Shown here in pieces: positions 1-64,000 of a DNA stretch of 64,000 nt; position 1 is the first letter of the stretch; each line of letters begins with the position of its first letter. The notes under the pieces were generated by a model. That model was not told where the DNA came from and searched no databases. It saw only the letters and a program-made list of their open reading frames with translations. The position numbers and the translations under genes were made by a program. Where the stretch lies: NCBI GenBank assembly GCA_946537305.1, contig CAMNFR010000003.1:1-64000 (forward strand), in the 5' to 3' direction. Origin of the DNA: an uncultured Lachnospiraceae bacterium (GTDB taxonomy: Bacteria; Bacillota; Clostridia; Lachnospirales; Lachnospiraceae).

Positions 1-99
1 GATCCGACCGACCCGACACCGGAAGAAACCACACCGGAAGGTCAGGCTCCGGGAGATATACCTGCAGAACAATCGTTGGAGGGGCAGACCGGAGAATAA
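1..99 (+). CDS. C-terminal tail of an unknown acidic, Pro/Thr-rich protein (partial)
   Basis: Frame 1 is open from the window edge and ends at TAA 97-99. The 32 visible residues are rich in Pro, Glu, Thr and Gln, for example PTPEETTPEG, which is typical of the disordered, often surface-exposed tails of secreted proteins in Clostridia. No domain is visible, so the function is unknown. The same frame continues after the stop with a second copy of the EQxLEGQT motif and a second stop at 133-135, so the gene may once have been longer. The terminator at 143-186 closes this transcript. Confidence 0.55.
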   Translation, partial: DPTDPTPEETTPEGQAPGDIPAEQSLEGQTGE

Positions 100-131
100 C
101 TTCCGGAGGAACAACCTTTGGAGGGGCAGAC
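67..131 (+). repeat. Two in-frame 23-nt near-identical copies straddling a stop codon
   Basis: Copies at 67-89 and 109-131 both read gaacaa..ttggaggggcagac, differing at a few central bases. Their starts are 42 nt (14 codons) apart, so both stay in frame 1. The first copy encodes EQSLEGQT inside the partial gene. The second encodes EQPLEGQT after its TAA. Confidence 0.7.
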
Positions 132-142
132 GTAAAAACGCG

Positions 143-186
143 AAAAAACAGGGCAGACTCTTTGTTCAGAGCCTGCCCTGTTTTTT
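143..186. terminator. Bidirectional intrinsic terminator
   Basis: The arms CAGGGCAGACTCT (149-161) and AGAGCCTGCCCTG (168-180) pair with one mismatch around a six-base loop. The hairpin is flanked by A6 on the left (143-148) and T6 on the right (181-186), so it can terminate both strands. It lies between the tail of the partial plus-strand gene and the end of the minus-strand VanW gene, as expected for convergent genes. Confidence 0.85.
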
Positions 187-202
187 GCAGTTCGCTTTTT
201 AT

Positions 203-1753
203 TTAACCGTCGACTTCGCCTTCTTCAAAATCCTCTTCCGGTGGATCAACAAGTTCTTCTTCTGCAGCCTTGGTGGTCTCCGGTGCCTTGGTCTCCTTTT
301 CTTTTTCTTTGTCTTTCTTCTTATCTTTCTTAGACTCCTCGGTCTCGTCCTCTTCTTCCTCGGTTTCCTCCTCAGTGGTCTCTTCCTCGGTGGTCTCTTC
401 TTCTTTCTTCTTGGTTCCCTTATAGATGGTCTTGGAGGTGCCCATGTAGTGGTCCTTGTTCATCTGGATCCGATCGACCTCTTCGCCGTTCATGTAGATG
501 ACCTTGGTCAGCGTGGAGCTGACATCGGGATGGCTGCTGCCCTCAGAGCGCTCCTCGCCTTCCGCCATGTCCGGATCTTCCACTACCTTGGGCTCCGGAT
601 CGGAGTAGGAGAGGGTGTCGGATACAAATTCAATAGTGCGGGCCGGGTCGCGTACCTCTTTGCCGTAGATGCTGAAATACAGTGTGCTTCCGTCGGCATC
701 TGCTGCTATATAAATGGGCCATTCCTGATTGTTGGTAAAAATGAAGTCTTTATTACCTTCCGAAATAGCGGCGTCCGAAGAATAAGGCGCGTAGTGGATG
801 ATCATGGAGTGTGGATGGCGCTCGTCGATCTGAAGTTCTGCGCGGATGACGGCATTGTATAATGTGGTAGATACCTGGCATACACCGCCGCCGTAGGCCA
901 TTTCCGAATCGCCGTTGGAGTACTGCGGCGCCAGCTCATAGCCGTTGTCGGGGGTTCGGCTTAAGATCGTATCGCTGACGGAGAGGGATTCTCCGGGCAT
1001 CAGGATCTGGCCGTTCAGCCGCTCGGCTGCCGTGCGGACATTTTTCTTGCGGGCAGAGCTGCTGGAGGAATAGTCCGTGTTGTAGGTCCCCAGCTTATCG
1101 TGTACCGCAGACATCATTTCCGTGGTGATCTCCGGCTCTGTCACCTGTACGGTGGCAGCCGTTGTCATGTGATCAGAGAGGTCGGAATCCAACAGCTGTG
1201 TAATAGAGGCTGTGGTCGCGGCAACATCTGTCACCAGGCCGTTTACGCCATCTGTCACAATAAACTCGCCGCTTTCACGCGTCAGTTCCGCGTTTACAGG
1301 TTCTGTATCGTGGGATGCAATTTCATCCTGCACGAACTGCTGGACCGCAGCGGCGTCATAAGAATAAGAAAGATCAAGCGCCACGTTGCTGTATTTCAGA
1401 TCCTGCTGCTGTTTGTAGCGGCTGATGATAGGGCCATTCTTTCCGTAGGAGGCGGCTTCCCGCACGGGGGTGTCCGCATCCCAGGAAAGGCCCAGCGCCG
1501 CCGGGGTAGTGGTGGCGGTCTTGTCATCAAAGGTAACGGAAAGCGTAGAGCCTGCAATGCCCTGGTAATAGCTGTTGATCATCTGGGTGGCTTCCGCCAC
1601 AGTCATACCGCCCAGGTCCTGTCCCAGGACCGTGATCCCGCTTTCCAGGACCGTTGTATCACTGATTTCCACCGCTGCGGCGGCGGGAACCGGCGACAGC
1701 AGCAGTAAAGAGGCGGCTGCTGCGCACAAAAAGAGTCCGGTTGGTTTCTTCAT
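203..1753 (-). CDS. VanW family secreted protein with peptidoglycan-binding-like repeats
   Basis: The protein has 516 residues. It begins with a signal peptide of about 27 residues (MKKPTGLFLC followed by a hydrophobic stretch ending in AAA). Two segments at roughly 40-200 resemble the PG_binding_4 domains that usually precede VanW. The VanW domain follows at about 235-370, with RLNGQILMPGESLSVSDTIL and YGGGVCQVSTTLYNAV as clear signatures. The last ~75 residues are low-complexity Glu/Thr and then Lys/Glu. Family members are cell-wall-associated proteins of unclear biochemical role; involvement in vancomycin resistance is not implied. The start is supported by an AAAGGAT-like SD just upstream. 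It is the only convincing minus-strand gene and is transcribed divergently from the polysaccharide locus. Confidence 0.88.
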   Translation of the reverse strand: MKKPTGLFLCAAAASLLLLSPVPAAAAVEISDTTVLESGITVLGQDLGGMTVAEATQMINSYYQGIAGSTLSVTFDDKTATTTPAALGLSWDADTPVREAASYGKNGPIISRYKQQQDLKYSNVALDLSYSYDAAAVQQFVQDEIASHDTEPVNAELTRESGEFIVTDGVNGLVTDVAATTASITQLLDSDLSDHMTTAATVQVTEPEITTEMMSAVHDKLGTYNTDYSSSSSARKKNVRTAAERLNGQILMPGESLSVSDTILSRTPDNGYELAPQYSNGDSEMAYGGGVCQVSTTLYNAVIRAELQIDERHPHSMIIHYAPYSSDAAISEGNKDFIFTNNQEWPIYIAADADGSTLYFSIYGKEVRDPARTIEFVSDTLSYSDPEPKVVEDPDMAEGEERSEGSSHPDVSSTLTKVIYMNGEEVDRIQMNKDHYMGTSKTIYKGTKKKEEETTEEETTEEETEEEEDETEESKKDKKKDKEKEKETKAPETTKAAEEELVDPPEEDFEEGEVDG

Positions 1754-1882
1754 AAATAGGATCCTTTCCGTCCGGAAAATATGACTTCCCGGATATGTTC
1801 GAAAAATTTTATAAATATTTTACAAAATAACTACGGTAAAAAATATAGCCCAAATATTACAAAAAGCCGAATTTGTTCCTAT

Positions 1883-1910
1883 AGTATAGCACAGAATCCC
1901 TTGAAATCAA
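1883..1910 (-). promoter_or_regulatory. Sigma-A-like promoter for the VanW gene
   Basis: Read on the minus strand, TTGATT (1910-1905) is followed after 16 bases by TATACT (1888-1883). A TG dinucleotide sits just before the -10 (extended -10). The predicted leader to the VanW start is about 120 bases. Confidence 0.6.
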
Positions 1911-1964
1911 CTGTTTTTTCGAAGAAAAAGCCCGGACACAAGTTTGTAAAAAATCTGTAACATC

Positions 1965-1993
1965 TTGACGTGGCAAAAAAAACGTGATAGAAT
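1965..1993 (+). promoter_or_regulatory. Sigma-A-like promoter for the FN3/NlpC surface gene
   Basis: TTGACG (1965-1970) and TAGAAT (1988-1993) are separated by 17 bases. The start codon at 2077 lies about 75 bases downstream of the expected transcription start. This is probably the first promoter of the plus-strand locus. Confidence 0.65.
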
Positions 1994-2076
1994 GTACATG
2001 ACTTTGCGGAAGCAGGTCAAAAAAGCAGGTTTCAGAAGTAAATCAAACCGAATGGGTGGAAATCGGGAGAAATACT

Positions 2077-4947
2077 ATGAAAAAATTACTAAATTATGTA
2101 CTGGGTTTTACATCAGCAGCCGTTCTTCTCACAGCAGGTGCCTTTGGTGCACAGGCTGCCACGGTCAGCTATGGAAACTACAGCGAAAATATATTAAACG
2201 GCGGCGTGCTGGCGGAGGATGCTTCCGGGCATCTGTATTATGCCAATACGGATAAGGCGGATTTCCTGTACAGGGATGATCAGCTGATCGCCAACGATCC
2301 CGTCGAGAACATCAACGTGATCGGGGATACGGTCTATTATACCACCAAAAAGAGCAGCGGCTCCGCTGTCATGAGCGTGGGACGCAGCGGCGGTATGAAG
2401 AAGGAACTCCTCAGCACCTCCCAGACCATCGAGGAGATGTATGTGGACAGCCAGGGGACCATCTATTATCTGGTTGGCGGTCAGGTATTTGAGCGTCAGG
2501 CAGATGCAGATAAGAGCACTATCATCGCTCAGGGCAGCATCACGCATTTCATTCCCACCACTCACGGCGTGATCGTTGCCAAGGGCAAACGCGGCGCTTA
2601 CACCCTCTGTGCAGACGGTCGTACCATCCAGAACGACGTTGAGAGTTTCTATACCTATGAAGATTATCTGCTGTTCACCAGAGACGGCAGTGACTATCAG
2701 GTCCGCATTCATGACCTGTTTGATGGCTTTACGGCCTCCGCCATTCAGAAGTATGACCTGGGTGATTCCACCGCAGCGGTCAAGGCTTTTGCGGAGAACC
2801 TGGAAGAAGACGGCGAGTGCGAAGAGTGCGCCGCCAATGCCAAGAACGGCACCGCTACTCTGGCGGAGGATAAGGATTCCGTGAGCGCCGTAAAGGCGAC
2901 CGGCATCACCAGCGCCCTGCACAGCGGCATGGTCAGCGAGGGGCAGTACAACATCGTGCTTCGCGCCAGACAGCAGCATGAGATTGAGTGGACCCCCAAG
3001 GCGAACATCAAGGGCTGGGGCAATGCCTACACCTTCAACGCTGGAACCACCTATTCCGGACTTCCTTACGGACAGCCGGCTACCAAGGGCTACTATGTAC
3101 CTTGGCAGGCAAGTCTGGTGGACTTCATCACTGCGGTGAATGACCCCTCCAGCGATATGTACACCAAGCGGGCTACCTACAATCGTTCCGCTCCGTACTA
3201 CAGCTGTGACTGCAGTTCCTTCGTTTCCTGGAGCTGGGATCTGGCCAGCCGTCAGTACACAGGCTCCATCGCCTACTTCGCGACCGAAGTGACCACCAAG
3301 AGCATCTACAGCCTGCAGGTGGGCGATGCGTTCAACAAGTCCGGCAGCCACGTAGTGCTGGTAAGCGACATTGGCTACCGCGGGGATGAGATCGTCTATA
3401 TTGACATCATGGAGCAGACGCCTCCCAGCACCCGCTACACCCGTTGGGGTGAGGGCGGTACCAAGAAGCTGTCTGATTTCTACGATAAGTACTGGGGCAA
3501 GGGGTACAAGCTGATCCGCTGCAAGACCAGGGATGCTGCCGTATATACCCCCAGCGCCGCCGTGCAGCTGGATGGGGAAGTGGCTCCCAGCCTGGCGAAC
3601 AGCGGGGTGACGCTTTCAGCTACCACTGTGAATCTGAATACCGATACCAACGCAACACAGGTGCTTTCCTACACTTCTACTGTATCCGGCAACGTGACCT
3701 GGGAGTCCTCCAACAGCAAGGTGGCTTCCGTGGGAACTACCGGTAAGATTACCGCCAAGAAGGCAGGATCTGCTGTGATTTCCATGTATGTGGGCGGTAA
3801 TCTTTCCGCCAAGGCTACGGTCTATGTGTATCCGGAAAAGACAAAGATCACATCCGCAAAATCCAGCGCGGCCGGCACAGTCAAGATCAAATGGGAAGAG
3901 GTTCCCTCCGCAGTCACTGTAAATTATGAAGTGCTTCGCAAGAAGGCGGACGGTACCTGGGAGAGCGTGGGAAGCGCCACCAGCACCAGCTTTACAGATA
4001 AAGGGTTGGCAAGTTACACGGATTACACCTACACCATTCGGGCTGTCGCCACGCTGAAGAATGGTACGCTCCTGAAGGGCGATTACGATACTGTCGGCAA
4101 GACCGCCCGCACCATGATCGACACACCGGTGTTTACCGAGGTCACACCGGCCACCGCCACTTCCATGAAGATGAGCTGGAACGCGGTGAAGGGTGCTGCT
4201 ACCTACAAGGTATATCGGAAAAAGAGCGGAAAGTGGAAAAATATCGGGATCACTTCCAAGACGACCTACAAGGAAAAGAAACTGACGGCTGGTAAAAAGT
4301 ATACCTACACGCTGGTAGCGGTTGGCGCTGATGGCAAGACCAAGAGCTCCTATGTGAAGAAGGGCGTTACCACCAAGATGACCGTCCCTACACCGGAGTT
4401 GAAGGATCTGAAGATCACGGGCCTGGGCAAGACCACTCTGACCTGGAAAAAGGTGAAGGGAGCCACCGGCTATCAGGTATGGCGCAAGATCGGCAAAAAG
4501 AAATATAAAATGATTGCCACTGTAAAGGGCACCAAGTATTCCGACAGTGGCCTGAAGCCTGGCAAGAAGTATACCTACACGGTGCGCGCCGTCAGCAAGG
4601 CGAATGGCAAGACCATCGCCAGCGGCTATGATAAAGAGGGTCTCTCCGTGACCATGAAGCTTGGCGCACCGGAGCTGGTCTCCGCCGTATCGGAAGGAAC
4701 TGGCAGCGTAAAGGTGAGCTGGGAAGCCGTGGAAGGTGCGGAATACTATAGTATCTACCGCATGAAGTCCGGCGGTAAGTGGGGTACACTGGTAGGAACT
4801 GTAAAGGGTAAGAAGCTCTCCTTTACAGATACGAAGCTTGCAGCCGGAAGCACGCAGACCTATACAGTTCGCGCCGCTTGGAAGAAAGGGAAAAAATATT
4901 ACCGCGGATTTTACGATACAAAGGGTGTCACTGCCGTGGTCCGCTGA
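2077..4947 (+). CDS. Secreted NlpC/P60-like (CHAP-like) protein with Ig-like and FN3-like repeats
   Basis: I chose ATG 2077 over the track's GTG 2056 because it has GGGAGA six bases upstream and begins a clean signal peptide (MKKLLNYVLGF...GAQA); the protein is then 956 residues. Residues ~30-270 look like a DUF5050-type beta-propeller. A papain-like cell-wall hydrolase or amidase domain follows at ~310-490, with catalytic Cys candidate CDCSSFVSW and His candidate GSHVVLVSD. A BIG2-like Ig domain lies at ~505-590 (VTWESSNSKVASV), then four FN3-like repeats of the WxxVxGAxxYxVyRK type run to the C-terminus. It probably binds and cleaves or remodels cell wall outside the membrane. The FN3 repeats match those of the L,D-transpeptidase at 7262. 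Catalytic activity is inferred from two motifs only. Confidence 0.8.
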   Translation: MKKLLNYVLGFTSAAVLLTAGAFGAQAATVSYGNYSENILNGGVLAEDASGHLYYANTDKADFLYRDDQLIANDPVENINVIGDTVYYTTKKSSGSAVMSVGRSGGMKKELLSTSQTIEEMYVDSQGTIYYLVGGQVFERQADADKSTIIAQGSITHFIPTTHGVIVAKGKRGAYTLCADGRTIQNDVESFYTYEDYLLFTRDGSDYQVRIHDLFDGFTASAIQKYDLGDSTAAVKAFAENLEEDGECEECAANAKNGTATLAEDKDSVSAVKATGITSALHSGMVSEGQYNIVLRARQQHEIEWTPKANIKGWGNAYTFNAGTTYSGLPYGQPATKGYYVPWQASLVDFITAVNDPSSDMYTKRATYNRSAPYYSCDCSSFVSWSWDLASRQYTGSIAYFATEVTTKSIYSLQVGDAFNKSGSHVVLVSDIGYRGDEIVYIDIMEQTPPSTRYTRWGEGGTKKLSDFYDKYWGKGYKLIRCKTRDAAVYTPSAAVQLDGEVAPSLANSGVTLSATTVNLNTDTNATQVLSYTSTVSGNVTWESSNSKVASVGTTGKITAKKAGSAVISMYVGGNLSAKATVYVYPEKTKITSAKSSAAGTVKIKWEEVPSAVTVNYEVLRKKADGTWESVGSATSTSFTDKGLASYTDYTYTIRAVATLKNGTLLKGDYDTVGKTARTMIDTPVFTEVTPATATSMKMSWNAVKGAATYKVYRKKSGKWKNIGITSKTTYKEKKLTAGKKYTYTLVAVGADGKTKSSYVKKGVTTKMTVPTPELKDLKITGLGKTTLTWKKVKGATGYQVWRKIGKKKYKMIATVKGTKYSDSGLKPGKKYTYTVRAVSKANGKTIASGYDKEGLSVTMKLGAPELVSAVSEGTGSVKVSWEAVEGAEYYSIYRMKSGGKWGTLVGTVKGKKLSFTDTKLAAGSTQTYTVRAAWKKGKKYYRGFYDTKGVTAVVR

Positions 4948-4992
4948 TGCGAGAGGATCCGCAGATTCTGCAGCAGCGGTATAGTTACAAAT

Positions 4993-5042
4993 GAGGAAGG
5001 AAATTATCGGCCGGGAATATTACGTGTTCCCGGCCGAAAATG
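4993..5042 (+). promoter_or_regulatory. SD and perfect 10-bp hairpin upstream of the sugar transferase start
   Basis: A strong SD, GAGGAAGG (4993-5000), lies 39 bases from ATG 5040, too far for normal initiation. Between them CGGCCGGGAA (5008-5017) and TTCCCGGCCG (5027-5036) pair perfectly around a 9-base loop. If the hairpin is skipped, the effective SD-to-start spacing is 10 bases. There is no T-run after it, so it is not a standard terminator. Confidence 0.6.
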
Positions 5043-6443
5043 CGATTAGTTATCATGCAGAAAAGAGAAAAATACAAGCGTCTGGTGCGTTTTTTTCTGT
5101 CCCTTCTGAACGTCGCTGTATTAACGGGGATTTATGCCTGGTTCTGGTTCCACTACTACCATGACCGGAGCATCATCGGAACCCTGTACTTTAAGTGGGG
5201 GCACTACGCAATCCTGGTGCTGTATGGCTTTTTGATCTTCTTCTTTGGACAGGTCTACGGTGCCATGAAGGTGGGATATCTGCGCGTGATGGATATTCTG
5301 TTTTCGCAGTTCATTGCCGTGTTCTTTGTCAATGCAATTACTTATATTCAGCTGGCGCTGATCGGTCACTGGACCTTTGGACAGCATCTTATGCCCCTTG
5401 TGTGGATGACCGCATTTGATGCCGTGGCCGTGGCCATGTGGGCCCTCTTTGCGCGTTGGTTCTATTCTGTGATCTATCCGCCCAGAGAGATCCTGGTGAT
5501 CTATGGGGACCGGAGCCCGGCCAGTATTATTGCCAAGTTCTCTACGCGGCGTGATAAGTATCGTATCCGGGAGACTGCCTGTATAGAGACGGAAACGGAT
5601 GAGGAAATATTCCGGAAGATCGATCGCTACCGCGCGGTGGTCATCGGGGATATCCCGGCTCAGCGGCGCAACGATTTCCTGAAATATTGCTTCCGCAATA
5701 ATGTGCGCTGCTATACCGTGCCGAAAATATCCGATATTATGCTGAAAAGCTCGGAGACTATCAATCTGTTCGATACAGCGCTGCAGCTGTGCCGGAACCG
5801 AGGTCTCTCTGCGGAGCAGCAGGCGTTGAAGCGGTTCTTTGATGTTTTGGTTTCTCTGGCGATGCTGATCGTGCTGAGCCCGCTGATGATCTTGATCGCT
5901 ATTTTGATCTATTTATATGACAGAGGACCGGTCTTTTATCTGCAGGAACGGCTGACAGAGGACGGCCGGGTATTTATGATCTACAAGTTTCGGAGCATGC
6001 GGGTAGATTCCGAGGAAAAAGGCGCCCGGCTGGCGGCCAAGGGCGATCCGCGCATTACCCCGGTGGGAAAGGTGATCCGGAATCTTCACCTGGATGAGCT
6101 GCCGCAGCTCATTAATATTTTGAAGGGCGACATGTCCATGGTGGGGCCTCGACCGGAACGGCCGGAAATTGCCGAGAAATATCATAAGGTCATTCCGGAA
6201 TTTGATTATCGACTGAAGGTGAAGGCGGGTCTGACCGGCTATGCACAGGTGTACGGCAAGTACAACACCACGCCTTATGACAAATTGAAGCTGGATCTTT
6301 ATTATATCGAAAACTATTCGATATGGATGGACATTAAATTATGTATGTTGACCTTCAAGATCCTCTTCCAGAAGGAAAATACCGAAGGCGTGGATCCGAG
6401 CCAGCGGACAGCAGCTGACCCTAAACGCAAAAGCATTTACTAG
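5040..6443 (+). CDS. Polyprenyl-phosphate sugar-phosphate transferase (WbaP/EpsL-type initiator)
   Basis: The protein has 467 residues. The N-terminal ~120 residues form several membrane helices, followed by a CoA-binding-like or Rossmann-like cytoplasmic linker. The C-terminal ~200 residues are the bacterial sugar transferase domain, with KRFFDVLVSLAMLIVLSPLM, YKFRSMR, LDELPQLINIL and GDMSMVGPRPE. Such enzymes start glycopolymer synthesis by moving a sugar-1-phosphate from a nucleotide sugar to undecaprenyl phosphate at the inner face of the membrane. The substrate cannot be told from sequence. ATG 5040 is used; ATG 5055 is the alternative. A second, shorter initiator lies at 21372. Confidence 0.92.
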   Translation: MRLVIMQKREKYKRLVRFFLSLLNVAVLTGIYAWFWFHYYHDRSIIGTLYFKWGHYAILVLYGFLIFFFGQVYGAMKVGYLRVMDILFSQFIAVFFVNAITYIQLALIGHWTFGQHLMPLVWMTAFDAVAVAMWALFARWFYSVIYPPREILVIYGDRSPASIIAKFSTRRDKYRIRETACIETETDEEIFRKIDRYRAVVIGDIPAQRRNDFLKYCFRNNVRCYTVPKISDIMLKSSETINLFDTALQLCRNRGLSAEQQALKRFFDVLVSLAMLIVLSPLMILIAILIYLYDRGPVFYLQERLTEDGRVFMIYKFRSMRVDSEEKGARLAAKGDPRITPVGKVIRNLHLDELPQLINILKGDMSMVGPRPERPEIAEKYHKVIPEFDYRLKVKAGLTGYAQVYGKYNTTPYDKLKLDLYYIENYSIWMDIKLCMLTFKILFQKENTEGVDPSQRTAADPKRKSIY

Positions 6444-6482
6444 TGTAGACGCATTCTGCGGGCAGATAAAATGGAGATGCTT

Positions 6483-7223
6483 ATGATACTGGTATCTGTG
6501 ATCATTCCTTATTATAATGCCGCACATACGCTTGGGCGGGCTATCGACAGTGCACTTGCACAGGAGGTGCCGCTGGAGGTGTTGGTGATCGATGACGGAT
6601 CCCCGGAATCTCCGGATTCGGTGCTCCGCCTTTACGAGGGAGATTCCCGGGTAAAGCTGATCCGACAGGAAAAGAACAGTGGGGTAGCGGCAGCCAGAAA
6701 TGAGGGCGTGCGTCAGGCAAGCGGTCGGTATGTGGCCTTTCTGGATGCAGATGACTGGTGGGCGCAAGGCAAGCTGCGAAAACAGCTTGCCTTGGCAAGA
6801 AAGACTGGTGCGGTGCTGATCTGTACCGGGCGGGAGCTGATGAAACCGGATGGTACTTCCGCGGGAAGGATCATTCCAGTACAAAAAACGATCCGTTACC
6901 GTACATTATTGATGGGGAATGTGATCAACTGCTCCTCCGTGCTGCTGCGGACGGATGTGGCCAGGGAATTTCCCATGGAATATGACCGGGCTCATGAGGA
7001 TTACATTCTCTGGCTGAAGATCTTGAAGAAATATGAGGAAGCGCGGGGTATTCCGGGGCCGTACCTGAAATACCAGGTGTCAGCGGACGGAAAGTCCGGC
7101 CCAAAATGGAAATCGGCACTGATGACCTGGCGGGTGTACCGCTATATGGGCTATGGTCCGTTGGCCTCTGCTTGTTTCTTTGCCGGATATGCTATAAATG
7201 GCGTCCGGAAATGGATGATGTAA
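6483..7223 (+). CDS. Glycosyltransferase family 2
   Basis: ATG 6483 is preferred over the track's 6471 because GGAG (6473-6476) lies six bases upstream; the product is 246 residues. The GT-A fold is recognisable from VSVIIPYYNAAHTLGRAIDS, the nucleotide-binding VLVIDDGSP, the NSGVAAARNEG segment and the metal-binding FLDADDWW. The second half includes an HEDYILWLKIL motif typical of acceptor-side residues in this family. It probably adds one sugar to the lipid-linked intermediate begun by the preceding transferase. Donor and linkage are unknown. It sits 39 bases after the transferase gene. Confidence 0.9.
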   Translation: MILVSVIIPYYNAAHTLGRAIDSALAQEVPLEVLVIDDGSPESPDSVLRLYEGDSRVKLIRQEKNSGVAAARNEGVRQASGRYVAFLDADDWWAQGKLRKQLALARKTGAVLICTGRELMKPDGTSAGRIIPVQKTIRYRTLLMGNVINCSSVLLRTDVAREFPMEYDRAHEDYILWLKILKKYEEARGIPGPYLKYQVSADGKSGPKWKSALMTWRVYRYMGYGPLASACFFAGYAINGVRKWMM

Positions 7224-7261
7224 CGTAACTGATGACTGATCTATGAGATGAGGTGCATTAG

Positions 7262-9487
7262 ATGATGGAAAAGAAGACTACATGGCGTTTTCTGTCTTTG
7301 CTGCTGGCGCTGGTCCTGACAGTATCCTGCTTTGCGGCGCCGACCCTGGCTTCCGAGAATGAATCCGGTGCTCCGGCGGAGACTGTGATGGCGGAAGAAG
7401 AGTCTTCTGCCGTGGAAGAATCGACCGCTGTTGAGGAGACGGAGGTCTCATCGGAGGAAACAACAGCCGAGGAGCCGGCGGAGATGGAAACAAAGGCAGA
7501 AGAGGAAACAGTGGTTTCGGAAACGTCTGCACAGGAGACGGCCGCGGAGGAAACATCTGCTGCCGAGACATCTGCTGCCGAGACAGAGGCTCCGGAGACA
7601 GAGGCGATCGAAACAGAAGCACAGGAGACGGCAGCGGAAGAGATGGCCGAGACTTCTGATGAAGTTACTGCTGTAAAGGTCCCCGGGGAATATACCACCG
7701 ATGACGGCAAGGCACTGACCATTCCCGCCAATCTGAAGGTGACGGCTAATAACAATTACAGCCTGGTGGTCAGCTGGGATACGGTAGAGGGTGCAGCTTC
7801 CTATGTAGTCTATAAGCATAACGGGCAGAAATGGGTAAAGCTTGGAACACCCACGACCAATACCTTTACAGATCCTACGACGGATATGGCGGTCGGCACT
7901 TCCTGCAAATATACGGTAACAGCGGTCGGAACAGTTTCCGGGAAGAATGCGGAAACGGCCTATAACACCACCGGCGTGACCGGCGTTGTGTGTCCGCCGC
8001 AGCCGAAGTATAAGGGGACTTTGTCCCGTGGAAAGAACAAACTGGAGCTTCGCTGGGAAGAAGTGGAAGGTGCGACCGGTTATGCCGTCTACCGCAAGGG
8101 AGATGACGGCAAGTGGGGCAAGAGCATTTCCGGAACCATCACAGACAATCACTTCGTGGACAGCACCGTAACGTTTGGAAAGGAATACACCTATGCAGTG
8201 CTTGCCTGCGTAAAGAGTGGCGGTAAGAGCTACTGGAGCTTCTATGCCTCCGGCGCGCTGACGCTGGATGCAAAAGATGTGCAGACCATCAAGGGAAAAA
8301 CGGTGGCCAAGGATCAGGTCAGCCTGCCTCAGACCAAGATGGTCAGTGCTGTGGGCGTTGCCTACAAGAGCATCACTGTGACCTGGGAGCAGGTGGAAGG
8401 CGCGGATGGCTACGTGGTGTACCGCCGCACATCCAGCGGTAAATGGAAAAAGCGCAAGACCGTGACGGGCGGGGAGACCCTGACCTGGACGGATAAAAAG
8501 TGTTCCTATTATAAGCCGTACTATTTTACGGTCCGTGCCTATATTAATTATGACGGTGAGCAGCAGAAATGCGCCACCTGGGACAATAAGGGCGTTAAAG
8601 GCCGTTCCATTCTGGCGGTACCGGAGAAGCAGGCCGCGCAGGGCGCAGGGCTCAAGGCTATCAAGGTCTCCTGGGCAAAGGTGAAGGGTGCTAAGGGTTA
8701 CTACATCTACCGCAAATCAAAGAAGAGCGGCAAATGGAAGAAGATCGGTCAGACCGGATGGCGGACGCTGACCTATACAGATCGCACCATTAAAGCGAAT
8801 AAGGACTACTATTACAGTGTTCGCGCCTGGCGCAAATATGGCAAGAAGAAAATCAAGGGCCTGTATGACAATAATGGTGTAAAGGGTTCACCCTCCATCA
8901 AAAAGAAGATGAAGGACGGGCTGCAGCTCTATTACAATGAAAAGGGCAATCTGATCACCGATGTGGAAAATATCATTGGTAAGCGCAGCTCTTATAAGCT
9001 GGAGGTAGACTACTCCAAGAATATTGTGACGGTCTACGCAAAGGGCGACAATGGCACCTACAACCTGCCGGTAAAGGCATTCTGCTGTTCTACCGGAGAG
9101 GCAACCCCCATCGGTACCTTCTATACGCCGGCCAAGTACCGCTGGCATGAACTGAATGGTAAGCTGTACGGCCAGTGGTGCACCCGCATTCACGGCGGTG
9201 TGCTGTTCCACTCCGTGTACTATTACAGTTACAATAATGCAAACGACCTGTCCACCAGCGCCTACAACAAGCTGGGCACCAAGTGCTCTCACGGATGCGT
9301 GCGTCTGTGCTGCCGAGATGCCAAGTGGATTTATGACAACTGCCGCCTGGGCACAACGGTCGTTATCAAGAACGGCTGCAAGAATCCCTTTGGGAAACCT
9401 ACCCCGTTAAAGGTAAAGAGCAGCCACACCTGGGATCCTACTGATCCTAACATGTATTACAAGTGTAAGAAGGATGGCTGCCACTAA
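7262..9487 (+). CDS. Secreted L,D-transpeptidase (YkuD) with Glu/Thr-rich region and four FN3-like repeats
   Basis: The 741-residue protein starts at ATG 7262 with AGGTG six bases upstream. A signal peptide (~1-30) leads into ~100 residues of Glu/Thr/Ala-rich low-complexity sequence. Four FN3-like repeats follow (~155-545), each with a Wx-x-V-x-GAxGY-x-VYRK core. The C-terminal ~170 residues are a YkuD domain: EATPIGTFYTP, then HGGVLFHSVYY and the catalytic SHGCVRLCCRDAKWIYD. The enzyme should make 3-3 cross-links in peptidoglycan or anchor proteins to it. The last 22 residues (HTWDPTDPN...CKKDGCH) resemble a truncated HTWD/Cys-pair module seen in clostridial surface proteins. It is the last gene before the terminator at 9496. 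Confidence 0.9.
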   Translation: MMEKKTTWRFLSLLLALVLTVSCFAAPTLASENESGAPAETVMAEEESSAVEESTAVEETEVSSEETTAEEPAEMETKAEEETVVSETSAQETAAEETSAAETSAAETEAPETEAIETEAQETAAEEMAETSDEVTAVKVPGEYTTDDGKALTIPANLKVTANNNYSLVVSWDTVEGAASYVVYKHNGQKWVKLGTPTTNTFTDPTTDMAVGTSCKYTVTAVGTVSGKNAETAYNTTGVTGVVCPPQPKYKGTLSRGKNKLELRWEEVEGATGYAVYRKGDDGKWGKSISGTITDNHFVDSTVTFGKEYTYAVLACVKSGGKSYWSFYASGALTLDAKDVQTIKGKTVAKDQVSLPQTKMVSAVGVAYKSITVTWEQVEGADGYVVYRRTSSGKWKKRKTVTGGETLTWTDKKCSYYKPYYFTVRAYINYDGEQQKCATWDNKGVKGRSILAVPEKQAAQGAGLKAIKVSWAKVKGAKGYYIYRKSKKSGKWKKIGQTGWRTLTYTDRTIKANKDYYYSVRAWRKYGKKKIKGLYDNNGVKGSPSIKKKMKDGLQLYYNEKGNLITDVENIIGKRSSYKLEVDYSKNIVTVYAKGDNGTYNLPVKAFCCSTGEATPIGTFYTPAKYRWHELNGKLYGQWCTRIHGGVLFHSVYYYSYNNANDLSTSAYNKLGTKCSHGCVRLCCRDAKWIYDNCRLGTTVVIKNGCKNPFGKPTPLKVKSSHTWDPTDPNMYYKCKKDGCH

Positions 9488-9495
9488 ATGGAGTA

Positions 9496-9536
9496 AAAAC
9501 CGGCATACGACAGATATAGTCCGTATGCCGGTTTTT
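9496..9536 (+). terminator. Intrinsic terminator after the L,D-transpeptidase gene
   Basis: AAAACCGGCATACG (9496-9509) pairs with CGTATGCCGGTTTT (9522-9535) around a 12-base loop and ends in a T5 tract. It lies nine bases after the stop codon and just ahead of the next promoter, so it separates two transcription units. Confidence 0.88.
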
Positions 9537-9537
9537 G

Positions 9538-9566
9538 TCGACAAGAAATACAATATATGCTATAAT
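9538..9566 (+). promoter_or_regulatory. Sigma-A-like promoter of the main polysaccharide operon
   Basis: TCGACA (9538-9543) and a perfect TATAAT (9561-9566) are separated by 17 bases, directly after the terminator. The leader to ATG 9665 is about 90 bases. From here genes follow one another on the plus strand with short gaps to the terminator at 41383. Confidence 0.72.
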
Positions 9567-9664
9567 ACAAAGACTAAGCGTGTCTGAAAAAAAGGAATCA
9601 CAGAGAATATCAACAGAGCTAGGACAAGCGTGAAATTCTTAAATTGCAAGCCGAGGTAATGATT

Positions 9665-10888
9665 ATGAGACAGGATTTGTTTGCGCTGCTACAGCAGCAT
9701 GGGCAGCTTCATTTGCTGGATTATTATAACAAGCTGGATGACGCCGGGAAAGCGGCTATGGAAGATCAGATCTCCATGATCGACTGGAATTACCTGCGTA
9801 CCGTGGAGAATCATACTGCTCCGGAACGCGGTGTGATCACACCGCTGACGGAGACGGTCAGTACAGCAGATATCCGGGAACGGGAGGTAGAATATCGCGA
9901 AAAAGGTCTTGCTGCTATCCGTGCGGGTAAGGTAGGTGCCATGCTGCTGGCCGGCGGCATGGGGACAAGACTCGGCTGCTCCGGTCCCAAGGGAGTGGTG
10001 GACATTGGTCTGACGCATCCCCTTTTCATTTTTGAATGCCTTTTTCGAAATACCCTGGAGGTGGTACGGGAAGCAGGCGCTTGGATTCCGTTCTCTATCA
10101 TGACCAGTGATAAGAATCACCAGGAGACAATTACTTTCCTGAAGGAACACAATTATTTCGGCTACAATGAAGAATATATTTATTTCTTTCGTCAGGACAT
10201 GGCTCCTTGCATCGATTATGAACACCGCCTGCTGATGGAGGGACCGGGACAGTTGGCCATCTCTCCCAACGGAAACGGCGGATGGTATTCCTCTTTTGCC
10301 CGTGCCGGACTTGCCGAAAAGGCCAAAGCCATGGGCGTGGAATGGCTGAACTGCTTTGCGGTAGACAATGTGCTGCAGCGCATTTGTGACCCTCTGTTCG
10401 TTGGGGCGGTGATCTGTTCGGGGTGCGTATCCGGTTCCAAGGTGGTTCGTAAGGCAGATCCAAAAGAGAAGGTAGGTGTCCTCTGTCTGGAGGATGGTCG
10501 TCCTTCTATTGTGGAGTATTATGAATTGACGGATGAGATGGCCTATGCCAAAAATGAAAAGGGAGAGTATTCGTACACCTTCGGCGTCATTTTGAACTAT
10601 CTGTTCCGTGTGGATAAACTGGATGAGATTGCAAATACGTCTCTGCCCATGCACATTGTGGAGAAGAAAATTCCATATATGGACGTGGATGGCACTATGC
10701 ACCATCCTGCAGCTCCCAATGGATATAAGTTTGAGACGTTGATTCTGGACATGGTTCACATGATGGACAACTGCCTGGCCTATGAGGTGATCCGGGAGCA
10801 TGAATTTGCGCCGATCAAAAACGCGACCGGTGTGGATTCCATGGAATCCGCCCGGGCCTTGTTGGAAAAGAACGGTATAAGGCTGTAA
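9665..10888 (+). CDS. UDPGP-type 1 family nucleotidyltransferase (UTP--sugar-1-phosphate uridylyltransferase)
   Basis: ATG 9665 is preferred (GAGG at 9653-9656) over the track's 9644, giving 407 residues. The nucleotide-binding signature LLAGGMGTRLGCSGPKG and PFSIMTSDKNH mark the eukaryote-type UDP-GlcNAc/UDP-glucose pyrophosphorylase family. NPxGNGGWY-like (SPNGNGGWYSS) and FAVDNVLQRICDP segments fit the same fold. The reaction is sugar-1-phosphate + UTP to UDP-sugar + PPi in the cytoplasm. UDP-glucose or UDP-GlcNAc are both possible; the adjacent glf gene makes a hexose role plausible. It is the first gene after the promoter at 9538. Confidence 0.85.
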   Translation: MRQDLFALLQQHGQLHLLDYYNKLDDAGKAAMEDQISMIDWNYLRTVENHTAPERGVITPLTETVSTADIREREVEYREKGLAAIRAGKVGAMLLAGGMGTRLGCSGPKGVVDIGLTHPLFIFECLFRNTLEVVREAGAWIPFSIMTSDKNHQETITFLKEHNYFGYNEEYIYFFRQDMAPCIDYEHRLLMEGPGQLAISPNGNGGWYSSFARAGLAEKAKAMGVEWLNCFAVDNVLQRICDPLFVGAVICSGCVSGSKVVRKADPKEKVGVLCLEDGRPSIVEYYELTDEMAYAKNEKGEYSYTFGVILNYLFRVDKLDEIANTSLPMHIVEKKIPYMDVDGTMHHPAAPNGYKFETLILDMVHMMDNCLAYEVIREHEFAPIKNATGVDSMESARALLEKNGIRL

Positions 10889-10915
10889 CGCAGGCGGGCA
10901 GAAAGGAATGCGGAA

Positions 10916-12025
10916 ATGTATGATTTTCTGATTGTCGGCGCCGGACTGTACGGCGCAGTCTTTGCCTGCGAGGCAAAGAAAAAAGGATATTCTGTGCTGG
11001 TGATCGATAAAAGACCCCAGATTGCCGGGAACGTCTACACCAAAACGGTGGAGGGCATCCACATGCATCAGTATGGGGCGCATATTTTCCATACCAACAA
11101 CAAGAGAGTATGGAACTACATCACCCAGTATGCGGAATTCAATCGGTTTACCAATTCTCCTGTGGCTAATTACAAAGGAGAGCTGTATTCGCTTCCTTTT
11201 AATATGTATACCTTCAACAAAATGTGGGGCGTGACCACGCCGGAGCAGGCCGCGGCGAAGATCGCGGAGCAGAAGGCAGAAATCACCGGAGAGCCGCAGA
11301 ACCTGGAAGAACAGGCTATCTCTCTGGTGGGGCGCGATATTTTCGAAAAACTGGTGAAGGGCTACACGGAAAAACAGTGGGGCCGGGACTGCAAGGATCT
11401 TCCCGCCTTTATTATTAAGCGGCTGCCTGTGCGCCTGACTTTTGACAATAACTACTTTAATGCACTGTACCAGGGGATTCCCGTGGGTGGGTACACAAAA
11501 ATGGTGGAAAACCTGCTGGATGGCGTGGAAGTACAGTTAAATACGGACTATCTGGAGCACAAGGACAAGTGGGACGCCCTGGCAAAGAAGGTAATCTACA
11601 CCGGTCCGATCGATGCCTATTTCGGCTTCTCCCTGGGTACGCTGGAGTATCGCTCCGTGCGGTTTGAGACGGAGCTTCTGGATATCCCCAACTTCCAGGG
11701 CAACGCGGCTGTCAATTATACGGACCGGGAGACACCCTGGACGCGTATCATAGAACACAAGTGGTTTCAGTTTGGCTTGGACGACGAGGGATTTGCACTG
11801 CCGAAGACGGTGATCTCTCGCGAGTACAGTTCCGAGTGGAAACCCGGGGATGAGCCTTACTATCCTGTAAACGATGAAAAGAACGGACAGCTTTACCAGG
11901 AGTACCGTTATCTGGCTAATAAGGAAGAGAAGGTCATCTTTGGTGGACGATTGGGCGAATATCGGTATTATGATATGGATGCGGTCATCGCTTCCGCGCT
12001 GGATATGTGCGGAAGAATACTGTAA
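10916..12025 (+). CDS. glf: UDP-galactopyranose mutase
   Basis: The protein has 369 residues, the usual bacterial Glf length. The FAD-binding start MYDFLIVGAGLYGAVFA is followed by the family signature GIHMHQYGAHIFHTNN and SLPFNMYTFNKMWG. Further Glf motifs are YTEKQWGRDCKDLPAFIIKRLPVR, DNNYF, and the C-terminal FGGRLGEYRYYDMDAVIASAL. It interconverts UDP-galactopyranose and UDP-galactofuranose in the cytoplasm, so the polymer probably contains Galf. It sits 27 bases after the UDPGP gene and 13 bases before the GT61 gene. Confidence 0.96.
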   Translation: MYDFLIVGAGLYGAVFACEAKKKGYSVLVIDKRPQIAGNVYTKTVEGIHMHQYGAHIFHTNNKRVWNYITQYAEFNRFTNSPVANYKGELYSLPFNMYTFNKMWGVTTPEQAAAKIAEQKAEITGEPQNLEEQAISLVGRDIFEKLVKGYTEKQWGRDCKDLPAFIIKRLPVRLTFDNNYFNALYQGIPVGGYTKMVENLLDGVEVQLNTDYLEHKDKWDALAKKVIYTGPIDAYFGFSLGTLEYRSVRFETELLDIPNFQGNAAVNYTDRETPWTRIIEHKWFQFGLDDEGFALPKTVISREYSSEWKPGDEPYYPVNDEKNGQLYQEYRYLANKEEKVIFGGRLGEYRYYDMDAVIASALDMCGRIL

Positions 12026-12038
12026 GTGAGGAAGCTTC

Positions 12039-14708
12039 ATGAGTGCTGTTGATTATGAATACTTCGGATATTGTCCGAAAGAATGGGAAGAAGCCCTGGA
12101 GCAAACAGCTGTACTGAAGGATCATGAGGCTGGAATCATTGAAATTGATGGGGGGACAATTTTGCCGCTTCGACGTATACCGGGAACGGTCGAAGATTTT
12201 GGCGATGGTGTGTTTGAGGGTGGTCTGATCGATTTTGAAGGGAAGTTCATTGCAGGTCAGTTTCGATCCATGGAGGCACCGTACAGCAATCGAAGCATTG
12301 CGCAAGGCTATGAGATCCCCGATGATGTGATTGTACACGAGCGGGAAGAAACCGTCATTTTTGGCGGAATGCTGGTGAGCCACTGGGGACACATGCTGGT
12401 AGATGCAACATCCCGTCTTTGGTATCCGGTTATGCATCCGGAAAATCACACAAAAATAGTATTCGTTCGCTTCCCGGGACAGAGATTTCCCTATCAGGAA
12501 TTGCTCTCCTTAGCGGGAATAGAGGAAAGCCGGGTGGAGATCATCGATGAGCCGACTCGGTTCCGCAAAGTCATCGTGCCGGAGGAGACGATTCATTCAT
12601 TGTCAGGGCACTATGGGAAAGAGTGGATATCCTTTTTTGATGCAGTCCGCAAGGCTGTAAGACCGGCTCCTTATAAAAAAATCTATCTTACCCGCACTGC
12701 ATTTATGATTAATAATGTATGCGGCGAGCAATATTTTGAGGATTTCTACGCTGCTCAGGGTTATCACGTGGTAGCGCCGGAAAAGTACACTATTACGGAG
12801 CAGGTGGCTATGATTGCCGGTGCCGATGAGCTTGTGACTACAATGGGGACGATATCACACATGGTACTTTTTGCCCGCCCCGGTACTCATCTGACCATTC
12901 TGAACCGATCTCATGAGATCGTAAGAGTTCAGCTGACGATGAACGAAGCCCGAGGGATCAGATGCACTTACGTAGATGCTTACCGCAATTTTCTTCCGTC
13001 CGTACAGGGAGGGAACAGCATTTTTCTGCTTGCACCGAATAAACACTGGCGGGAGTATAAACAAGCTGTCTTTGGGCTACTCTCGGATGAAAAAGAAGAC
13101 GAGGAGGTCTTTGGCCGAGCAGCAGTAGATTATATAAAAAAATGGGGACGTTTCTTTGGCGAGAAGAAACACTATAAGTGGATTCGGAACTGTGAAGTTA
13201 AGGATCTGGTGGCGGAGATTAACCGAACTTTCTTAGGAAAGAGAGTGGATACCAGTAAATATCTTCCTACACAAACGTTGGAAAATACACGTAAGGAGCT
13301 GCAGCAGTGTGAATTGAATGCCGGTTGTGCTATTCTGGCATGCTTGCTGGAAGAAGCGGAGGGAGAACTGCTGATTGAAGGCAAATGGAGTCGGCCGTTA
13401 TGTCCACCGGATGGACTAACCTTTTGCGCGTGGGCAGAACAATACTGTCCTGCAAAACAGTCGTTGCCTGCAGAAAAGAATCAATTTCCGCTGAAAATTA
13501 AGGCGGTATATAATGTAGAGTGTGGGTACTATTCCTGGCAAATCAGAACAGATCTGCAGACCTTCTGCCGGAATGCGGAAACTGTTAATACGTATAGAAT
13601 AATAGTTTCTGTAAGTAATCCGAGGGGACAATTGGTTATGCCGGTTATTTTCCCCACACATGAAAATTACTTGCTGAAGAATGGATTTAAGAGGCAATAT
13701 TTCAGTGACGACAAACTGCTGGGTTTACAGACGTCTGAAAAGAACGAATTGATGTTCATATTCGAGACAGCAGACGAAGCATTGAGGAATTCAGCGTCTG
13801 TGTCTGTGCAGGAACTATGCTGGGAAAAAGACTTTCTTCATATAGAAGGCCTGATAGATTCTGTACTGCTGAATGCCCCGGACTTTACTATTGCTGGAGA
13901 ATTGCGGGCAGCGAGTGGAAAAGAAGTGTCAACGCTATCTGTTCCATTAGTTCTCCAGGGGAAAATGCTAAGTGACCGGGTGAAGCAATGGGGTGTTTCT
14001 CTGAATGCTGCACAGATTCTGCAGTGTAGCGGCAAGAACGACAGCCTGCGATGGGATCTGTTCCTTTCGCTTCAATGGAATGGGGCAGAACAAGCCGTAC
14101 ATTTGGGGCTTCGGGAAGATATTGCGCTCAGAGAGCGTTTTACAAACTATTTCCTTTCCGAAGAGAGTGGTATGTTGGTGCCCGGGTTTCATACACAAGG
14201 GAAAATGAGTCTATACTTCCTTAAAAAAAATGCGGCTGTTTCCCGCTTCTGGATAGAGAACCTCGTCTGGGTTGATTCCGAGTTGCAAATGAGCGGTACT
14301 ATTCGATGGAAGCTACCGGAAATAGCAGGGGAAATGGACTTCTTGTTGAAAAAAAGTGACAATGTGGTAATATATGAGCAACCGTTGCGACTCCATCCGT
14401 TAGCAGGAAAGGAACAGCTGTGGGAGTTGGCGATTCCGATGGCTGAACTGGTAAAATTCGTACAAGAATCCGAGAATCCGCAGGGAACGTATTCATTTTT
14501 TGTTCGTACGGCCATAGGGGACAGTCTCGTGGAATGGCCGGTGGGAAATAAAAGGAAGCCTGGAAGTCTGGCACACTTTAAGCAACTACCAGATTCTTTA
14601 AGGGAGAAAGGGTTTTCTGCCGATACTATTGGCAAAGAGGAATACTTGGGAATCCGGGTTGAAAAAAAAGCACCTGCACCTAAGTCTTTCTGGAGGCGGC
14701 TGTGGTGA
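12039..14708 (+). CDS. GT61 (DUF563-type) glycosyltransferase with long unknown C-terminal part
   Basis: The 889-residue protein starts after a good SD (GAGGAAG). Residues ~60-340 match the GT61/DUF563 pattern: GGMLVSHWGHMLVDATSRLW, KIYLTRTAFMINNVCGE, FEDFYAAQGYHVVAPEKYT and ADELVTTMGTISHMVLFARPG. Family members are nucleotide-sugar-dependent glycosyltransferases. Residues ~430-880 contain no motif I recognise; they look like two or more beta-rich domains rather than a second catalytic unit. Usual GT61 proteins are 350-500 residues, so this one is about twice as long. From here the sequence becomes AT-richer than the upstream genes. Confidence 0.75.
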   Translation: MSAVDYEYFGYCPKEWEEALEQTAVLKDHEAGIIEIDGGTILPLRRIPGTVEDFGDGVFEGGLIDFEGKFIAGQFRSMEAPYSNRSIAQGYEIPDDVIVHEREETVIFGGMLVSHWGHMLVDATSRLWYPVMHPENHTKIVFVRFPGQRFPYQELLSLAGIEESRVEIIDEPTRFRKVIVPEETIHSLSGHYGKEWISFFDAVRKAVRPAPYKKIYLTRTAFMINNVCGEQYFEDFYAAQGYHVVAPEKYTITEQVAMIAGADELVTTMGTISHMVLFARPGTHLTILNRSHEIVRVQLTMNEARGIRCTYVDAYRNFLPSVQGGNSIFLLAPNKHWREYKQAVFGLLSDEKEDEEVFGRAAVDYIKKWGRFFGEKKHYKWIRNCEVKDLVAEINRTFLGKRVDTSKYLPTQTLENTRKELQQCELNAGCAILACLLEEAEGELLIEGKWSRPLCPPDGLTFCAWAEQYCPAKQSLPAEKNQFPLKIKAVYNVECGYYSWQIRTDLQTFCRNAETVNTYRIIVSVSNPRGQLVMPVIFPTHENYLLKNGFKRQYFSDDKLLGLQTSEKNELMFIFETADEALRNSASVSVQELCWEKDFLHIEGLIDSVLLNAPDFTIAGELRAASGKEVSTLSVPLVLQGKMLSDRVKQWGVSLNAAQILQCSGKNDSLRWDLFLSLQWNGAEQAVHLGLREDIALRERFTNYFLSEESGMLVPGFHTQGKMSLYFLKKNAAVSRFWIENLVWVDSELQMSGTIRWKLPEIAGEMDFLLKKSDNVVIYEQPLRLHPLAGKEQLWELAIPMAELVKFVQESENPQGTYSFFVRTAIGDSLVEWPVGNKRKPGSLAHFKQLPDSLREKGFSADTIGKEEYLGIRVEKKAPAPKSFWRRLW

Positions 14709-14773
14709 TCACACTAATCCGGCGATACGGCTAACGACTTTAAAGCAGAAGAGAGAACGGGGATAGGTCCAAG

Positions 14774-17700
14774 ATGCGACTGAAAGAGAACAAAAAACAT
14801 AATAGAGATTTGTTTTCTATGATATCCATGCTGTATCTGCCTCTGGTCTTTTTGCAGACTCTATTATATATGTACCATTGTGCAGGCAATGCGGTATATA
14901 TCTTCATGTCTCAGGAAAGAGCCAGGCATATTTGGTATGCAGGCATTTTAGTATTTTCTACCCCGAGTGTTGCAATGGCGGGGAAACGTTTTCTGCTATG
15001 GCTTGGCCAAGGAGGAGAACGCAGGTTAACTGCACGTAATACACTATTGGTAATCGGTATCGCAACATCGCATTTGTCTACAATTGGAGCGTGGCATAGG
15101 GGGGCGATTTCTCTAAAAGAGCTGTTGCTGTTGGTTATGTATGATTTGGTGCTGATAGCGACGCTGGAGAATTGGACGGCGAACCGAGAGGGGGTTTATC
15201 GCGGAATTGAGATTTTAGCAGTATTGCTGTGGTTAACTGCAGTATATGGAATAGTAGAACATTTTATATACGGGGAAATTCCTTTTCTTTACTCAGAAGC
15301 CGAAAATAGTGGTCGAATTATTTCTGTTTTCAGAAATACAATTGTTGCCGGCAGTGCTTGGTTGATAGGATTCTGGTTGCCATTTCCCACCGAAAAAAAA
15401 TGGCTGCAGTGGGCGGTCAAACTTACTTTTGTTCTTGCTATTTTTTTTACGATCAGCAAGAATGCCTGGCTGGGTCTGGCTTTTTCTCTGCTAGTATATA
15501 CATTGTTCTCCTTTAGAAATTGGGATAAAAAAATTGTTTTGACAGGATTGTTAATGGGCCTTGTCGGAGGAGTGGCAGCTATTGCAATTTTGTTGAAAAG
15601 CGAATATTTTCAGTTCATTGTTCGCCGCTTTGCTGACTTTCAGACACAGGGGTCGGTTTTGGCACGCCTGCAGCATATTCAGGACACCTGGAAATACATG
15701 ACGCAGGAAACAGATTTTTTTCATCAGCTGATTGGGTGGGGATATGCCACATCCTGGGAATTTGTAGAGAATTCGCCACATTGTTATGGACCGACCTTTC
15801 GATGCATAGATAACCAGTATTTTACGTCCTGGTTTGAATTCGGGCTGATTTCTGTTGTATGCTTATTTCTCTGGGGAGAAAAGGTGGTTTCCCAGATCCG
15901 GTCGGATAACAAATATATACAAGGATTGGCCATCAGCGTCACGGCCATGCTGATTCCGATGGCAACATATGATCCGTTTCGTTGGGAGATTGTAATGATC
16001 TTCCTTATTCCAATGTCCGGAATTGTGATGAGTGAAAAGCCGCTGATGATACGCCGGGAGGTTATGTGCGGAGCTTGTGTGGCGGGGGCGGTATTGATTT
16101 CGGAAGCTACACAGGCGCCGGTGATTATACGGGTTGTAAGAACGACGGCTCAGTTTATGGCGGAGAGTCATGGTTGGGATGCGTTACTGACAGAAGGAGT
16201 ATTGTGGAGCGGCGTAATTATTTGTACTTTGGGATTGATGATTTGCTGTTTCCGAATGGGGGTCACTCTAAAAAAGCACAACTTAACGAATCCCCAAGAG
16301 CTTGTTTTTTTGATAAGAAAACTGTGGATTGTTAGTGGCATAAGTGCTACATTGGTTGTTATTTGCCACATAGAAGTTTTAAAGGCAGAGAAAAAATATG
16401 CACCGCTTCTTGAAAAAGAGCGGGAGGTTATGGAAATTTTAAGGGATTCTGCAAACGGTAAAATTTGTGTCGACCAATATCCGGAATTATACCAAAGAAA
16501 ATTTGGTCATATTAGCGGAGAGATTTTTCGGGGCGATGGAGTGATCCGTGCGGATGAGACGACTGTTATTAGTGAATCGGGTAAAGAAAACAGGCGGCTG
16601 CTTAACCAAGGCTTTCTGTTTTTGGAAATGTCTGAAGCGCATGTGCTTTATACAGATGATACACATTTAATAGAAGCGCTGCAAAATGCAGGATACCATT
16701 TAACAGGTTACTATAATGTGGCGCGATGGTTGAAACTGGCTGATGGGCATACCGAAGAAAAAATGTGGAAAGGAGAGATATCTCTTTATAACGGTAATTA
16801 TTCGGCAAATGTTACTTTCGGTGATAATAATTATAGCACAGAGAATACTAAAGTTTATTTGACAATATGGGATAAAACTCATGATCAATTAAGTGCGAGC
16901 GGCGAACTGACTTTTGACGAGAGCGTGGATCATACAATTGAGTTTTCTGTCTCGGACGATATGGGATATGCTACTGTTTTGAATGTTGAAAGTAATTATC
17001 CTGTGGAAATTGAAATCAAACAGCTTGTAGAGTATGATGTTCATAACACCTTTGACTATACGGATCGTTTAACAAAGGTGGAGTACTATACTACAGATGG
17101 TATCAAAACGTTAGGGCCGGAGAAGTGTTTCGCAGAGAGATATTCATATAATAAGCGTTCTGACCGAGTTGTTATTGAGTATTTGGATGAAAATGATCAG
17201 CTAACCATATCCAGGATGGGATGTGCCGTAAGAAAAAGAAAGTATGATAGATATCATAGGTTCATTAAAGAGAAATATTATGGTACTGATGGAGAAAAAG
17301 TGGCACTGGCATCCGGCGAGTATGGTGTTAAAGTGAAATATAATGATAAAGGATTATATGCACAAACAACGTATTTAGGAAAAGATGACAGCCCCGTTCT
17401 TTCTTCGTTAGGTTATGCACAAATCAGATTTTTCTATGATGAGTGGGACCGTGTAATACGTGAAGAATTCTATGATGAAGATCTTAAACCGTTAAAAACA
17501 GTGGAGAAACCGGCGGCGCAGGAATATGAGAGAGATCTTGACGGGCGTGTAGTCGAAAAACACTTGTATGCAGCAGACGGAGAATCCTTTGTAACCCCAG
17601 AAGGATGGTCAGCAGTTAAATATCACTATTCTGACAGTGATACATGGGACTTGGCCACATATTTTGATGCAGATGACAAACAGGTATTATTATCGTGGGG

Positions 17701-17980
17701 ATATAGTTCAGAAGAAAGGGTTTTCGATTCGGTTGGAAATCTGCTGGAGGAAAGATTTCTGGATATTGATGGCAACCTGTGTATGACTGCTATAGGCTAT
17801 GCTTGTGTGAAAAGAAGTTATGATGAAAATGCAAGAATTGTTTTAGAATCATACTGGGATGAAAAGATGGAGCCGGTCAACAATTTGGAAGGTTTTCATG
17901 AATTACACTTTCAATATGATACAGATGGTACTCTTAAGGAATCGGTCAAAATGACTGTTGAAGGAACCGTTATTCCCTAA
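14774..17980 (+). CDS. O-antigen ligase/polymerase-like membrane protein fused to nine 32-residue YD-like repeats
   Basis: The protein has 1068 residues. About 12 hydrophobic segments fill residues ~15-430, with a further pair near ~465 and ~520. The organisation, including KNAWLGLAFSLLVYTLF and the large loop before QYFTSWFEFGLISVV, fits Wzy/WaaL-type enzymes. These act on lipid-linked glycans at the outer membrane face. Residues ~530-764 are soluble and unrecognised. Residues 765-1052 are nine consecutive units of exactly 32 residues, resembling RHS/YD repeats (consensus around GYaxxxxxYDexgRv). Whether it polymerises or ligates is not decidable. A second Wzy-like protein lies at 30007. Confidence 0.72.
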   Translation: MRLKENKKHNRDLFSMISMLYLPLVFLQTLLYMYHCAGNAVYIFMSQERARHIWYAGILVFSTPSVAMAGKRFLLWLGQGGERRLTARNTLLVIGIATSHLSTIGAWHRGAISLKELLLLVMYDLVLIATLENWTANREGVYRGIEILAVLLWLTAVYGIVEHFIYGEIPFLYSEAENSGRIISVFRNTIVAGSAWLIGFWLPFPTEKKWLQWAVKLTFVLAIFFTISKNAWLGLAFSLLVYTLFSFRNWDKKIVLTGLLMGLVGGVAAIAILLKSEYFQFIVRRFADFQTQGSVLARLQHIQDTWKYMTQETDFFHQLIGWGYATSWEFVENSPHCYGPTFRCIDNQYFTSWFEFGLISVVCLFLWGEKVVSQIRSDNKYIQGLAISVTAMLIPMATYDPFRWEIVMIFLIPMSGIVMSEKPLMIRREVMCGACVAGAVLISEATQAPVIIRVVRTTAQFMAESHGWDALLTEGVLWSGVIICTLGLMICCFRMGVTLKKHNLTNPQELVFLIRKLWIVSGISATLVVICHIEVLKAEKKYAPLLEKEREVMEILRDSANGKICVDQYPELYQRKFGHISGEIFRGDGVIRADETTVISESGKENRRLLNQGFLFLEMSEAHVLYTDDTHLIEALQNAGYHLTGYYNVARWLKLADGHTEEKMWKGEISLYNGNYSANVTFGDNNYSTENTKVYLTIWDKTHDQLSASGELTFDESVDHTIEFSVSDDMGYATVLNVESNYPVEIEIKQLVEYDVHNTFDYTDRLTKVEYYTTDGIKTLGPEKCFAERYSYNKRSDRVVIEYLDENDQLTISRMGCAVRKRKYDRYHRFIKEKYYGTDGEKVALASGEYGVKVKYNDKGLYAQTTYLGKDDSPVLSSLGYAQIRFFYDEWDRVIREEFYDEDLKPLKTVEKPAAQEYERDLDGRVVEKHLYAADGESFVTPEGWSAVKYHYSDSDTWDLATYFDADDKQVLLSWGYSSEERVFDSVGNLLEERFLDIDGNLCMTAIGYACVKRSYDENARIVLESYWDEKMEPVNNLEGFHELHFQYDTDGTLKESVKMTVEGTVIP
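17066..17929 (+). repeat. Nine tandem 96-bp-period units encoding a 32-residue repeat
   Basis: Aligning the translation gives nine units of exactly 32 residues. Conserved points are an Arg or hydrophobic start, Tyr/Phe at 7-8, Asp-Gly-like turns at 11-12, Gly-Tyr near 20-21 and Tyr-Asp near 28-29. DNA identity between units is low, so the array is old and was probably maintained by selection on protein structure. Confidence 0.8.
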
Positions 17981-18002
17981 GGGAGGGAGGACAACATTAT
18001 AA

Positions 18003-19964
18003 ATGGAAACGAAGAAAGAAAATCGATTTAAACCTGAACATTGGCAAGTAATAGCGATCTTACTGGTTATATATGATGTGGTAGCGGTAAACGCAGCATT
18101 TTTTATAGCACTTTGGTTTCGGTTTGACTGTGTTTTTTCCAACATACCGGCTAGATTTTTGAATCCATGGATCCAATTCATTCCTTTTAATACGATTATT
18201 TGTATTTTGGTTTTCTGGCGGATGAAATTGTATAATAGTGTTTGGCGTTATGCCAGCTATGCGGAGATGATTCGTATTATCGGGGCATCTGCGATTACTA
18301 TTGTGCTACATGCGATTTTAATTACGATCAGTCTGGGAACTATGCCCAGATCATATTTTGCGTTCGGAGGATTGCTTGAGTGTGTGCTAGTAGTTCTTAT
18401 TCGGTTCTCTTATCGTTTGGTTTTGTTCCTAAAACTAAACAGAAATGAAAAGAATTCTGTTAATCGAGTTATGCTGATCGGTGCGGGTGAAGCGGGTCAA
18501 ACTCTTTTGAGAGAACTTCGAGGAAGTAATAAGACACAGGACAGAGTTGTCTGCATAATAGATGACAATCCCAACAAGTGGAACAGATATATGGATAATG
18601 TTCCGGTTGTTGGTGGACGGGAAACAATTTTAAAGAACGTTGAAAAATATCGCGTCGATAAGATTTATCTGGCAATACCCAGTGCCTCGGCTGAACAAAG
18701 AAGAGATATATTGAGTATCTGCAATGAGACGCGTTGTGAATTGAAAAATTTGCCCGGCATGTATCAATTGATTCGAGGAGATATTACTGTCAATGAATTG
18801 AGAGATGTTTCAGTAGAAGACCTGCTGGGACGAGAACCCATATCAACAGATATGGAAGAGGTTTTTACATACATCAGTGGCAAGATAGTAATGGTTACTG
18901 GCGGGGGTGGGTCCATTGGCAGTGAGCTTTGCCGCCAGATTGCCAATCATGAACCTAAACAGCTGATCATTTTTGATATTTATGAAAACAGTGCTTATGA
19001 TATACAAAATGAACTGAAAGAAAAATATCCGGAACTAAATTTGGTTACATTAATAGGATCTGTTCGAGACAGCCGCAGGATGTTCCAGGTGTTTGAAGAG
19101 TATCATCCACAGATTGTTTATCACGCGGCTGCACACAAGCACGTTCCTCTTATGGAAGGTAGCCCCAATGAAGCCATAAAGAACAATACAATTGGAACAT
19201 ATAAAACAGCATATGCAGCAATGGTTCATGGATGTGAGCGATTTGTATTGATTTCCACTGACAAGGCTGTCAATCCGACAAATATAATGGGTGCAAGTAA
19301 ACGTTTATGCGAAATGGTTATACAGAGCTTTGATGCTAAAATCAAGGCAGGAAAGGCCAATGAACTACCACAGTTATTCACACATGTAGGTTTTGAGAAT
19401 GCTGACAAGGATGGCACAGGAAAGGTATTTCAGAGTGTAAAGACGGAATTTGTAGCAGTTCGATTTGGCAACGTGCTTGGGAGCAATGGGTCGGTTGTGC
19501 CGCTCTTTAAAAAAATGATTGAAAAGGGAGGACCAGTAAAGGTTACGCACCCGGATATTATTCGGTATTTCATGACTATTCCGGAAGCGGTTAGTCTGGT
19601 GCTGTTGGCAGGTACGTATGCTCATGGTGGCGAGATATTTGTTTTAGATATGGGCAGCCCGGTAAAAATAGATACTCTTGCCAGAAATTTGATCCGACTT
19701 TCGGGACTTCAACCGGATGTTGATATCAAAATTGAATATACAGGACTTCGTCCTGGAGAAAAACTCTATGAAGAAAAACTAATGGCAGAGGAAGGGCTTA
19801 AAAAGACGGATAATAAACTTATTCACATTGGATGTCCTATTCCGTTTGAAGTAGATGAATTCCTTGCCGGACTCCAGGATTTAATGCGGGCAGCCTATTC
19901 CAACAGAAAGGATATACGAGAAAAGGTAAAGCGGATGGTAGCGACCTATCATCCGGCACCGTAA
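18003..19964 (+). CDS. Membrane-anchored UDP-GlcNAc 4,6-dehydratase (PglF/WbpM/CapD type)
   Basis: The protein has 653 residues, typical of the long membrane-bound dehydratases. The N-terminal ~130 residues hold four membrane helices. A CoA-binding-like Rossmann domain follows (VMLIGAGEAGQTLLRELRG). The catalytic SDR domain starts at ~295 with MVTGGGGSIGSELCRQIANH. The active-site segment STDKAVNPTNIMGASKRLCE carries the Met-for-Tyr replacement characteristic of WbpM/PglF. It should convert UDP-GlcNAc to UDP-4-keto-6-deoxy-GlcNAc, feeding the aminotransferase immediately downstream. This fits a bacillosamine-like or 4-amino-4,6-dideoxy sugar. Confidence 0.9.
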   Translation: METKKENRFKPEHWQVIAILLVIYDVVAVNAAFFIALWFRFDCVFSNIPARFLNPWIQFIPFNTIICILVFWRMKLYNSVWRYASYAEMIRIIGASAITIVLHAILITISLGTMPRSYFAFGGLLECVLVVLIRFSYRLVLFLKLNRNEKNSVNRVMLIGAGEAGQTLLRELRGSNKTQDRVVCIIDDNPNKWNRYMDNVPVVGGRETILKNVEKYRVDKIYLAIPSASAEQRRDILSICNETRCELKNLPGMYQLIRGDITVNELRDVSVEDLLGREPISTDMEEVFTYISGKIVMVTGGGGSIGSELCRQIANHEPKQLIIFDIYENSAYDIQNELKEKYPELNLVTLIGSVRDSRRMFQVFEEYHPQIVYHAAAHKHVPLMEGSPNEAIKNNTIGTYKTAYAAMVHGCERFVLISTDKAVNPTNIMGASKRLCEMVIQSFDAKIKAGKANELPQLFTHVGFENADKDGTGKVFQSVKTEFVAVRFGNVLGSNGSVVPLFKKMIEKGGPVKVTHPDIIRYFMTIPEAVSLVLLAGTYAHGGEIFVLDMGSPVKIDTLARNLIRLSGLQPDVDIKIEYTGLRPGEKLYEEKLMAEEGLKKTDNKLIHIGCPIPFEVDEFLAGLQDLMRAAYSNRKDIREKVKRMVATYHPAP

Positions 19965-20019
19965 CTATACAAAAGTCAAAGAGTTAAAAACATTGGTGAA
20001 TAATTAAGGAAAGGAAAGT

Positions 20020-20070
20020 ATGATATCCACATCCGGAATAATCATGCGTGTAAAAAAATGGCATTTATAA
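20020..20070 (+). CDS. Short leader ORF (16 codons) overlapping the aminotransferase start
   Basis: ATG 20020 has a strong AAGGAAAGG SD and encodes MISTSGIIMRVKKWHL before TAA 20068-20070. The aminotransferase ATG at 20058 has no nearby SD and lies inside this ORF in the -1 frame. The overlap contains A_AAA_AAA (20052-20058), so a -1 slip would join the two frames. The ORF may couple translation, be the true N-terminus via frameshifting, or reflect a homopolymer indel. It is too short for the ORF track. Confidence 0.45.
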   Translation: MISTSGIIMRVKKWHL

Positions 20071-21359
20071 AGAGCAGAGAAATTAAACCGTTTGAATCTA
20101 AAATCTGGCTTAGCAGTCCTACAATGTATCCTGAATCCAGAGATTATATGATGGAAGCATATGATACTAATTGGATGAGTACTGTTGGAAAGAATATTAA
20201 TGAAATTGAAGGGCAGATAGCGGAATACGTTGGCGTGAAATATGCTGTAGCACTTAGTGCAGGAACAGCAGCTCTGCATCTTGCCACAAAGCTTGCCGGA
20301 GAGAAGATTTACGGACAGCCGAGACCGAATAAAGGAACTCTGGATCAGAAAATCGTGTTGTGTAGCGATATGACATTTGACGCTACAATTAATGCGGTAG
20401 CATATGAAGATGGCGAAGCTGTTTTTATCGACACAGAATATGATACCTGGAATATGGATCCCGCAGCGTTAGAAAAGGCGTTCGAGGTATATCCGGAAGC
20501 AAAGATTGTGGTCATTGCACATCTATACGGAACGCCGGCTAAAATGCAGGAAATCAAAGATATATGCGACCGACACGGCGCTTTAATTGTCGAGGATGCT
20601 GCAGAAAGCCTCGGTGCTCAGTATAAGCTGAACGGACAGTGGGTAGAGACAGGTGCTCTCGGTGACTACAATTGTATATCTTTCAACGGAAATAAAATAA
20701 TAACGGGATCCAGTGGAGGGATGTTTTTGACGAACTCTAAAGAGGATGCCGAAAAAGTCAAGAAATGGAGCACCCAATCCCGCGAGGATGCGCCGTGGTA
20801 TCAGCATGAAGAAATCGGTTATAATTACCGCATGAGTAATGTGATTGCAGGTGTAATTCGAGGGCAGCTGCCATATTTACAGAAGCATATTGATGAGAAG
20901 AAGGCTATATATGAACGTTATAAGGAGGGGCTGAAGGGACTTCCGGTTAGCATGAATCCGTATGATGCAGAAAACACCAGACCAAACTTCTGGCTCAGCT
21001 GCATGATCATAGATGAGGATGCTATGTGTAAACAGGTTAGAGATGACAAAAATGCACTCTATATTCCGGAGCCTGGGAAATCCTGCCCGACAGAAATTCT
21101 GGAGACTATATCGCTGCTCAATGCAGAGGGCAGACCGATTTGGAAGCCGATGCATATGCAGCCAATTTATCGGAATCATGCCTTCATTACAGCAAGAGGA
21201 AACGGAAGAGCCAGAAGCAATGCTTATATTAAGGAGAGCGGGCTTGTAGATGTTGGGGCAGATATTTTTGACAGAGGACTTTGTCTTCCCAGTGATAATA
21301 AAATGACACCGGAACAGCAGGATATGATTATTGATGTCATTAGGCATTGTTTCGAATAA
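20058..21359 (+). CDS. DegT/DnrJ/EryC1/StrS-type sugar aminotransferase (PglE-like)
   Basis: The protein has 433 residues with the full family pattern: WLSSPTM and DTNWMSTVG near the start, LSAGTAALHLA, MTFDATINAV, HLYGTPAKM, VEDAAESLGA, and the PLP-lysine region SFNGNKIITGSSGG. It should transfer an amino group (usually from glutamate) onto the 4-keto sugar made by the preceding dehydratase, as PglE does. In-frame codons upstream of 20058 contain no start before the stop at 20001, and no SD precedes ATG 20058. Initiation therefore probably depends on the leader ORF at 20020. It sits 12 bases before the PglC-like transferase. Confidence 0.9.
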   Translation: MAFIKSREIKPFESKIWLSSPTMYPESRDYMMEAYDTNWMSTVGKNINEIEGQIAEYVGVKYAVALSAGTAALHLATKLAGEKIYGQPRPNKGTLDQKIVLCSDMTFDATINAVAYEDGEAVFIDTEYDTWNMDPAALEKAFEVYPEAKIVVIAHLYGTPAKMQEIKDICDRHGALIVEDAAESLGAQYKLNGQWVETGALGDYNCISFNGNKIITGSSGGMFLTNSKEDAEKVKKWSTQSREDAPWYQHEEIGYNYRMSNVIAGVIRGQLPYLQKHIDEKKAIYERYKEGLKGLPVSMNPYDAENTRPNFWLSCMIIDEDAMCKQVRDDKNALYIPEPGKSCPTEILETISLLNAEGRPIWKPMHMQPIYRNHAFITARGNGRARSNAYIKESGLVDVGADIFDRGLCLPSDNKMTPEQQDMIIDVIRHCFE

Positions 21360-21371
21360 GAAGGAAAAGGA

Positions 21372-22109
21372 ATGGGAAAGTTAAAGAAAACGGCACTATT
21401 AATTGGCGGCTTGTTAAGTGCAGCGACTGCTGTAGTAGCCATTCAAAATGTAATAGATGTTAACCATGAAGGACAGAAACACAAACAGGGTTTTTATGAA
21501 AAGTATGTAAAGCGTCCACTGGATTTCTTTCTGTCGGTTTTGGCGACAATTTTGCTGAGTCCGGTACTGGTTGCAACAGCGGTACTGGTCAGAGTCAGAC
21601 TGGGCACACCTGTTCTATTTACACAAGAAAGACCGGGTAAGGATGAAAAGATTTTTAAACTGATGAAGTTCAGAACCATGACTGATAAGAGAGATGAGAA
21701 CGGAGAATTGCTGCCAGATGCAGACAGACTTACAAAGCTCGGCTCTTTCTTGCGTGCGACATCAATCGATGAGCTGCCGGAACTGTTAAATATCGCAAAG
21801 GGAGACATGAGTATCATTGGACCGCGCCCTCTGCTGGTTCAGTACCTTCCATATTATAAAGCAGCAGAGAGACATCGTCATGACGTAAGACCAGGGCTGT
21901 CCGGGCTTGCCCAGGTAAATGGGAGAAATCTGGTTGATTGGGATCAACGCTTAGCATATGATGTTCAGTACGTAAGCGATATTACGTTCATAGGGGATGT
22001 AAAAATTGCACTGAAAACAATTAGAAAGGTCTTTGCAAGAGAGGATGTTGTCGTAAATACCGATACCGTAGAGACATTTCTTGATCAGGAAAGAGCTATT
22101 CATGAATAA
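21372..22109 (+). CDS. Small polyprenyl-phosphate sugar-phosphate transferase (PglC-like)
   Basis: This is a 245-residue monotopic-type phosphoglycosyltransferase, without the multi-helix N-terminus of the initiator at 5040. After a short leader with one hydrophobic segment come KRPLDFFLSVLATILLSP, TQERPGKDEKIFKLMKFRTM, IDELPELLNIAKGDMSIIGPRP and YDVQYV. PglC-type enzymes move a phospho-sugar, classically diNAc-bacillosamine-1-phosphate, to undecaprenyl phosphate. The preceding PglF-like and PglE-like genes support a 4-amino-6-deoxy sugar donor. No PglD-like acetyltransferase gene is adjacent. The gene overlaps the decarboxylase by 8 bases. Confidence 0.92.
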   Translation: MGKLKKTALLIGGLLSAATAVVAIQNVIDVNHEGQKHKQGFYEKYVKRPLDFFLSVLATILLSPVLVATAVLVRVRLGTPVLFTQERPGKDEKIFKLMKFRTMTDKRDENGELLPDADRLTKLGSFLRATSIDELPELLNIAKGDMSIIGPRPLLVQYLPYYKAAERHRHDVRPGLSGLAQVNGRNLVDWDQRLAYDVQYVSDITFIGDVKIALKTIRKVFAREDVVVNTDTVETFLDQERAIHE

Positions 22110-23277
22110 TTATCAATTTAAAACACCGTACTTCTTAATACATGAAAACCTGATTGCAGAGAATATTGCCGGATTCAGAAAAGCATTGGATGAACTATGG
22201 CCTGATTCTATAATTGCATACTCGGTAAAAACGAATTCTCTTCCATGGATTCTAAAATGGATGAATGAACATGGAGTATACGCAGAAGTTGTTTCTGACG
22301 AGGAATACCAGTTGGCATTGTTGTCAGGATATGCTACTAATAAGATTGTGTTTAATGGGCCAATAAAGACAAACGAATATTTAAAAAAGGCGTTTAAGGG
22401 TGGATCCATTGTTAATATCGATTCCCAGAATGAAATTGATTTTATAAAAAGCGAAAAACCGCTCATTAACGGTGCGGTGGGTGTACGTGTAAATATAGAT
22501 CCATCAATTTTTGATTCGAATGATATTGGTTATCAAGAAGATGGATTCCGTTTTGGATATTGTCCTGAAAATGGAGAGCTAAAAAAAGCACTGGAGACAA
22601 TTTTTCAAGCATACGGAAACATTTCCATTGGTTTACATCTACATGTGAATTCTGTTACGCGCTCTCTGAATGTATATAAATCAATTGCTACGTATGCGGC
22701 ACGTATAATTAAAGAATATAATATTGAACCTTCTTACATAGATATAGGGGGAGGTTTCTTTGGCGGAGTTCCCGGGAAAACAACGCCGCATGAATATATT
22801 GAAGCTATAAAAAATAGATTAGATTCATGTGTTGATATCTCGAAAACCAAGTTAATAATTGAACCGGGGTCAGCAGCAGTTGGTTCCGCTATTGATTTAC
22901 ATACTTCGGTTATAGATGTTAAGGATACAGCACGTGGTCGAATTGTGACCACAGATGGAAGTCGGATTTATATTGACCCTCTCTGGTTGAAAAAAAAATA
23001 TTTGTACTCGGTCAGTTCGACAAGAGGAGAACATCATCGTCAGGTTGTTTGTGGATACACGTGTATGGATCATGACAGGATTATGGTTATTGAAGATGAA
23101 CCGGAATTATTGGTTAATGATCATATCGTTTATCGGCGGGTAGGCAACTATACGGTGACTTTTGGGGGGCCTTTTATTAGACCATACCCGCCTGTTTATT
23201 GTGAAATGCAAGATGAAGTGAAACTGGTACGCAAACAAATGAGTGTTGAAGATTACTATAGAATGGAGACAGTATAA
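22102..23277 (+). CDS. PLP-dependent decarboxylase, fold type III (diaminopimelate/ornithine decarboxylase-like)
   Basis: ATG 22102 is preferred over the track's TTG 22081; it has an AGGAAAG SD and gives 391 residues. Fold-III landmarks are IIAYSVKTNS (PLP lysine), DIGGGFFGGVPG (phosphate loop), IIEPGSAAVGSAI, and the late CGYTCMDHDR segment, which corresponds to the active-site Cys-x-x-Asp region of DAP decarboxylases. The substrate is probably an amino acid with a distal amino or carboxyl group. Its place between a sugar transferase and an ATP-grasp ligase, rather than among lysine genes, suggests it makes or modifies an amino-acid substituent of the glycan. That role is inference. Confidence 0.8.
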   Translation: MNNYQFKTPYFLIHENLIAENIAGFRKALDELWPDSIIAYSVKTNSLPWILKWMNEHGVYAEVVSDEEYQLALLSGYATNKIVFNGPIKTNEYLKKAFKGGSIVNIDSQNEIDFIKSEKPLINGAVGVRVNIDPSIFDSNDIGYQEDGFRFGYCPENGELKKALETIFQAYGNISIGLHLHVNSVTRSLNVYKSIATYAARIIKEYNIEPSYIDIGGGFFGGVPGKTTPHEYIEAIKNRLDSCVDISKTKLIIEPGSAAVGSAIDLHTSVIDVKDTARGRIVTTDGSRIYIDPLWLKKKYLYSVSSTRGEHHRQVVCGYTCMDHDRIMVIEDEPELLVNDHIVYRRVGNYTVTFGGPFIRPYPPVYCEMQDEVKLVRKQMSVEDYYRMETV

Positions 23278-23279
23278 AA

Positions 23280-24278
23280 ATGAATTATTTAATGCTCAGT
23301 GTGGGACGACGCGGGGAATTGATGAAAGATTTCCGCAAATCTATGGAAAACGGATCTCATATAATAGCAACGGATAATAGTCCATTCGCTCCGGCACTAT
23401 ATTTTGCTGACAAACAGTATATTGTACCGCGAATTGATGCGCCGGAATACCTTGATATAATACTCAAAATATGTAAGGATGAAAATATTAATGCAGTCAC
23501 AACTTTTATAGATCCGGAGATTATGCTTCTGGCAGAGAATCGCGAAAAGTTCTCGGCAATCGGAGTAGAAGTGCTGGCGCCTTATGAGGATAGTGCCCGG
23601 ATATGTTTCGATAAGTATCAAATGTTTAAGCACTTGAAGGCCAATGGTGTTAAAACCGTTAAAACATGGGGTTCTTTTTCAGAGGTAAAGGACGCGATTG
23701 AGACGGGAGAAGTATCTTTTCCGGTTTTTGTAAAACCGCGGACCGGAAGTGGTAGCGTTGGCGCCAGACAAGTGGAGGATTTGGCGTCTTTGGAAGCCGC
23801 ATTTGAACATGATCCGGGGTTGATTGCGCAAGAACTAATGACAGGGGAGGGATGCTTCGATCTTGATGCAGATATATATGTAGATACAATAACACATAAA
23901 CCAGTTGCAATCTTTTCAAAAAAGAAAATATCGACTGTTATTGGCGGCGCGAACAAAACCATCTCCTTTAAAGACAAAAAGCTCTTTGCATTCATAGAGG
24001 AAGCGCTGACATTTTTTAAGTTTAACGGACCGATTGATGCAGATTTCTTCTTTAAAGATGGGGAGTATTATTTGTCTGAGGTAAATCCAAGATTTGGAGG
24101 GGCATATTTACACGCCTATGGAGCAGGGGTAGATTTCATCAAATTGATTGAAAACAATCTGCATGGTCAGGCAAATGAAAGCATCATTGGTCAATATGAT
24201 GAAGGCGTGGTTATGATGATGTATGACAGCGTAGTAATCGGAAGATCAGAGGCAGATTCTGTCATCCTGAAAGTATAA
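23280..24278 (+). CDS. ATP-grasp family ligase
   Basis: The 332-residue protein has an N-terminal pre-ATP-grasp Rossmann domain (MNYLMLSVGRRGELMKDF; IIATDNSPFAPALYFADK). The ATP-grasp core contains FPVFVKPRTGSGSVGARQV and the metal-binding YLSEVNPRFGG. The family forms amide or related bonds from a carboxylate and a nucleophile using ATP, via an acyl-phosphate. It follows the decarboxylase by two bases and probably acts on the same substrate. A likely role is joining an amino acid or amine to a sugar, for example the 4-amino group made by the PglE-like enzyme, but the substrate cannot be read from the sequence. Similar proteins are often labelled carbamoyl-phosphate-synthase-like. Confidence 0.82.
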   Translation: MNYLMLSVGRRGELMKDFRKSMENGSHIIATDNSPFAPALYFADKQYIVPRIDAPEYLDIILKICKDENINAVTTFIDPEIMLLAENREKFSAIGVEVLAPYEDSARICFDKYQMFKHLKANGVKTVKTWGSFSEVKDAIETGEVSFPVFVKPRTGSGSVGARQVEDLASLEAAFEHDPGLIAQELMTGEGCFDLDADIYVDTITHKPVAIFSKKKISTVIGGANKTISFKDKKLFAFIEEALTFFKFNGPIDADFFFKDGEYYLSEVNPRFGGAYLHAYGAGVDFIKLIENNLHGQANESIIGQYDEGVVMMMYDSVVIGRSEADSVILKV

Positions 24279-24363
24279 GGTATCTATTCCCAATATCGAG
24301 TTAAAGTATTGCACAATAAAAAGAGACGTTACATGCTTTGTCGGAGGAGAAGAAAGAAATCAA

Positions 24364-26094
24364 ATGGATATAGTTATTATCTCAGAGTTCTGCGATGACT
24401 TCTCAACAACAGATAATGATAGATTTTTATACTTGGCAAAACTGTTTTCGGACAAGAATCGGGTTGAAATAATTACCAGTTCTTTTCATCACACAACAAA
24501 AAGACATCGAAATAAGCCGGCGGTGGAATGGCCGTTCCAAATTACTTTTATTGACGAGCCGGGGTATCCGAAGAATGTGTGCCTGAAGCGGTTTCTTAGT
24601 CATTATATTTGGGGTAAGAATGTACTAAAATACATGCGTCAGCGTAATAAGCCAGACGTGGTTTACTGTGCAGTACCTTCTCTCACGGGAGCCAATTGTG
24701 TATCTAAATATTGTGAGAGAGAAAATATAAGATTTGTGATTGATGTACAGGATCTTTGGCCTGAGGCGTTTCAGATGGTGCTTAACGTGCCACTGCTGAG
24801 CGATTTGATCTTTTTGCCATTTAAAGCTCTGGCCAATGGTATTTATAAACGTGCGGATGCCATATGTGCTGTATCGAAAACATATTGTCGAAGGGCAGCG
24901 CGTGTAAATAATAAGGTAAAGAAAACAACAACCGTCTTTCTTGGGACAGAATTATCGGTTTTTGATAGATATGCCCGTGGTAATCCGATTCTGGAAAAGA
25001 ACACAGGAGAGGTTTGGCTGGCTTATTGTGGATCATTAGAGAACAGTGATGATCTGATGGATGTAATTGATGCATTGGCAAAGTTGACAGAGTATTGTAT
25101 CAGGTTCATTATTATCGGCGATGGGCCGAGGAAAAATGAGTACGAGGAATATGCTAAGAATAAAAAGGTCAACGCAGATTTTGTTGGCCGGGTTCCATAT
25201 AATACAATGTGTAATTTGCTTTCGGCCAGTGATATTACAGTAAATCCAGTCGCGTATGCAGCGGCACAGGGCATGCTTCACAAGCATGATAATAATGTGA
25301 CAAGCGGGAAGCCGGTTGTAAATACGTTGGACGACGATGAATTTAAGGGCCTGATCGAACAATATCACATGGGTTTCAATTGCAGGAAAAGAGATACGGA
25401 CGACCTGGCAGAAAAACTCAAGATACTGGTCGGTGATTCTAAGCTGCGAGAAGAGATGGGGGTTAACGCTAGACGGTGCGCAGAGGAGAGATTGAATAGG
25501 TCTTTGATCCCCCAAATTCAAGAAAAGCAAATTTTGACAGACACCAAAGGTTATTGCGGGCTGATTAAAATGCCGCAGGAAATATGGCTCGGATACGCCG
25601 GTACACTCGGAACAAGTTATGATTTGCCGATTGTGTTTGATGCTATGAAAAAAATCAGGAATCCACACCTCCGCTTTATTGTTATGGGTGACGGACCTTT
25701 GATGGAAGAGTTTCAGGAAAAGGCCAAGGGATTAAATGTAACATTTGTCGGGAGGCTTGACTATAGTCAGATGTGCGGCGTTTTAAAAGCATGCGATTTG
25801 GTTGTTAATCCAATCGTTGGGAAAAGTGTGGCGAGCATTATAAATAAGCATGCCGATTACGCTGCAAGTGGGAAGCCAGTACTTAATACCCAGAAGAGTA
25901 AAGAATATCGAGTACTTATTGACAGGTACCAGATGGGATTCAATTGTGAAAGTGCGGAAGAAATGGCACAAAGTATTCAGTTGCTTTTGCGAGATGCCCA
26001 TTTGAGAGAAAAGATGGGAAGAAACGCCCGAAAGTGTGCGGAACAAAAATTTGACCGTGCGACAACTTATAGAATGATAGAAGGTTTGTTGTAA
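24364..26094 (+). CDS. GT4-type glycosyltransferase with a duplicated C-terminal Rossmann domain
   Basis: The protein has 576 residues; normal GT4 enzymes have ~380-400. Residues 1-~385 form a complete GT-B enzyme: acceptor half with VIDVQDLWPEAFQMV, then donor half with WLAYCGSLENSDD, IIGDGPRKNEYE, FVGRVPYNTMCNLL and SGKPVVNT. Residues ~400-576 repeat the donor half: WLGYAGTLGTSYD, VMGDGPLMEEFQ, FVGRLDYSQMCGVL and SGKPVLNT. Both copies end in LREXMGXNARXCAE. The first copy resembles the 4-alpha-fucosyl/FucNAc-type transferases (WbjE/WbuB group), but donor identity is uncertain. The repeat may be regulatory or a remnant of gene duplication. Confidence 0.82.
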   Translation: MDIVIISEFCDDFSTTDNDRFLYLAKLFSDKNRVEIITSSFHHTTKRHRNKPAVEWPFQITFIDEPGYPKNVCLKRFLSHYIWGKNVLKYMRQRNKPDVVYCAVPSLTGANCVSKYCERENIRFVIDVQDLWPEAFQMVLNVPLLSDLIFLPFKALANGIYKRADAICAVSKTYCRRAARVNNKVKKTTTVFLGTELSVFDRYARGNPILEKNTGEVWLAYCGSLENSDDLMDVIDALAKLTEYCIRFIIIGDGPRKNEYEEYAKNKKVNADFVGRVPYNTMCNLLSASDITVNPVAYAAAQGMLHKHDNNVTSGKPVVNTLDDDEFKGLIEQYHMGFNCRKRDTDDLAEKLKILVGDSKLREEMGVNARRCAEERLNRSLIPQIQEKQILTDTKGYCGLIKMPQEIWLGYAGTLGTSYDLPIVFDAMKKIRNPHLRFIVMGDGPLMEEFQEKAKGLNVTFVGRLDYSQMCGVLKACDLVVNPIVGKSVASIINKHADYAASGKPVLNTQKSKEYRVLIDRYQMGFNCESAEEMAQSIQLLLRDAHLREKMGRNARKCAEQKFDRATTYRMIEGLL

Positions 26095-26120
26095 TATTTA
26101 TTTGTGAAAAGGTGGTATAA

Positions 26121-27014
26121 ATGTCATATAAGGATATCCTGAATTCGTTGTCAAACGACTCCGATTTGAGAACATTGACTGATGAAGAATCTGGAAAATT
26201 AAAGGCGTTGCTGCTGGATAATTATATGCGTATTCAGCGGTTTTGTCAAAAACACCATTTATCTGTGATGCTTGTCGGAGGATCTGCACTGGGTGCTGTG
26301 AGGCACAAGGGGTTTATTCCATGGGATGATGATCTTGATATTGCAATGCCCCGAAAGGACTATAATAAATTTAAACGAATTTTTGAAAAAGAATTAGGGG
26401 AATATTATGCGCTGGATGCACCTAATACAGGAATGAAAAGCAGCAATCGCTTCCCTAAGATACTAATCAAAAATACTAAATTGGTTGAATTGGGGATGTC
26501 GCCGGATGATAAAAATGCATGTATTAAAATAGATTTGTTTATTATAGAGAATATACCAACCAATAAACTTTTAAGATATATACATGGAATGCTCTGTACC
26601 GGCATGATGTTTATAGCTGGACAGGTTGATTCTTATGAGGCGAGGAATGATCAATTTAAAACCTTTATGTATAAATCCGAAAAGGGAAAAAAGGAATATG
26701 ATAGGCGGATGCGAATAGGAAGGCTATTTTCATTCCGGCCGGCATATAAATGGTTTAATACGGTCGATAGAGTATGCCAATGGAAAAGATCCGGCAAATA
26801 TATGGGAATACCAACAGGGAGAAAACACTATTTTGGAGAAATTCTTCCCTCTGAGGCATTCATCCCGGTGTCGGAGGGTGAGTTTGAAGGGAAAAAAGCT
26901 TATCTTCCCGGTAATGCGGATGCATATCTTAAAAATCTGTTTGGAGATTATATGAAAGTGCCTGAAAAGGCGGACAGAGAAAAACATTTTATCTATGATA
27001 TAGAATTTGAGTAG
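26121..27014 (+). CDS. LicD family phospho-substituent transferase
   Basis: The 297-residue protein carries an intact LicD core: VGGSALGAVRHKGFIPWDDD followed by LDIAMPRKDYNKF. Near the C-terminus the usual closing pattern is present: F-EGKKAYLPGNADAYLKNLFGDYMKVP. LicD proteins are nucleotidyltransferase-fold enzymes; the founding member transfers phosphocholine from CDP-choline to teichoic acid or lipooligosaccharide, and relatives transfer other phospho-substituents. The next two genes make a CDP-alditol-like donor, so an alditol-phosphate or related substituent is plausible. GGTGG lies six bases before ATG 26121. Confidence 0.88.
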   Translation: MSYKDILNSLSNDSDLRTLTDEESGKLKALLLDNYMRIQRFCQKHHLSVMLVGGSALGAVRHKGFIPWDDDLDIAMPRKDYNKFKRIFEKELGEYYALDAPNTGMKSSNRFPKILIKNTKLVELGMSPDDKNACIKIDLFIIENIPTNKLLRYIHGMLCTGMMFIAGQVDSYEARNDQFKTFMYKSEKGKKEYDRRMRIGRLFSFRPAYKWFNTVDRVCQWKRSGKYMGIPTGRKHYFGEILPSEAFIPVSEGEFEGKKAYLPGNADAYLKNLFGDYMKVPEKADREKHFIYDIEFE

Positions 27015-27030
27015 AAGGAGGCCAGACAAT

Positions 27031-27747
27031 ATGAATATTGCACTTTTGACAGCAGCCGGAACAGGTACAAGAATGCATCAAGATATACCCAAGCAGTTTA
27101 TTCATGTGGATGATAAACCTGTGATTATACATACAATGGAGGCTTTTCAAAGGCATCCGAGTATTGATGCTATTATTGTGGTCACGCTTGATTCGTGGGA
27201 AGCCGTTTTGTGGGCATATGCAAAACAATTTAATATAACAAAGCTAAAATGGGTTGTCCCGGGTGGGGCTACAGGACAGGACTCCATAAAAAATGGGTTG
27301 GATAAACTTAAAGAGGAACTATCGGGTGAGGACGTTAACGTAATGGTTCATGATGGTAACAGACCTCTTGTTTCATCAGAAATTATTTCCAATAGCCTTG
27401 CTACGTTTTCGAAATATGGATGCGCAGTCGCAGTAATTCCTTGTACAGAGGTTGTGTTTGAAAGCGATGATGGTGTTTCATCTTGTGTATCTACAGAAAG
27501 AGAAAAACTTTTCAGAACACAAACCCCGCATACGTATAAGCTGGATGACCTGCTTTGGGCACATGAAAAGGCAGGAGAACTGGGTATTAAAGGTACTGCG
27601 GCATCGTGCATGTTAATGAAGGAATTGGGCCGGGAGTCGTATTTCTCTAAGGGGTCAGAAGAAAATATTAAGATCACAACCCTAGATGATTTGAGAATTT
27701 TTAAAGCACTTCTTCACACAAGGCAGGAAGACTGGATAAAAAATTAA
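27031..27747 (+). CDS. IspD/TarI-family cytidylyltransferase
   Basis: ATG 27031 with AAGGAGG nine bases upstream is clearly better than the track's 27007; the product is 238 residues. Signature segments are LLTAAGTGTRMHQDIPKQF, GGATGQDSIKNGL, MVHDGNRPLVSSEII and FRTQTPHTYKLDDLL. It should form a CDP-linked product from CTP and an alditol or polyol phosphate. It is not the housekeeping IspD by context: the next gene is an SDR and the previous one a LicD. The same IspD-SDR arrangement recurs at 59388/60156. It resembles the IspD-like plus epimerase-like pairs proposed for CDP-arabinitol in pneumococcal capsule loci, but the product is unproven. Confidence 0.88.
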   Translation: MNIALLTAAGTGTRMHQDIPKQFIHVDDKPVIIHTMEAFQRHPSIDAIIVVTLDSWEAVLWAYAKQFNITKLKWVVPGGATGQDSIKNGLDKLKEELSGEDVNVMVHDGNRPLVSSEIISNSLATFSKYGCAVAVIPCTEVVFESDDGVSSCVSTEREKLFRTQTPHTYKLDDLLWAHEKAGELGIKGTAASCMLMKELGRESYFSKGSEENIKITTLDDLRIFKALLHTRQEDWIKN

Positions 27748-27752
27748 AAACT

Positions 27753-28796
27753 ATGAATTATACACCTACATACTTGGAGGATCTGGCTCGAGTACAGAAA
27801 GTTATACCGAATCTGGCTCAATTAAAAGGGGGCCGTATTCTGATTACTGGTGCAACAGGATTGATATGTTCATCTATAGCAGACTTTTTGTTGAATCTGA
27901 ACGACACCATGAATTTGGGGCTCGTAGTATATATAACAGCCAGAAATAAGGAAAAAGCTGTTGATAGATTTGGTGAATTGCTTGACAGAGATGATGCAGT
28001 ATTTGTCGAGTATGATGCTTTAAGTGATATCGACTGGAACTATGAATTAGATTATATTATACATGGAGCCAGTCCGGCAAATCCTGCACTATATGCCACA
28101 AAGCCGGTCGAAACAATGCTGGCCAATATAATAGGTATTAATAATATTTTGAAATATGCCAGAGAACATAATGTCAAGCGGGTCTTATTTGTATCCAGCA
28201 GTGAGGTATATGGTAAAAAGGATTCTTCGAAACCCTATGGCGAGAAAGAATACGGATATGTTGATTTACTAAATCCCAGGGCGTGTTATCCTTCAGCCAA
28301 AAGGGCCTGCGAAACCTTATGTGCTTCTTATGGAGCAGAATATGATGTTGACAGTGTCATTGTTCGTTTAGGCCATGTTTATGGGCCGACAGCTGTCAGA
28401 CAAGATACCAGAGCATCGTCTCAGTTTTTTTATGATGTGCTGGACGGGCATGATATTGTCATGAAAAGTGCGGGACTGCAAATGCGTTCATATACATATG
28501 TGGTAGATTGCGTCTCAGCAATTTTATCTGTCCTGATTAATGGGAAAAAAGGAGATTCCTACAATGTCTCCTGCGCCTCGTCAGTTGTTTCGATCAGAGA
28601 TTTGGCCGAGACAATAGCAAAAAAATCGGGTAAACACGTTATATTTGAACATCCCTCAGAAGCAGAATTAAGAGGGTATAATATGATGGATAATTCGAGC
28701 TTGACGAGCGATAAAATCGAAGGCCTTGGCTGGAGCGGGTGCTTTAATTTGGAGGATGGAGTTCTTCACACAATAAAAATTCTAAAGGGTGAATAG
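27753..28796 (+). CDS. NAD-dependent epimerase/dehydratase (extended SDR) paired with the IspD-like gene
   Basis: The 347-residue protein has the SDR fingerprint GRILITGATGLICSSIADFL, the YIIHGASPANPA segment and a catalytic SSSEVYG...YPSAKRACE (YxxxK replaced by the CYPSAKR form). The late YTYVVDCVSAILSVL and SCASSVVSIRDLAETIA segments fit UDP-sugar-type extended SDRs. It starts five bases after the cytidylyltransferase. The pair probably makes or modifies a CDP-activated compound together. Its closest relative in this window is the SDR at 60156, which has the same partner gene. The substrate is unknown. Confidence 0.85.
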   Translation: MNYTPTYLEDLARVQKVIPNLAQLKGGRILITGATGLICSSIADFLLNLNDTMNLGLVVYITARNKEKAVDRFGELLDRDDAVFVEYDALSDIDWNYELDYIIHGASPANPALYATKPVETMLANIIGINNILKYAREHNVKRVLFVSSSEVYGKKDSSKPYGEKEYGYVDLLNPRACYPSAKRACETLCASYGAEYDVDSVIVRLGHVYGPTAVRQDTRASSQFFYDVLDGHDIVMKSAGLQMRSYTYVVDCVSAILSVLINGKKGDSYNVSCASSVVSIRDLAETIAKKSGKHVIFEHPSEAELRGYNMMDNSSLTSDKIEGLGWSGCFNLEDGVLHTIKILKGE

Positions 28797-28798
28797 CT

Positions 28799-29998
28799 AT
28801 GAAGTATATTTTCTGCTCGTTCATGTTTGATGATGTTGAGGAAAATGTTAAAAATTCTAAGTCTCCAAATTCTGTTTCAGGACATAAATTTCAGATGAAT
28901 ATGTTGAACGGGCTGGCAGATAATGATTGCGATATAAGCGTAGTAAATGTCCCCAGAATAAGACGTTATCCGGATTACAAAAAGATATTGTTTAAAAGGA
29001 AAGCGTTCAAAACGAAATACAATCTGGAAGCTGTAAGCGTAGGATTTGTTAATATTCAGCTTATTAATTACATTACGCAGATTGTGGCGGTCTATGGTGA
29101 ACTGAAAAAGATAATCGCCAGATATCGTGATGAAAAGATAGTATTGATGGTTTATAACACTTACCCGGCTCCGATTATAGCGATGAGACGGATAAAAAAG
29201 AAGTATGACAATGTTATTATCTGTGATGTGATTGGGGATATTTACGGGAAATATGGATTGACGCCCGAAAAAACGCTGCATGGAAAGCTGCTGGATCTGG
29301 TTCATAAGAAAATGGATCAAATGTCATCAGAGTGTGATGTTTTTGCGCTTGCGACCGAAAATATGGCCGATGCTTTAAGGGTGACAGATAAACCTCATAT
29401 TGTTCTTGAAGGAATGTATGACGTAAAAAATGAAGTTTTGCCTCTGAAATCAGAAGATGGTAAAAAGAGAGTTTTTTACGCAGGGGCGCTTTGTGAAGAA
29501 TATGGCATTGGTCACATGCTTAGAGCGTTTGCTCTTATAAAAGATACGAATTACGAATTTTTGATCGCCGGCAGCGGCACTGCGGTAAAACAGGTGGAGA
29601 AAGCTTCTCGAAAAGATCCAAGGATACGCTTTCTTGGCTTCATTACGCCTAAAGAAGTTGAAACAATTCAGTCATCAGCAACGGTATTGGTTAATCCAAG
29701 AACATCTGAGCATGAGTATGTAAAGTATAGCTTTGCAAGCAAAAATTTAGAATGCCTTGCTTCGGGAATCCCGTACGTAGCACATAATCTTCCTTGCAAT
29801 CCAAAGGAATATGGTGAGTATGTTTTTTATCCGAAGGATGAATCAGATAAAGCTCTGGCAGAGACAATTCAATCGGTGTGTGAAATGGATACCGAAGAGC
29901 GGATTCGGAGAGGGGCCGATGCCAGAGAGTTTATAAAGCAAAATAAGAATCCCAAAGCTCAGATGTCAAGATTAGATGGATTATTGCGTTCTATGTGA
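28799..29998 (+). CDS. Glycosyltransferase, GT4/GT1 group
   Basis: The 399-residue protein has the GT-B donor-binding half, with RVFYAGALCEEYGIGHMLRA, FLIAGSGTAVKQVE, RFLGFITPKEVETIQSSA and LVNPRTSEHEYVKYSF followed by SKNLECLASGIPYVAHNLP. The glutamate-containing E-x7-E-like region near HEYVKYSFASKNLE matches retaining GT4 enzymes. The N-terminal half (FCSFMFDDVEENV) is less conserved, as usual for the acceptor side. It probably adds a sugar to the lipid-linked repeat unit in the cytoplasm. It starts two bases after the SDR stop codon, with GGGTGA as SD. Confidence 0.87.
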   Translation: MKYIFCSFMFDDVEENVKNSKSPNSVSGHKFQMNMLNGLADNDCDISVVNVPRIRRYPDYKKILFKRKAFKTKYNLEAVSVGFVNIQLINYITQIVAVYGELKKIIARYRDEKIVLMVYNTYPAPIIAMRRIKKKYDNVIICDVIGDIYGKYGLTPEKTLHGKLLDLVHKKMDQMSSECDVFALATENMADALRVTDKPHIVLEGMYDVKNEVLPLKSEDGKKRVFYAGALCEEYGIGHMLRAFALIKDTNYEFLIAGSGTAVKQVEKASRKDPRIRFLGFITPKEVETIQSSATVLVNPRTSEHEYVKYSFASKNLECLASGIPYVAHNLPCNPKEYGEYVFYPKDESDKALAETIQSVCEMDTEERIRRGADAREFIKQNKNPKAQMSRLDGLLRSM

Positions 29999-30006
29999 GG
30001 GAAACC

Positions 30007-31284
30007 ATGACAATTATCTTGAAGAAAAACAGGAAACATACATTAGTTTTTATCATATTAGCTTTTTACCTTATGTTCGCGCCGCCTATTTTTGGGATAC
30101 ATTCCCTGTACTTTGTTGCGGCTTTTTCATGGGTATATATTTTGGTTAATAATGGTGTTTTTTTTAGGATAATTGACCGTTATAATTTGGGCAAAATATA
30201 TGTGGGATTGCTGCTAATGTTTGTGTGGGCATCATTGGTGGTTTTTCTTAATGATGGGACAAGATCTGTGATGATTCACTACATATATTGGATGATTTCT
30301 ATTTTCCCGGGAGCAATAGCTATTGCTCTTCATGCAAAAAAGCATAACGAGTCGTTGGACTATGTTTTATCATTAGTATTATGGGCGGCTTTTGTACAAA
30401 GTCTGTTTTCGATTGCTGCATTTCTAAACAATGACATCAAATTATTCCTGATAGATAAGCTGCAGGCAGATGACACTCTCGTTATGGCAACGTACAAAAA
30501 TGAAATATATTATCGACTGTTTGGCTTTTCGTCAGGGCTGACGTTCGATATGCCGGCCGCCATGTCTGGTATTGCCTGCATTGCATTATACTTCGCAATA
30601 AATAAGAATATTTTGTACCTGCTTTTCATGCCGACCCTTGTTTTTTCGGCACTGATCAATGCCAGAACCAGTATCGTTGTGATAGGTATCGGCATAATTA
30701 CAATGTTCATTGCCAATAAATATGCAACAGGGAAAAGCGTCAAAAGAGTACTTTTTATATTTGTAGCGGCTGTCCTCGGTATAACAATTGGAATTATGGT
30801 ACTTCGCCAGGTATCACCGTTGACTTTTGGATGGGTAAAATCAGGGATTGGACAATTATTGGGCTTTGTTCGAGGAGATACAGATTCAGGGTACTTTGAA
30901 TATTTAACTGAAAATGGAAGATGGCAGTTACCGTCGGGTTTTTCGCTGCTCTTGGGAACGGGCAGTCGGATTATGGGCGGCGGTCAGTTAGATGCTTATT
31001 CGGATGTAGGATATATTAACGACATATGGTTTGGCGGGATCGCTTATATGACCGTTCTGTATCTTTTAGTTGTCAAAATGGTGTGGAAGCTGGGCCAGGA
31101 ATACAGTCGTAAATTAGACAGTTCTTTTTTGTTCTATTTTGCTCTGGTCTATATTATCAGCCTGCCGATATTGAATATAAAGACCTTCATTGTTTCAATT
31201 GGTGCATTCTCAACCTTGTTTATCATTGTGTACACGTATAGTGTATTGTTTAAGTGTGACGAGACAGAGGTGTTAGACGAATGA
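30007..31284 (+). CDS. Wzy-like O-antigen/capsule polymerase (membrane protein)
   Basis: ATG 30007, preceded by GAGGG, is more likely than the track's GTG 29995, which overlaps the previous stop; the product is 425 residues. About ten hydrophobic helices fill the sequence, including TLVFIILAFYLMFAPPIFG, with a large extracytoplasmic loop before FSLLLGTGSRIMGGGQLDAY. Topology, length and context, between a GT and a GT2 and just before the flippase, all fit a Wzy polymerase that joins repeat units at the outer membrane face. Sequence conservation in this family is low, so the call rests on topology and neighbours. The region is very AT-rich (15 of 60 G+C in line 30001). Confidence 0.75.
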   Translation: MTIILKKNRKHTLVFIILAFYLMFAPPIFGIHSLYFVAAFSWVYILVNNGVFFRIIDRYNLGKIYVGLLLMFVWASLVVFLNDGTRSVMIHYIYWMISIFPGAIAIALHAKKHNESLDYVLSLVLWAAFVQSLFSIAAFLNNDIKLFLIDKLQADDTLVMATYKNEIYYRLFGFSSGLTFDMPAAMSGIACIALYFAINKNILYLLFMPTLVFSALINARTSIVVIGIGIITMFIANKYATGKSVKRVLFIFVAAVLGITIGIMVLRQVSPLTFGWVKSGIGQLLGFVRGDTDSGYFEYLTENGRWQLPSGFSLLLGTGSRIMGGGQLDAYSDVGYINDIWFGGIAYMTVLYLLVVKMVWKLGQEYSRKLDSSFLFYFALVYIISLPILNIKTFIVSIGAFSTLFIIVYTYSVLFKCDETEVLDE

Positions 31285-32249
31285 AAGATTTAATATCAGT
31301 CATAATTCCGGTATATAATGTGGAGAACTATGTAGAAAAGTGCGTGGAGTCAGTGATTAACCAGACATGGGATAATCTTGAGATTATTCTGGTTGATGAT
31401 GGCTCCAAAGATTTAAGCGGCTTGCTTTGTGATAAACTGGCGGAAAAATATAAAAATGTACAAGTAATCCATCAGGAAAACAAAGGATTATCTGTTGCAA
31501 GAAACGTAGGGCTTGAAAAAAGCAAAGGGGAATGGATCGCATTCCTGGATAGCGATGACTGGATTGAGCCGGAGATGTATCAAATACTGCATGATACAGC
31601 AGTGAATAACAACACATTGATCAGCAGCTGCTTTTCAAGAGATATAATTGATGGAAAAGCGGCACATGTTGAAGAGGATGGAAGAGTAAAAATCCTGAAT
31701 CATAGAGATATCATAAATGGATTGTTATCGGGCAAGACGATGAGATTTGAAGTGTGGAATAAACTCTGGAACCGGGAATTGATTGGAGATGTTAGATTTG
31801 TCCCTGGACAAGTTGCTGAAGATGTACATTTCGATTCGGTTCTATTTGAATCAGCTGGTAAAATAGCACATGTCAACAAGGTGCTGCATAACTACTTGAT
31901 CACCAGACCGGGGAATACCAATTCATCCTTTAAAGTGGCCAGATTATGCATTTTTGGCGAATTCAGGAATTGGAAGACAAAGTTGGAAGGTGATGGAGAA
32001 AAGGAACTTGCGCGAGTTATTTCGGCAATAGCAGCAAATTTTGCCGTAGATATTTTTTCCAATGCTGTCCGCAGTCATCAAGAAAATACAATAAAAAAGG
32101 AGTTGATAGAACAGTTTAGATATTTTTATCCGTATACATCCGGAGTTCAGATGTTAACTAAGAGGATGTTTATTAAGAGGAGATTTAAACTCACTGCTTT
32201 TCATATCAGTCCGTCATTATGGATCTTGATTGAAAACCTGGTAAGGTGA
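31281..32249 (+). CDS. Glycosyltransferase family 2
   Basis: The 322-residue protein begins with ISVIIPVYNVENYVEKCVES, followed by IILVDDGSKDLSG, NKGLSVARNVGLE and the metal-binding FLDSDDWIEPEMY, the full GT2 (GT-A) signature. The second half has the common FEVWNKLWNRELI and EDVHFDSVLFE segments of capsule-type GT2 enzymes. It likely adds one sugar of the repeat unit. Start and stop overlap both neighbours (ATGA with the polymerase, and a few bases with the flippase reading frame), so translation is probably coupled. Confidence 0.93.
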   Translation: MKDLISVIIPVYNVENYVEKCVESVINQTWDNLEIILVDDGSKDLSGLLCDKLAEKYKNVQVIHQENKGLSVARNVGLEKSKGEWIAFLDSDDWIEPEMYQILHDTAVNNNTLISSCFSRDIIDGKAAHVEEDGRVKILNHRDIINGLLSGKTMRFEVWNKLWNRELIGDVRFVPGQVAEDVHFDSVLFESAGKIAHVNKVLHNYLITRPGNTNSSFKVARLCIFGEFRNWKTKLEGDGEKELARVISAIAANFAVDIFSNAVRSHQENTIKKELIEQFRYFYPYTSGVQMLTKRMFIKRRFKLTAFHISPSLWILIENLVR

Positions 32250-32254
32250 TGAGT

Positions 32255-33703
32255 ATGAAAGCACTTTCGATATTAATTCAAAAAATCCCTTTTCAAGCAC
32301 GTGCATCAGCAGTGATTTTGATATCGAGTTTTATTACCAGCGCTTTTGGCTTCCTTACAACACCTGTTTTTACGAGACTAATGTCTGTGGAAGAGTTTGG
32401 CCTTGTAACACAGTATAACTCTGTGTTAGAAGTCGTGACAGTTGTTGCCACCCTTTCTTTATCAGCAGGTGTTTATCAGGTCGCGATGAATGAGTTTTCA
32501 AGTGATAGAGATACCTTTACGTTCTCTAGTATGATTCTCTCAAACTTGGCTACTATCGTAGTGTTTGCAATAATTTTTGTTTTAAGAGAGAGAGTTATAA
32601 ATATCATCAAACTTACTCCTGATCTGATTTTTTGTATGTTTTTGTATTTGCTGATTTACCCTGCAATGCAGATGTGGATGGCTAAACAAAGATATGAGTA
32701 TAAATATAAGACAGTGGCTGCTGTTTCCATTTTTTCTGTTGCGTTTAATCTCGGAACTGCCGTTGTCTGTGTGATTGTTGCGAAAAACGTAAATTTGGGA
32801 GCTGTAAAGATATGGTCAATGTCATTGACACAGATTGTTACTGCGCTGGTAGTCTATTACTTCCTTGGCAAAAATGCGCGATGGAAAATTGATTGGAGAT
32901 ATATCAAGTATGCATTTGCCTTTAATGCTCCGCTCCTGATTCACTATTTGGCGCAATATGTTCTCCGCTCCAGTGATAAAATGATGATTACTTATTTTTG
33001 CGGGGAAAGAGCGACAGGGTTATATGGGCTTGGAAGTACTGTTGCAAGCATAGCTTTGATGGCGTGGAGTGCAATGGCGGCATCGCTTACGCCATACATG
33101 TATTCGCATATAAATACAAAAGAATATGACAAAGTAAACAGGGCAGTTATCGCAGTAGTAGGTATTTTTGGTGTTTGCTGTATTGGCGTGGCGTTAGTTG
33201 GACCGGAGATTGTCTATATACTTGGTTCCCAAAAATATATGGAGAATATACAGCTGATCCCGCCAATTGCTGCTTCCAGTTTGCTGGCAGCGATTTATGG
33301 TATCTATTCTACCATTGTTTTTTATCATCATAAGAGAACATCTACTGCGATCATGACAATTATAGCGGCTGGTATCAACATTATATTAAATTATATCCTT
33401 ATACCTAAGTATGGATATATAGCGGCGGCATATACTACTGAAATCGCGTATCTAATCTATACGTTCCTACATTACGCCAATTATCGAAGGATTGTAGGCG
33501 AGGAGAGAGTTTTTAATGATAAAATCATTTGGGCAATTACAGGAATTACTACGATATCCTGTTTATGTGTCGGAATGTTTTATGATAAGTGGATTATAAG
33601 ATATGGCCTTGTATTGATGGCGTTTATCGTGATAGTGTGTTTGCGTACAAGGATTTTAGCGATTGTAAAAGTATTGATCGGAGGAAGAGAGACGAATGAA
33701 TAG
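32255..33703 (+). CDS. Wzx-type oligosaccharide flippase
   Basis: ATG 32255 has AAGG eight bases upstream; the track's 32246 GTG overlaps the previous stop. The 482-residue product is almost entirely hydrophobic, with ~12-14 helices. The N-terminal FITSAFGFLTTPVFTRLMSVEEFGLVTQYNS pattern is typical of the polysaccharide transporter (PST/MATE-like) family. It should flip undecaprenyl-linked repeat units across the membrane for the Wzy-like enzyme. It is the only flippase in the window, while the downstream block has its own ABC exporter (TagGH). Confidence 0.92.
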   Translation: MKALSILIQKIPFQARASAVILISSFITSAFGFLTTPVFTRLMSVEEFGLVTQYNSVLEVVTVVATLSLSAGVYQVAMNEFSSDRDTFTFSSMILSNLATIVVFAIIFVLRERVINIIKLTPDLIFCMFLYLLIYPAMQMWMAKQRYEYKYKTVAAVSIFSVAFNLGTAVVCVIVAKNVNLGAVKIWSMSLTQIVTALVVYYFLGKNARWKIDWRYIKYAFAFNAPLLIHYLAQYVLRSSDKMMITYFCGERATGLYGLGSTVASIALMAWSAMAASLTPYMYSHINTKEYDKVNRAVIAVVGIFGVCCIGVALVGPEIVYILGSQKYMENIQLIPPIAASSLLAAIYGIYSTIVFYHHKRTSTAIMTIIAAGINIILNYILIPKYGYIAAAYTTEIAYLIYTFLHYANYRRIVGEERVFNDKIIWAITGITTISCLCVGMFYDKWIIRYGLVLMAFIVIVCLRTRILAIVKVLIGGRETNE

Positions 33704-34541
33704 TGCAGAGTTTCTTAAAGAAATACATGAATACGTAGAAGAGGAATATCGATCATTTGAAGAATATCAAAATATAGCGTTTGAGATTTTATGTGAGTTT
33801 GATCGGATCTGCAGACAAAATTCAATACAATACTATTTGGCTTATGGAACTCTTCTGGGAGCTGTCAGAGATCACGGACAGATTCCCTGGGACTATGATA
33901 TCGACGTTCAGATATCAATCGATGATAGAGCGAGAATGCTTAATGTACTGAAAAATAAACTCGGAAAGGATTTTTACTATTCTTATTTGGATAACACTCC
34001 CAAATACCCGGCTTATTGTATAAGAATTGGGAAAAAGGGGCATCATTTTAATGCATTACATGTGGATATTTTTTTCCTGATAGGGTGCCCTGAAGGAGCA
34101 AAGGAGCAGGAAGCATTCCTAAAAAGGCTTAATATATATTGTGGAAAACGTATAAAGAAATATTCTCTTTACTGGTTTTCAAATCCCGAAAATAAAGTGG
34201 ATCGAATAATTGATAAGTTGTTGGGCGTTAAATACTTTTTTATCAGTAAAAAGAAACTTGACAAAGAAGAAAAGGAACTGATTTCAAAATATCCGTATGC
34301 AGATGCTAAGTATTGCTGCTCCTTAGGTGCTGAAAAAAGAGCTTATAAGACAGAAGCATTTAAAGAGGCATCACAGGTAGAGATTAATGGTAAATCATTC
34401 TTCATTCCCATCGGATATGAGGATGTGCTTGAAAGAATATATGGTGATTGGGGGAAATATTTACCTGTATCAAAAAGGTTTGATGAATTCTACAGCATGT
34501 TGAAAACTGTGAGACAAAGAGATCACAGCAGTATTGATTAG
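33696..34541 (+). CDS. LicD family phospho-substituent transferase
   Basis: The 281-residue protein has the LicD core AYGTLLGAVRDHGQIPWDYD followed by IDVQISIDDRARM. Compared with the consensus PWDDD, the second Asp is Tyr (PWDYDID), but the Asp pair D-x-D is kept. The C-terminal closing motif EINGKSFFIPIGYEDVLERI plus YGDW is present. It probably transfers a phosphorylated small group to the glycan; the donor is unknown. A strong GGAGGAAGAG SD precedes it, and it overlaps the flippase gene by eight bases. Confidence 0.87.
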   Translation: MNSAEFLKEIHEYVEEEYRSFEEYQNIAFEILCEFDRICRQNSIQYYLAYGTLLGAVRDHGQIPWDYDIDVQISIDDRARMLNVLKNKLGKDFYYSYLDNTPKYPAYCIRIGKKGHHFNALHVDIFFLIGCPEGAKEQEAFLKRLNIYCGKRIKKYSLYWFSNPENKVDRIIDKLLGVKYFFISKKKLDKEEKELISKYPYADAKYCCSLGAEKRAYKTEAFKEASQVEINGKSFFIPIGYEDVLERIYGDWGKYLPVSKRFDEFYSMLKTVRQRDHSSID

Positions 34542-34610
34542 GGCATAATTTATAGGGCGTACGTTCTTATATATGACGCAGAAATATAGGAAGAGAGGAT
34601 AGATAATAGA

Positions 34611-35675
34611 ATGAAGATTAACGATTCCTTTAAAGATAAAACCTTGGTTATTACAGGAGGAACGGGATCTTTTGGAAGTACGGTTTTAAAACATTTTTTG
34701 ACGTCAGATATCGGAGAGATCAGGATTTTTTCGCGAGATGAAAAGAAGCAGGATTGGATGAGGCATACATTACAAGCCAGTTATCCAGACTATGCGAACA
34801 AGGTGAAATTTTTTATCGGAGATGTGAGGAATATTGACTCCGTCAGAGACGTAATGTATAAAGCCGATTATGTTTTTCATGCGGCGGCATTGAAAGAAGT
34901 TCCTTCATGTGAATTTTTCCCCATGGAAGCTGTGAGAACGAATATTAATGGTACGGACAACGTTATTACTGCAGCGGTCGAGAATAGTGTTGAAAGAGTT
35001 GTATTTCTTAGTACTGATAAGGCAGCTTATCCGATTAATACGATGGGAATGACTAAAGCTGTTGCAGAGAAAGTTGTTGGAGCAAGAGCGCAGACCGCGT
35101 TTGATAGGGCAGGGACAGTGCTGTGCTGTACCAGATACGGAAATGTGATGTGCAGCAGAGGGTCAGTTATTCCTTTATTTATAGATCAAATTAAAAGGAA
35201 TGCACCTATTACCATTACAGATCCTAACATGACCAGATTTTTGATGAATCTTGATGAGGCTGTAGATTTGGTCGCTTTCGCATTTGAACATGCTGAACCG
35301 GGAGATTTGTTTATTCAGAAGGCCGACGCAAGTACAATTGGTGACCTGGCCAAGGGCGTCATGAAACTTTTTGGTGAGACTGAATGCAAGATGATCGGTT
35401 CACGACATGGAGAGAAACTGTATGAGACATTGATGACCAGGGAGGAACGTCTGCGTTCAACGGACATGGGACATTATTTCAGAATAAGTCCGGATGCAAG
35501 AGGGCTTAATTATGATAAATTCTATGTTGAAGGCACTGTTCAAACGGAGGGGGATGAAGCCTATACCAGTCACAATACAAATAGGCTAGATGTAGATGGT
35601 GTAGTGGCTAAGATTATGACGACAGACTATGTGAAAGAAGAGTTAGAAGGAAGACCGCATCTTGTTGAAGCTTAA
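34611..35675 (+). CDS. capE: UDP-GlcNAc 4,6-dehydratase (5-epimerising), CapE/FnlA type
   Basis: The 354-residue soluble SDR starts with DKTLVITGGTGSFGSTVLKHF. The next landmarks are IFSRDEKKQDWMRH, FIGDVRNIDSVRDVM, YVFHAAALKEVPSCEFFP and the active-site FLSTDKAAYPINTMGMTKAVAEK. This is the CapE/FnlA/WbjB pattern: conversion of UDP-GlcNAc to a UDP-4-keto-6-deoxy sugar with C5 inversion, the first step to UDP-N-acetyl-L-fucosamine. CapG-like and CapF-like genes follow directly, completing the pathway. The gene is preceded by a 69-base gap, one of the few in the cassette. Confidence 0.93.
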   Translation: MKINDSFKDKTLVITGGTGSFGSTVLKHFLTSDIGEIRIFSRDEKKQDWMRHTLQASYPDYANKVKFFIGDVRNIDSVRDVMYKADYVFHAAALKEVPSCEFFPMEAVRTNINGTDNVITAAVENSVERVVFLSTDKAAYPINTMGMTKAVAEKVVGARAQTAFDRAGTVLCCTRYGNVMCSRGSVIPLFIDQIKRNAPITITDPNMTRFLMNLDEAVDLVAFAFEHAEPGDLFIQKADASTIGDLAKGVMKLFGETECKMIGSRHGEKLYETLMTREERLRSTDMGHYFRISPDARGLNYDKFYVEGTVQTEGDEAYTSHNTNRLDVDGVVAKIMTTDYVKEELEGRPHLVEA

Positions 35676-35700
35676 CAATGAATTATCGGGGGATAATATA

Positions 35701-36876
35701 ATGCAATATCCGAACTGGAAAGCAAACGGTAAAATCAGACTGATGATAATTGTTGGTACACGCCCGGAAATCATTAGGCTTTCTGCTGTCATAAAAAAAT
35801 GCAGAAAATACTTTGATACTATATTGGTTCATACCGGTCAGAATTACGATTATAATTTAAACGATGTGTTCTTTAAGGACCTGGGTCTGGAAGCCCCGGA
35901 TCTGTATCTGAATGTAGTAGGATCGGATCTGGGAGAGACTATGGGAAATATTATCTCAGAAAGTTACAAAGCTATGTGTGCTTTAGTACCGGATGCAGTG
36001 CTTGTATTAGGGGATACGAATAGTTGTTTATCCGTCATTGGAGCAAAACGCCTTCACATACCTATATTCCATATGGAAGCCGGTAATAGGTGTAAGGACG
36101 AGTGCCTTCCGGAGGAAACTAACAGAAGAATTGTTGATATCATTTCAGATGTTAATTTGGCATATTCTGAACATGCGCGAAGGTATTTGGCGGATTGCGG
36201 ACTTCCGAAAGAAAGAACATATGTTACGGGATCTCCTATGGCGGAAGTCCTGACAGCGAATTTGGACGCCATATTGGCATCAGATGTACATCAGAGATTG
36301 GGATTGGAGAAAGGGAAATATATTCTTCTGTCTGCCCATCGCGAAGAGAATATCGATACGAAAAAGAATTTTATCAGCTTATTTACTGCCATTAATAAGA
36401 TGGCGGAAAAATATGATATGCCCATACTATATTCTTGCCATCCCAGATCAAAAAAGAGATTGGAAGAGTCTGGCTTTCAGTTAGATTCCCGTGTGATTCG
36501 ACATGAACCACTGGGATTTCATGATTATAATTCTCTGCAAATGAATGCGTTCGCAGTAGTATCAGATTCCGGCACTCTTCCGGAAGAGAGCAGTTTTTTC
36601 GCATCGATTGGACATCCGATTCCGGCAGTTTGTATTAGAACATCGACAGAAAGGCCGGAGGCATTGGACAAAGCATGCTTTATTTTGTCGGGTATTGATA
36701 CAGATGGATTACTGCAGACGGTAGATTTGGCTATTGAGATGGTCAAAGACGAGTTAAATGGCGGGGCTATACCGGTACCGGATTACACAGACCTAAATGT
36801 ATCTGATAAGGTAGTAAAAATAATTCAGTCTTATGTCGGAGTCGTTAATAAAATGGTTTGGAGAAAGGATAAATGA
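35701..36876 (+). CDS. capG: UDP-GlcNAc 2-epimerase family, CapG/FnlC type
   Basis: ATG 35701 with GGGGG eight bases upstream is chosen over the track's 35662; the product is 391 residues. The non-hydrolysing 2-epimerase fold is shown by LMIIVGTRPEIIRLSAVI, VHTGQNYDYNLND, VLVLGDTNSCL, IPIFHMEAGNRCKDECLPEE, LLSAHREENID and VVSDSGTLPEES. In the UDP-L-FucNAc pathway this enzyme performs the last C2 epimerisation. The order here is capE-capG-capF rather than the more familiar E-F-G. Confidence 0.93.
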   Translation: MQYPNWKANGKIRLMIIVGTRPEIIRLSAVIKKCRKYFDTILVHTGQNYDYNLNDVFFKDLGLEAPDLYLNVVGSDLGETMGNIISESYKAMCALVPDAVLVLGDTNSCLSVIGAKRLHIPIFHMEAGNRCKDECLPEETNRRIVDIISDVNLAYSEHARRYLADCGLPKERTYVTGSPMAEVLTANLDAILASDVHQRLGLEKGKYILLSAHREENIDTKKNFISLFTAINKMAEKYDMPILYSCHPRSKKRLEESGFQLDSRVIRHEPLGFHDYNSLQMNAFAVVSDSGTLPEESSFFASIGHPIPAVCIRTSTERPEALDKACFILSGIDTDGLLQTVDLAIEMVKDELNGGAIPVPDYTDLNVSDKVVKIIQSYVGVVNKMVWRKDK

Positions 36877-38108
36877 AGATACTTGTAACAGGCGCGAAGG
36901 GGTTTGTCGGCAGAAACCTGGTCGAGAACTTCAAGAACATACGCGATGGAAAAAATAGAACGCGTCCGAATTTGAAGATCGATGAAATATATGAATACGA
37001 TTTGGATTCCACTGCAGAGGAATTAAACGATTTCTGCCGCGATGCAGATTTTGTGTTTAATCTTGCGGGGGTTAACAGGCCTACTAATCCTGATGATTTT
37101 AAAGTGGGGAATTATGGCTTTGCACTGAATTTATTGAATGTGCTGAAACTGAATAATAATAAATGCCCTGTGATGCTTTCGTCATCGATCCAGGCCACAT
37201 TGGCGGGGCGGTTCGGCACTTCGGAATATGGATTGTCAAAAAAAGCAGGGGAAGAGCTGTTTTTTCAATATGAGCAAGAAACAGGCGCACCTGTTTTGGT
37301 GTACAGATTTCCTAATCTTGCAGGAAAGTGGATACGACCTAATTATAATAGTGCAGTTGGTACATTTTGTTACAATATTGCCAATGATCTTCCGATCACA
37401 GTTAATGATCCTGCAGTTGAACTGGAACTGTTGTTTATTGACGATTTGGTTGAAGAAATGCTTAATGCACTTGAGGGAGAGGCTCATCGATGTGAATATC
37501 CTATGACTGAAACGGTTGTTGGGGGTGTACGATATGATGGGCTCACACCGTGTTGGTGTGAACATGGGAAATATTGTGGAGTAACTGTAACGCATAAGGC
37601 AACGCTGGGTGAAATTGCAAATCTGCTATACACATTTCATGACCAACCGCAGACGTTGATAATGCCGGCTCTGCCGGATGGATCATTTGAAAAGAAACTC
37701 TATTCTATGTATCTGAGTTATTTGCCCAAAGACAAAATGAAATTTGACTTAAAAATGAATGTAGACGAAAGAGGGACATTTACGGAACTTCTTAAGACTG
37801 CAGATCATGGGCAAGTCTCTGTTAACATAAGTAAGCCAGGCGTGACCAAAGGGCAGCATTGGCATAATAGTAAGTGGGAACTTTTCATTGTTGTATCTGG
37901 TCATGGGCTTATTCAGGAGAGGAAAATTGGGACAGATGAGGTTATAGAATTTGAAGTAAGCGGAGATAAAATTCAAGCTGTCCATATGCTTCCTGGATAT
38001 ACACACAATATCATTAATCTGTCAGATACAGATGATCTCATTACTGTAATGTGGGCAAATGAAATGTTTGATCCCGGTCACCCGGACACTTTTGCAGAAC
38101 CTGTCTAG
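36873..38108 (+). CDS. capF: CapF/FnlB-type reductase with C-terminal cupin domain
   Basis: The 411-residue protein joins an N-terminal SDR domain (MKILVTGAKGFVGRNLVENF; FVFNLAGVNRP; SEYGLSKKAGEELFFQYEQE, with YxxxK) to a C-terminal cupin (VTKGQHWHNSKWELFIVVSG; LPGYTHNIINLS). This two-domain layout is diagnostic for CapF/FnlB, which works on the CapE product with NADPH to give UDP-6-deoxy-L-talose-type intermediates before C2 epimerisation. Start and CapG stop overlap (ATGA). Confidence 0.94.
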   Translation: MKILVTGAKGFVGRNLVENFKNIRDGKNRTRPNLKIDEIYEYDLDSTAEELNDFCRDADFVFNLAGVNRPTNPDDFKVGNYGFALNLLNVLKLNNNKCPVMLSSSIQATLAGRFGTSEYGLSKKAGEELFFQYEQETGAPVLVYRFPNLAGKWIRPNYNSAVGTFCYNIANDLPITVNDPAVELELLFIDDLVEEMLNALEGEAHRCEYPMTETVVGGVRYDGLTPCWCEHGKYCGVTVTHKATLGEIANLLYTFHDQPQTLIMPALPDGSFEKKLYSMYLSYLPKDKMKFDLKMNVDERGTFTELLKTADHGQVSVNISKPGVTKGQHWHNSKWELFIVVSGHGLIQERKIGTDEVIEFEVSGDKIQAVHMLPGYTHNIINLSDTDDLITVMWANEMFDPGHPDTFAEPV

Positions 38109-38200
38109 TTGGGGAATTTAGAGTAAAGAAATCATATGTTTTGTGCAGCCGGGCATATTGTAAATATAATCTGTTTTTATGACATGAAACAATTGACAAA

Positions 38201-39697
38201 ATGAATAATTTATTGGAAAAACATAAACAACATTTGGGGGCAGGTATTTTTGTTGGGTTGCTTTCATACCTGTATATGATGACAAATAAGCTTCCAAATT
38301 GGGACGAAGCTGTTTCAATGTTTTCAAAAGGTACTACCATTTCCTCAGGGCGTTGGGTATTGGAATATATGGACATTCTTTTTCCCAACTTTTCTTTGCC
38401 GTGGTTATGGGGCTTTGTAAGTATCGTCATTGTTAGCTTGTCGGCATGCGTAACAATAGAAATTTTCAAAATTACTGAGAAATATCTGCAGTGTGCCATA
38501 GCCGGACTTATGGTATCCTTTCCGGCATTGATTTCTTCGTATGCTTATATGTTTACTGTTGAGGCATATGCAATCGGGTTATTACTTGCTGTGATGACGG
38601 TTTATACGGCTGCATCATTACGAAAGAAGGGCGTCCGTATTATTGTACCGGTAGTGCTGCTGGTTCTTTCATTGGGAATTTACCAGGCATACTTGCCAAT
38701 CGTGGTTAGTTATTTTTTAATATTGGTACTACAGAAAGCATTAAATATAAAGCCAGAGGATATTAAAACTGTTCTGTTTGATGGTATACGATATGTTTTT
38801 ATTATCATTGTTGGCGGACTCTTATATTTTGTGATTACAAAAAGGGTGTTGATATTATTCGATACCCAATTTAATTCAATTGCTTCAGATGCCATGGGCT
38901 GGCAAGATCTGCTCTACAATATTGGTAATGCATATAAGTATTTTGCCTGCTTTTTTCTGAAACGAAGCTTTAGCTTGATTGCTCCCGGTTTGTCGCAGGC
39001 TATACATCTTGTTTGCGGGGGGTTAACGATAGCACTGCTTTTGAAGTCGTGCATCAGAATCGGAAATACAAAGGTAAATGCAATTATTATATTGTTGATC
39101 GGCCTGTTCCCGCTTGCTGTTAATTCATTGTTTATTGTTATAAAGCCGAAGTATCTGGGGACAATGGAGTCATATGGCTTTTTTGCAGTATATGTTCTTG
39201 CGGCCGTTCTGATGGAGGCGAATTCATCAAAAACCGCGGCACATGAGTGGGTCAGAAAAATAATGGTTGCATCGATGGTTTTGGTTATTACTGTCAATGT
39301 TTACACGGCTAACAGGTGCTGGCTGCAAATGGAGTTTGCCTATGAGAACATGAAAGCGACGTATTCAACGATTATTACACAGGTTAATATGATGCCGGGA
39401 TTTGATGAGAACAGTAAAATTGTTTTTGTGGGAGAATTGCCGGACAACCAATCATTAGAGCCGTTTTTTGATGAACCTGAGCTGGAAGGGATTCCTTATT
39501 CGTTGTTGAATATTTATTCCAGGGAGTATTTTTTAAAGAGGTATTTGAATTGTAATATTCCGATGGGCAGTATAGACGAAGTTCAGGACGAGGAGATACT
39601 TAAAGGAATTCAGGACATGAACTGTTATCCGTATTATGGATATATATCTATGCGAAATCATTTGATTATAGTAAAACTTGGTGAAATGATGCAGTAG
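38201..39697 (+). CDS. GtrII-like membrane glucosyltransferase
   Basis: The 498-residue protein has ~10-12 hydrophobic helices. The N-terminal segment (NWDEAVSMFSKGTTISSGRW, then VLEYMDILFP) matches the GtrII family, which modifies glycans at the outer membrane face using undecaprenyl-phosphate-linked glucose. The C-terminal ~120 residues are mostly soluble. No GtrA or GtrB homologue, which would supply and flip the lipid-linked donor, is seen in the window. No good SD precedes ATG 38201, and the 92-base gap upstream shows no obvious promoter. Confidence 0.75.
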   Translation: MNNLLEKHKQHLGAGIFVGLLSYLYMMTNKLPNWDEAVSMFSKGTTISSGRWVLEYMDILFPNFSLPWLWGFVSIVIVSLSACVTIEIFKITEKYLQCAIAGLMVSFPALISSYAYMFTVEAYAIGLLLAVMTVYTAASLRKKGVRIIVPVVLLVLSLGIYQAYLPIVVSYFLILVLQKALNIKPEDIKTVLFDGIRYVFIIIVGGLLYFVITKRVLILFDTQFNSIASDAMGWQDLLYNIGNAYKYFACFFLKRSFSLIAPGLSQAIHLVCGGLTIALLLKSCIRIGNTKVNAIIILLIGLFPLAVNSLFIVIKPKYLGTMESYGFFAVYVLAAVLMEANSSKTAAHEWVRKIMVASMVLVITVNVYTANRCWLQMEFAYENMKATYSTIITQVNMMPGFDENSKIVFVGELPDNQSLEPFFDEPELEGIPYSLLNIYSREYFLKRYLNCNIPMGSIDEVQDEEILKGIQDMNCYPYYGYISMRNHLIIVKLGEMMQ

Positions 39698-39893
39698 CAT
39701 TCTGCCTGTTTTTTCACGGGATATGGCGGATGTAGTTACTGAGTCAGCCTTATACAGCGGATTATAAATGAGGTTGTGCTTGAAATACAAAATCATCTGC
39801 GATATCATGTTTTAAGGCATGTAATTAAGCCTGGAACGGTAATTAGTCTGATGATGTAACAGCAGTAGGAATTTTGGAAAAAGTGAGGAGTGT

Positions 39894-41372
39894 ATGAGCA
39901 AAAGAGGAGATACATATAGAGGAACGGATTTTATGATAGATCTTTCTGACCTGCTGGCGCAGCTCTTCTACAACTGGAAGTGGATTCTTGTGGTGGGAGT
40001 AATAGGTATGGCTGCAGGGATGGGATGTTATTTATTTGCATCCCAGAATCAGGGCGCTAAGAAGATTTCACAGGAAGATATTGAGGCGGCACGCGCTTTG
40101 CTTCCAGAGGATGCGGCATCCAATGTAGAGCAACTGCATATTCAATACGAATCTTATATTGCCTACCGAAAAGAACTACAATCATATTTGTCAGATTCGT
40201 TATATAAAAAGGAGGATTTTGCCGGAAATGTTGGGCTTACCTCTATTTATTATGTAAATTCAGTTGTTTCGGGCTATAATTTGGTTTTGGCACAGGTGGC
40301 ATTAGGCACCAGTGAGTACGAGAAAATAGCAGAAATTCTTAACAAAGATATCTCCACAATGGATGATGTATATCGAAGAGTCAGTGTCGGAGAAGTGGTA
40401 CGTACGAAAGAAAATGGTGTGTCGCTATCGGATGTGAATGTAAATCTTGAGGAGGCCGAAGCTAAAGAAAAGAAAACGATGCTCCTTCAAGTGGATATTG
40501 TGGCGGAAAATCAAGAACAGGCCAATGCAGTGCTGGAGGTTGTTGAAGAAGCCTTATCCAGACAAATACAGTCTTTGCAGGAGATTGACCCTGAAGCGGG
40601 GATGAAAAATCTGGGGAAAACATTTACCACTGACGTATCTGAATTTTTGGACAAAAGGCAGAACAATGCTGTCAACTATTTAAATACAGTGAATAATCAG
40701 ATAGCAGAGTTGCAATCACGTTATGTAGAGCCACTGGAATCAGACGAAAAAAGTTATTACAATTTGTTGAAAAAATATTCTGAACAGGACACAATGCCGA
40801 TTAAAGAAAAGTCTCTTTTACTGTTTTTGCTCATTGGAGCAATTCTGGGAGTAGTTCTTTCAGGCGCGTTTATGGTGCTTAGATATATTTTCGACGGAAC
40901 CGTAAAGAGCGGCAACGAATTGGCATATATTTCGGGTGATAGTTATTTAGATACATTATATCGAAAAAAGAGAGGATTCCATTTATTTGGTGGAATCTCA
41001 CGGCTGCTAATGGGAGCGCTCGTTGAAGAAGAATCTCATCAAATCAATATGCTGGAGGTAGATCTTGAAATAAAAGTAAAAAAGATGGGCTGTCATTCAG
41101 TATATATGGTGTGTGAAAAAAATAATGACTGGGGAAATGATATCGGAACAAAAGTCCAGAAAGGTCTGCAGCATAATAACTCAAATTTAACCTTACAAAT
41201 AGGAGATCCGTTGGAAGATTCCGAGGATCGTGAGGTTTTCTCGCAGGCGGAAGCGGTGGTTTTGCTTGTTCGATTAAAAAAGACCTCCCGCAGGGAGATG
41301 TTAACATGGATTAAACTTTGCCAGAGATATGGGCTGCAGGTTGCTGGTATTGTGGCACTAGATGAATGTTGA
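39894..41372 (+). CDS. Wzz-like chain-length regulator with a degenerate BY-kinase-like domain
   Basis: The 492-residue protein has two membrane helices: WILVVGVIGMAAGMGCYLFA near 35-55 and LLLFLLIGAILGVVLSGAF near 305-325. Between them is an extracytoplasmic, helix-rich segment, the Wzz/CapA layout. After the second helix, residues ~370-492 look like the CpsD/CapB tyrosine kinase fold (SQAEAVVLLVRLKKTSRREM; AGIVALDEC), but no Walker A glycine-rich loop is visible. A normal kinase role is therefore unlikely. It probably influences polymer length or export. A GAGGAG SD precedes ATG 39894. The 196 bases before the gene hold no recognisable feature. Confidence 0.75.
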   Translation: MSKRGDTYRGTDFMIDLSDLLAQLFYNWKWILVVGVIGMAAGMGCYLFASQNQGAKKISQEDIEAARALLPEDAASNVEQLHIQYESYIAYRKELQSYLSDSLYKKEDFAGNVGLTSIYYVNSVVSGYNLVLAQVALGTSEYEKIAEILNKDISTMDDVYRRVSVGEVVRTKENGVSLSDVNVNLEEAEAKEKKTMLLQVDIVAENQEQANAVLEVVEEALSRQIQSLQEIDPEAGMKNLGKTFTTDVSEFLDKRQNNAVNYLNTVNNQIAELQSRYVEPLESDEKSYYNLLKKYSEQDTMPIKEKSLLLFLLIGAILGVVLSGAFMVLRYIFDGTVKSGNELAYISGDSYLDTLYRKKRGFHLFGGISRLLMGALVEEESHQINMLEVDLEIKVKKMGCHSVYMVCEKNNDWGNDIGTKVQKGLQHNNSNLTLQIGDPLEDSEDREVFSQAEAVVLLVRLKKTSRREMLTWIKLCQRYGLQVAGIVALDEC

Positions 41373-41382
41373 TATCAGAAAG

Positions 41383-41435
41383 AAGACGACGTTCGACCCG
41401 TAAAGAGGTGTCGGACCTCGTCTTTTGCGGTTTTT
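41383..41435 (+). terminator. Intrinsic terminator after the Wzz-like gene
   Basis: AAGACGACGTTCGAC (41383-41397) pairs with GTCGGACCTCGTCTT (41410-41424), with one mismatch and one G-T pair, around a 12-base loop. TT, gcgg and T5 follow. It lies 10 bases after the stop and probably ends the long transcript begun at 9538. Confidence 0.8.
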
Positions 41436-41454
41436 AATTAATGCTGGATAAGAG

Positions 41455-41490
41455 TATAATAGTTTGTTGAAACGATGGTATTAGTATAAT
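41455..41490 (+). promoter_or_regulatory. Possible promoter region with two TATAAT boxes
   Basis: Perfect TATAAT hexamers occur at 41455-41460 and 41485-41490, between the terminator and the next gene. Neither has a good -35 at 16-18 bases; the first is preceded by the T-run of the terminator and the second by gtttgt. A promoter here is likely from position, but the exact one is uncertain. Confidence 0.4.
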
Positions 41491-41517
41491 TCGTTGTGTA
41501 ATAAGGAGTTCAAATCT

Positions 41518-43326
41518 ATGCAGGCAATTATTTTAGCGGCGGGAATGGGTAAACGCTTAAAAGAGCTGACTCAGAATAATACGAAGTGCATGGTCAAAGT
41601 CAATGGTGTAACGCTCATAGACAGAATGCTTCATCAGATTGAAAAACAGCATCTTTCGCGTATTATCATTGTTGTTGGCTATGAAGGAAAGAAATTGATC
41701 GATTATATCGGGACGCTCGATATTCAGACGCCTATTATTTACATCAACAACCCAATCTATGATAAAACTAACAACATCTATTCACTTGCACTTGCTAAAG
41801 ACTGGCTCTGCAAAGATGATACACTTCTATTTGAATCAGATCTGATTTTTGAGGATTCTGTTTTAGATGCCCTTGTTAATGATCCGCGTGAAACACTTGC
41901 TTTAGTCGACAAGTACGAGTCCTGGATGGATGGAACATGCGTAAAGCTCGGGGATGATGACAGTATCGAGGCATTTGTCCCAGGTAAGAAATTTAGGTTT
42001 AATGAGATTAAGGATTATTATAAAACTGTAAATATCTATAAATTTAGTAAACATTTTTCTGAGACCCATTATGTTCCATTCCTTGATGCCTATCAGTCTG
42101 CTTTAGGCGAGAATGAATACTATGAACAGGTGTTGCGTGTAATTACCATGTTGGATGATCCCGAAATCAAGGCAAAAAGACTTGCAGGTCAACGTTGGTA
42201 TGAGATTGATGATATTCAGGACCTTGATATAGCCGAGTCGATCTTTACGCCAGACGAAGATGAGCGGGTTCGTCTTCTTCAGGGGCGATACGGCGGTTAC
42301 TGGAGATATCCGAAACTGCTTGACTTTTGTTATCTGGTAAATCCTTACTTCCCTCCTAAGAAGATGAAGGATGAAATAAGAGCGAATTTTGACACCTTGC
42401 TCACAGAGTATCCTTCGGGAATGAGAGTTAACAGCCTCTTGGCTGCTAAGAATTTTGGGGTTCATCAGGAGAATATACTTGTCGGTAATGGTGCGGCTGA
42501 ATTGATCAAGAGTCTGATGGGATATCTCGATGGAAAAGTAGGTTTTATTCGCCCGACATTTGATGAATATCCGAATCGGTATACAAGAGAGAATTCTGTA
42601 GATTTTACTCCGGATAACAGAGATTATTCATATACAGCTGATGATCTGATGGCATTCTTTGAAGACAAGAATATTTCAAACCTGATAGTTGTTAACCCTG
42701 AGAATCCGAGTGGAAACTATATTCCTAAGAAGGATTTGCTTATACTGAGTGATTGGAGTAAGAAAAAAGGAATTCGGCTTGTAATCGATGAGTCTTTCGT
42801 GGATTTTGCAGATGAACCCAATAACACATTGATTGACCAGACGATTCTTGAGAAAAATCCGCATCTTTTTGTGATGAAGAGTATCTCAAAATCCTATGGC
42901 GTACCCGGCCTCCGTCTTGGAGTCCTTGCATCCGGTAATGCAGCTATAATCGGCGCTATGAAAAAGGATGTAGCCATCTGGAATATTAACTCTTTTGGTG
43001 AGTTCTATATGCAGATTGAAGAGAAATACAAGAAGGATTATCAGGCTGCATTAGTTAAGATTAGAACTGAACGAGATAGATTTCAGCGCGAACTTGCTAA
43101 GATTAAGGGGGTTCGAGTAATACCTTCTCAAGCCAACTTCGTAATGGTTGAATTGGATGAGAGTATTTCTCCCAAGGAACTTCTGAAGACGTTACTTATA
43201 AAGCATGATCTGTTGATTAAAGAACTGACCACAAAAACAAATGGTAGGAATTATCTCAGATTGGCAATCCGGAATACTGAAGACAATAATGTTTTGATCA
43301 GAGCATTAAAAGAAGAATTGGATTAA
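41518..43326 (+). CDS. Fusion of a LicC-like cytidylyltransferase and a CobD/HisC-like PLP enzyme
   Basis: ATG 41518 (AAGGAG nine bases upstream) gives 602 residues. Residues 1-~235 are a sugar/choline-phosphate nucleotidyltransferase: MQAIILAAGMGKRLKELTQN, CMVKVNGVTLIDRML, LLFESDLIFED. Residues ~255-602 are a fold-I PLP enzyme of the HisC/CobD group: LVGNGAAELIKSL, VVNPENPSGNYIP, LVIDESFVDFAD, the PLP lysine in MKSISKSYGVPGLRLG, and YLRLAIRN. CobD-like enzymes decarboxylate phospho-amino acids, so one protein could make and activate an amino-alcohol phosphate, for example CDP-ethanolamine from O-phosphoserine. An aminotransferase role, such as in aminoethylphosphonate synthesis, is the alternative. 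Confidence 0.82.
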   Translation: MQAIILAAGMGKRLKELTQNNTKCMVKVNGVTLIDRMLHQIEKQHLSRIIIVVGYEGKKLIDYIGTLDIQTPIIYINNPIYDKTNNIYSLALAKDWLCKDDTLLFESDLIFEDSVLDALVNDPRETLALVDKYESWMDGTCVKLGDDDSIEAFVPGKKFRFNEIKDYYKTVNIYKFSKHFSETHYVPFLDAYQSALGENEYYEQVLRVITMLDDPEIKAKRLAGQRWYEIDDIQDLDIAESIFTPDEDERVRLLQGRYGGYWRYPKLLDFCYLVNPYFPPKKMKDEIRANFDTLLTEYPSGMRVNSLLAAKNFGVHQENILVGNGAAELIKSLMGYLDGKVGFIRPTFDEYPNRYTRENSVDFTPDNRDYSYTADDLMAFFEDKNISNLIVVNPENPSGNYIPKKDLLILSDWSKKKGIRLVIDESFVDFADEPNNTLIDQTILEKNPHLFVMKSISKSYGVPGLRLGVLASGNAAIIGAMKKDVAIWNINSFGEFYMQIEEKYKKDYQAALVKIRTERDRFQRELAKIKGVRVIPSQANFVMVELDESISPKELLKTLLIKHDLLIKELTTKTNGRNYLRLAIRNTEDNNVLIRALKEELD

Positions 43327-43828
43327 AGAAAGATTTTTTGAAACAGCAGAACTGTTCATTGAAAGGTTCAAGGAATTCGATAATCTTCATTTTACAATTG
43401 TTGATTCAGTCGAAGAAGTGGTTAAGGGCATGGATGTCATCGTTTCATGCGCAACCTATTTTGAGAATGATATTGCATCCGATGATTGGTTTGATGAAGG
43501 GGTGCTTGTCGTTCCTGTACATACCAGAGGGTTCACCAATTGCGACTTGTTTTTTGATAAAGTTTTTGCTGATGACACGGGGCATGTTGACCATTTTAAA
43601 AACTTCAAAAAATTCAGATACTATGCCGAGGTCAGTGATGTGGTTACAGGCAAATCGGAAGGACGCGAAAATGATAAAGAAAGAATCTTAGCTTACAATA
43701 TAGGTGTTTCTATTCATGACGTCAATTATGCTGCACACATCTATCAGATGCTTTCTGAGAGACCGGAGACTTTTGAAAAGTTGACTGATGCGAATATGGG
43801 AGATCCAACAGAAAAATTCTGGGTATAA
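43310..43828 (+). pseudogene. C-terminal fragment of an ornithine cyclodeaminase/mu-crystallin-family gene
   Basis: One frame is open from 43310, inside the end of the previous gene, to TAA 43826-43828. The track lists only the part from GTG 43418. The translation (FTIVDSVEEVVKGMDVIVSC, NIGVSIHDVNYAAHIYQM) looks like the second half of an ornithine cyclodeaminase-family NAD-binding protein. The N-terminal half, including the substrate-binding part, is absent upstream in any frame. The 117-residue ORF at 43338 is a shadow frame. The fragment appears to be the product of a deletion or recombination that fused it to the end of the upstream gene. Confidence 0.65.
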
Positions 43829-43890
43829 GACTTTAGGTGTATGATATTTACCTGAAATGGGAAGCCGTCAGGCTTTCAGAGGAATTATGT

Positions 43891-43956
43891 ATGACGCGCT
43901 ACATGTTTGAGTTTCTAACGTATATCGAAAAGAATGGCAATAGGATATCTTTCTGA
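43891..43956 (+). pseudogene. Remnant N-terminus (21 codons) of an unknown gene
   Basis: AGAGG followed by ATG 43891 opens MTRYMFEFLTYIEKNGNRIS before a TGA at 43954-43956. The sequence resembles the start of the winged-helix region that precedes nucleotidyltransferase domains in some clostridial LicC-like proteins, but this is from memory of the pattern only. Nothing in the same frame continues it. It overlaps the 70-residue ORF at 43934 in another frame, so a frameshift is possible. Confidence 0.3.
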
Positions 43957-44146
43957 TGAAGATATGAAGGCGCAGGCATTGGCAGCGATAGGAAATTGCC
44001 AGTATTTATATACGGCTAAACAAAGTGATGAGCAGAAAGAGCATCTCGCCGAGCTGCTTCCGGAAGGGGAGGATTGGGAGGAAAAGACCCTTTACCGGAT
44101 CACTAATTCAGACGGAGCAATAGAGTTGATCAAGGTAGATGACTGA
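43934..44146 (+). CDS. Small unknown protein or decayed gene end
   Basis: The 70-residue ORF (MAIGYLSDEDMKAQALAAIG...) has no SD before ATG 43934 and no recognisable domain. It ends inside the start region of the acyltransferase gene. It overlaps the 21-codon remnant at 43891 in a different frame; the two could be pieces of one broken gene. It lies exactly at the change from AT-rich to GC-rich sequence. Confidence 0.3.
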   Translation: MAIGYLSDEDMKAQALAAIGNCQYLYTAKQSDEQKEHLAELLPEGEDWEEKTLYRITNSDGAIELIKVDD

Positions 44147-44168
44147 ATGCCCAACAGGGAGGAATGAA

Positions 44169-45248
44169 TTGAAAACAAACGACCGCAGGAAAAATTTCAC
44201 AGTATCCGCCACGGACTGTTCCATCCTCAGCCGCTATCGCGCAGAAATTTACGGGGCTGCCATCCTGTGGATCATGCTGTTTCATGGCTATCTGGTAAAG
44301 GTGGAATATTTTTCCGGCATTCCTGCCTTGCAGTATGTTGGACGTCTGATGCACTATGGAAATGCTGGGGTGGAGTGCTTCCTGTTTCTTTCCGGGATCG
44401 GCCTTTACTACTCGTATCAGAAAAACAGAGACCTGTATGCATATACAGTTCGCAGAATCAAGAAAGTCTACCCGCCGGTATGGTTGATTGGCGGAGCTTA
44501 CTGGGTAGGAATGCATTTTTATGAGGGGCTCGCCTGGCGGCGCGTGGTGCTGTCTCTTTCCGGATGGGAATTTTGGTTTGATGGAAATCAGGAGATTTGG
44601 TTTGTGTCTCTGATTCTCCTCTGCTATCTGCTGTACCCTTTTCTGTATGCCTTTTTGTACAGACCAGTGGGAGATGACGGTCATGGATCCACGGACAAGA
44701 GGGTGTTTCTTCGCGCGATGGGGCTGATGCTGGTGCTCATGATCGTTATCCTGTGTATTCGGGGAACCCCGGAAAGCAGGAAGAACTATAAAATGGTCGA
44801 GATTGCGCTGACCAGGATTCCGGTATTCGTATTGGGCTGCGGATGCGGGAAATGGGTATACGAAAAAAGAAAGATACCTGCCATTCTATGGATATTGTTT
44901 GCAGCAATGCTGGTGTTGTCATTGATTGTTCTGGAGGCTGATGTACTGCATGGTCCCTGGCGTCGATGGTGGTATATGACAGCGGGAGTGCCGCTGGTAT
45001 TCTTGCTGGCGGGTTTTATGCGCTATGTGCCGGAATGGTTGAAAGTGTTTTTGCGATTTCTGGGAAATATGTCCCTGGAACTATATGTCATGCACCTGGC
45101 GCTGAAGCGTCTGTATGAAAGAAATCTGCTGCCGGTGGCTTATCAGGCAGGCAGTGCACGAAGGTGGCTGGTAATCATAGGAATATCGATTCTTTTATCA
45201 TACGTGGTAAAGAAAATAGAGGATACCATTTGTAAAAGAATTGCTTGA
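44169..45248 (+). CDS. Acyltransferase family 3 membrane protein (OafA/YrhL-like)
   Basis: The track starts at ATG 44139, but TTG 44169 has a GGGAGG SD at 44157-44162 with ideal spacing, giving 359 residues. The protein has ~10 membrane helices. The N-terminal YRAEIYGAAILWIMLFHGYL contains the membrane-embedded His of the family, and FSGIGLYYSYQKNRDLYAYT plus the R-x-K-K-VYPPVWLIG segment are also typical. Such enzymes O-acetylate (or otherwise acylate) surface glycans at the membrane. It opens the GC-rich block downstream of the broken genes. Confidence 0.85.
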   Translation: MKTNDRRKNFTVSATDCSILSRYRAEIYGAAILWIMLFHGYLVKVEYFSGIPALQYVGRLMHYGNAGVECFLFLSGIGLYYSYQKNRDLYAYTVRRIKKVYPPVWLIGGAYWVGMHFYEGLAWRRVVLSLSGWEFWFDGNQEIWFVSLILLCYLLYPFLYAFLYRPVGDDGHGSTDKRVFLRAMGLMLVLMIVILCIRGTPESRKNYKMVEIALTRIPVFVLGCGCGKWVYEKRKIPAILWILFAAMLVLSLIVLEADVLHGPWRRWWYMTAGVPLVFLLAGFMRYVPEWLKVFLRFLGNMSLELYVMHLALKRLYERNLLPVAYQAGSARRWLVIIGISILLSYVVKKIEDTICKRIA

Positions 45249-45287
45249 TGTATCTGCCAAGATATGATGATCAGGGAGAAGAAACCA

Positions 45288-46613
45288 ATGAAAAACCCCA
45301 TGCTTTTAATGATGGAAAAACGAAGGAACGGCATTCACTGCGGCGTTCCTTCGTTTTGCTGCGCGAATAAACTGGTGATTGAGGCGATTTTGGAGCAGTC
45401 TCAGCGTTTTGATGATATGGTCTTGATTGAAGCCACCTCCAATCAGGTCAATCAGTTTGGCGGGTATATGGGTATGACGCCGGAGCAGTTCCGGGAATAT
45501 ACCTACAGTATTGCGGACCGGATCGGCTTTGACCGGGAGAAGATTATTCTGGGCGGAGATCACATGGGGCCGCTGCCATGGTGCGATCGTCCGGCGGAGG
45601 AGGCTATGGCAGAGGCCCGCAAACTGGTGCGGCTTTGCGTACTGGCCGGATACCGGAAGATCCACCTGGATACCAGCATGAAGCTGGGGGATGATGCTGC
45701 GGACCAGCGCCTTTCTGACGAAGTCATCGCGGAACGCGGGGCGGAGCTGTACGCCGTGTGCGAGCAGGCCTTTGCAGAACTGCAGCAGACGGAACCGGAA
45801 GCCGTTCATCCGGTCTATGTGATCGGCAGTGAGGTGCCGATTCCGGGCGGGGCACAGGCGGAAGAAGGCTTGAAGGTGACCAGAGTTTCTGATTTTGAAA
45901 ACACCATTCTTACCTATCGGCGTGTCTTCCGGGAGCGGGGGCTTTCAGATGCCTGGGATCAGGGACATATAATAGCCATTGTGGTGCAGCCCGGCGTGGA
46001 GTTTGGGGAACATGGTATTCATCCTTATGACCGCCTGGAGGCAGCCTCACTCTGCCGTGCACTGCGGCAATATCCGGATCTTGTGTTTGAAGGACATTCT
46101 ACGGATTATCAGTCTCCTACCAAGTTAAAGGAAATGGTGGAAGACGGAATAGCCATTATTAAGGTGGGACCGGCGCTCACCTATGCCGTGCGGGAAGCTA
46201 TTTTCGCCCTCAGCCGTATGGAGGAGGAATTGATTCCGGAAGAGAAACGTGCGCACTTTGTGGAGACATTAGAGGCCGTCATGGTAGAAAATCCAAAAGA
46301 CTGGCAGAAACACTACCACGGAACAGAGCAGGAAAAGGCGCTCTCCCGCAAATATAGCTTTTCGGACCGCAGCCGCTATTATTTTATTCATCCGAAAGTA
46401 GAGGCGGCTATGGAAAAGCTGTTTGCCAATATTGATGAAACGGACATACCGCTGGGAATGCTGCACCAGTACATGCCGTCTCAATATGCCAAGGTGCGAG
46501 ATGGCCGGCTGGTACCTAAAGCCCGGGAACTGGTGAAGGATGCGGTTGTATCCGTGGTGGATGACTATAATTATGCAGTGAAGTATAATTATATGATCGG
46601 CGGGATCTTCTGA
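45288..46613 (+). CDS. GatZ/KbaZ-like (tagatose-bisphosphate aldolase non-catalytic-subunit family) protein
   Basis: ATG 45288 (GGGAG nine bases upstream) replaces the track's 45264; the product is 441 residues. The family is clear from GIHCGVPSFCCANKLVIEAI, LIEATSNQVNQFGGYMGMTP, ILGGDHMGPLPW, KIHLDTSMKLGDD, YVIGSEVPIPGGAQ and FEGHSTDYQSPTKLKEMVEDG. In enteric bacteria GatZ/KbaZ supports the class II aldolase GatY/KbaY. No GatY-like catalytic subunit is visible here. The next gene is GatD-like, so a ketose-phosphate/alditol-phosphate link is likely. Its role in a glycopolymer locus is not established. Confidence 0.86.
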   Translation: MKNPMLLMMEKRRNGIHCGVPSFCCANKLVIEAILEQSQRFDDMVLIEATSNQVNQFGGYMGMTPEQFREYTYSIADRIGFDREKIILGGDHMGPLPWCDRPAEEAMAEARKLVRLCVLAGYRKIHLDTSMKLGDDAADQRLSDEVIAERGAELYAVCEQAFAELQQTEPEAVHPVYVIGSEVPIPGGAQAEEGLKVTRVSDFENTILTYRRVFRERGLSDAWDQGHIIAIVVQPGVEFGEHGIHPYDRLEAASLCRALRQYPDLVFEGHSTDYQSPTKLKEMVEDGIAIIKVGPALTYAVREAIFALSRMEEELIPEEKRAHFVETLEAVMVENPKDWQKHYHGTEQEKALSRKYSFSDRSRYYFIHPKVEAAMEKLFANIDETDIPLGMLHQYMPSQYAKVRDGRLVPKARELVKDAVVSVVDDYNYAVKYNYMIGGIF

Positions 46614-46637
46614 TTTTTGATGGACAGGAGTAGGATT

Positions 46638-47711
46638 ATGAAAGCGGTTGTTTGCTACGGGGATGGTGTGGTAAAATATGATAAGGTGCCGGAACCGGAA
46701 ATGCGGCCGGATGAGGTAAAGATTGCGGTGCGCGCCTGCGGCATCTGTGGGAGCGATATTCCGCGGGTCATGGCCAGAGGGGCGCATTCGTATCCGATCA
46801 TTCTGGGGCATGAGTTTGCGGGCGAGATTGCAGAACTGGGGGCGGAGGTCAACCGGACTGCTTTTGCTGCGGGCGGAAAGATGTTATCCGTGGGAGACCG
46901 GGTGACAGCGGCGCCGCTGATTCCCTGTCATACCTGCCCTTCGTGCAGGCAGGGGCATTACAGTCTGTGCGAACATTACAGTTTTATCGGATCCAGACAG
47001 CCGGGGGCTATGGCGGAATATGTAACGGTGCCTGCCGCGAATGTAGTCATTCTTCCGGCAGGTGTGACCTGGCGGCAGGGTGCTCTGTTTGAGCCGTCCA
47101 CGGTATCGCTGCATGCGCTGCGACTGACAGATTTTCAGCCCGGTAAGAGTGTGGCTGTGCTGGGGGGCGGTACCATGGGAATCTTTGCCCTGCAGTGGGC
47201 CAGGATTCTGGGGGCGTCGAAAGTTGTGGTTCTGGGACGGGACAGAAAACACCTGGAACTGCCGGCCCGGCTTGGAGCGGATGCTGTAATCAGTACGCTT
47301 ACGCCGGATTATCTGCAGCAAGCCATGGATCTGACCGATGGAAGGGGATATGATTATGTCTTTGAGGCTGCAGGTGCAGTGGAGACGTTAAAGCTTTCTT
47401 TTGCACTGGCGGCAAAAAGGGCCAGGGTGTGTATGATAGGAACGCCGACGCGGGAGATGTGCTTTTCTGTGCGGGAATGGGAACAGCTGAATCGGAAGGA
47501 AATGTATGTCACTGGCTCCTGGATGTCTTATTCTGCTCCGTTCCCCGGGGAAGAATGGCGCATGACAGGAGAGCAGCTGGCCTCCGGGGCCATGCAGACA
47601 CCCGTAGAAATGTTTGCCGGTATATATCCCATGCAGGAGGCGGCGCAGGCATTTGAGCGCTTTCGGGACAGAAGTAATGTAAAGGGGAGGATTCTGCTGG
47701 AAAACAGCTAA
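46638..47711 (+). CDS. Zinc-dependent medium-chain dehydrogenase, galactitol-1-phosphate 5-dehydrogenase (GatD)-like
   Basis: ATG 46638 with AGGAG seven bases upstream is used (357 residues). Zinc MDR motifs are present: RACGICGSDIPRV and ILGHEFAGEIAELG (catalytic zinc), and the four-cysteine structural site CHTCPSCRQGHYSLC. The Rossmann segment VAVLGGGTMGIFALQWA binds NAD(P). GatD oxidises galactitol-1-phosphate to tagatose-6-phosphate; the reverse direction would make an alditol phosphate. The gene lies 24 bases after the GatZ-like gene and 9 bases before the LicD gene, unlike a catabolic galactitol operon, as no PTS genes are present. Confidence 0.86.
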   Translation: MKAVVCYGDGVVKYDKVPEPEMRPDEVKIAVRACGICGSDIPRVMARGAHSYPIILGHEFAGEIAELGAEVNRTAFAAGGKMLSVGDRVTAAPLIPCHTCPSCRQGHYSLCEHYSFIGSRQPGAMAEYVTVPAANVVILPAGVTWRQGALFEPSTVSLHALRLTDFQPGKSVAVLGGGTMGIFALQWARILGASKVVVLGRDRKHLELPARLGADAVISTLTPDYLQQAMDLTDGRGYDYVFEAAGAVETLKLSFALAAKRARVCMIGTPTREMCFSVREWEQLNRKEMYVTGSWMSYSAPFPGEEWRMTGEQLASGAMQTPVEMFAGIYPMQEAAQAFERFRDRSNVKGRILLENS

Positions 47712-47720
47712 GGAAAAGTC

Positions 47721-50700
47721 ATGGCAGAGAAGCATACAGGGCAGCAGATGAATGAGGCTGCAGCAGCGGTCATTGAGAGCGCGAAGGAAGAACAAAAAAA
47801 GCTGAAGCTTGCCATCATGCAGGAGCTGATCGAACATGTGAATCAGATCTGCAGGGAGAATCAATTGCAGTATTTTGCCTCCGGCAAGCTGCTGACGCAT
47901 GCGCTGGCGGATAAAGATCTGTTCCCGGAGGCACATGATTATCTGATCATCATGATGCGTCAGGATTATGATGTGTTCATGGAAAAGATTGCCGCAAAAG
48001 CCAGGGACTGGGATCTGAAGATTCAGCGGATGTACAGGGATGCGGGAGAAATCCGGGATGAGCGTCAGATGCACACATTCCTGCGGGCAGATCGCTCCGT
48101 GAAGCGGGCAGGTGAATATGTGCGGTACTATGTAAAGCTGCGCATTGATCCGTATGAATATCTGCCGGATTCTTTGCCGGAAAGAAAGGCGTATTTGAAG
48201 GACTTGGGGCGGGAAAATGCACGCTTCCGTGCTCTTTCTTCCGAATTCGTACAGAAAAGAGACAGCAGGAAAGGGCTGGTGGATAAGCTGCGCCACAAGC
48301 TGCGGAGCGCTTCTATGAAAAAGGAGCATAATGAATTCCGGGAAACACTGCACCGGTATGGGAACGAGAAAAATCCGCTTTACGCGGCACGCGTGGAGCT
48401 GATCATGTATGCAGAACATAAAACGGAAGATTTTCTGCCGCTGCGTAAAATTTCTTTTCTGGGAACCGAACTGTATATTCCGTCGCATCCTGAGGCGTTT
48501 CAGACTTTGGGGAAAAAAGAGACGGAACAGCAGATCATGGACCGTAAGGTGCGTGTGCTGAAAATATTTGATCAGGTATGCGCGGACAATTCTATTCCGT
48601 ATGTTTCCATGGGCCAGCTGGTCAGCAGCGCAGTGCATGTGCATGACTATGAAGAGGCAACAAAACTTCGGGAGTGGCGTGTAGGCCTGTGGCGGCCTGA
48701 TTACGAGAAGGTAATTCAGATACTAGATGCACAGCAGGAGTCGCTGGATATCAGGCTGTGCGACGATGTGGAGGATTATCCTTCCATTCATGCGCACAGG
48801 CTTTGCCTTATGACGGCGGATGATGGCAAGAAGAACCCGGGCGAACACCGGAATGCACTGGCGATCTTTCCGCTGGATTCGCTGCCGGAACAATACGCAC
48901 AGGCGAATGAATTTGTGGGGGAAATGGTAAAAGCGGCCGATCGCTATTATCGTCTGGTACAGGCAGAAAAGGGAGAAAAGCGGACGCCGGATCTGGAGGG
49001 GAAAGATTCTCAGACAGAATATGAGCGTTTCCAGCGGGAACGGCAAAAATATAATGTAGATGAAGCTGTTTCGCGGAAGGTGTTTACGATCGTTGATCAT
49101 ATGGTCCGGGTGTTTTATCGGAAGGAGTTATTTCCTGGGCAGCGAATTTCCTTCCGGGATTTTGAAATTTCTGTACCTGCCAATCCCTATCTTTGGCATG
49201 AGCCGAAGGATAATGCCTTTGCTGAATATGTGGCAGAGGCGCGGGAGCAGGTACTGAAAAAAATAGATTGTCTGGCGCAGGAAAACAAAATCTCGTATTT
49301 TGCCATTTCAAATCTGCTGATCGGCGCAGCTGTGTATCACGATTATGTTCCGGATGTAAATGATCGCGCCTATGATCTTGCAATACTGCGTCCGGATTAC
49401 GAGCGGATGCTGACATGCCTGCGGGAGTCCGGGGCGGCTTACGGCCTGCAGCTGAATGAATATCTGGATGAAAAGGGAGAGATCCCTTTGATGAAGAAAA
49501 CTGTTTCGCTGCCGGGGGATGATGGGACCGTGCGGACTGTCAGCATTCTTCCCATGGATAAGGTCCCGGAGGACCCCTTCCTGTACCGAGGTTTTATAGC
49601 GGATATAAAGGAAAGGAACAGGATGTATGAGGAACTGCTCGGAGAGAAGACCTATGAGGGAAAGCTGGATATGCCCAAAAGCTTTCTGGAGCAGCTTCAG
49701 AAGCAGACCATGCGCGGCGGGAATGCGTGGAGAGTAGGACAGGAAGAAAAGGAAAAAGGAAGAGCGGATGGAAGTGTGAGCCTTCGGACTTTGGCAGAGG
49801 AGATAGACCGTCTGGCACAAGTCTTTAATGATGACGATAGGACGCACACCTGGTCCCGGGTCAGTATGGGACGCAGTAAAAACATATCGGAATCAGAGCT
49901 TTTTCCGCTGCGGCGACTGCCCTTCCGCGGTATTTCGATCAGTGTACCAAACGATTATTCTGTATGGCAGCCGATAATGGATAAAGCCTTGGATCGGCAG
50001 GTGCATGCAGTACAAAAGGCAGATCTGATTCTTCTGCGAGAATTTGACAGGGTATGTAGAAAGCTAAAGATCGGTTATTTTATTTGCGGCGGAACGATGC
50101 TGGGGTATATGCGAAACGGCGGTTTTATTCCCTGGGACGATGATATAGACATTGCTATGCTGAGGGCGGATTATGACCGCTTTCTGGCAGAAGCTCAGGC
50201 AGAACTCGGAGAAAAATTCTTTCTTCAGACCAGAGAGACAGATCCTCGTATTCCGTACCTGTTTTCTAAGGTACGCATGAATGGGACGGAATATGTGACT
50301 TCTTATAGTGATTCCCGTGATTATCATAAAGGGATCTGTCTGGATCTGTTCCCGTTCGATTATTTGCCGGATAAGCCGGAAAAATGTGATGGGTATATAC
50401 AGGAAGTGCTGGCGCTGGCTGGGGCACATAACGACGTGGCGATACATCAGTTTACGGATGAGCCGTCGAAAATCATTCCCAGAAATGAGCTGGAAGAAAA
50501 ATATCTGGAGGAGCAAAAGAATCTGCTGGAAACATACTGGAAGACGGACTTACAAACAACCCAGCAGGCCTATTTGGCGGCAGCTACACGCTATAATGCG
50601 GAGGCCGAAGAAAAAGGGTACACTGTTGTAGCCAGCTTTGTTCCAAGCTTTACCTATATTGACCTGGGGGATCTGCTGCCGTATCAACGCGGCATGTTTG

Positions 50701-50876
50701 AGGATGTAGAGGTTTCTGTGCCTAAGCGGCCGGATGTCTTTTTGACTATGCAGTATGGAGATTATATGAAACTGCCGCCGAAGCATCAGCAGATCTCTCA
50801 CCGACTGGTGCGGTGGGCTACCTGGGAGGAAAGATCTGAGGATTCGGAAAAAGAAGGCGCGGAGGAAAAGGCATGA
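47721..50876 (+). CDS. Giant LicD-family protein with four tandem LicD units, three degenerate
   Basis: The 1051-residue protein repeats a ~230-260-residue unit four times. Each unit begins with a helix like REFDRVCxxxxIxYF and ends with a segment like lFPlrrixFrgxeisvP. Only the fourth (from ~770) has the intact active site: CGGTMLGYMRNGGFIPWDDD followed by IDIAMLRADYDRF, and the closing MQYGDYMKLPP. Units 1-3 (starting near residues 33, 280 and 512) keep the RxDYxxxM/L segment but lack GxLLGxxRxxxFIPWDDD. The three could be structural, bind acceptor, or be relics. The fourth should transfer a phospho-substituent. It overlaps the next, IspD-like gene (ATGA), so the two probably work together. 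Confidence 0.88.
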   Translation: MAEKHTGQQMNEAAAAVIESAKEEQKKLKLAIMQELIEHVNQICRENQLQYFASGKLLTHALADKDLFPEAHDYLIIMMRQDYDVFMEKIAAKARDWDLKIQRMYRDAGEIRDERQMHTFLRADRSVKRAGEYVRYYVKLRIDPYEYLPDSLPERKAYLKDLGRENARFRALSSEFVQKRDSRKGLVDKLRHKLRSASMKKEHNEFRETLHRYGNEKNPLYAARVELIMYAEHKTEDFLPLRKISFLGTELYIPSHPEAFQTLGKKETEQQIMDRKVRVLKIFDQVCADNSIPYVSMGQLVSSAVHVHDYEEATKLREWRVGLWRPDYEKVIQILDAQQESLDIRLCDDVEDYPSIHAHRLCLMTADDGKKNPGEHRNALAIFPLDSLPEQYAQANEFVGEMVKAADRYYRLVQAEKGEKRTPDLEGKDSQTEYERFQRERQKYNVDEAVSRKVFTIVDHMVRVFYRKELFPGQRISFRDFEISVPANPYLWHEPKDNAFAEYVAEAREQVLKKIDCLAQENKISYFAISNLLIGAAVYHDYVPDVNDRAYDLAILRPDYERMLTCLRESGAAYGLQLNEYLDEKGEIPLMKKTVSLPGDDGTVRTVSILPMDKVPEDPFLYRGFIADIKERNRMYEELLGEKTYEGKLDMPKSFLEQLQKQTMRGGNAWRVGQEEKEKGRADGSVSLRTLAEEIDRLAQVFNDDDRTHTWSRVSMGRSKNISESELFPLRRLPFRGISISVPNDYSVWQPIMDKALDRQVHAVQKADLILLREFDRVCRKLKIGYFICGGTMLGYMRNGGFIPWDDDIDIAMLRADYDRFLAEAQAELGEKFFLQTRETDPRIPYLFSKVRMNGTEYVTSYSDSRDYHKGICLDLFPFDYLPDKPEKCDGYIQEVLALAGAHNDVAIHQFTDEPSKIIPRNELEEKYLEEQKNLLETYWKTDLQTTQQAYLAAATRYNAEAEEKGYTVVASFVPSFTYIDLGDLLPYQRGMFEDVEVSVPKRPDVFLTMQYGDYMKLPPKHQQISHRLVRWATWEERSEDSEKEGAEEKA

Positions 50877-51592
50877 ACATTCTGATGCTGATGATGGCCG
50901 GTTCCGGCGTACGCTTTGGGGCCGACATACCGAAGCAGTTTATACAGGTGGATGGAAAACCGGTTTTTTCGTATATTCTGCGGGGGTATGACGCCTGTGA
51001 ATGTATAGACCGGATGGTGGTCGTCACACACCCGGACTGGCACAGGACTGTGGAAGAATGGAGAGAACGGGAGGGAATCAATAAGCTTGCCGGAATTGTA
51101 AACGGTGGCGATACTCGTTCAGAATCTGTTCGGAACGGACTGGAATTTTTGCGGGCGTCGGCGCAGGACACGGATGTGATCCTGATTCATGATGCCACGC
51201 ATCCGTATGTGGATGAGACCGGCACACAGGAAATGATAGAGGCTGTCATACAGTACGGCGGAGCCACGCTGGGCGAACGGCAGTATGATACCGTTTATCA
51301 GATGGATGCCGAGACTCACATGCTGCAAAAGGTGGTGCCGCGGGAACAGATCGTATCCGGCGCATCTCCGGAAGCATTCCGGTTTGGCGATCTGTACAAG
51401 ATCTATCATGAGAGCACAGAAGAGGAGATGGCACAGATGACCAGCGCCGGCGCCATGGCGCTGCATTACGGGATTCCTATGAAGGTGATCGCGCTGAATG
51501 CTATTAACCTTAAGATTACGTATCCGGTAGATATGGAGGTCTTCCGGCATTTGGTGCACTGGTATTTTCCGGAGAAGGAGGAACAGGCATGA
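50873..51592 (+). CDS. IspD/TarI-family cytidylyltransferase (first of an adjacent pair)
   Basis: The 239-residue protein has LMMAGSGVRFGADIPKQFIQ, GGDTRSESVRNGLEFL, LIHDATHPYVDETGTQEMI and a C-terminal LKITYPVDMEVF. It should transfer CMP from CTP to a polyol or alditol phosphate. It overlaps the four-unit LicD gene at its start and the TarI-like gene at its end by four bases each, with strong GGAGG SDs. TarI/TarJ already form a pair downstream, so this enzyme probably serves a different substrate, perhaps the product of the GatD-like dehydrogenase. Confidence 0.88.
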   Translation: MNILMLMMAGSGVRFGADIPKQFIQVDGKPVFSYILRGYDACECIDRMVVVTHPDWHRTVEEWREREGINKLAGIVNGGDTRSESVRNGLEFLRASAQDTDVILIHDATHPYVDETGTQEMIEAVIQYGGATLGERQYDTVYQMDAETHMLQKVVPREQIVSGASPEAFRFGDLYKIYHESTEEEMAQMTSAGAMALHYGIPMKVIALNAINLKITYPVDMEVFRHLVHWYFPEKEEQA

Positions 51593-52308
51593 AAGAAGTA
51601 TATGGCCTGATACTGGCGGGCGGCGTAGGGGCCCGTATGGGAAATGTGGAGAAGCCGAAGCAGTATATGGAACTGGGCGGACGGCCGGTCATCATTTATA
51701 CTATAGAGAAATTTGCAGTCTGCCCGGATTTTGAGCGGATCGTGGTGCTCTGCCCGGCTACATGGGTACACTATACGGAAGATCTGATACGTCGTTATCT
51801 GCCGCAGGTGAAAAATGTATTCGTGACGGCCGGCGGAGAGACCAGGAACGAAACACTGATGAACGGGATTCGTTTTATAGAGACAAACGATGGTCTTTCG
51901 GAGGATACGGTGATCGTAACGCACGATGCGGTGCGCCCCTTCGTGACACATCGGATTCTTCAGGAAAATATTCAATATGCCAGGGAAAAGGGCGCCTGCA
52001 ATACGGTGATTCCGGCCACCGACACCATTGTGGAGAGTACGGATGGTGAATGGGTCACGCGAATCCCGGACCGCAGGCACATGTTCCAGGGGCAGACGCC
52101 GCAGTCCTTTAACGCAAAGCTGCTGAGGGATGCCTATGAATCCCTTTCTCCGGAGGAGAAGGATGTGTTGACGGATGCCTGTAAGATCCTGGTGATGAAG
52201 GGAATTCCCGTGAAGCTGATCAGAGGAGAAGTTTATAATATAAAAATTACTTATCCTTATGATCTGCGCGTGGCGGAGAGCATTCTGGGAGGAAATCTTT
52301 CATGCTGA
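51589..52308 (+). CDS. tarI: Ribitol-5-phosphate cytidylyltransferase-like protein (TarI)
   Basis: The 239-residue IspD-fold protein has YGLILAGGVGARMGNVEKPK, GGETRNETLMNGI, THDAVRPFVTHRILQEN, MFQGQTPQSFNAKLLRDAY and VYNIKITYPYDLRVAESIL. It is followed, with a seven-base overlap, by a TarJ-type dehydrogenase, the standard pairing for making CDP-ribitol from ribulose-5-phosphate in wall teichoic acid synthesis. The specific substrate assignment rests on this pairing and not on a residue-level test. Confidence 0.85.
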   Translation: MKEVYGLILAGGVGARMGNVEKPKQYMELGGRPVIIYTIEKFAVCPDFERIVVLCPATWVHYTEDLIRRYLPQVKNVFVTAGGETRNETLMNGIRFIETNDGLSEDTVIVTHDAVRPFVTHRILQENIQYAREKGACNTVIPATDTIVESTDGEWVTRIPDRRHMFQGQTPQSFNAKLLRDAYESLSPEEKDVLTDACKILVMKGIPVKLIRGEVYNIKITYPYDLRVAESILGGNLSC

Positions 52309-53327
52309 ATACAGTCTGTCGGTTAAAGGCGCCAAGGCAGTTTGAAATTGCTTTCCGGCATATTCCGCTGGATGATCAGACGGTACTGGTGCGTCCGACC
52401 TGGCTTTCGATCTGCCGTGCGGATCAGCGCTACTATCAGGGCCTGCGGCCGCAGGAGGTGCTGCGCAGGAAGCTGCCTATGGCATTGATTCACGAGGGGA
52501 TCGGAGAGGTGGTCTGCGACTTTACGGGGACGTTCTGTCCGGGCCAGCCGGTGGTGATGATTCCCAACACGCCGGTCGAGGAAGACCCGGTGGTGGCGGA
52601 AAATTATCTGCGGACAAGCCGCTTTGCCGGCAGTGGAGCAGATGGTTTTTTACAGGAATATGTGGCGGTGGTGCCGGATCGCCTGGTGGCACTTCCGGAA
52701 AATCTTCATCCGGAGGTGGCCGCTTTTACCGAATTGGTGAGTGTCAGTTATCATGCGATCCGACGCTTTTTGGAGTTTTCTCATAGCCGGAGAAATAGTA
52801 TAGGTGTGTGGGGCGACGGGAATCTTGGCTACATAACGGCACTCTTGCTGCGTGCAATGCTGCCGGACAGCCGGATTGCTGTGGTTGGGAAGAACCGCGC
52901 CAAGCTGGCAGATTTCACCTTTGCGGATGAGACTTATCTGAATGATGAGATTCCGCCGGAACTATTCGTGGATCATGCCTTCGAATGTGTGGGCGGTATG
53001 GGCGCGCCGATCGCGGTCAATCAGGTCATTGATGTAATTCGGCCGGAGGGAACCATTTCCCTATTGGGCGTGACGGAAGAACTGGCGCCGTTAAATACCC
53101 GCATGGTCTTGGAGAAAGGATTGCGGCTGTTTGGAAGCAGCCGCAGCGGACGGCCGGATTTTCTGGGCGTCTTAGATCTTTACCGGCAGCATCCGGAGAT
53201 CCCTGCTTACCTGGAAAATCTGGTGGGCAATGTGGTGACAGTGCGGGAACTGAGGGATGTTACGAATGCCTTTGAAGCAGATATACGTCAGTGGCTGGGA
53301 AAGACAATCTTGAAATGGGAAATGTAA
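52302..53327 (+). CDS. tarJ: Ribulose-5-phosphate reductase-like dehydrogenase (TarJ)
   Basis: The 341-residue medium-chain dehydrogenase has LVRPTWLSICRADQRYYQG, MALIHEGIGEVV, ENYLRTSRFAGSGADGFLQE, IGVWGDGNLGYITALLL and FGSSRSGRPDFLGVLDLY, the TarJ/Bcs1-type pattern. It lacks the four-cysteine structural zinc loop of the GatD-like enzyme. It should reduce D-ribulose-5-phosphate to D-ribitol-5-phosphate with NADPH, for TarI to activate. No transcription terminator follows, and an apparent promoter for the next gene lies just downstream. Confidence 0.88.
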   Translation: MLNTVCRLKAPRQFEIAFRHIPLDDQTVLVRPTWLSICRADQRYYQGLRPQEVLRRKLPMALIHEGIGEVVCDFTGTFCPGQPVVMIPNTPVEEDPVVAENYLRTSRFAGSGADGFLQEYVAVVPDRLVALPENLHPEVAAFTELVSVSYHAIRRFLEFSHSRRNSIGVWGDGNLGYITALLLRAMLPDSRIAVVGKNRAKLADFTFADETYLNDEIPPELFVDHAFECVGGMGAPIAVNQVIDVIRPEGTISLLGVTEELAPLNTRMVLEKGLRLFGSSRSGRPDFLGVLDLYRQHPEIPAYLENLVGNVVTVRELRDVTNAFEADIRQWLGKTILKWEM

Positions 53328-53355
53328 CTGTCGGCTGCAGAAAATACGCTTTTTC

Positions 53356-53384
53356 TTGCCACTGAGACGGGAACGTGCTACAAT
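53356..53384 (+). promoter_or_regulatory. Internal sigma-A-like promoter upstream of tagD
   Basis: TTGCCA (53356-53361) and TACAAT (53379-53384) are separated by 17 bases; ATG 53411 follows 27 bases after the -10. It would drive tagD, the TagGH exporter and the TagF-like genes independently of the upstream operon. Confidence 0.65.
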
Positions 53385-53410
53385 CATACGAACGAGCGGA
53401 GGAAAAAAAG

Positions 53411-53803
53411 ATGCGAAAAGTCATTACTTATGGAACTTTTGACCTGCTTCACTATGGTCATATTAATCTGCTGCAGCGCGCGAAGGCGTTGGGGGATTAC
53501 CTGATCGTAGCACTATCTACGGATGAGTTCAACTGGAACGAAAAACAAAAGAAGTGCTATTTTACTTATGAAGAGCGTAAAAGACTCCTCGAAGCGATCC
53601 GCTATGTAGATCTGGTGATTCCCGAGGAAAACTGGGAACAGAAGGTGTCTGACGTGAAGGAATATCATGTGGATACCTTTGTGATCGGTGATGACTGGGA
53701 AGGAAAATTTGATTTTCTGAAGGAGTATTGCGATGTGGTGTATCTGCCGCGCACTCCGGATATTTCCACCACGCAGATCAAGGCGGACCTCCACAAGCAG
53801 TAA
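53411..53803 (+). CDS. tagD: Glycerol-3-phosphate cytidylyltransferase
   Basis: ATG 53411 with GGAGG eight bases upstream is clearly the start, giving 130 residues, the normal TagD length. The HxGH motif is present in TYGTFDLLHYGHINLLQRAK, and the second signature lies in RTPDISTTQIK. The enzyme makes CDP-glycerol from glycerol-3-phosphate and CTP in the cytoplasm. It supplies the donor used by the CDP-glycerol glycerophosphotransferases encoded 2-10 kb downstream. Confidence 0.96.
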   Translation: MRKVITYGTFDLLHYGHINLLQRAKALGDYLIVALSTDEFNWNEKQKKCYFTYEERKRLLEAIRYVDLVIPEENWEQKVSDVKEYHVDTFVIGDDWEGKFDFLKEYCDVVYLPRTPDISTTQIKADLHKQ

Positions 53804-53823
53804 CGGAGAGAAGGAAGCCTCGT

Positions 53824-54600
53824 ATGACAAAATATTTTAAGAACTTCTGGCGTTATCGGTACCTTCTGTATGAACTGGTTCAAAAGGGAATCGTCTTAAA
53901 ATACCGGCGATCTTATCTTGGAATCATATGGTCACTGTTGGAGCCGATTTTGACAACTATTGTGCTGACCATGGTATTCGGAACGTTATTTGGGAACACA
54001 AATCGCCAGTTCCCGTTGTATATTCTGACAGGTCGGCTGCTGTATTCTGCGTTTTCATCAGGGACAAAAGGTGCATTGAGATCGATCCGGGCCAATGCAG
54101 GCATGATCAAAAAAGTATATGTGCCAAAATATCTGTACCCGCTTTCCAGTGTGCTCTTTAATTATGTGATATTTCTGCTTTCCCTGGTGGTGCTGTTTAT
54201 CTGGGGCGTTCTGTTGAAGGCCTATCCCAACTGGCGTTGGTTCGGGCTTCTCTTCCCGCTGCTGATTCTGCTGGTGATGACTTTTGGCGTGGGTATGATC
54301 CTGGCTACGGTGGCCGTTTTTTTCCGTGATATGGAATATTTATGGGATGTGCTTTTGATGATCATTATGTACACCTGTGCCATTTTTTATTATCCTGACC
54401 GCTTGCTGAAAAGCGGGTATTCATTCGTGCTGCGGCTGAATCCTCTGTATGGTGTGGTGGCAAACGCCCGGCATATTGTGTTTGGGGAACCGTTAGACTG
54501 GAGCATGATGGCTTATGCGGTGCTATTTTCCCTGGCGGCACTGGTGGTCGGCCTGTATGTTTTCAATAAACATCAGGATGAATTTATTCTTTATATATAA
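53824..54600 (+). CDS. tagG: Polysaccharide/teichoic acid ABC exporter permease (TagG-like)
   Basis: ATG 53824 (AAGGAAG six bases upstream) gives 258 residues, shorter and better supported than the track's 53728 start. The ABC-2 type N-terminus is clear: YLLYELVQKGIVLKYRRSYL followed by GIIWSLLEPI. About six membrane helices follow, with FFRDMEYLWDVLLMI near the end, typical of TagG/Wzm. With the next gene it should export a completed undecaprenyl-linked polymer. Confidence 0.93.
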   Translation: MTKYFKNFWRYRYLLYELVQKGIVLKYRRSYLGIIWSLLEPILTTIVLTMVFGTLFGNTNRQFPLYILTGRLLYSAFSSGTKGALRSIRANAGMIKKVYVPKYLYPLSSVLFNYVIFLLSLVVLFIWGVLLKAYPNWRWFGLLFPLLILLVMTFGVGMILATVAVFFRDMEYLWDVLLMIIMYTCAIFYYPDRLLKSGYSFVLRLNPLYGVVANARHIVFGEPLDWSMMAYAVLFSLAALVVGLYVFNKHQDEFILYI

Positions 54601-54615
54601 GGAAAACAAAGAGTT

Positions 54616-55359
54616 ATGAGTGATACGGCGCTGCGCGTGAAAAATGTAGGCATGATGTTCAACCTCAGTTCAGAGAAGGTAGACAGCCTGAAGGAGTATG
54701 TCCTGGCATCGCTGAAGCGGGAGGTCTCCTACGATGAGTTTTGGGCACTTCAGAATATTAATTTCTCTCTGAACAGGGGAGACCGGTTGGGGATCCTGGG
54801 GATGAATGGTGCCGGAAAAAGCACCCTGCTGAAAGTGATTGCCGGCGTCTTTAAACCCACATTGGGTTCTGTAGAGCGCCACGGGAAGATTGTACCGTTG
54901 TTGGAACTGGGAGCCGGCTTTGACGGACAATATACCGGCCGGGAAAACATTTATCTGTATGGTTCTGTACTGGGGTATTCCCGTAAATTTATCGATTCCA
55001 AATTTGATGAGATCGTTGAATTTTCCGAACTGGAGCAGTTCATTGATGTTCCGGTGAAGAATTATTCCTCCGGTATGAAGAGCCGGCTGGGCTTTTCTGT
55101 GGCTACAGTGGTACAGCCGGAAATCCTGATTCTGGACGAGGTCCTTTCCGTGGGTGATGCACGCTTCCGAAAAAAAAGTGAGGAACGTATTACCTCCATG
55201 TTCGGGGAAAAGGTAACGGTGCTGTTCGTGTCCCATCATCTGCCTCAGGTACAGCGTCTCTGCAACAAGGCGATGATCTTACACCACGGGAAAATGTTGG
55301 CCTACGGGAACATAGAGGACGTGGCCCCTATCTATGCGGCCATGCTGGATACGGACTAA
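54616..55359 (+). CDS. tagH: Polysaccharide/teichoic acid ABC exporter ATPase (TagH-like)
   Basis: The 247-residue protein has Walker A (GMNGAGKSTLLK), the Q/E region LLELGAGFDGQYTGRENIYL, signature YSSGMKSRLGFS, Walker B ILILDEVLSVGD and the H-loop FVSHHLPQV. It is short: there is no C-terminal carbohydrate-binding extension as in some Wzt proteins or the long B. subtilis TagH. Chain-end recognition must therefore come from elsewhere. Its stop overlaps the next start (TAATG). Confidence 0.94.
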   Translation: MSDTALRVKNVGMMFNLSSEKVDSLKEYVLASLKREVSYDEFWALQNINFSLNRGDRLGILGMNGAGKSTLLKVIAGVFKPTLGSVERHGKIVPLLELGAGFDGQYTGRENIYLYGSVLGYSRKFIDSKFDEIVEFSELEQFIDVPVKNYSSGMKSRLGFSVATVVQPEILILDEVLSVGDARFRKKSEERITSMFGEKVTVLFVSHHLPQVQRLCNKAMILHHGKMLAYGNIEDVAPIYAAMLDTD

Positions 55360-57638
55360 TGGTTATGATTACTTTTCTGATTAAACAGATCGGTAAAATG
55401 GGAATGCAGCACGTGGTGCTGCCGCTTGCGTATGCCCTGTTTTGCCTGAGATCATGTGATGACCATGTGGTGTTGTTCGCGGACGTGCACCATGACAGCC
55501 GTCCGGAGAGTATGAACCGTCTTTACACTTTGCTGCAGGCGGAGGGCACATGGAAGCTGCAGGAGTTCTACTGTGATTTCGGAAAGCAGGGGCTCGTCCG
55601 TCAGTTGAGGGAATCGGTCCGCTTCATGAAGGCGTACGCGGCGGCCGGCACTGTGATTCTGTGCGATAACTGCCTACCCGCGTCCTCCTGCCGGAAGAGG
55701 AAGGGGACCCGCGTGGTGCAGCTGTGGCACGGCCCCGGCGCGTTCAAAAAATTTGGATACGACGCGAAGGACGATATCCCTGCGTTTTATCACGGAAATG
55801 TGTATAAAAATTATGATCTGGTGACAGTGAGCGGCCCGGCCTGCGTGGGGCCGTTTTCGTCTGCTATGAGACAGCCGGACGGGGTGGTGCAGGCACTGGG
55901 AATCTCCCGCATGGATGAATATCGGGAGGCAGATTATGTAGAGACCTGCCGGCAGAAATTCTATGAAACATATCCCCAGGCGATCGGCAAGAAGATCCTG
56001 CTGTGGGCGCCGACCTTCCGTGGGAATGCGGCTTCTCCGGTCCTGGCGGGAGAGACAGAGGTGGATGCCATGGCGAAGGCTTTGGGGGATGACTGGTTCG
56101 TGGTGAAGAGCCTGCATCCGCATATGCTCCATGTGCACGCGGAACAGCGGCTGACGACGGCACAGATGTTGCCGGCGGTGGATGTATTTGTGACGGATTA
56201 TTCCTCTGTGATGTATGATGCCTGTCTGCTGGGCTGCAGAATGGTGATGTTCGCGCCGGACCTTGAGGAATACATGAGCAGCCGCGGCACCTACCTGGAC
56301 CTGGAAGAATTTCCCGGGGAGATCGTTACGGATCCCGCACGGCTGAAAGAAGCGGTCCTGAAGGCGGATACAGGCTATGATTTTGAAAAACAGGCCGCTT
56401 TTAATCGCCGTTACCTTTCCGCCTGTGACGGGAGGGCCACGGAGCGTATTGCGGAGCAGATTCGGGCGTGGCACGGCGGTGCGCCACGGAAGAGTGTCCG
56501 GAAGAATACTGTCAAATCCCTGGGAAAATCGCTGATCCTGAAGGGGCTGTTCCCGGTATATTATGTGCTGTGCGCGGTGCGCCATCCTGTGCGCCGCAAG
56601 GTGCTCTTCCTGGAGATCCGCTATTCCGAGCTGACGGATAACCTGCGCCGTCTATACGATGCGTACGTATCCGAGGGAAAATACCGGACGGAGACCTTCT
56701 TCCTGCAGGCGGACGGCGGAAGCCTGGCCTATATAAAGCGAAGCCTGGCAATGATCCGGGCCATTTCGGATGCAAAGATAGTCTATGTGGATGAAAGCAG
56801 CAATGTGCTGGCGGCACTGCCGCTTCGGCCTAAGACGAAGGTCATACAGGCGTGGCATGCCTGCGGCGCCTTTAAGCGCTTTGGACATGGACTTTTGTCC
56901 GACACGGCGGAGGGCTATTACGGAAAGTATGACCTGGTGACCGTCAGCGCGGAGGATATTGTTCCCATCTATGAGGAATCCATGCGCCAGCGCCCGGGGA
57001 TCGTGCGCGCCACCGGCGTCAGCCGGACGGATGCCTTCTTTGAGCCGGACCGGGCCGAGGTCGCGAGAGCGGCCATAGAGGATACCTTCCCCATTCTGAA
57101 GGGGAAGAAACTGGTGCTGTTCGCGCCAACCTTCCGCGGAAATGTGGCGGACGCGAAAGGCCCGGAGCTGCCGGACATTCTATGTCTGAAGCAGGAGTTG
57201 GGGGAGGCCTGTGTTTTCTTTTTCCGGGGGCATCCTGCGGTGAAAGAGGCGGCAGCGGTACCGGAATCCTGCAGAGATTTCTTTCTGGATGTCACAGGAG
57301 ATACACGTTTTTCCACGGAGGATTATCTGTGTGCTGCGGATATCTGCATCACAGACTATTCCTCGCTGGTCTTTGATTTTTCCCTGTTCGAGCGGCCCAT
57401 GCTGTTCTACGCGTATGATTATGAACGGTATGATGACGAGAGAGGGTTTTACTTCCCGTACCGGGAGTTTATTCCCGGGGCTCTGTGTCGGACGACCGAG
57501 GATTTGATCTGTGAGATGAAGAAGGCCCTGGCGGGAGACTGGGACAGGGAACGCGTACGGGCCTTTAGACAGAGATTTATGGGCGCCTGCGACGGTCAGG
57601 CTACGAAGCGTATTAAGGAGGCGGCTGAGAGACTGTGA
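55359..57638 (+). CDS. Tandem CDP-glycerol glycerophosphotransferase (two TagB/TagF-type domains)
   Basis: The 759-residue protein has two complete ~370-residue units. Unit 1 has VVQLWHGPGAFKKFGYDAKD, LWAPTFRGNA and FVTDYSSVMYDACL; unit 2 (from ~390) has VIQAWHACGAFKRFGHG, LFAPTFRGNV and CITDYSSLVFDFSLFERPML. The His of WHxxGAFKxFG and the TDYSS-xxxD segment are the catalytic regions of the family. These membrane-associated enzymes add glycerol-3-phosphate from CDP-glycerol to the linkage unit or growing chain. The two units may act as primase and polymerase, or as two transferases for alternating acceptors. The sequence is GC-rich. Confidence 0.9.
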   Translation: MVMITFLIKQIGKMGMQHVVLPLAYALFCLRSCDDHVVLFADVHHDSRPESMNRLYTLLQAEGTWKLQEFYCDFGKQGLVRQLRESVRFMKAYAAAGTVILCDNCLPASSCRKRKGTRVVQLWHGPGAFKKFGYDAKDDIPAFYHGNVYKNYDLVTVSGPACVGPFSSAMRQPDGVVQALGISRMDEYREADYVETCRQKFYETYPQAIGKKILLWAPTFRGNAASPVLAGETEVDAMAKALGDDWFVVKSLHPHMLHVHAEQRLTTAQMLPAVDVFVTDYSSVMYDACLLGCRMVMFAPDLEEYMSSRGTYLDLEEFPGEIVTDPARLKEAVLKADTGYDFEKQAAFNRRYLSACDGRATERIAEQIRAWHGGAPRKSVRKNTVKSLGKSLILKGLFPVYYVLCAVRHPVRRKVLFLEIRYSELTDNLRRLYDAYVSEGKYRTETFFLQADGGSLAYIKRSLAMIRAISDAKIVYVDESSNVLAALPLRPKTKVIQAWHACGAFKRFGHGLLSDTAEGYYGKYDLVTVSAEDIVPIYEESMRQRPGIVRATGVSRTDAFFEPDRAEVARAAIEDTFPILKGKKLVLFAPTFRGNVADAKGPELPDILCLKQELGEACVFFFRGHPAVKEAAAVPESCRDFFLDVTGDTRFSTEDYLCAADICITDYSSLVFDFSLFERPMLFYAYDYERYDDERGFYFPYREFIPGALCRTTEDLICEMKKALAGDWDRERVRAFRQRFMGACDGQATKRIKEAAERL

Positions 57639-59269
57639 TTGCCGATATCAGGAGCATCCGCTGGGAGCGGATCTGGTGTGAGATCGTTTTCCGGGAGGAG
57701 GGCGATGTGCCGGAGAGACTTTTCCTGCGGAATGAAAAAGGAGAAGAGGCCGCTGTGTGGCAGAAAATGTCGGGCCATACCTTTCGGATGAACATTACCA
57801 ATCCGGGCGGCGGCAAATGTCTGCCGACAGGCTATTACACCCTGGTGCCGGAATATGGTGCTGCGGCCGACGGTGAAGCTGGAACGGCACGCAGAGGAAG
57901 AGGTCTGCGCAGACGGCTGGCCGAAAGACGGGCCCGCAGACACAGAACGGTGGCGCCGGCGGCACAGGCGCAGCTGCTGCGGAACGGAAGCCGGCAATTC
58001 CCTTACGGGGACGGAAGCCGGGCTTATGCGGCGCTATGGGAGACGGATGAGAAGGGAACCATTTTCCTGCGGGTGGTGGACAGACGGCTGAAAAAGGCCT
58101 CCGGGAAGCCGGTGGATCTGGCGAAAAGCGTTTACCGGCGGGAAATGCGGCGGTTCCTGCAGGAATATTATCACGAAAGACACCGGCTGGCCGCGAAGCA
58201 GCCGCGCAAGAAGGTGCTCTTTTTAACAGAGCAGAGCGACCGGCTGGGCAGCAATCTGGCATCACTGCGGCTGCGCTGTCTGGAGCGGGGGCTGGACCGG
58301 GAATATGAGTTTACGGAATCCTGCCGGATCTCCGTGACGGACCAGCACCTGGGCTTTGGAAGCTGGATGGAAGTGGTGCGCAAGATGGCGGAGGCGGATA
58401 TCATCTTCATGGATGATCACGCGCCGGTGCTGGACTGGCTGCGTCTTTCCGCGGATACCGTGGTGGTGCAGCTGTGGCACGCGGGCGTGGGATTTAAGGC
58501 GTCCGGCTACAGCCGTTGGGGCCACCTGGCAAGCCCGGCCCCGTTTTCCTGCCACCGGCAGTATACCTGGGGGGTCTGCGGGTCGGAAAAGACCCGGGAC
58601 ATATTTGCGGAGATCTGGGGCATAGACCGGGAGCGGGTCCTGCCGCTTGGCATGCCCCGACTGGATGCGCAGGTGGATTCGGGGCGGCGGGAAGCCCTGC
58701 GGGCGCGGTTCATCAGCCGCTATTTCCCGGTCACCGGCCTGAACAGGAAGGTCATCCTGTTCGCGCCGACCTACCGCGGAAAGAACCGGAAGGACGCGGG
58801 CTATCCCTATGAAAAGATTGATTTTAAGGCGCTGAAGGAGGCCTGCGGCGAGGAGTGGATGGTCGTCTTTAAGATGCACCCCTGGGTAAAGACGCCGGTG
58901 CCTATTCCGGCCGGCTACCGGGAGATCATGATGGATCTTTCCGGACAGGAGACCATTGAGGCGCTGTACCCGGCGGCGGACCTTCTGATCACCGATTATT
59001 CTTCGGACATCTATGATTTTTCCGTACAGAAAAAGCCCATGCTTTTTTACGCCTTTGATGAAGAGGAGTACGGCAGAAAACGCGGCTTCCACCTGGACTA
59101 CCGGACATCTGCCCCGGGAAAAGTGGCGGCGACTTTCGAGGAACTGACGGAGGCTATCCGGCAGGAGGATTTTGAGGAAGAAAAGGCGGAGGCCTACCGG
59201 GAACGCTGCTTCGATTATATCGACAGTCATTCCTGCGACCGGATCATAGACGCCGTACTGGTGAAATGA
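57635..59269 (+). CDS. CDP-glycerol glycerophosphotransferase (TagF/TarF-like)
   Basis: The 544-residue protein starts at GTG 57635, overlapping the previous stop (GTGA). The N-terminal ~185 residues form a beta-rich domain often found in front of TagF-type enzymes, followed by a basic Arg/Ala linker. The catalytic domain has VVQLWHAGVGFKASGYSRWG, LFAPTYRGKNRKD, KMHPWVKTP and LITDYSSDIYDFSVQKKPML. It probably extends or branches the poly(glycerol phosphate) or poly(alditol phosphate). The gene is among the most GC-rich in the window (44 of 60 G+C in line 58681). Confidence 0.9.
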   Translation: MIADIRSIRWERIWCEIVFREEGDVPERLFLRNEKGEEAAVWQKMSGHTFRMNITNPGGGKCLPTGYYTLVPEYGAAADGEAGTARRGRGLRRRLAERRARRHRTVAPAAQAQLLRNGSRQFPYGDGSRAYAALWETDEKGTIFLRVVDRRLKKASGKPVDLAKSVYRREMRRFLQEYYHERHRLAAKQPRKKVLFLTEQSDRLGSNLASLRLRCLERGLDREYEFTESCRISVTDQHLGFGSWMEVVRKMAEADIIFMDDHAPVLDWLRLSADTVVVQLWHAGVGFKASGYSRWGHLASPAPFSCHRQYTWGVCGSEKTRDIFAEIWGIDRERVLPLGMPRLDAQVDSGRREALRARFISRYFPVTGLNRKVILFAPTYRGKNRKDAGYPYEKIDFKALKEACGEEWMVVFKMHPWVKTPVPIPAGYREIMMDLSGQETIEALYPAADLLITDYSSDIYDFSVQKKPMLFYAFDEEEYGRKRGFHLDYRTSAPGKVAATFEELTEAIRQEDFEEEKAEAYRERCFDYIDSHSCDRIIDAVLVK

Positions 59270-59303
59270 TGCATTCCGAAGGGCGGGGCTGAACCGAAAA
59301 AGG

Positions 59304-59333
59304 TTGCGGACCCCGTCAGAGAGATGGTACAAT
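59304..59333 (+). promoter_or_regulatory. Internal sigma-A-like promoter upstream of the last IspD-SDR pair
   Basis: TTGCGG (59304-59309) and TACAAT (59328-59333) are separated by 18 bases. The -10 is identical to that of the tagD promoter and the -35 shares TTGC with it. ATG 59388 is 55 bases downstream of the -10. Confidence 0.6.
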
Positions 59334-59387
59334 TATTGTTTAGGAAAATGATTCCTGCTGCATAATAGAATACTAGTGAGGTTTCGT

Positions 59388-60152
59388 ATGAATATTGCCA
59401 TTATTTTTGCCGGCGGCAGCGGTGTCCGCATGGGCGCCGGTATTCCCAAACAGTTCCTGGAGATCAACGGAAAGCCTGTCATCGTGCATACGCTGCAGCT
59501 GTTCCAGTATCACCGGGAGATTGACAAGATCTACGTTTCCATCATCGCGGAATACCAGGATTATATGGAGGAGCTGGTCGCGGACTACCGTTTGAGCAAG
59601 GTGGCCGCCGTGCTTCCGGGCGGGGAGACCGCGCAGGATTCCATTTACAACGCCCTGAAGCGGGCGGAGGCGGAGAACCCGGCGGATTCCGTGGTGCTCA
59701 TCCATGACGGCGTGCGTCCTTTCATCTCCCGGGAGGTGATCACGGACAACATCCGCTGCGTAAGAGAAAAGGGAAATGCCATCACCTGCACGCCCTGCTT
59801 TGAGACCATTTTGATCAGCAAGAGCGGCACGGAGGTGGAGGATGTGCCCCACCGCAAGGATGCTTATTCCGCCCAGGCGCCCCAGAGCTTTTTGCTGGGG
59901 GAGATCATTGCCGCCCACGATGTGGTGCGCGCCCGGCCCCAGCGGTATGAGAACATGGTAGATGCCTGTACCATTATCCGCAGCCAGGGGATCACGGCCC
60001 ACATGGTGGAAGGGAACCGGGGCAACATAAAGGTAACGACCCCGGAGGATGTGTACATGTTCCGGGCACTTCTGCAGTATAAGGAAAATGAACAGGCCTT
60101 CGGCCTGGGGCTGACCAACCGTATTGCCAGCCGTATACACCACAAGGAGTAA
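59388..60152 (+). CDS. IspD/TarI-family cytidylyltransferase (with SDR partner)
   Basis: ATG 59388 has GTGAGG six bases upstream; the product is 254 residues. Motifs: IIFAGGSGVRMGAGIPKQFL, GGETAQDSIYNAL, LIHDGVRPFISREVITDNI, DAYSAQAPQSFLLGEIIAAH and GNIKVTTPEDVYMF. It should activate an alditol or polyol phosphate with CTP. It is followed four bases later by an extended SDR, repeating the layout at 27031/27753 in GC-rich sequence. The pair may make the same CDP product for the second polymer, or a related one. Confidence 0.9.
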   Translation: MNIAIIFAGGSGVRMGAGIPKQFLEINGKPVIVHTLQLFQYHREIDKIYVSIIAEYQDYMEELVADYRLSKVAAVLPGGETAQDSIYNALKRAEAENPADSVVLIHDGVRPFISREVITDNIRCVREKGNAITCTPCFETILISKSGTEVEDVPHRKDAYSAQAPQSFLLGEIIAAHDVVRARPQRYENMVDACTIIRSQGITAHMVEGNRGNIKVTTPEDVYMFRALLQYKENEQAFGLGLTNRIASRIHHKE

Positions 60153-60155
60153 TTC

Positions 60156-61253
60156 ATGATGCAGTTTATTCCCGAAAGCCCGCATGACCCGGTCCTGGCA
60201 GAGGACCTGATGGCGGTCTGCGACGCTTCCCTGCCCTGGGAAAGCCTGAAGAACAGCCATATTCTGGTGACCGGCGCGACCGGTCTGGTAGGATCCATGC
60301 TGGTGAAGGCGCTCTTGACCGCCAACCGCGTGCGCGGCCTGGATCTGACCGTTTATGCACTGGTCCGTAATCCGCAGAAGGCGGCAAAGATCTACGGAGA
60401 TCTGGCCGAACGGAAGGAGCTGGTCTTTGTGACCGGCGACCTGTGCGATCCGGATCTGAAGATTGCCGCTCCTCTGGATTATATTTTCCACGGCGCAGCC
60501 ATTACGACATCAAAGATCATGGTCACCAGACCTGTGGAGACGCTGAAAACAGCCCTTCAGGGAACGGAGACGATGCTGGAACTGGCAAAAGAAAAGCAGG
60601 TAAAGGGCATGGTCTATATTTCCTCCATGGAGGCCTTCGGCCGTCCGGACCCGACGCTTGCTGCGGTGCGGGAGGAAGACCTGGGCTATGTAGACCTGAC
60701 CAACGTGCGCAGCTGCTACCCGGAAGGGAAACGCGTGTGTGAGCTGATGTGCGCCTGCTACGCGTCGGAGTACGGCGTGCCGGTGAAATCCGCAAGGCTG
60801 GCGCAGACCTTTGGTGCGGGGGTGGATATCTCCGAAGGGCGCGTGTTCGCCCAGTTCACGAAGAGCGCCATGGCGGGGGAGGACATCGTGCTCCATACCG
60901 CCGGAAGATCTATAGGGAACTACTGCTATACGGCGGATGTGATCACCGGTCTTCTGACCATTCTCCTGAAAGGGGAGAACGGCGGTACCTATACTGTGGC
61001 GAATCCCCGCACGGCCACCCGCATCTGCGATATGGCACAGATGGTGGCTGACAAGATCGGCGGCGGGAAGAGCCGTGTGGTCTTTGACATTCCGGAGGAC
61101 GCCATGAAGTATGGCTACGCCCCGGATGTCGTTATGCATCTGAATTCCGATAAGCTACAGGCCCTGGGCTGGCAGCCGCGGACGGATCTTCCGCAGATGT
61201 ATGAGCGCCTGGCGGCAAGCTTTGCGGCCCAGGTGGAAGAAAAGGACGCGTAA
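60156..61253 (+). CDS. NAD-dependent epimerase/dehydratase (extended SDR), partner of the IspD-like gene
   Basis: The 365-residue protein has an ~30-residue lead, then HILVTGATGLVGSMLVKALL, YIFHGAAITTSKIMVTRPVE, VYISSMEAFGRPD and a catalytic SCYPEGKRVCELMCACYASE. It closely parallels the SDR at 27753 (CYPSAKRACE). AAGGAG precedes ATG 60156; ATG 60159 is also possible. It likely reduces, epimerises or dehydrates a sugar-like substrate before or after cytidylylation. The product is unknown. Confidence 0.86.
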   Translation: MMQFIPESPHDPVLAEDLMAVCDASLPWESLKNSHILVTGATGLVGSMLVKALLTANRVRGLDLTVYALVRNPQKAAKIYGDLAERKELVFVTGDLCDPDLKIAAPLDYIFHGAAITTSKIMVTRPVETLKTALQGTETMLELAKEKQVKGMVYISSMEAFGRPDPTLAAVREEDLGYVDLTNVRSCYPEGKRVCELMCACYASEYGVPVKSARLAQTFGAGVDISEGRVFAQFTKSAMAGEDIVLHTAGRSIGNYCYTADVITGLLTILLKGENGGTYTVANPRTATRICDMAQMVADKIGGGKSRVVFDIPEDAMKYGYAPDVVMHLNSDKLQALGWQPRTDLPQMYERLAASFAAQVEEKDA

Positions 61254-61280
61254 ATTGCGAAAGACGAGCGAGGAACAGGA

Positions 61281-64000
61281 ATGAAGCTGAGTATCATATG
61301 GATGGTAAAGCCGTCCGAAAAGACCAACAAAAAGACCTGGGACTGCCTGGTAAAGGAGTGCCGGGACTATCCGGACGCAGTGCAGATCCTGGCTTACCGG
61401 GCTCCGGACTCCTGGAAGAAAAAGTATCAGGAGTTTCCCTGTGAGAAAGTGGATCTGGAATATGTGGTCGGCTTTGGGAAATCTTCCGATATGGAATGCT
61501 ATCAGGATGCGGCCTGCCGTCTGGGACAGGCGGATATTGTGACGGCACTGAATGGAGGAGATACATTTTCAAAGGGAGCCTTTGCAGAGGCGGAACGGCA
61601 GATGATCCTTCATCGGGAGACGTCTGTCTGCATGCTGGAGAAGATCTCTCCGGAAAAGAAAGCCGTTCCTTTTGGAAGCAGCCAGGGCCTGGCGCACCAG
61701 AGCCCGAAGCGGATAATGCTAAACAATAATTATCAGACCTATCCCTGGTTTTTTTCCGGTACGGTCATTCGTGCCTCTCTTTTAAAGGAATATGCCTTCC
61801 CTGAGGTGCCGAGATGGGATGCGGAACGCCGCATGTTTTTTGAGCTCCTGCGGAAAGAAGGAATTGGTCAGCTGCTGTTCCTTCGGGGGCATAAACTATA
61901 TGACAGTGTCCGGAGAGAAGGAGATGAGCTGTTTTTTCCGGGAATCTATGAAGAAGGATATTACGAGCCTTCCCTGCGTGAATTCTGGATTCCGTATTTG
62001 AGCGAACGAAGGGAAAATGAAGAGAGCATCCCTCTTTTTATTCAATATCATGCTCTGTTTTCGCTGAACTGCCGCATTCAGGCAAACTGGAATAATCGAA
62101 ATAAGCATGTCATACCGGAGGGTAAAGAGCAGCAGTTTCTGCAGACGGCCGGAGAGCTGCTTCGTCTGCTGGATGAAGATGTTGTCTTTAATGCTGAAAA
62201 AATGCCGGAATGTTCGATGAACAATTCTCTGACATGGGTCCTGGGGATTCTGCGGAATGGCCCTGATTTTCGGTTTGATGTGAGATTTATTGCCGGAAAT
62301 CCTTATTATGGTGCCGGACGTGTTACGTATAATACCGTTACGAACCTTCGTACAAATATCCAATTTATGGATTTTAAGGAAGGCTATCTGGAAATAGACG
62401 GAACGGTCCATCCAATCCTGTATTCTCTGGCCGAAGAGGTCTATTTCCGGTTTGATGACAAGAAATATGCCATATCCTACAACGGGAGATATGGCCTGAC
62501 AAAGGTCTTCGGCGTCAGTATATATAAAGCACATGGATTTCATATTTCCATACCTATATATAAAAAAGAGGCGGATCATCTGATCTGCTGCGCGCTGATC
62601 GATGGCCGTGAAGTGCGTATCGGATACAGCTTTGATTCGCATACCAGTCGTATGAGCAGCCGCTTCCAGAACAGTTACTGGTGGTTTGGGGGCAATCGGC
62701 CGTATCTTATGACGCTGGAAGATGAGGCGCTGTATATTCGAAGACAGCATATGGACGACCGGAAACTGCAGGAACGTAAGCTTCGCAAAGAGATGTGGAA
62801 GGTGGGCATCACCGAGGATCGGCGGGCACTTCTGTTTATTCTGATTCGAATGGTATTCTTTCTTCTGCGTCCTTACTTCAAGCGGCGGCCGATCTGGATG
62901 TATCTGGATAAGATTTATAAGGGCGGGGATTCTGCGGAGTATTTGTACAAATACGCCAGCAAACAGGATAATAATTTCAAACATTACTACCTGTTGGACA
63001 AAAAGACACCTGATTATCGAAGACTGAAAAAAGAAGGTTATCATCCGCTCGTGCGAGGCAGCATTAAGCATCGTCTGGTATTTCTGATGGCGGATATGAT
63101 GGTCATCTCGAATTCCACAGTCTTTACCTTTAATAATTTTGGAATGATCAATTCCAGTTACATTCGGGATCTTCCGGATTTTCATGTGTGCTGTGTTCAG
63201 CACGGCATGTCGGTACAGAAGATTGCCCTGGCACAGACACGTCTGCGGGATAACACGCGTCTGTATTTCTGTGCATCAAAATACGAATTGAAGAATCTGT
63301 CGCATCCGGCGTATGATTACGTAGGCTATGATGCACTGAAGCTTACGGGCGTTCCGCGATATGATGGCCTTGTGAACAATGATCAGAAGCAGATCATGAT
63401 CAGCCCGACCTGGCGAATGCAGGCGGCCATGCCGGTGCAGGGCAGCGAGGGGATGCAGCGTTCCTACAATCCGCTGTTTAAACAAAGCCCTTATTTTAAA
63501 GTCTACAATGCGTTGATCAACGATCCCAGGCTGATTGAGGCAGCCAGGAAATACGGTTATAAAATTAAATATGTGCTGCATCCAATCGTCAGCTCACAGG
63601 TGAAGGATTTTACCCGGAATGATTACGTGGATATTATTCCTGCGGCCGGGGATATGAGCTACGAAAAGATGTTCTGTGAGTCAAGCTTGATGGTCACGGA
63701 TTTTTCCGGTATTCAGTTTGATTTTGCGTACATGCGAAAACCGCTGGTCTATTTACATCACAGAGACATCCCCCAGCATTATGAAGAGGGCAGTTTCTTC
63801 TATGACACGATGGCGTTTGGTGAGATCTGCCACGACAACGATGAATTGGTAGATCTGCTGATAGAATACATGCAGAATGGGTGTCAGATGAAGGAAGAGT
63901 ATGTCCGGCGGGCGGATGATTTCTTCTATTACCGGGATCACAGTAACTGCGAACGAATCTATCGGGTGATGGTGGATTATCAGGATAAGTATATTCTGGG
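61281..64000 (+). CDS. Glycosyltransferase-like N-terminus fused to CDP-glycerol glycerophosphotransferase domain (partial at window end)
   Basis: ATG 61281 opens a frame that stays open to the window edge (906 codons plus two bases); the ORF track omits it because no stop is present. The first ~200 residues (MKLSIIWMVKPSEKTNKKTW, DIVTALNGGDTFSKGAFAEA) look like a divergent GT2-type domain. A beta-rich middle follows. From ~540 the CDP-glycerol glycerophosphotransferase fold appears: VCCVQHGMSVQKIALAQTRL, ISPTWRMQAAMPV, VLHPIVSSQVKDF and MVTDFSGIQFDFAYMRKPLV. The catalytic His is in a QHG rather than WHG context. It probably adds both a sugar and an alditol phosphate, or only the latter. Confidence 0.85.
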   Translation, partial: MKLSIIWMVKPSEKTNKKTWDCLVKECRDYPDAVQILAYRAPDSWKKKYQEFPCEKVDLEYVVGFGKSSDMECYQDAACRLGQADIVTALNGGDTFSKGAFAEAERQMILHRETSVCMLEKISPEKKAVPFGSSQGLAHQSPKRIMLNNNYQTYPWFFSGTVIRASLLKEYAFPEVPRWDAERRMFFELLRKEGIGQLLFLRGHKLYDSVRREGDELFFPGIYEEGYYEPSLREFWIPYLSERRENEESIPLFIQYHALFSLNCRIQANWNNRNKHVIPEGKEQQFLQTAGELLRLLDEDVVFNAEKMPECSMNNSLTWVLGILRNGPDFRFDVRFIAGNPYYGAGRVTYNTVTNLRTNIQFMDFKEGYLEIDGTVHPILYSLAEEVYFRFDDKKYAISYNGRYGLTKVFGVSIYKAHGFHISIPIYKKEADHLICCALIDGREVRIGYSFDSHTSRMSSRFQNSYWWFGGNRPYLMTLEDEALYIRRQHMDDRKLQERKLRKEMWKVGITEDRRALLFILIRMVFFLLRPYFKRRPIWMYLDKIYKGGDSAEYLYKYASKQDNNFKHYYLLDKKTPDYRRLKKEGYHPLVRGSIKHRLVFLMADMMVISNSTVFTFNNFGMINSSYIRDLPDFHVCCVQHGMSVQKIALAQTRLRDNTRLYFCASKYELKNLSHPAYDYVGYDALKLTGVPRYDGLVNNDQKQIMISPTWRMQAAMPVQGSEGMQRSYNPLFKQSPYFKVYNALINDPRLIEAARKYGYKIKYVLHPIVSSQVKDFTRNDYVDIIPAAGDMSYEKMFCESSLMVTDFSGIQFDFAYMRKPLVYLHHRDIPQHYEEGSFFYDTMAFGEICHDNDELVDLLIEYMQNGCQMKEEYVRRADDFFYYRDHSNCERIYRVMVDYQDKYIL

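Follow-up and report, generated by a model that had tools for sequence, protein, structure and literature searches.

Two motifs have been defined for Wzy polymerases, GN1 (R-X(11-24)-G-X-G) and GN2 (HN-X9-G-X(2-4)-G), the second of which is not universal among them (PMC12502699). The way in which these enzymes retain and extend their product on the outer side of the membrane is an open question, in part owing to loops that are small and difficult to study. The nearest published idea concerns the VanZ proteins: VanZ is believed to work on lipid-linked glycan precursors, and VanZ proteins with outside ligand-binding domains are proposed to be ligand-regulated (PMC12419801).

The gene described here lies in a window of 64,000 nucleotides, the whole stretch of DNA that was analyzed, and encodes a 1068-aa protein in which a Wzy-type membrane core is followed by an alpha/beta domain, a CBM-like beta-sandwich and nine RHS/YD-like repeats (Table 1). 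Computation shows this order of domains and their folds, places the module outside the cell, and finds the design repeatedly on Wzy-type cores and in polysaccharide loci.

Table 1. Positions of the gene, its parts and its neighbors in the window.
Feature	Position	Strand	Evidence or remark
Initiating sugar-phosphate transferase (Bac_transf)	5040..6443	+	PF02397 6e-68
UDP-galactopyranose mutase (GLF)	10916..12025	+	PF03275 4.5e-81
Glycosyltransferase 61 protein, 65 bases upstream of the gene	12039..14708	+	PF04577 9.5e-12
Whole gene: Wzy-type polymerase, extracytoplasmic alpha/beta domain, beta-sandwich, nine RHS/YD-like repeats	14774..17980	+	intact ORF, 1068 aa
Polytopic membrane core, residues 1-535	14774..16378	+	hydropathy, positive-inside count
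Wzy_C (PF04932) match, residues 217-364	15422..15865	+	E=3e-12, 47 bits vs curated cut-off 31.7
GN1 motif R298-X22-GWG, large outside loop	15665..15742	+	motif definition PMC12502699
GN2-like motif D346-N347-X9-G357	15809..15844	+	Asp replaces His of HN-X9-G; PMC12502699
Alpha/beta domain, about residues 563-640, first part of conserved linker	16460..16693	+	model md57868ca0f24, pLDDT mostly above 87; homologs
CBM-like beta-sandwich, about residues 664-760	16763..17053	+	model; Foldseek to CBM29/4/6/16/22
Nine 32-residue RHS/YD-like units, residues 781-1068, 96 bases each	17114..17977	+	self-similarity, repeat HMM, model
Nucleotide-sugar dehydratase (Polysacc_synt_2), starts 22 bases downstream	18003..19964	+	PF02719 5.8e-114
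Second Wzy-like multi-pass protein, 429 aa, 11 segments	29995..31284	+	no Pfam match
Wzx-type flippase	32246..33703	+	PF13440 5.1e-17
Wzz-like chain-length regulator	39894..41372	+	PF02706 5.7e-4, below its cut-off; two flanking TM segments

Membrane core and surrounding locus

Hydropathy alone defines the topology of the protein. It gives the core 12 clear, possibly 14, membrane segments, and the positive-inside pattern is consistent with this arrangement. The core thereby has the 10-14 TM segments and the large outside loop (residues 273-353) expected of a Wzy protein. The Wzy_C domain scores above its curated cut-off (3e-12), which bears out the first-pass annotation of a Wzy/WaaL-like multi-pass protein. 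GN1 is present as R298-X22-GWG. The full GN2 motif is absent from the core, which reads DN-X9-G and lacks the second G; an Asp form also occurs in L030, L033, L034, L078 and L079. The closest core relative is L030, a core-only Wzy (1e-18).

The gene sits within a continuous co-directional polysaccharide locus, in an assembly that is 83% complete. Initiating transferases, UDP-galactopyranose mutase, several glycosyltransferases, LicD proteins, a flippase and a Wzz-like protein make up this locus. It also holds a YkuD L,D-transpeptidase with several fn3-like domains (7262-9487). The window further encodes two domain-fusion enzymes, one joining an epimerase to a Polysacc_synt_C domain (36873-38108), the other a nucleotidyltransferase-aminotransferase (41494-43326). 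The second Wzy-like protein is encoded beside the flippase, and the locus may make two polymers.

The protein is probably a membrane enzyme with which this gut bacterium links sugar units into a surface polysaccharide. A Wzy_C score above the cut-off, the presence of GN1, the Asp form of GN2 and the polysaccharide locus all support a polymerase. The counterpoint is the second Wzy-like protein, in view of which the 1068-aa protein could serve another step. A rival reading is a WaaL-like ligase that would hand completed chains over to an acceptor, either wall or protein, recognized by the module; polymerization would then fall to the 29995-31284 protein. PF04932 does span both Wzy and WaaL, and a second Wzy-like protein is at hand, but the histidine of the HN pair in the Wzy_C domain, by which a WaaL-type ligase is recognized, is Asp346 here, and the pair reads DN in L030 as well. 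Homologs of the module moreover include Wzx fusions, a better fit to a repeat-unit polymerase, and lipid A is not known from the host family. We regard the ligase as very unlikely.

Linker domains and repeat array

In a model built from a 24-row alignment (pLDDT 83.9, pTM 0.83), the last membrane helix is followed by an adjoining alpha/beta domain and then by the beta-sandwich. The soluble region of ~230 residues noted at first is thus present, but it consists of two folded domains that are common to other polymerase-like proteins. The top solved match of the sandwich is CBM29 (1gwk, Foldseek 6.6e-5, probability 1.00, modest TM), with further matches to CBM4, 6, 16 and 22 and to a lectin domain. 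TNF ligands and seipin match it as well, TM-scores being about 0.25-0.45, and the sandwich has no sequence match to CBMs. Since sandwich folds are generic, the CBM-like match is a lead for sugar binding, not proof of it.

The first-pass annotation of nine units of exactly 32 residues is confirmed by two approaches. Array self-similarity (BLOSUM62) is +0.19, +0.59, +0.55 and +0.67 at shifts of 32, 64, 96 and 128, respectively, against a shuffled mean of ~-0.94, and 0/5000 shuffles reach any of the four values. A repeat HMM made from 130 units of other proteins, none from the 1068-aa protein, finds nine units at residues 787-1054 at a score of 108.6 bits (2e-33); among 500 shuffles the highest score is 8.7 bits. 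Conserved unit positions are G4 (7/9), Y12 (7/9), D13 (6/9), Y/F23 (7/9) and D27 (6/9). Neighboring units are 9-25% identical, a divergence which argues for an old and maintained array and not for a recent expansion.

Structural modeling from a 14-row alignment gives each unit two strands in an open sheet, with pLDDT mostly above 85. Sequence searches against solved structures gave no useful match. The top solved structures by Foldseek are Rhs proteins (8qja, 9.3e-14; 7q97, 1.2e-13), followed by Tc BC complexes and teneurin and then by an engineered OspA single-layer sheet. The global TM of the array to RHS structures is at most about 0.3. With 18 strands and such low global TM-scores, the array is predicted to form an open ribbon rather than a cocoon; it runs to the C-terminus, and the core-associated domain of a closed RHS cocoon is absent. 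The suggested likeness to shell-forming proteins is therefore not retained.

The label 'YD-like' holds only by way of relatives. The protein's own repeats have no match to Pfam RHS_repeat (PF05593) at E<=1 and miss the YD model TIGR01643 (E=0.4, 11.3 bits vs 15.8). The repeats of L027, L028, L011 and L078, however, align with them and pass PF05593, so that RHS/YD membership is reached through intermediates and agrees with the fold.

Outside location and related arrays

The charge pattern and the architecture of homologs support a position of the array outside the cell, as first proposed; a cytoplasmic placement, which would have spoken against that proposal, was not borne out. Homologous arrays occur in secreted proteins, in TIR-TM-repeat proteins and in TM-repeat-VanZ proteins.

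Several of these proteins have uncommon layouts. L028:8258-11761 and L032:7568-11776 encode a TIR domain, one TM helix and about 21 RHS-like repeats, a layout that resembles a receptor whose repeats face outward and whose TIR end signals. L029:5700-6920, L031:8534-9934 and L035:16102-17181 encode a signal anchor, 3-7 RHS-like repeats and a VanZ domain. In a polysaccharide locus, L027:8832-11216 encodes 17 repeats as the C-terminal part of a DUF6056-like membrane protein. The second repeat protein of the source genome (L010:2894-4684) is secreted; its frame is cut by the contig end, and its gene directly follows one for a CpsC/CpsD-like fused kinase.

Homologs and distribution

A search with a profile of residues 520-770, whose few rows make its E-values approximate, revealed the linker in other proteins. 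With each place taken once, 24 non-redundant proteins carry it on polymerase-like cores; 16 of these bear 2-22 repeats and eight have none. A scan of one genome per species places the core-plus-linker family at 32 loci. Three sizes can be distinguished: core-only Wzy-like proteins of ~400 aa in Coprococcus, Blautia, lactobacilli, Enterococcus and others; core plus linker of ~750 aa; and core, linker and repeats of 732-1928 aa, with the repeats always behind the linker. Thus L033, L034 and L081 (755-762 aa) carry the linker region on a Wzy-like core without repeats, and L078, L079 and L080 (Butyrivibrio, 1173-1384 aa) add 14-16 repeats. The CBM-like sandwich is conserved in 24/24 homologs, with or without repeats. 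For 15 genes with repeats, most recognized neighbors encode glycosyltransferases or sugar-nucleotide enzymes.

Linker-bearing forms, with repeats or without, are found almost only in Lachnospiraceae and close kin. The linker occurs in 14/79 Butyrivibrio genomes and in 5/397 genomes sampled across the family, the source genome and one weak match included; among 196 class-level genomes only the source genome and one weak match have it. In a survey of 200 family genomes, the 1068-aa frame is the only one longer than 950 aa among the Wzy_C matches listed. Frames of 902 and 925 aa owe their length to extra membrane segments only, and the other long Wzy_C frames inspected in that survey have extra membrane segments or short tails and no repeats. 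Whole-protein scans of viral and genome contigs with the 1068-aa sequence returned nothing useful.

An assembly or reading artefact was rejected, the domain order being repeated in 15 other loci. Uniqueness to the source genome was likewise rejected, since the architecture recurs in relatives, as was commonness among Wzy_C proteins generally on the evidence of the 200 family genomes. No account of a Wzy protein bearing YD repeats, or of a fusion between Wzx and Wzy, came up in the open-access literature searched. The possibility raised at the outset, that the architecture is common and already characterized, is thus true only of its recurrence in relatives; the design is rare and apparently undescribed.

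The linker of the 1068-aa protein matches those of other Wzy-like proteins at BLAST E-values of 1e-8 to 1e-19 (L078-type up to 9e-19), whereas BLAST finds no alignment between its core and the L078-type cores. Profile comparison joins both core types through a third group of cores, L141, L146, L150 and L152 (2e-6 and 1.2e-7), and one member of this group, L152, with 12 repeats, passes Wzy_C at 32.9 bits. In view of these links, the firm view that unrelated cores had each received the module by grafting was dropped. As far as sequence can tell, the module is a companion of Wzy-type cores in general, and fast core divergence with some swapping is equally possible as grafting of the module onto cores. 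On a tree of the linkers, only two changes account for which proteins have repeats, where shuffled labels require 6.8; this is close to one gain and one loss.

Two proteins, L085:4483-10170 (1896 aa) and L086:4471-10254 (1928 aa), from Lachnospiraceae MA2020 and MC2017, combine a Wzx flippase (PF01943, 1.5e-25 and 5.5e-27), a Wzy-like core, the linker and 21-22 repeats in a single ORF, possibly the most unusual form of the family. Another polymerase-like protein, L147:6233-9433, has a duplicated core (24 hydrophobic segments) and the linker, without repeats.

The spread in repeat number raises the idea of a ruler or processivity device in which array length sets the modal polymer length, and the first-pass annotation had suggested that the repeats could measure the chain. 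The number varies from 2 to 22 on a period fixed at 32, and a unit would span about 1 nm if strands stack at 4.8 Å. Yet eight of the 24 homologs manage without repeats, and at five loci (L085, L086, L146, L148, L095), four with repeats and one without, a Wzz-type regulator is encoded no more than about 3.5 kb away. The window, too, contains a Wzz-like gene. Measuring is not upheld, and we hold a ruler to be highly improbable.

Proposed function

We consider it rather likely that the protein is a polymerase of the Wzy type and carries its own outside module for binding the nascent chain or wall glycan. The polymerase would take undecaprenyl-linked repeat units as its substrates on the membrane's outer face. 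Its accessory module would comprise the alpha/beta domain at the membrane, the CBM-like sandwich and the open RHS/YD-type beta ribbon, of which the latter two would most likely bind the nascent polymer or neighboring wall glycan. A growing chain bound in this way would stay near the active site and be led away from the membrane. Wzx is fused in front in two species, which ties the core to repeat-unit export and polymerization, and the CBM-like sandwich suggests the proposed sugar-binding role. Its placement between core and repeats also lends indirect support to the earlier idea that the repeat domain may hold the chain. Polymerase activity, glycan binding and any effect on processivity or anchoring are what we infer from the computed features.

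Glycan binding has a counterpoint, in that the sandwich matches are generic and RHS repeats also form protein-protein surfaces. The module could instead bind peptidoglycan, the S-layer or a partner such as Wzz or a wall-attachment enzyme and so anchor or position the polymerase, leaving the nascent chain untouched; the ribbon would then serve for spacing or docking. Proteins bind well to sheets of the RHS/YD kind and to single-layer sheets like that of OspA, and the array is acidic (net charge -19). Secreted repeat-only proteins exist, one of them encoded beside the CpsCD-like kinase gene of the source genome, and the repeats occur on TIR-TM proteins without an evident polysaccharide role. The retention of the CBM-like sandwich in every one of the 24 homologs nevertheless favors sugar over protein as the main ligand, and such anchoring, although possible, seems to us unlikely.

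If the polymerase with a glycan-binding module is taken further, some Lachnospiraceae would have one-polypeptide assembly lines of flippase, polymerase, sugar-binding domain and stalk, in which the stalk handles the nascent chain and the number of units tunes processivity or chain length independently of Wzz; this extension is speculative and improbable. The natural series from no repeats through 2 to 22, together with the Wzx-Wzy single chains, offers soluble, expressible outside domains, and the length series makes chain holding and length control directly testable. The analysis also draws attention to a group of Wzy relatives from gut and rumen bacteria that carry no annotation.

Comparison with known systems

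With Wzy-type polymerases (PF04932) the protein shares the multi-pass core, the large outside loop, GN1 and the polysaccharide locus. Unlike them, it has Asp for His in GN2, without the second Gly, and about 530 extra outside residues. Its repeats resemble RHS/YD repeats (PF05593, TIGR01643; Rhs effectors, Tc BC complexes, teneurins) in having two strands per unit, the YD...G spacing and the best fold matches, but they fail both models, keep an exact 32-residue period over nine units, and form an open ribbon without closed cocoon, core-associated domain or C-terminal cargo. Residues 664-760 are predicted to share the beta-sandwich fold of carbohydrate-binding modules (CBM29, 4, 6, 16, 22), although here the sandwich lacks a sequence match and is fused to a polymerase, not to a glycoside hydrolase.

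VanZ (lipocone) proteins likewise join a membrane domain thought to act on lipid carriers to outside binding modules (PMC12419801). Their catalytic part, however, is VanZ and not Wzy, and the text consulted describes MORN and other modules, with no Wzy fusion among them (PMC12419801). The TM-repeat-VanZ proteins of the same bacterial family use the same repeats as the 1068-aa protein.
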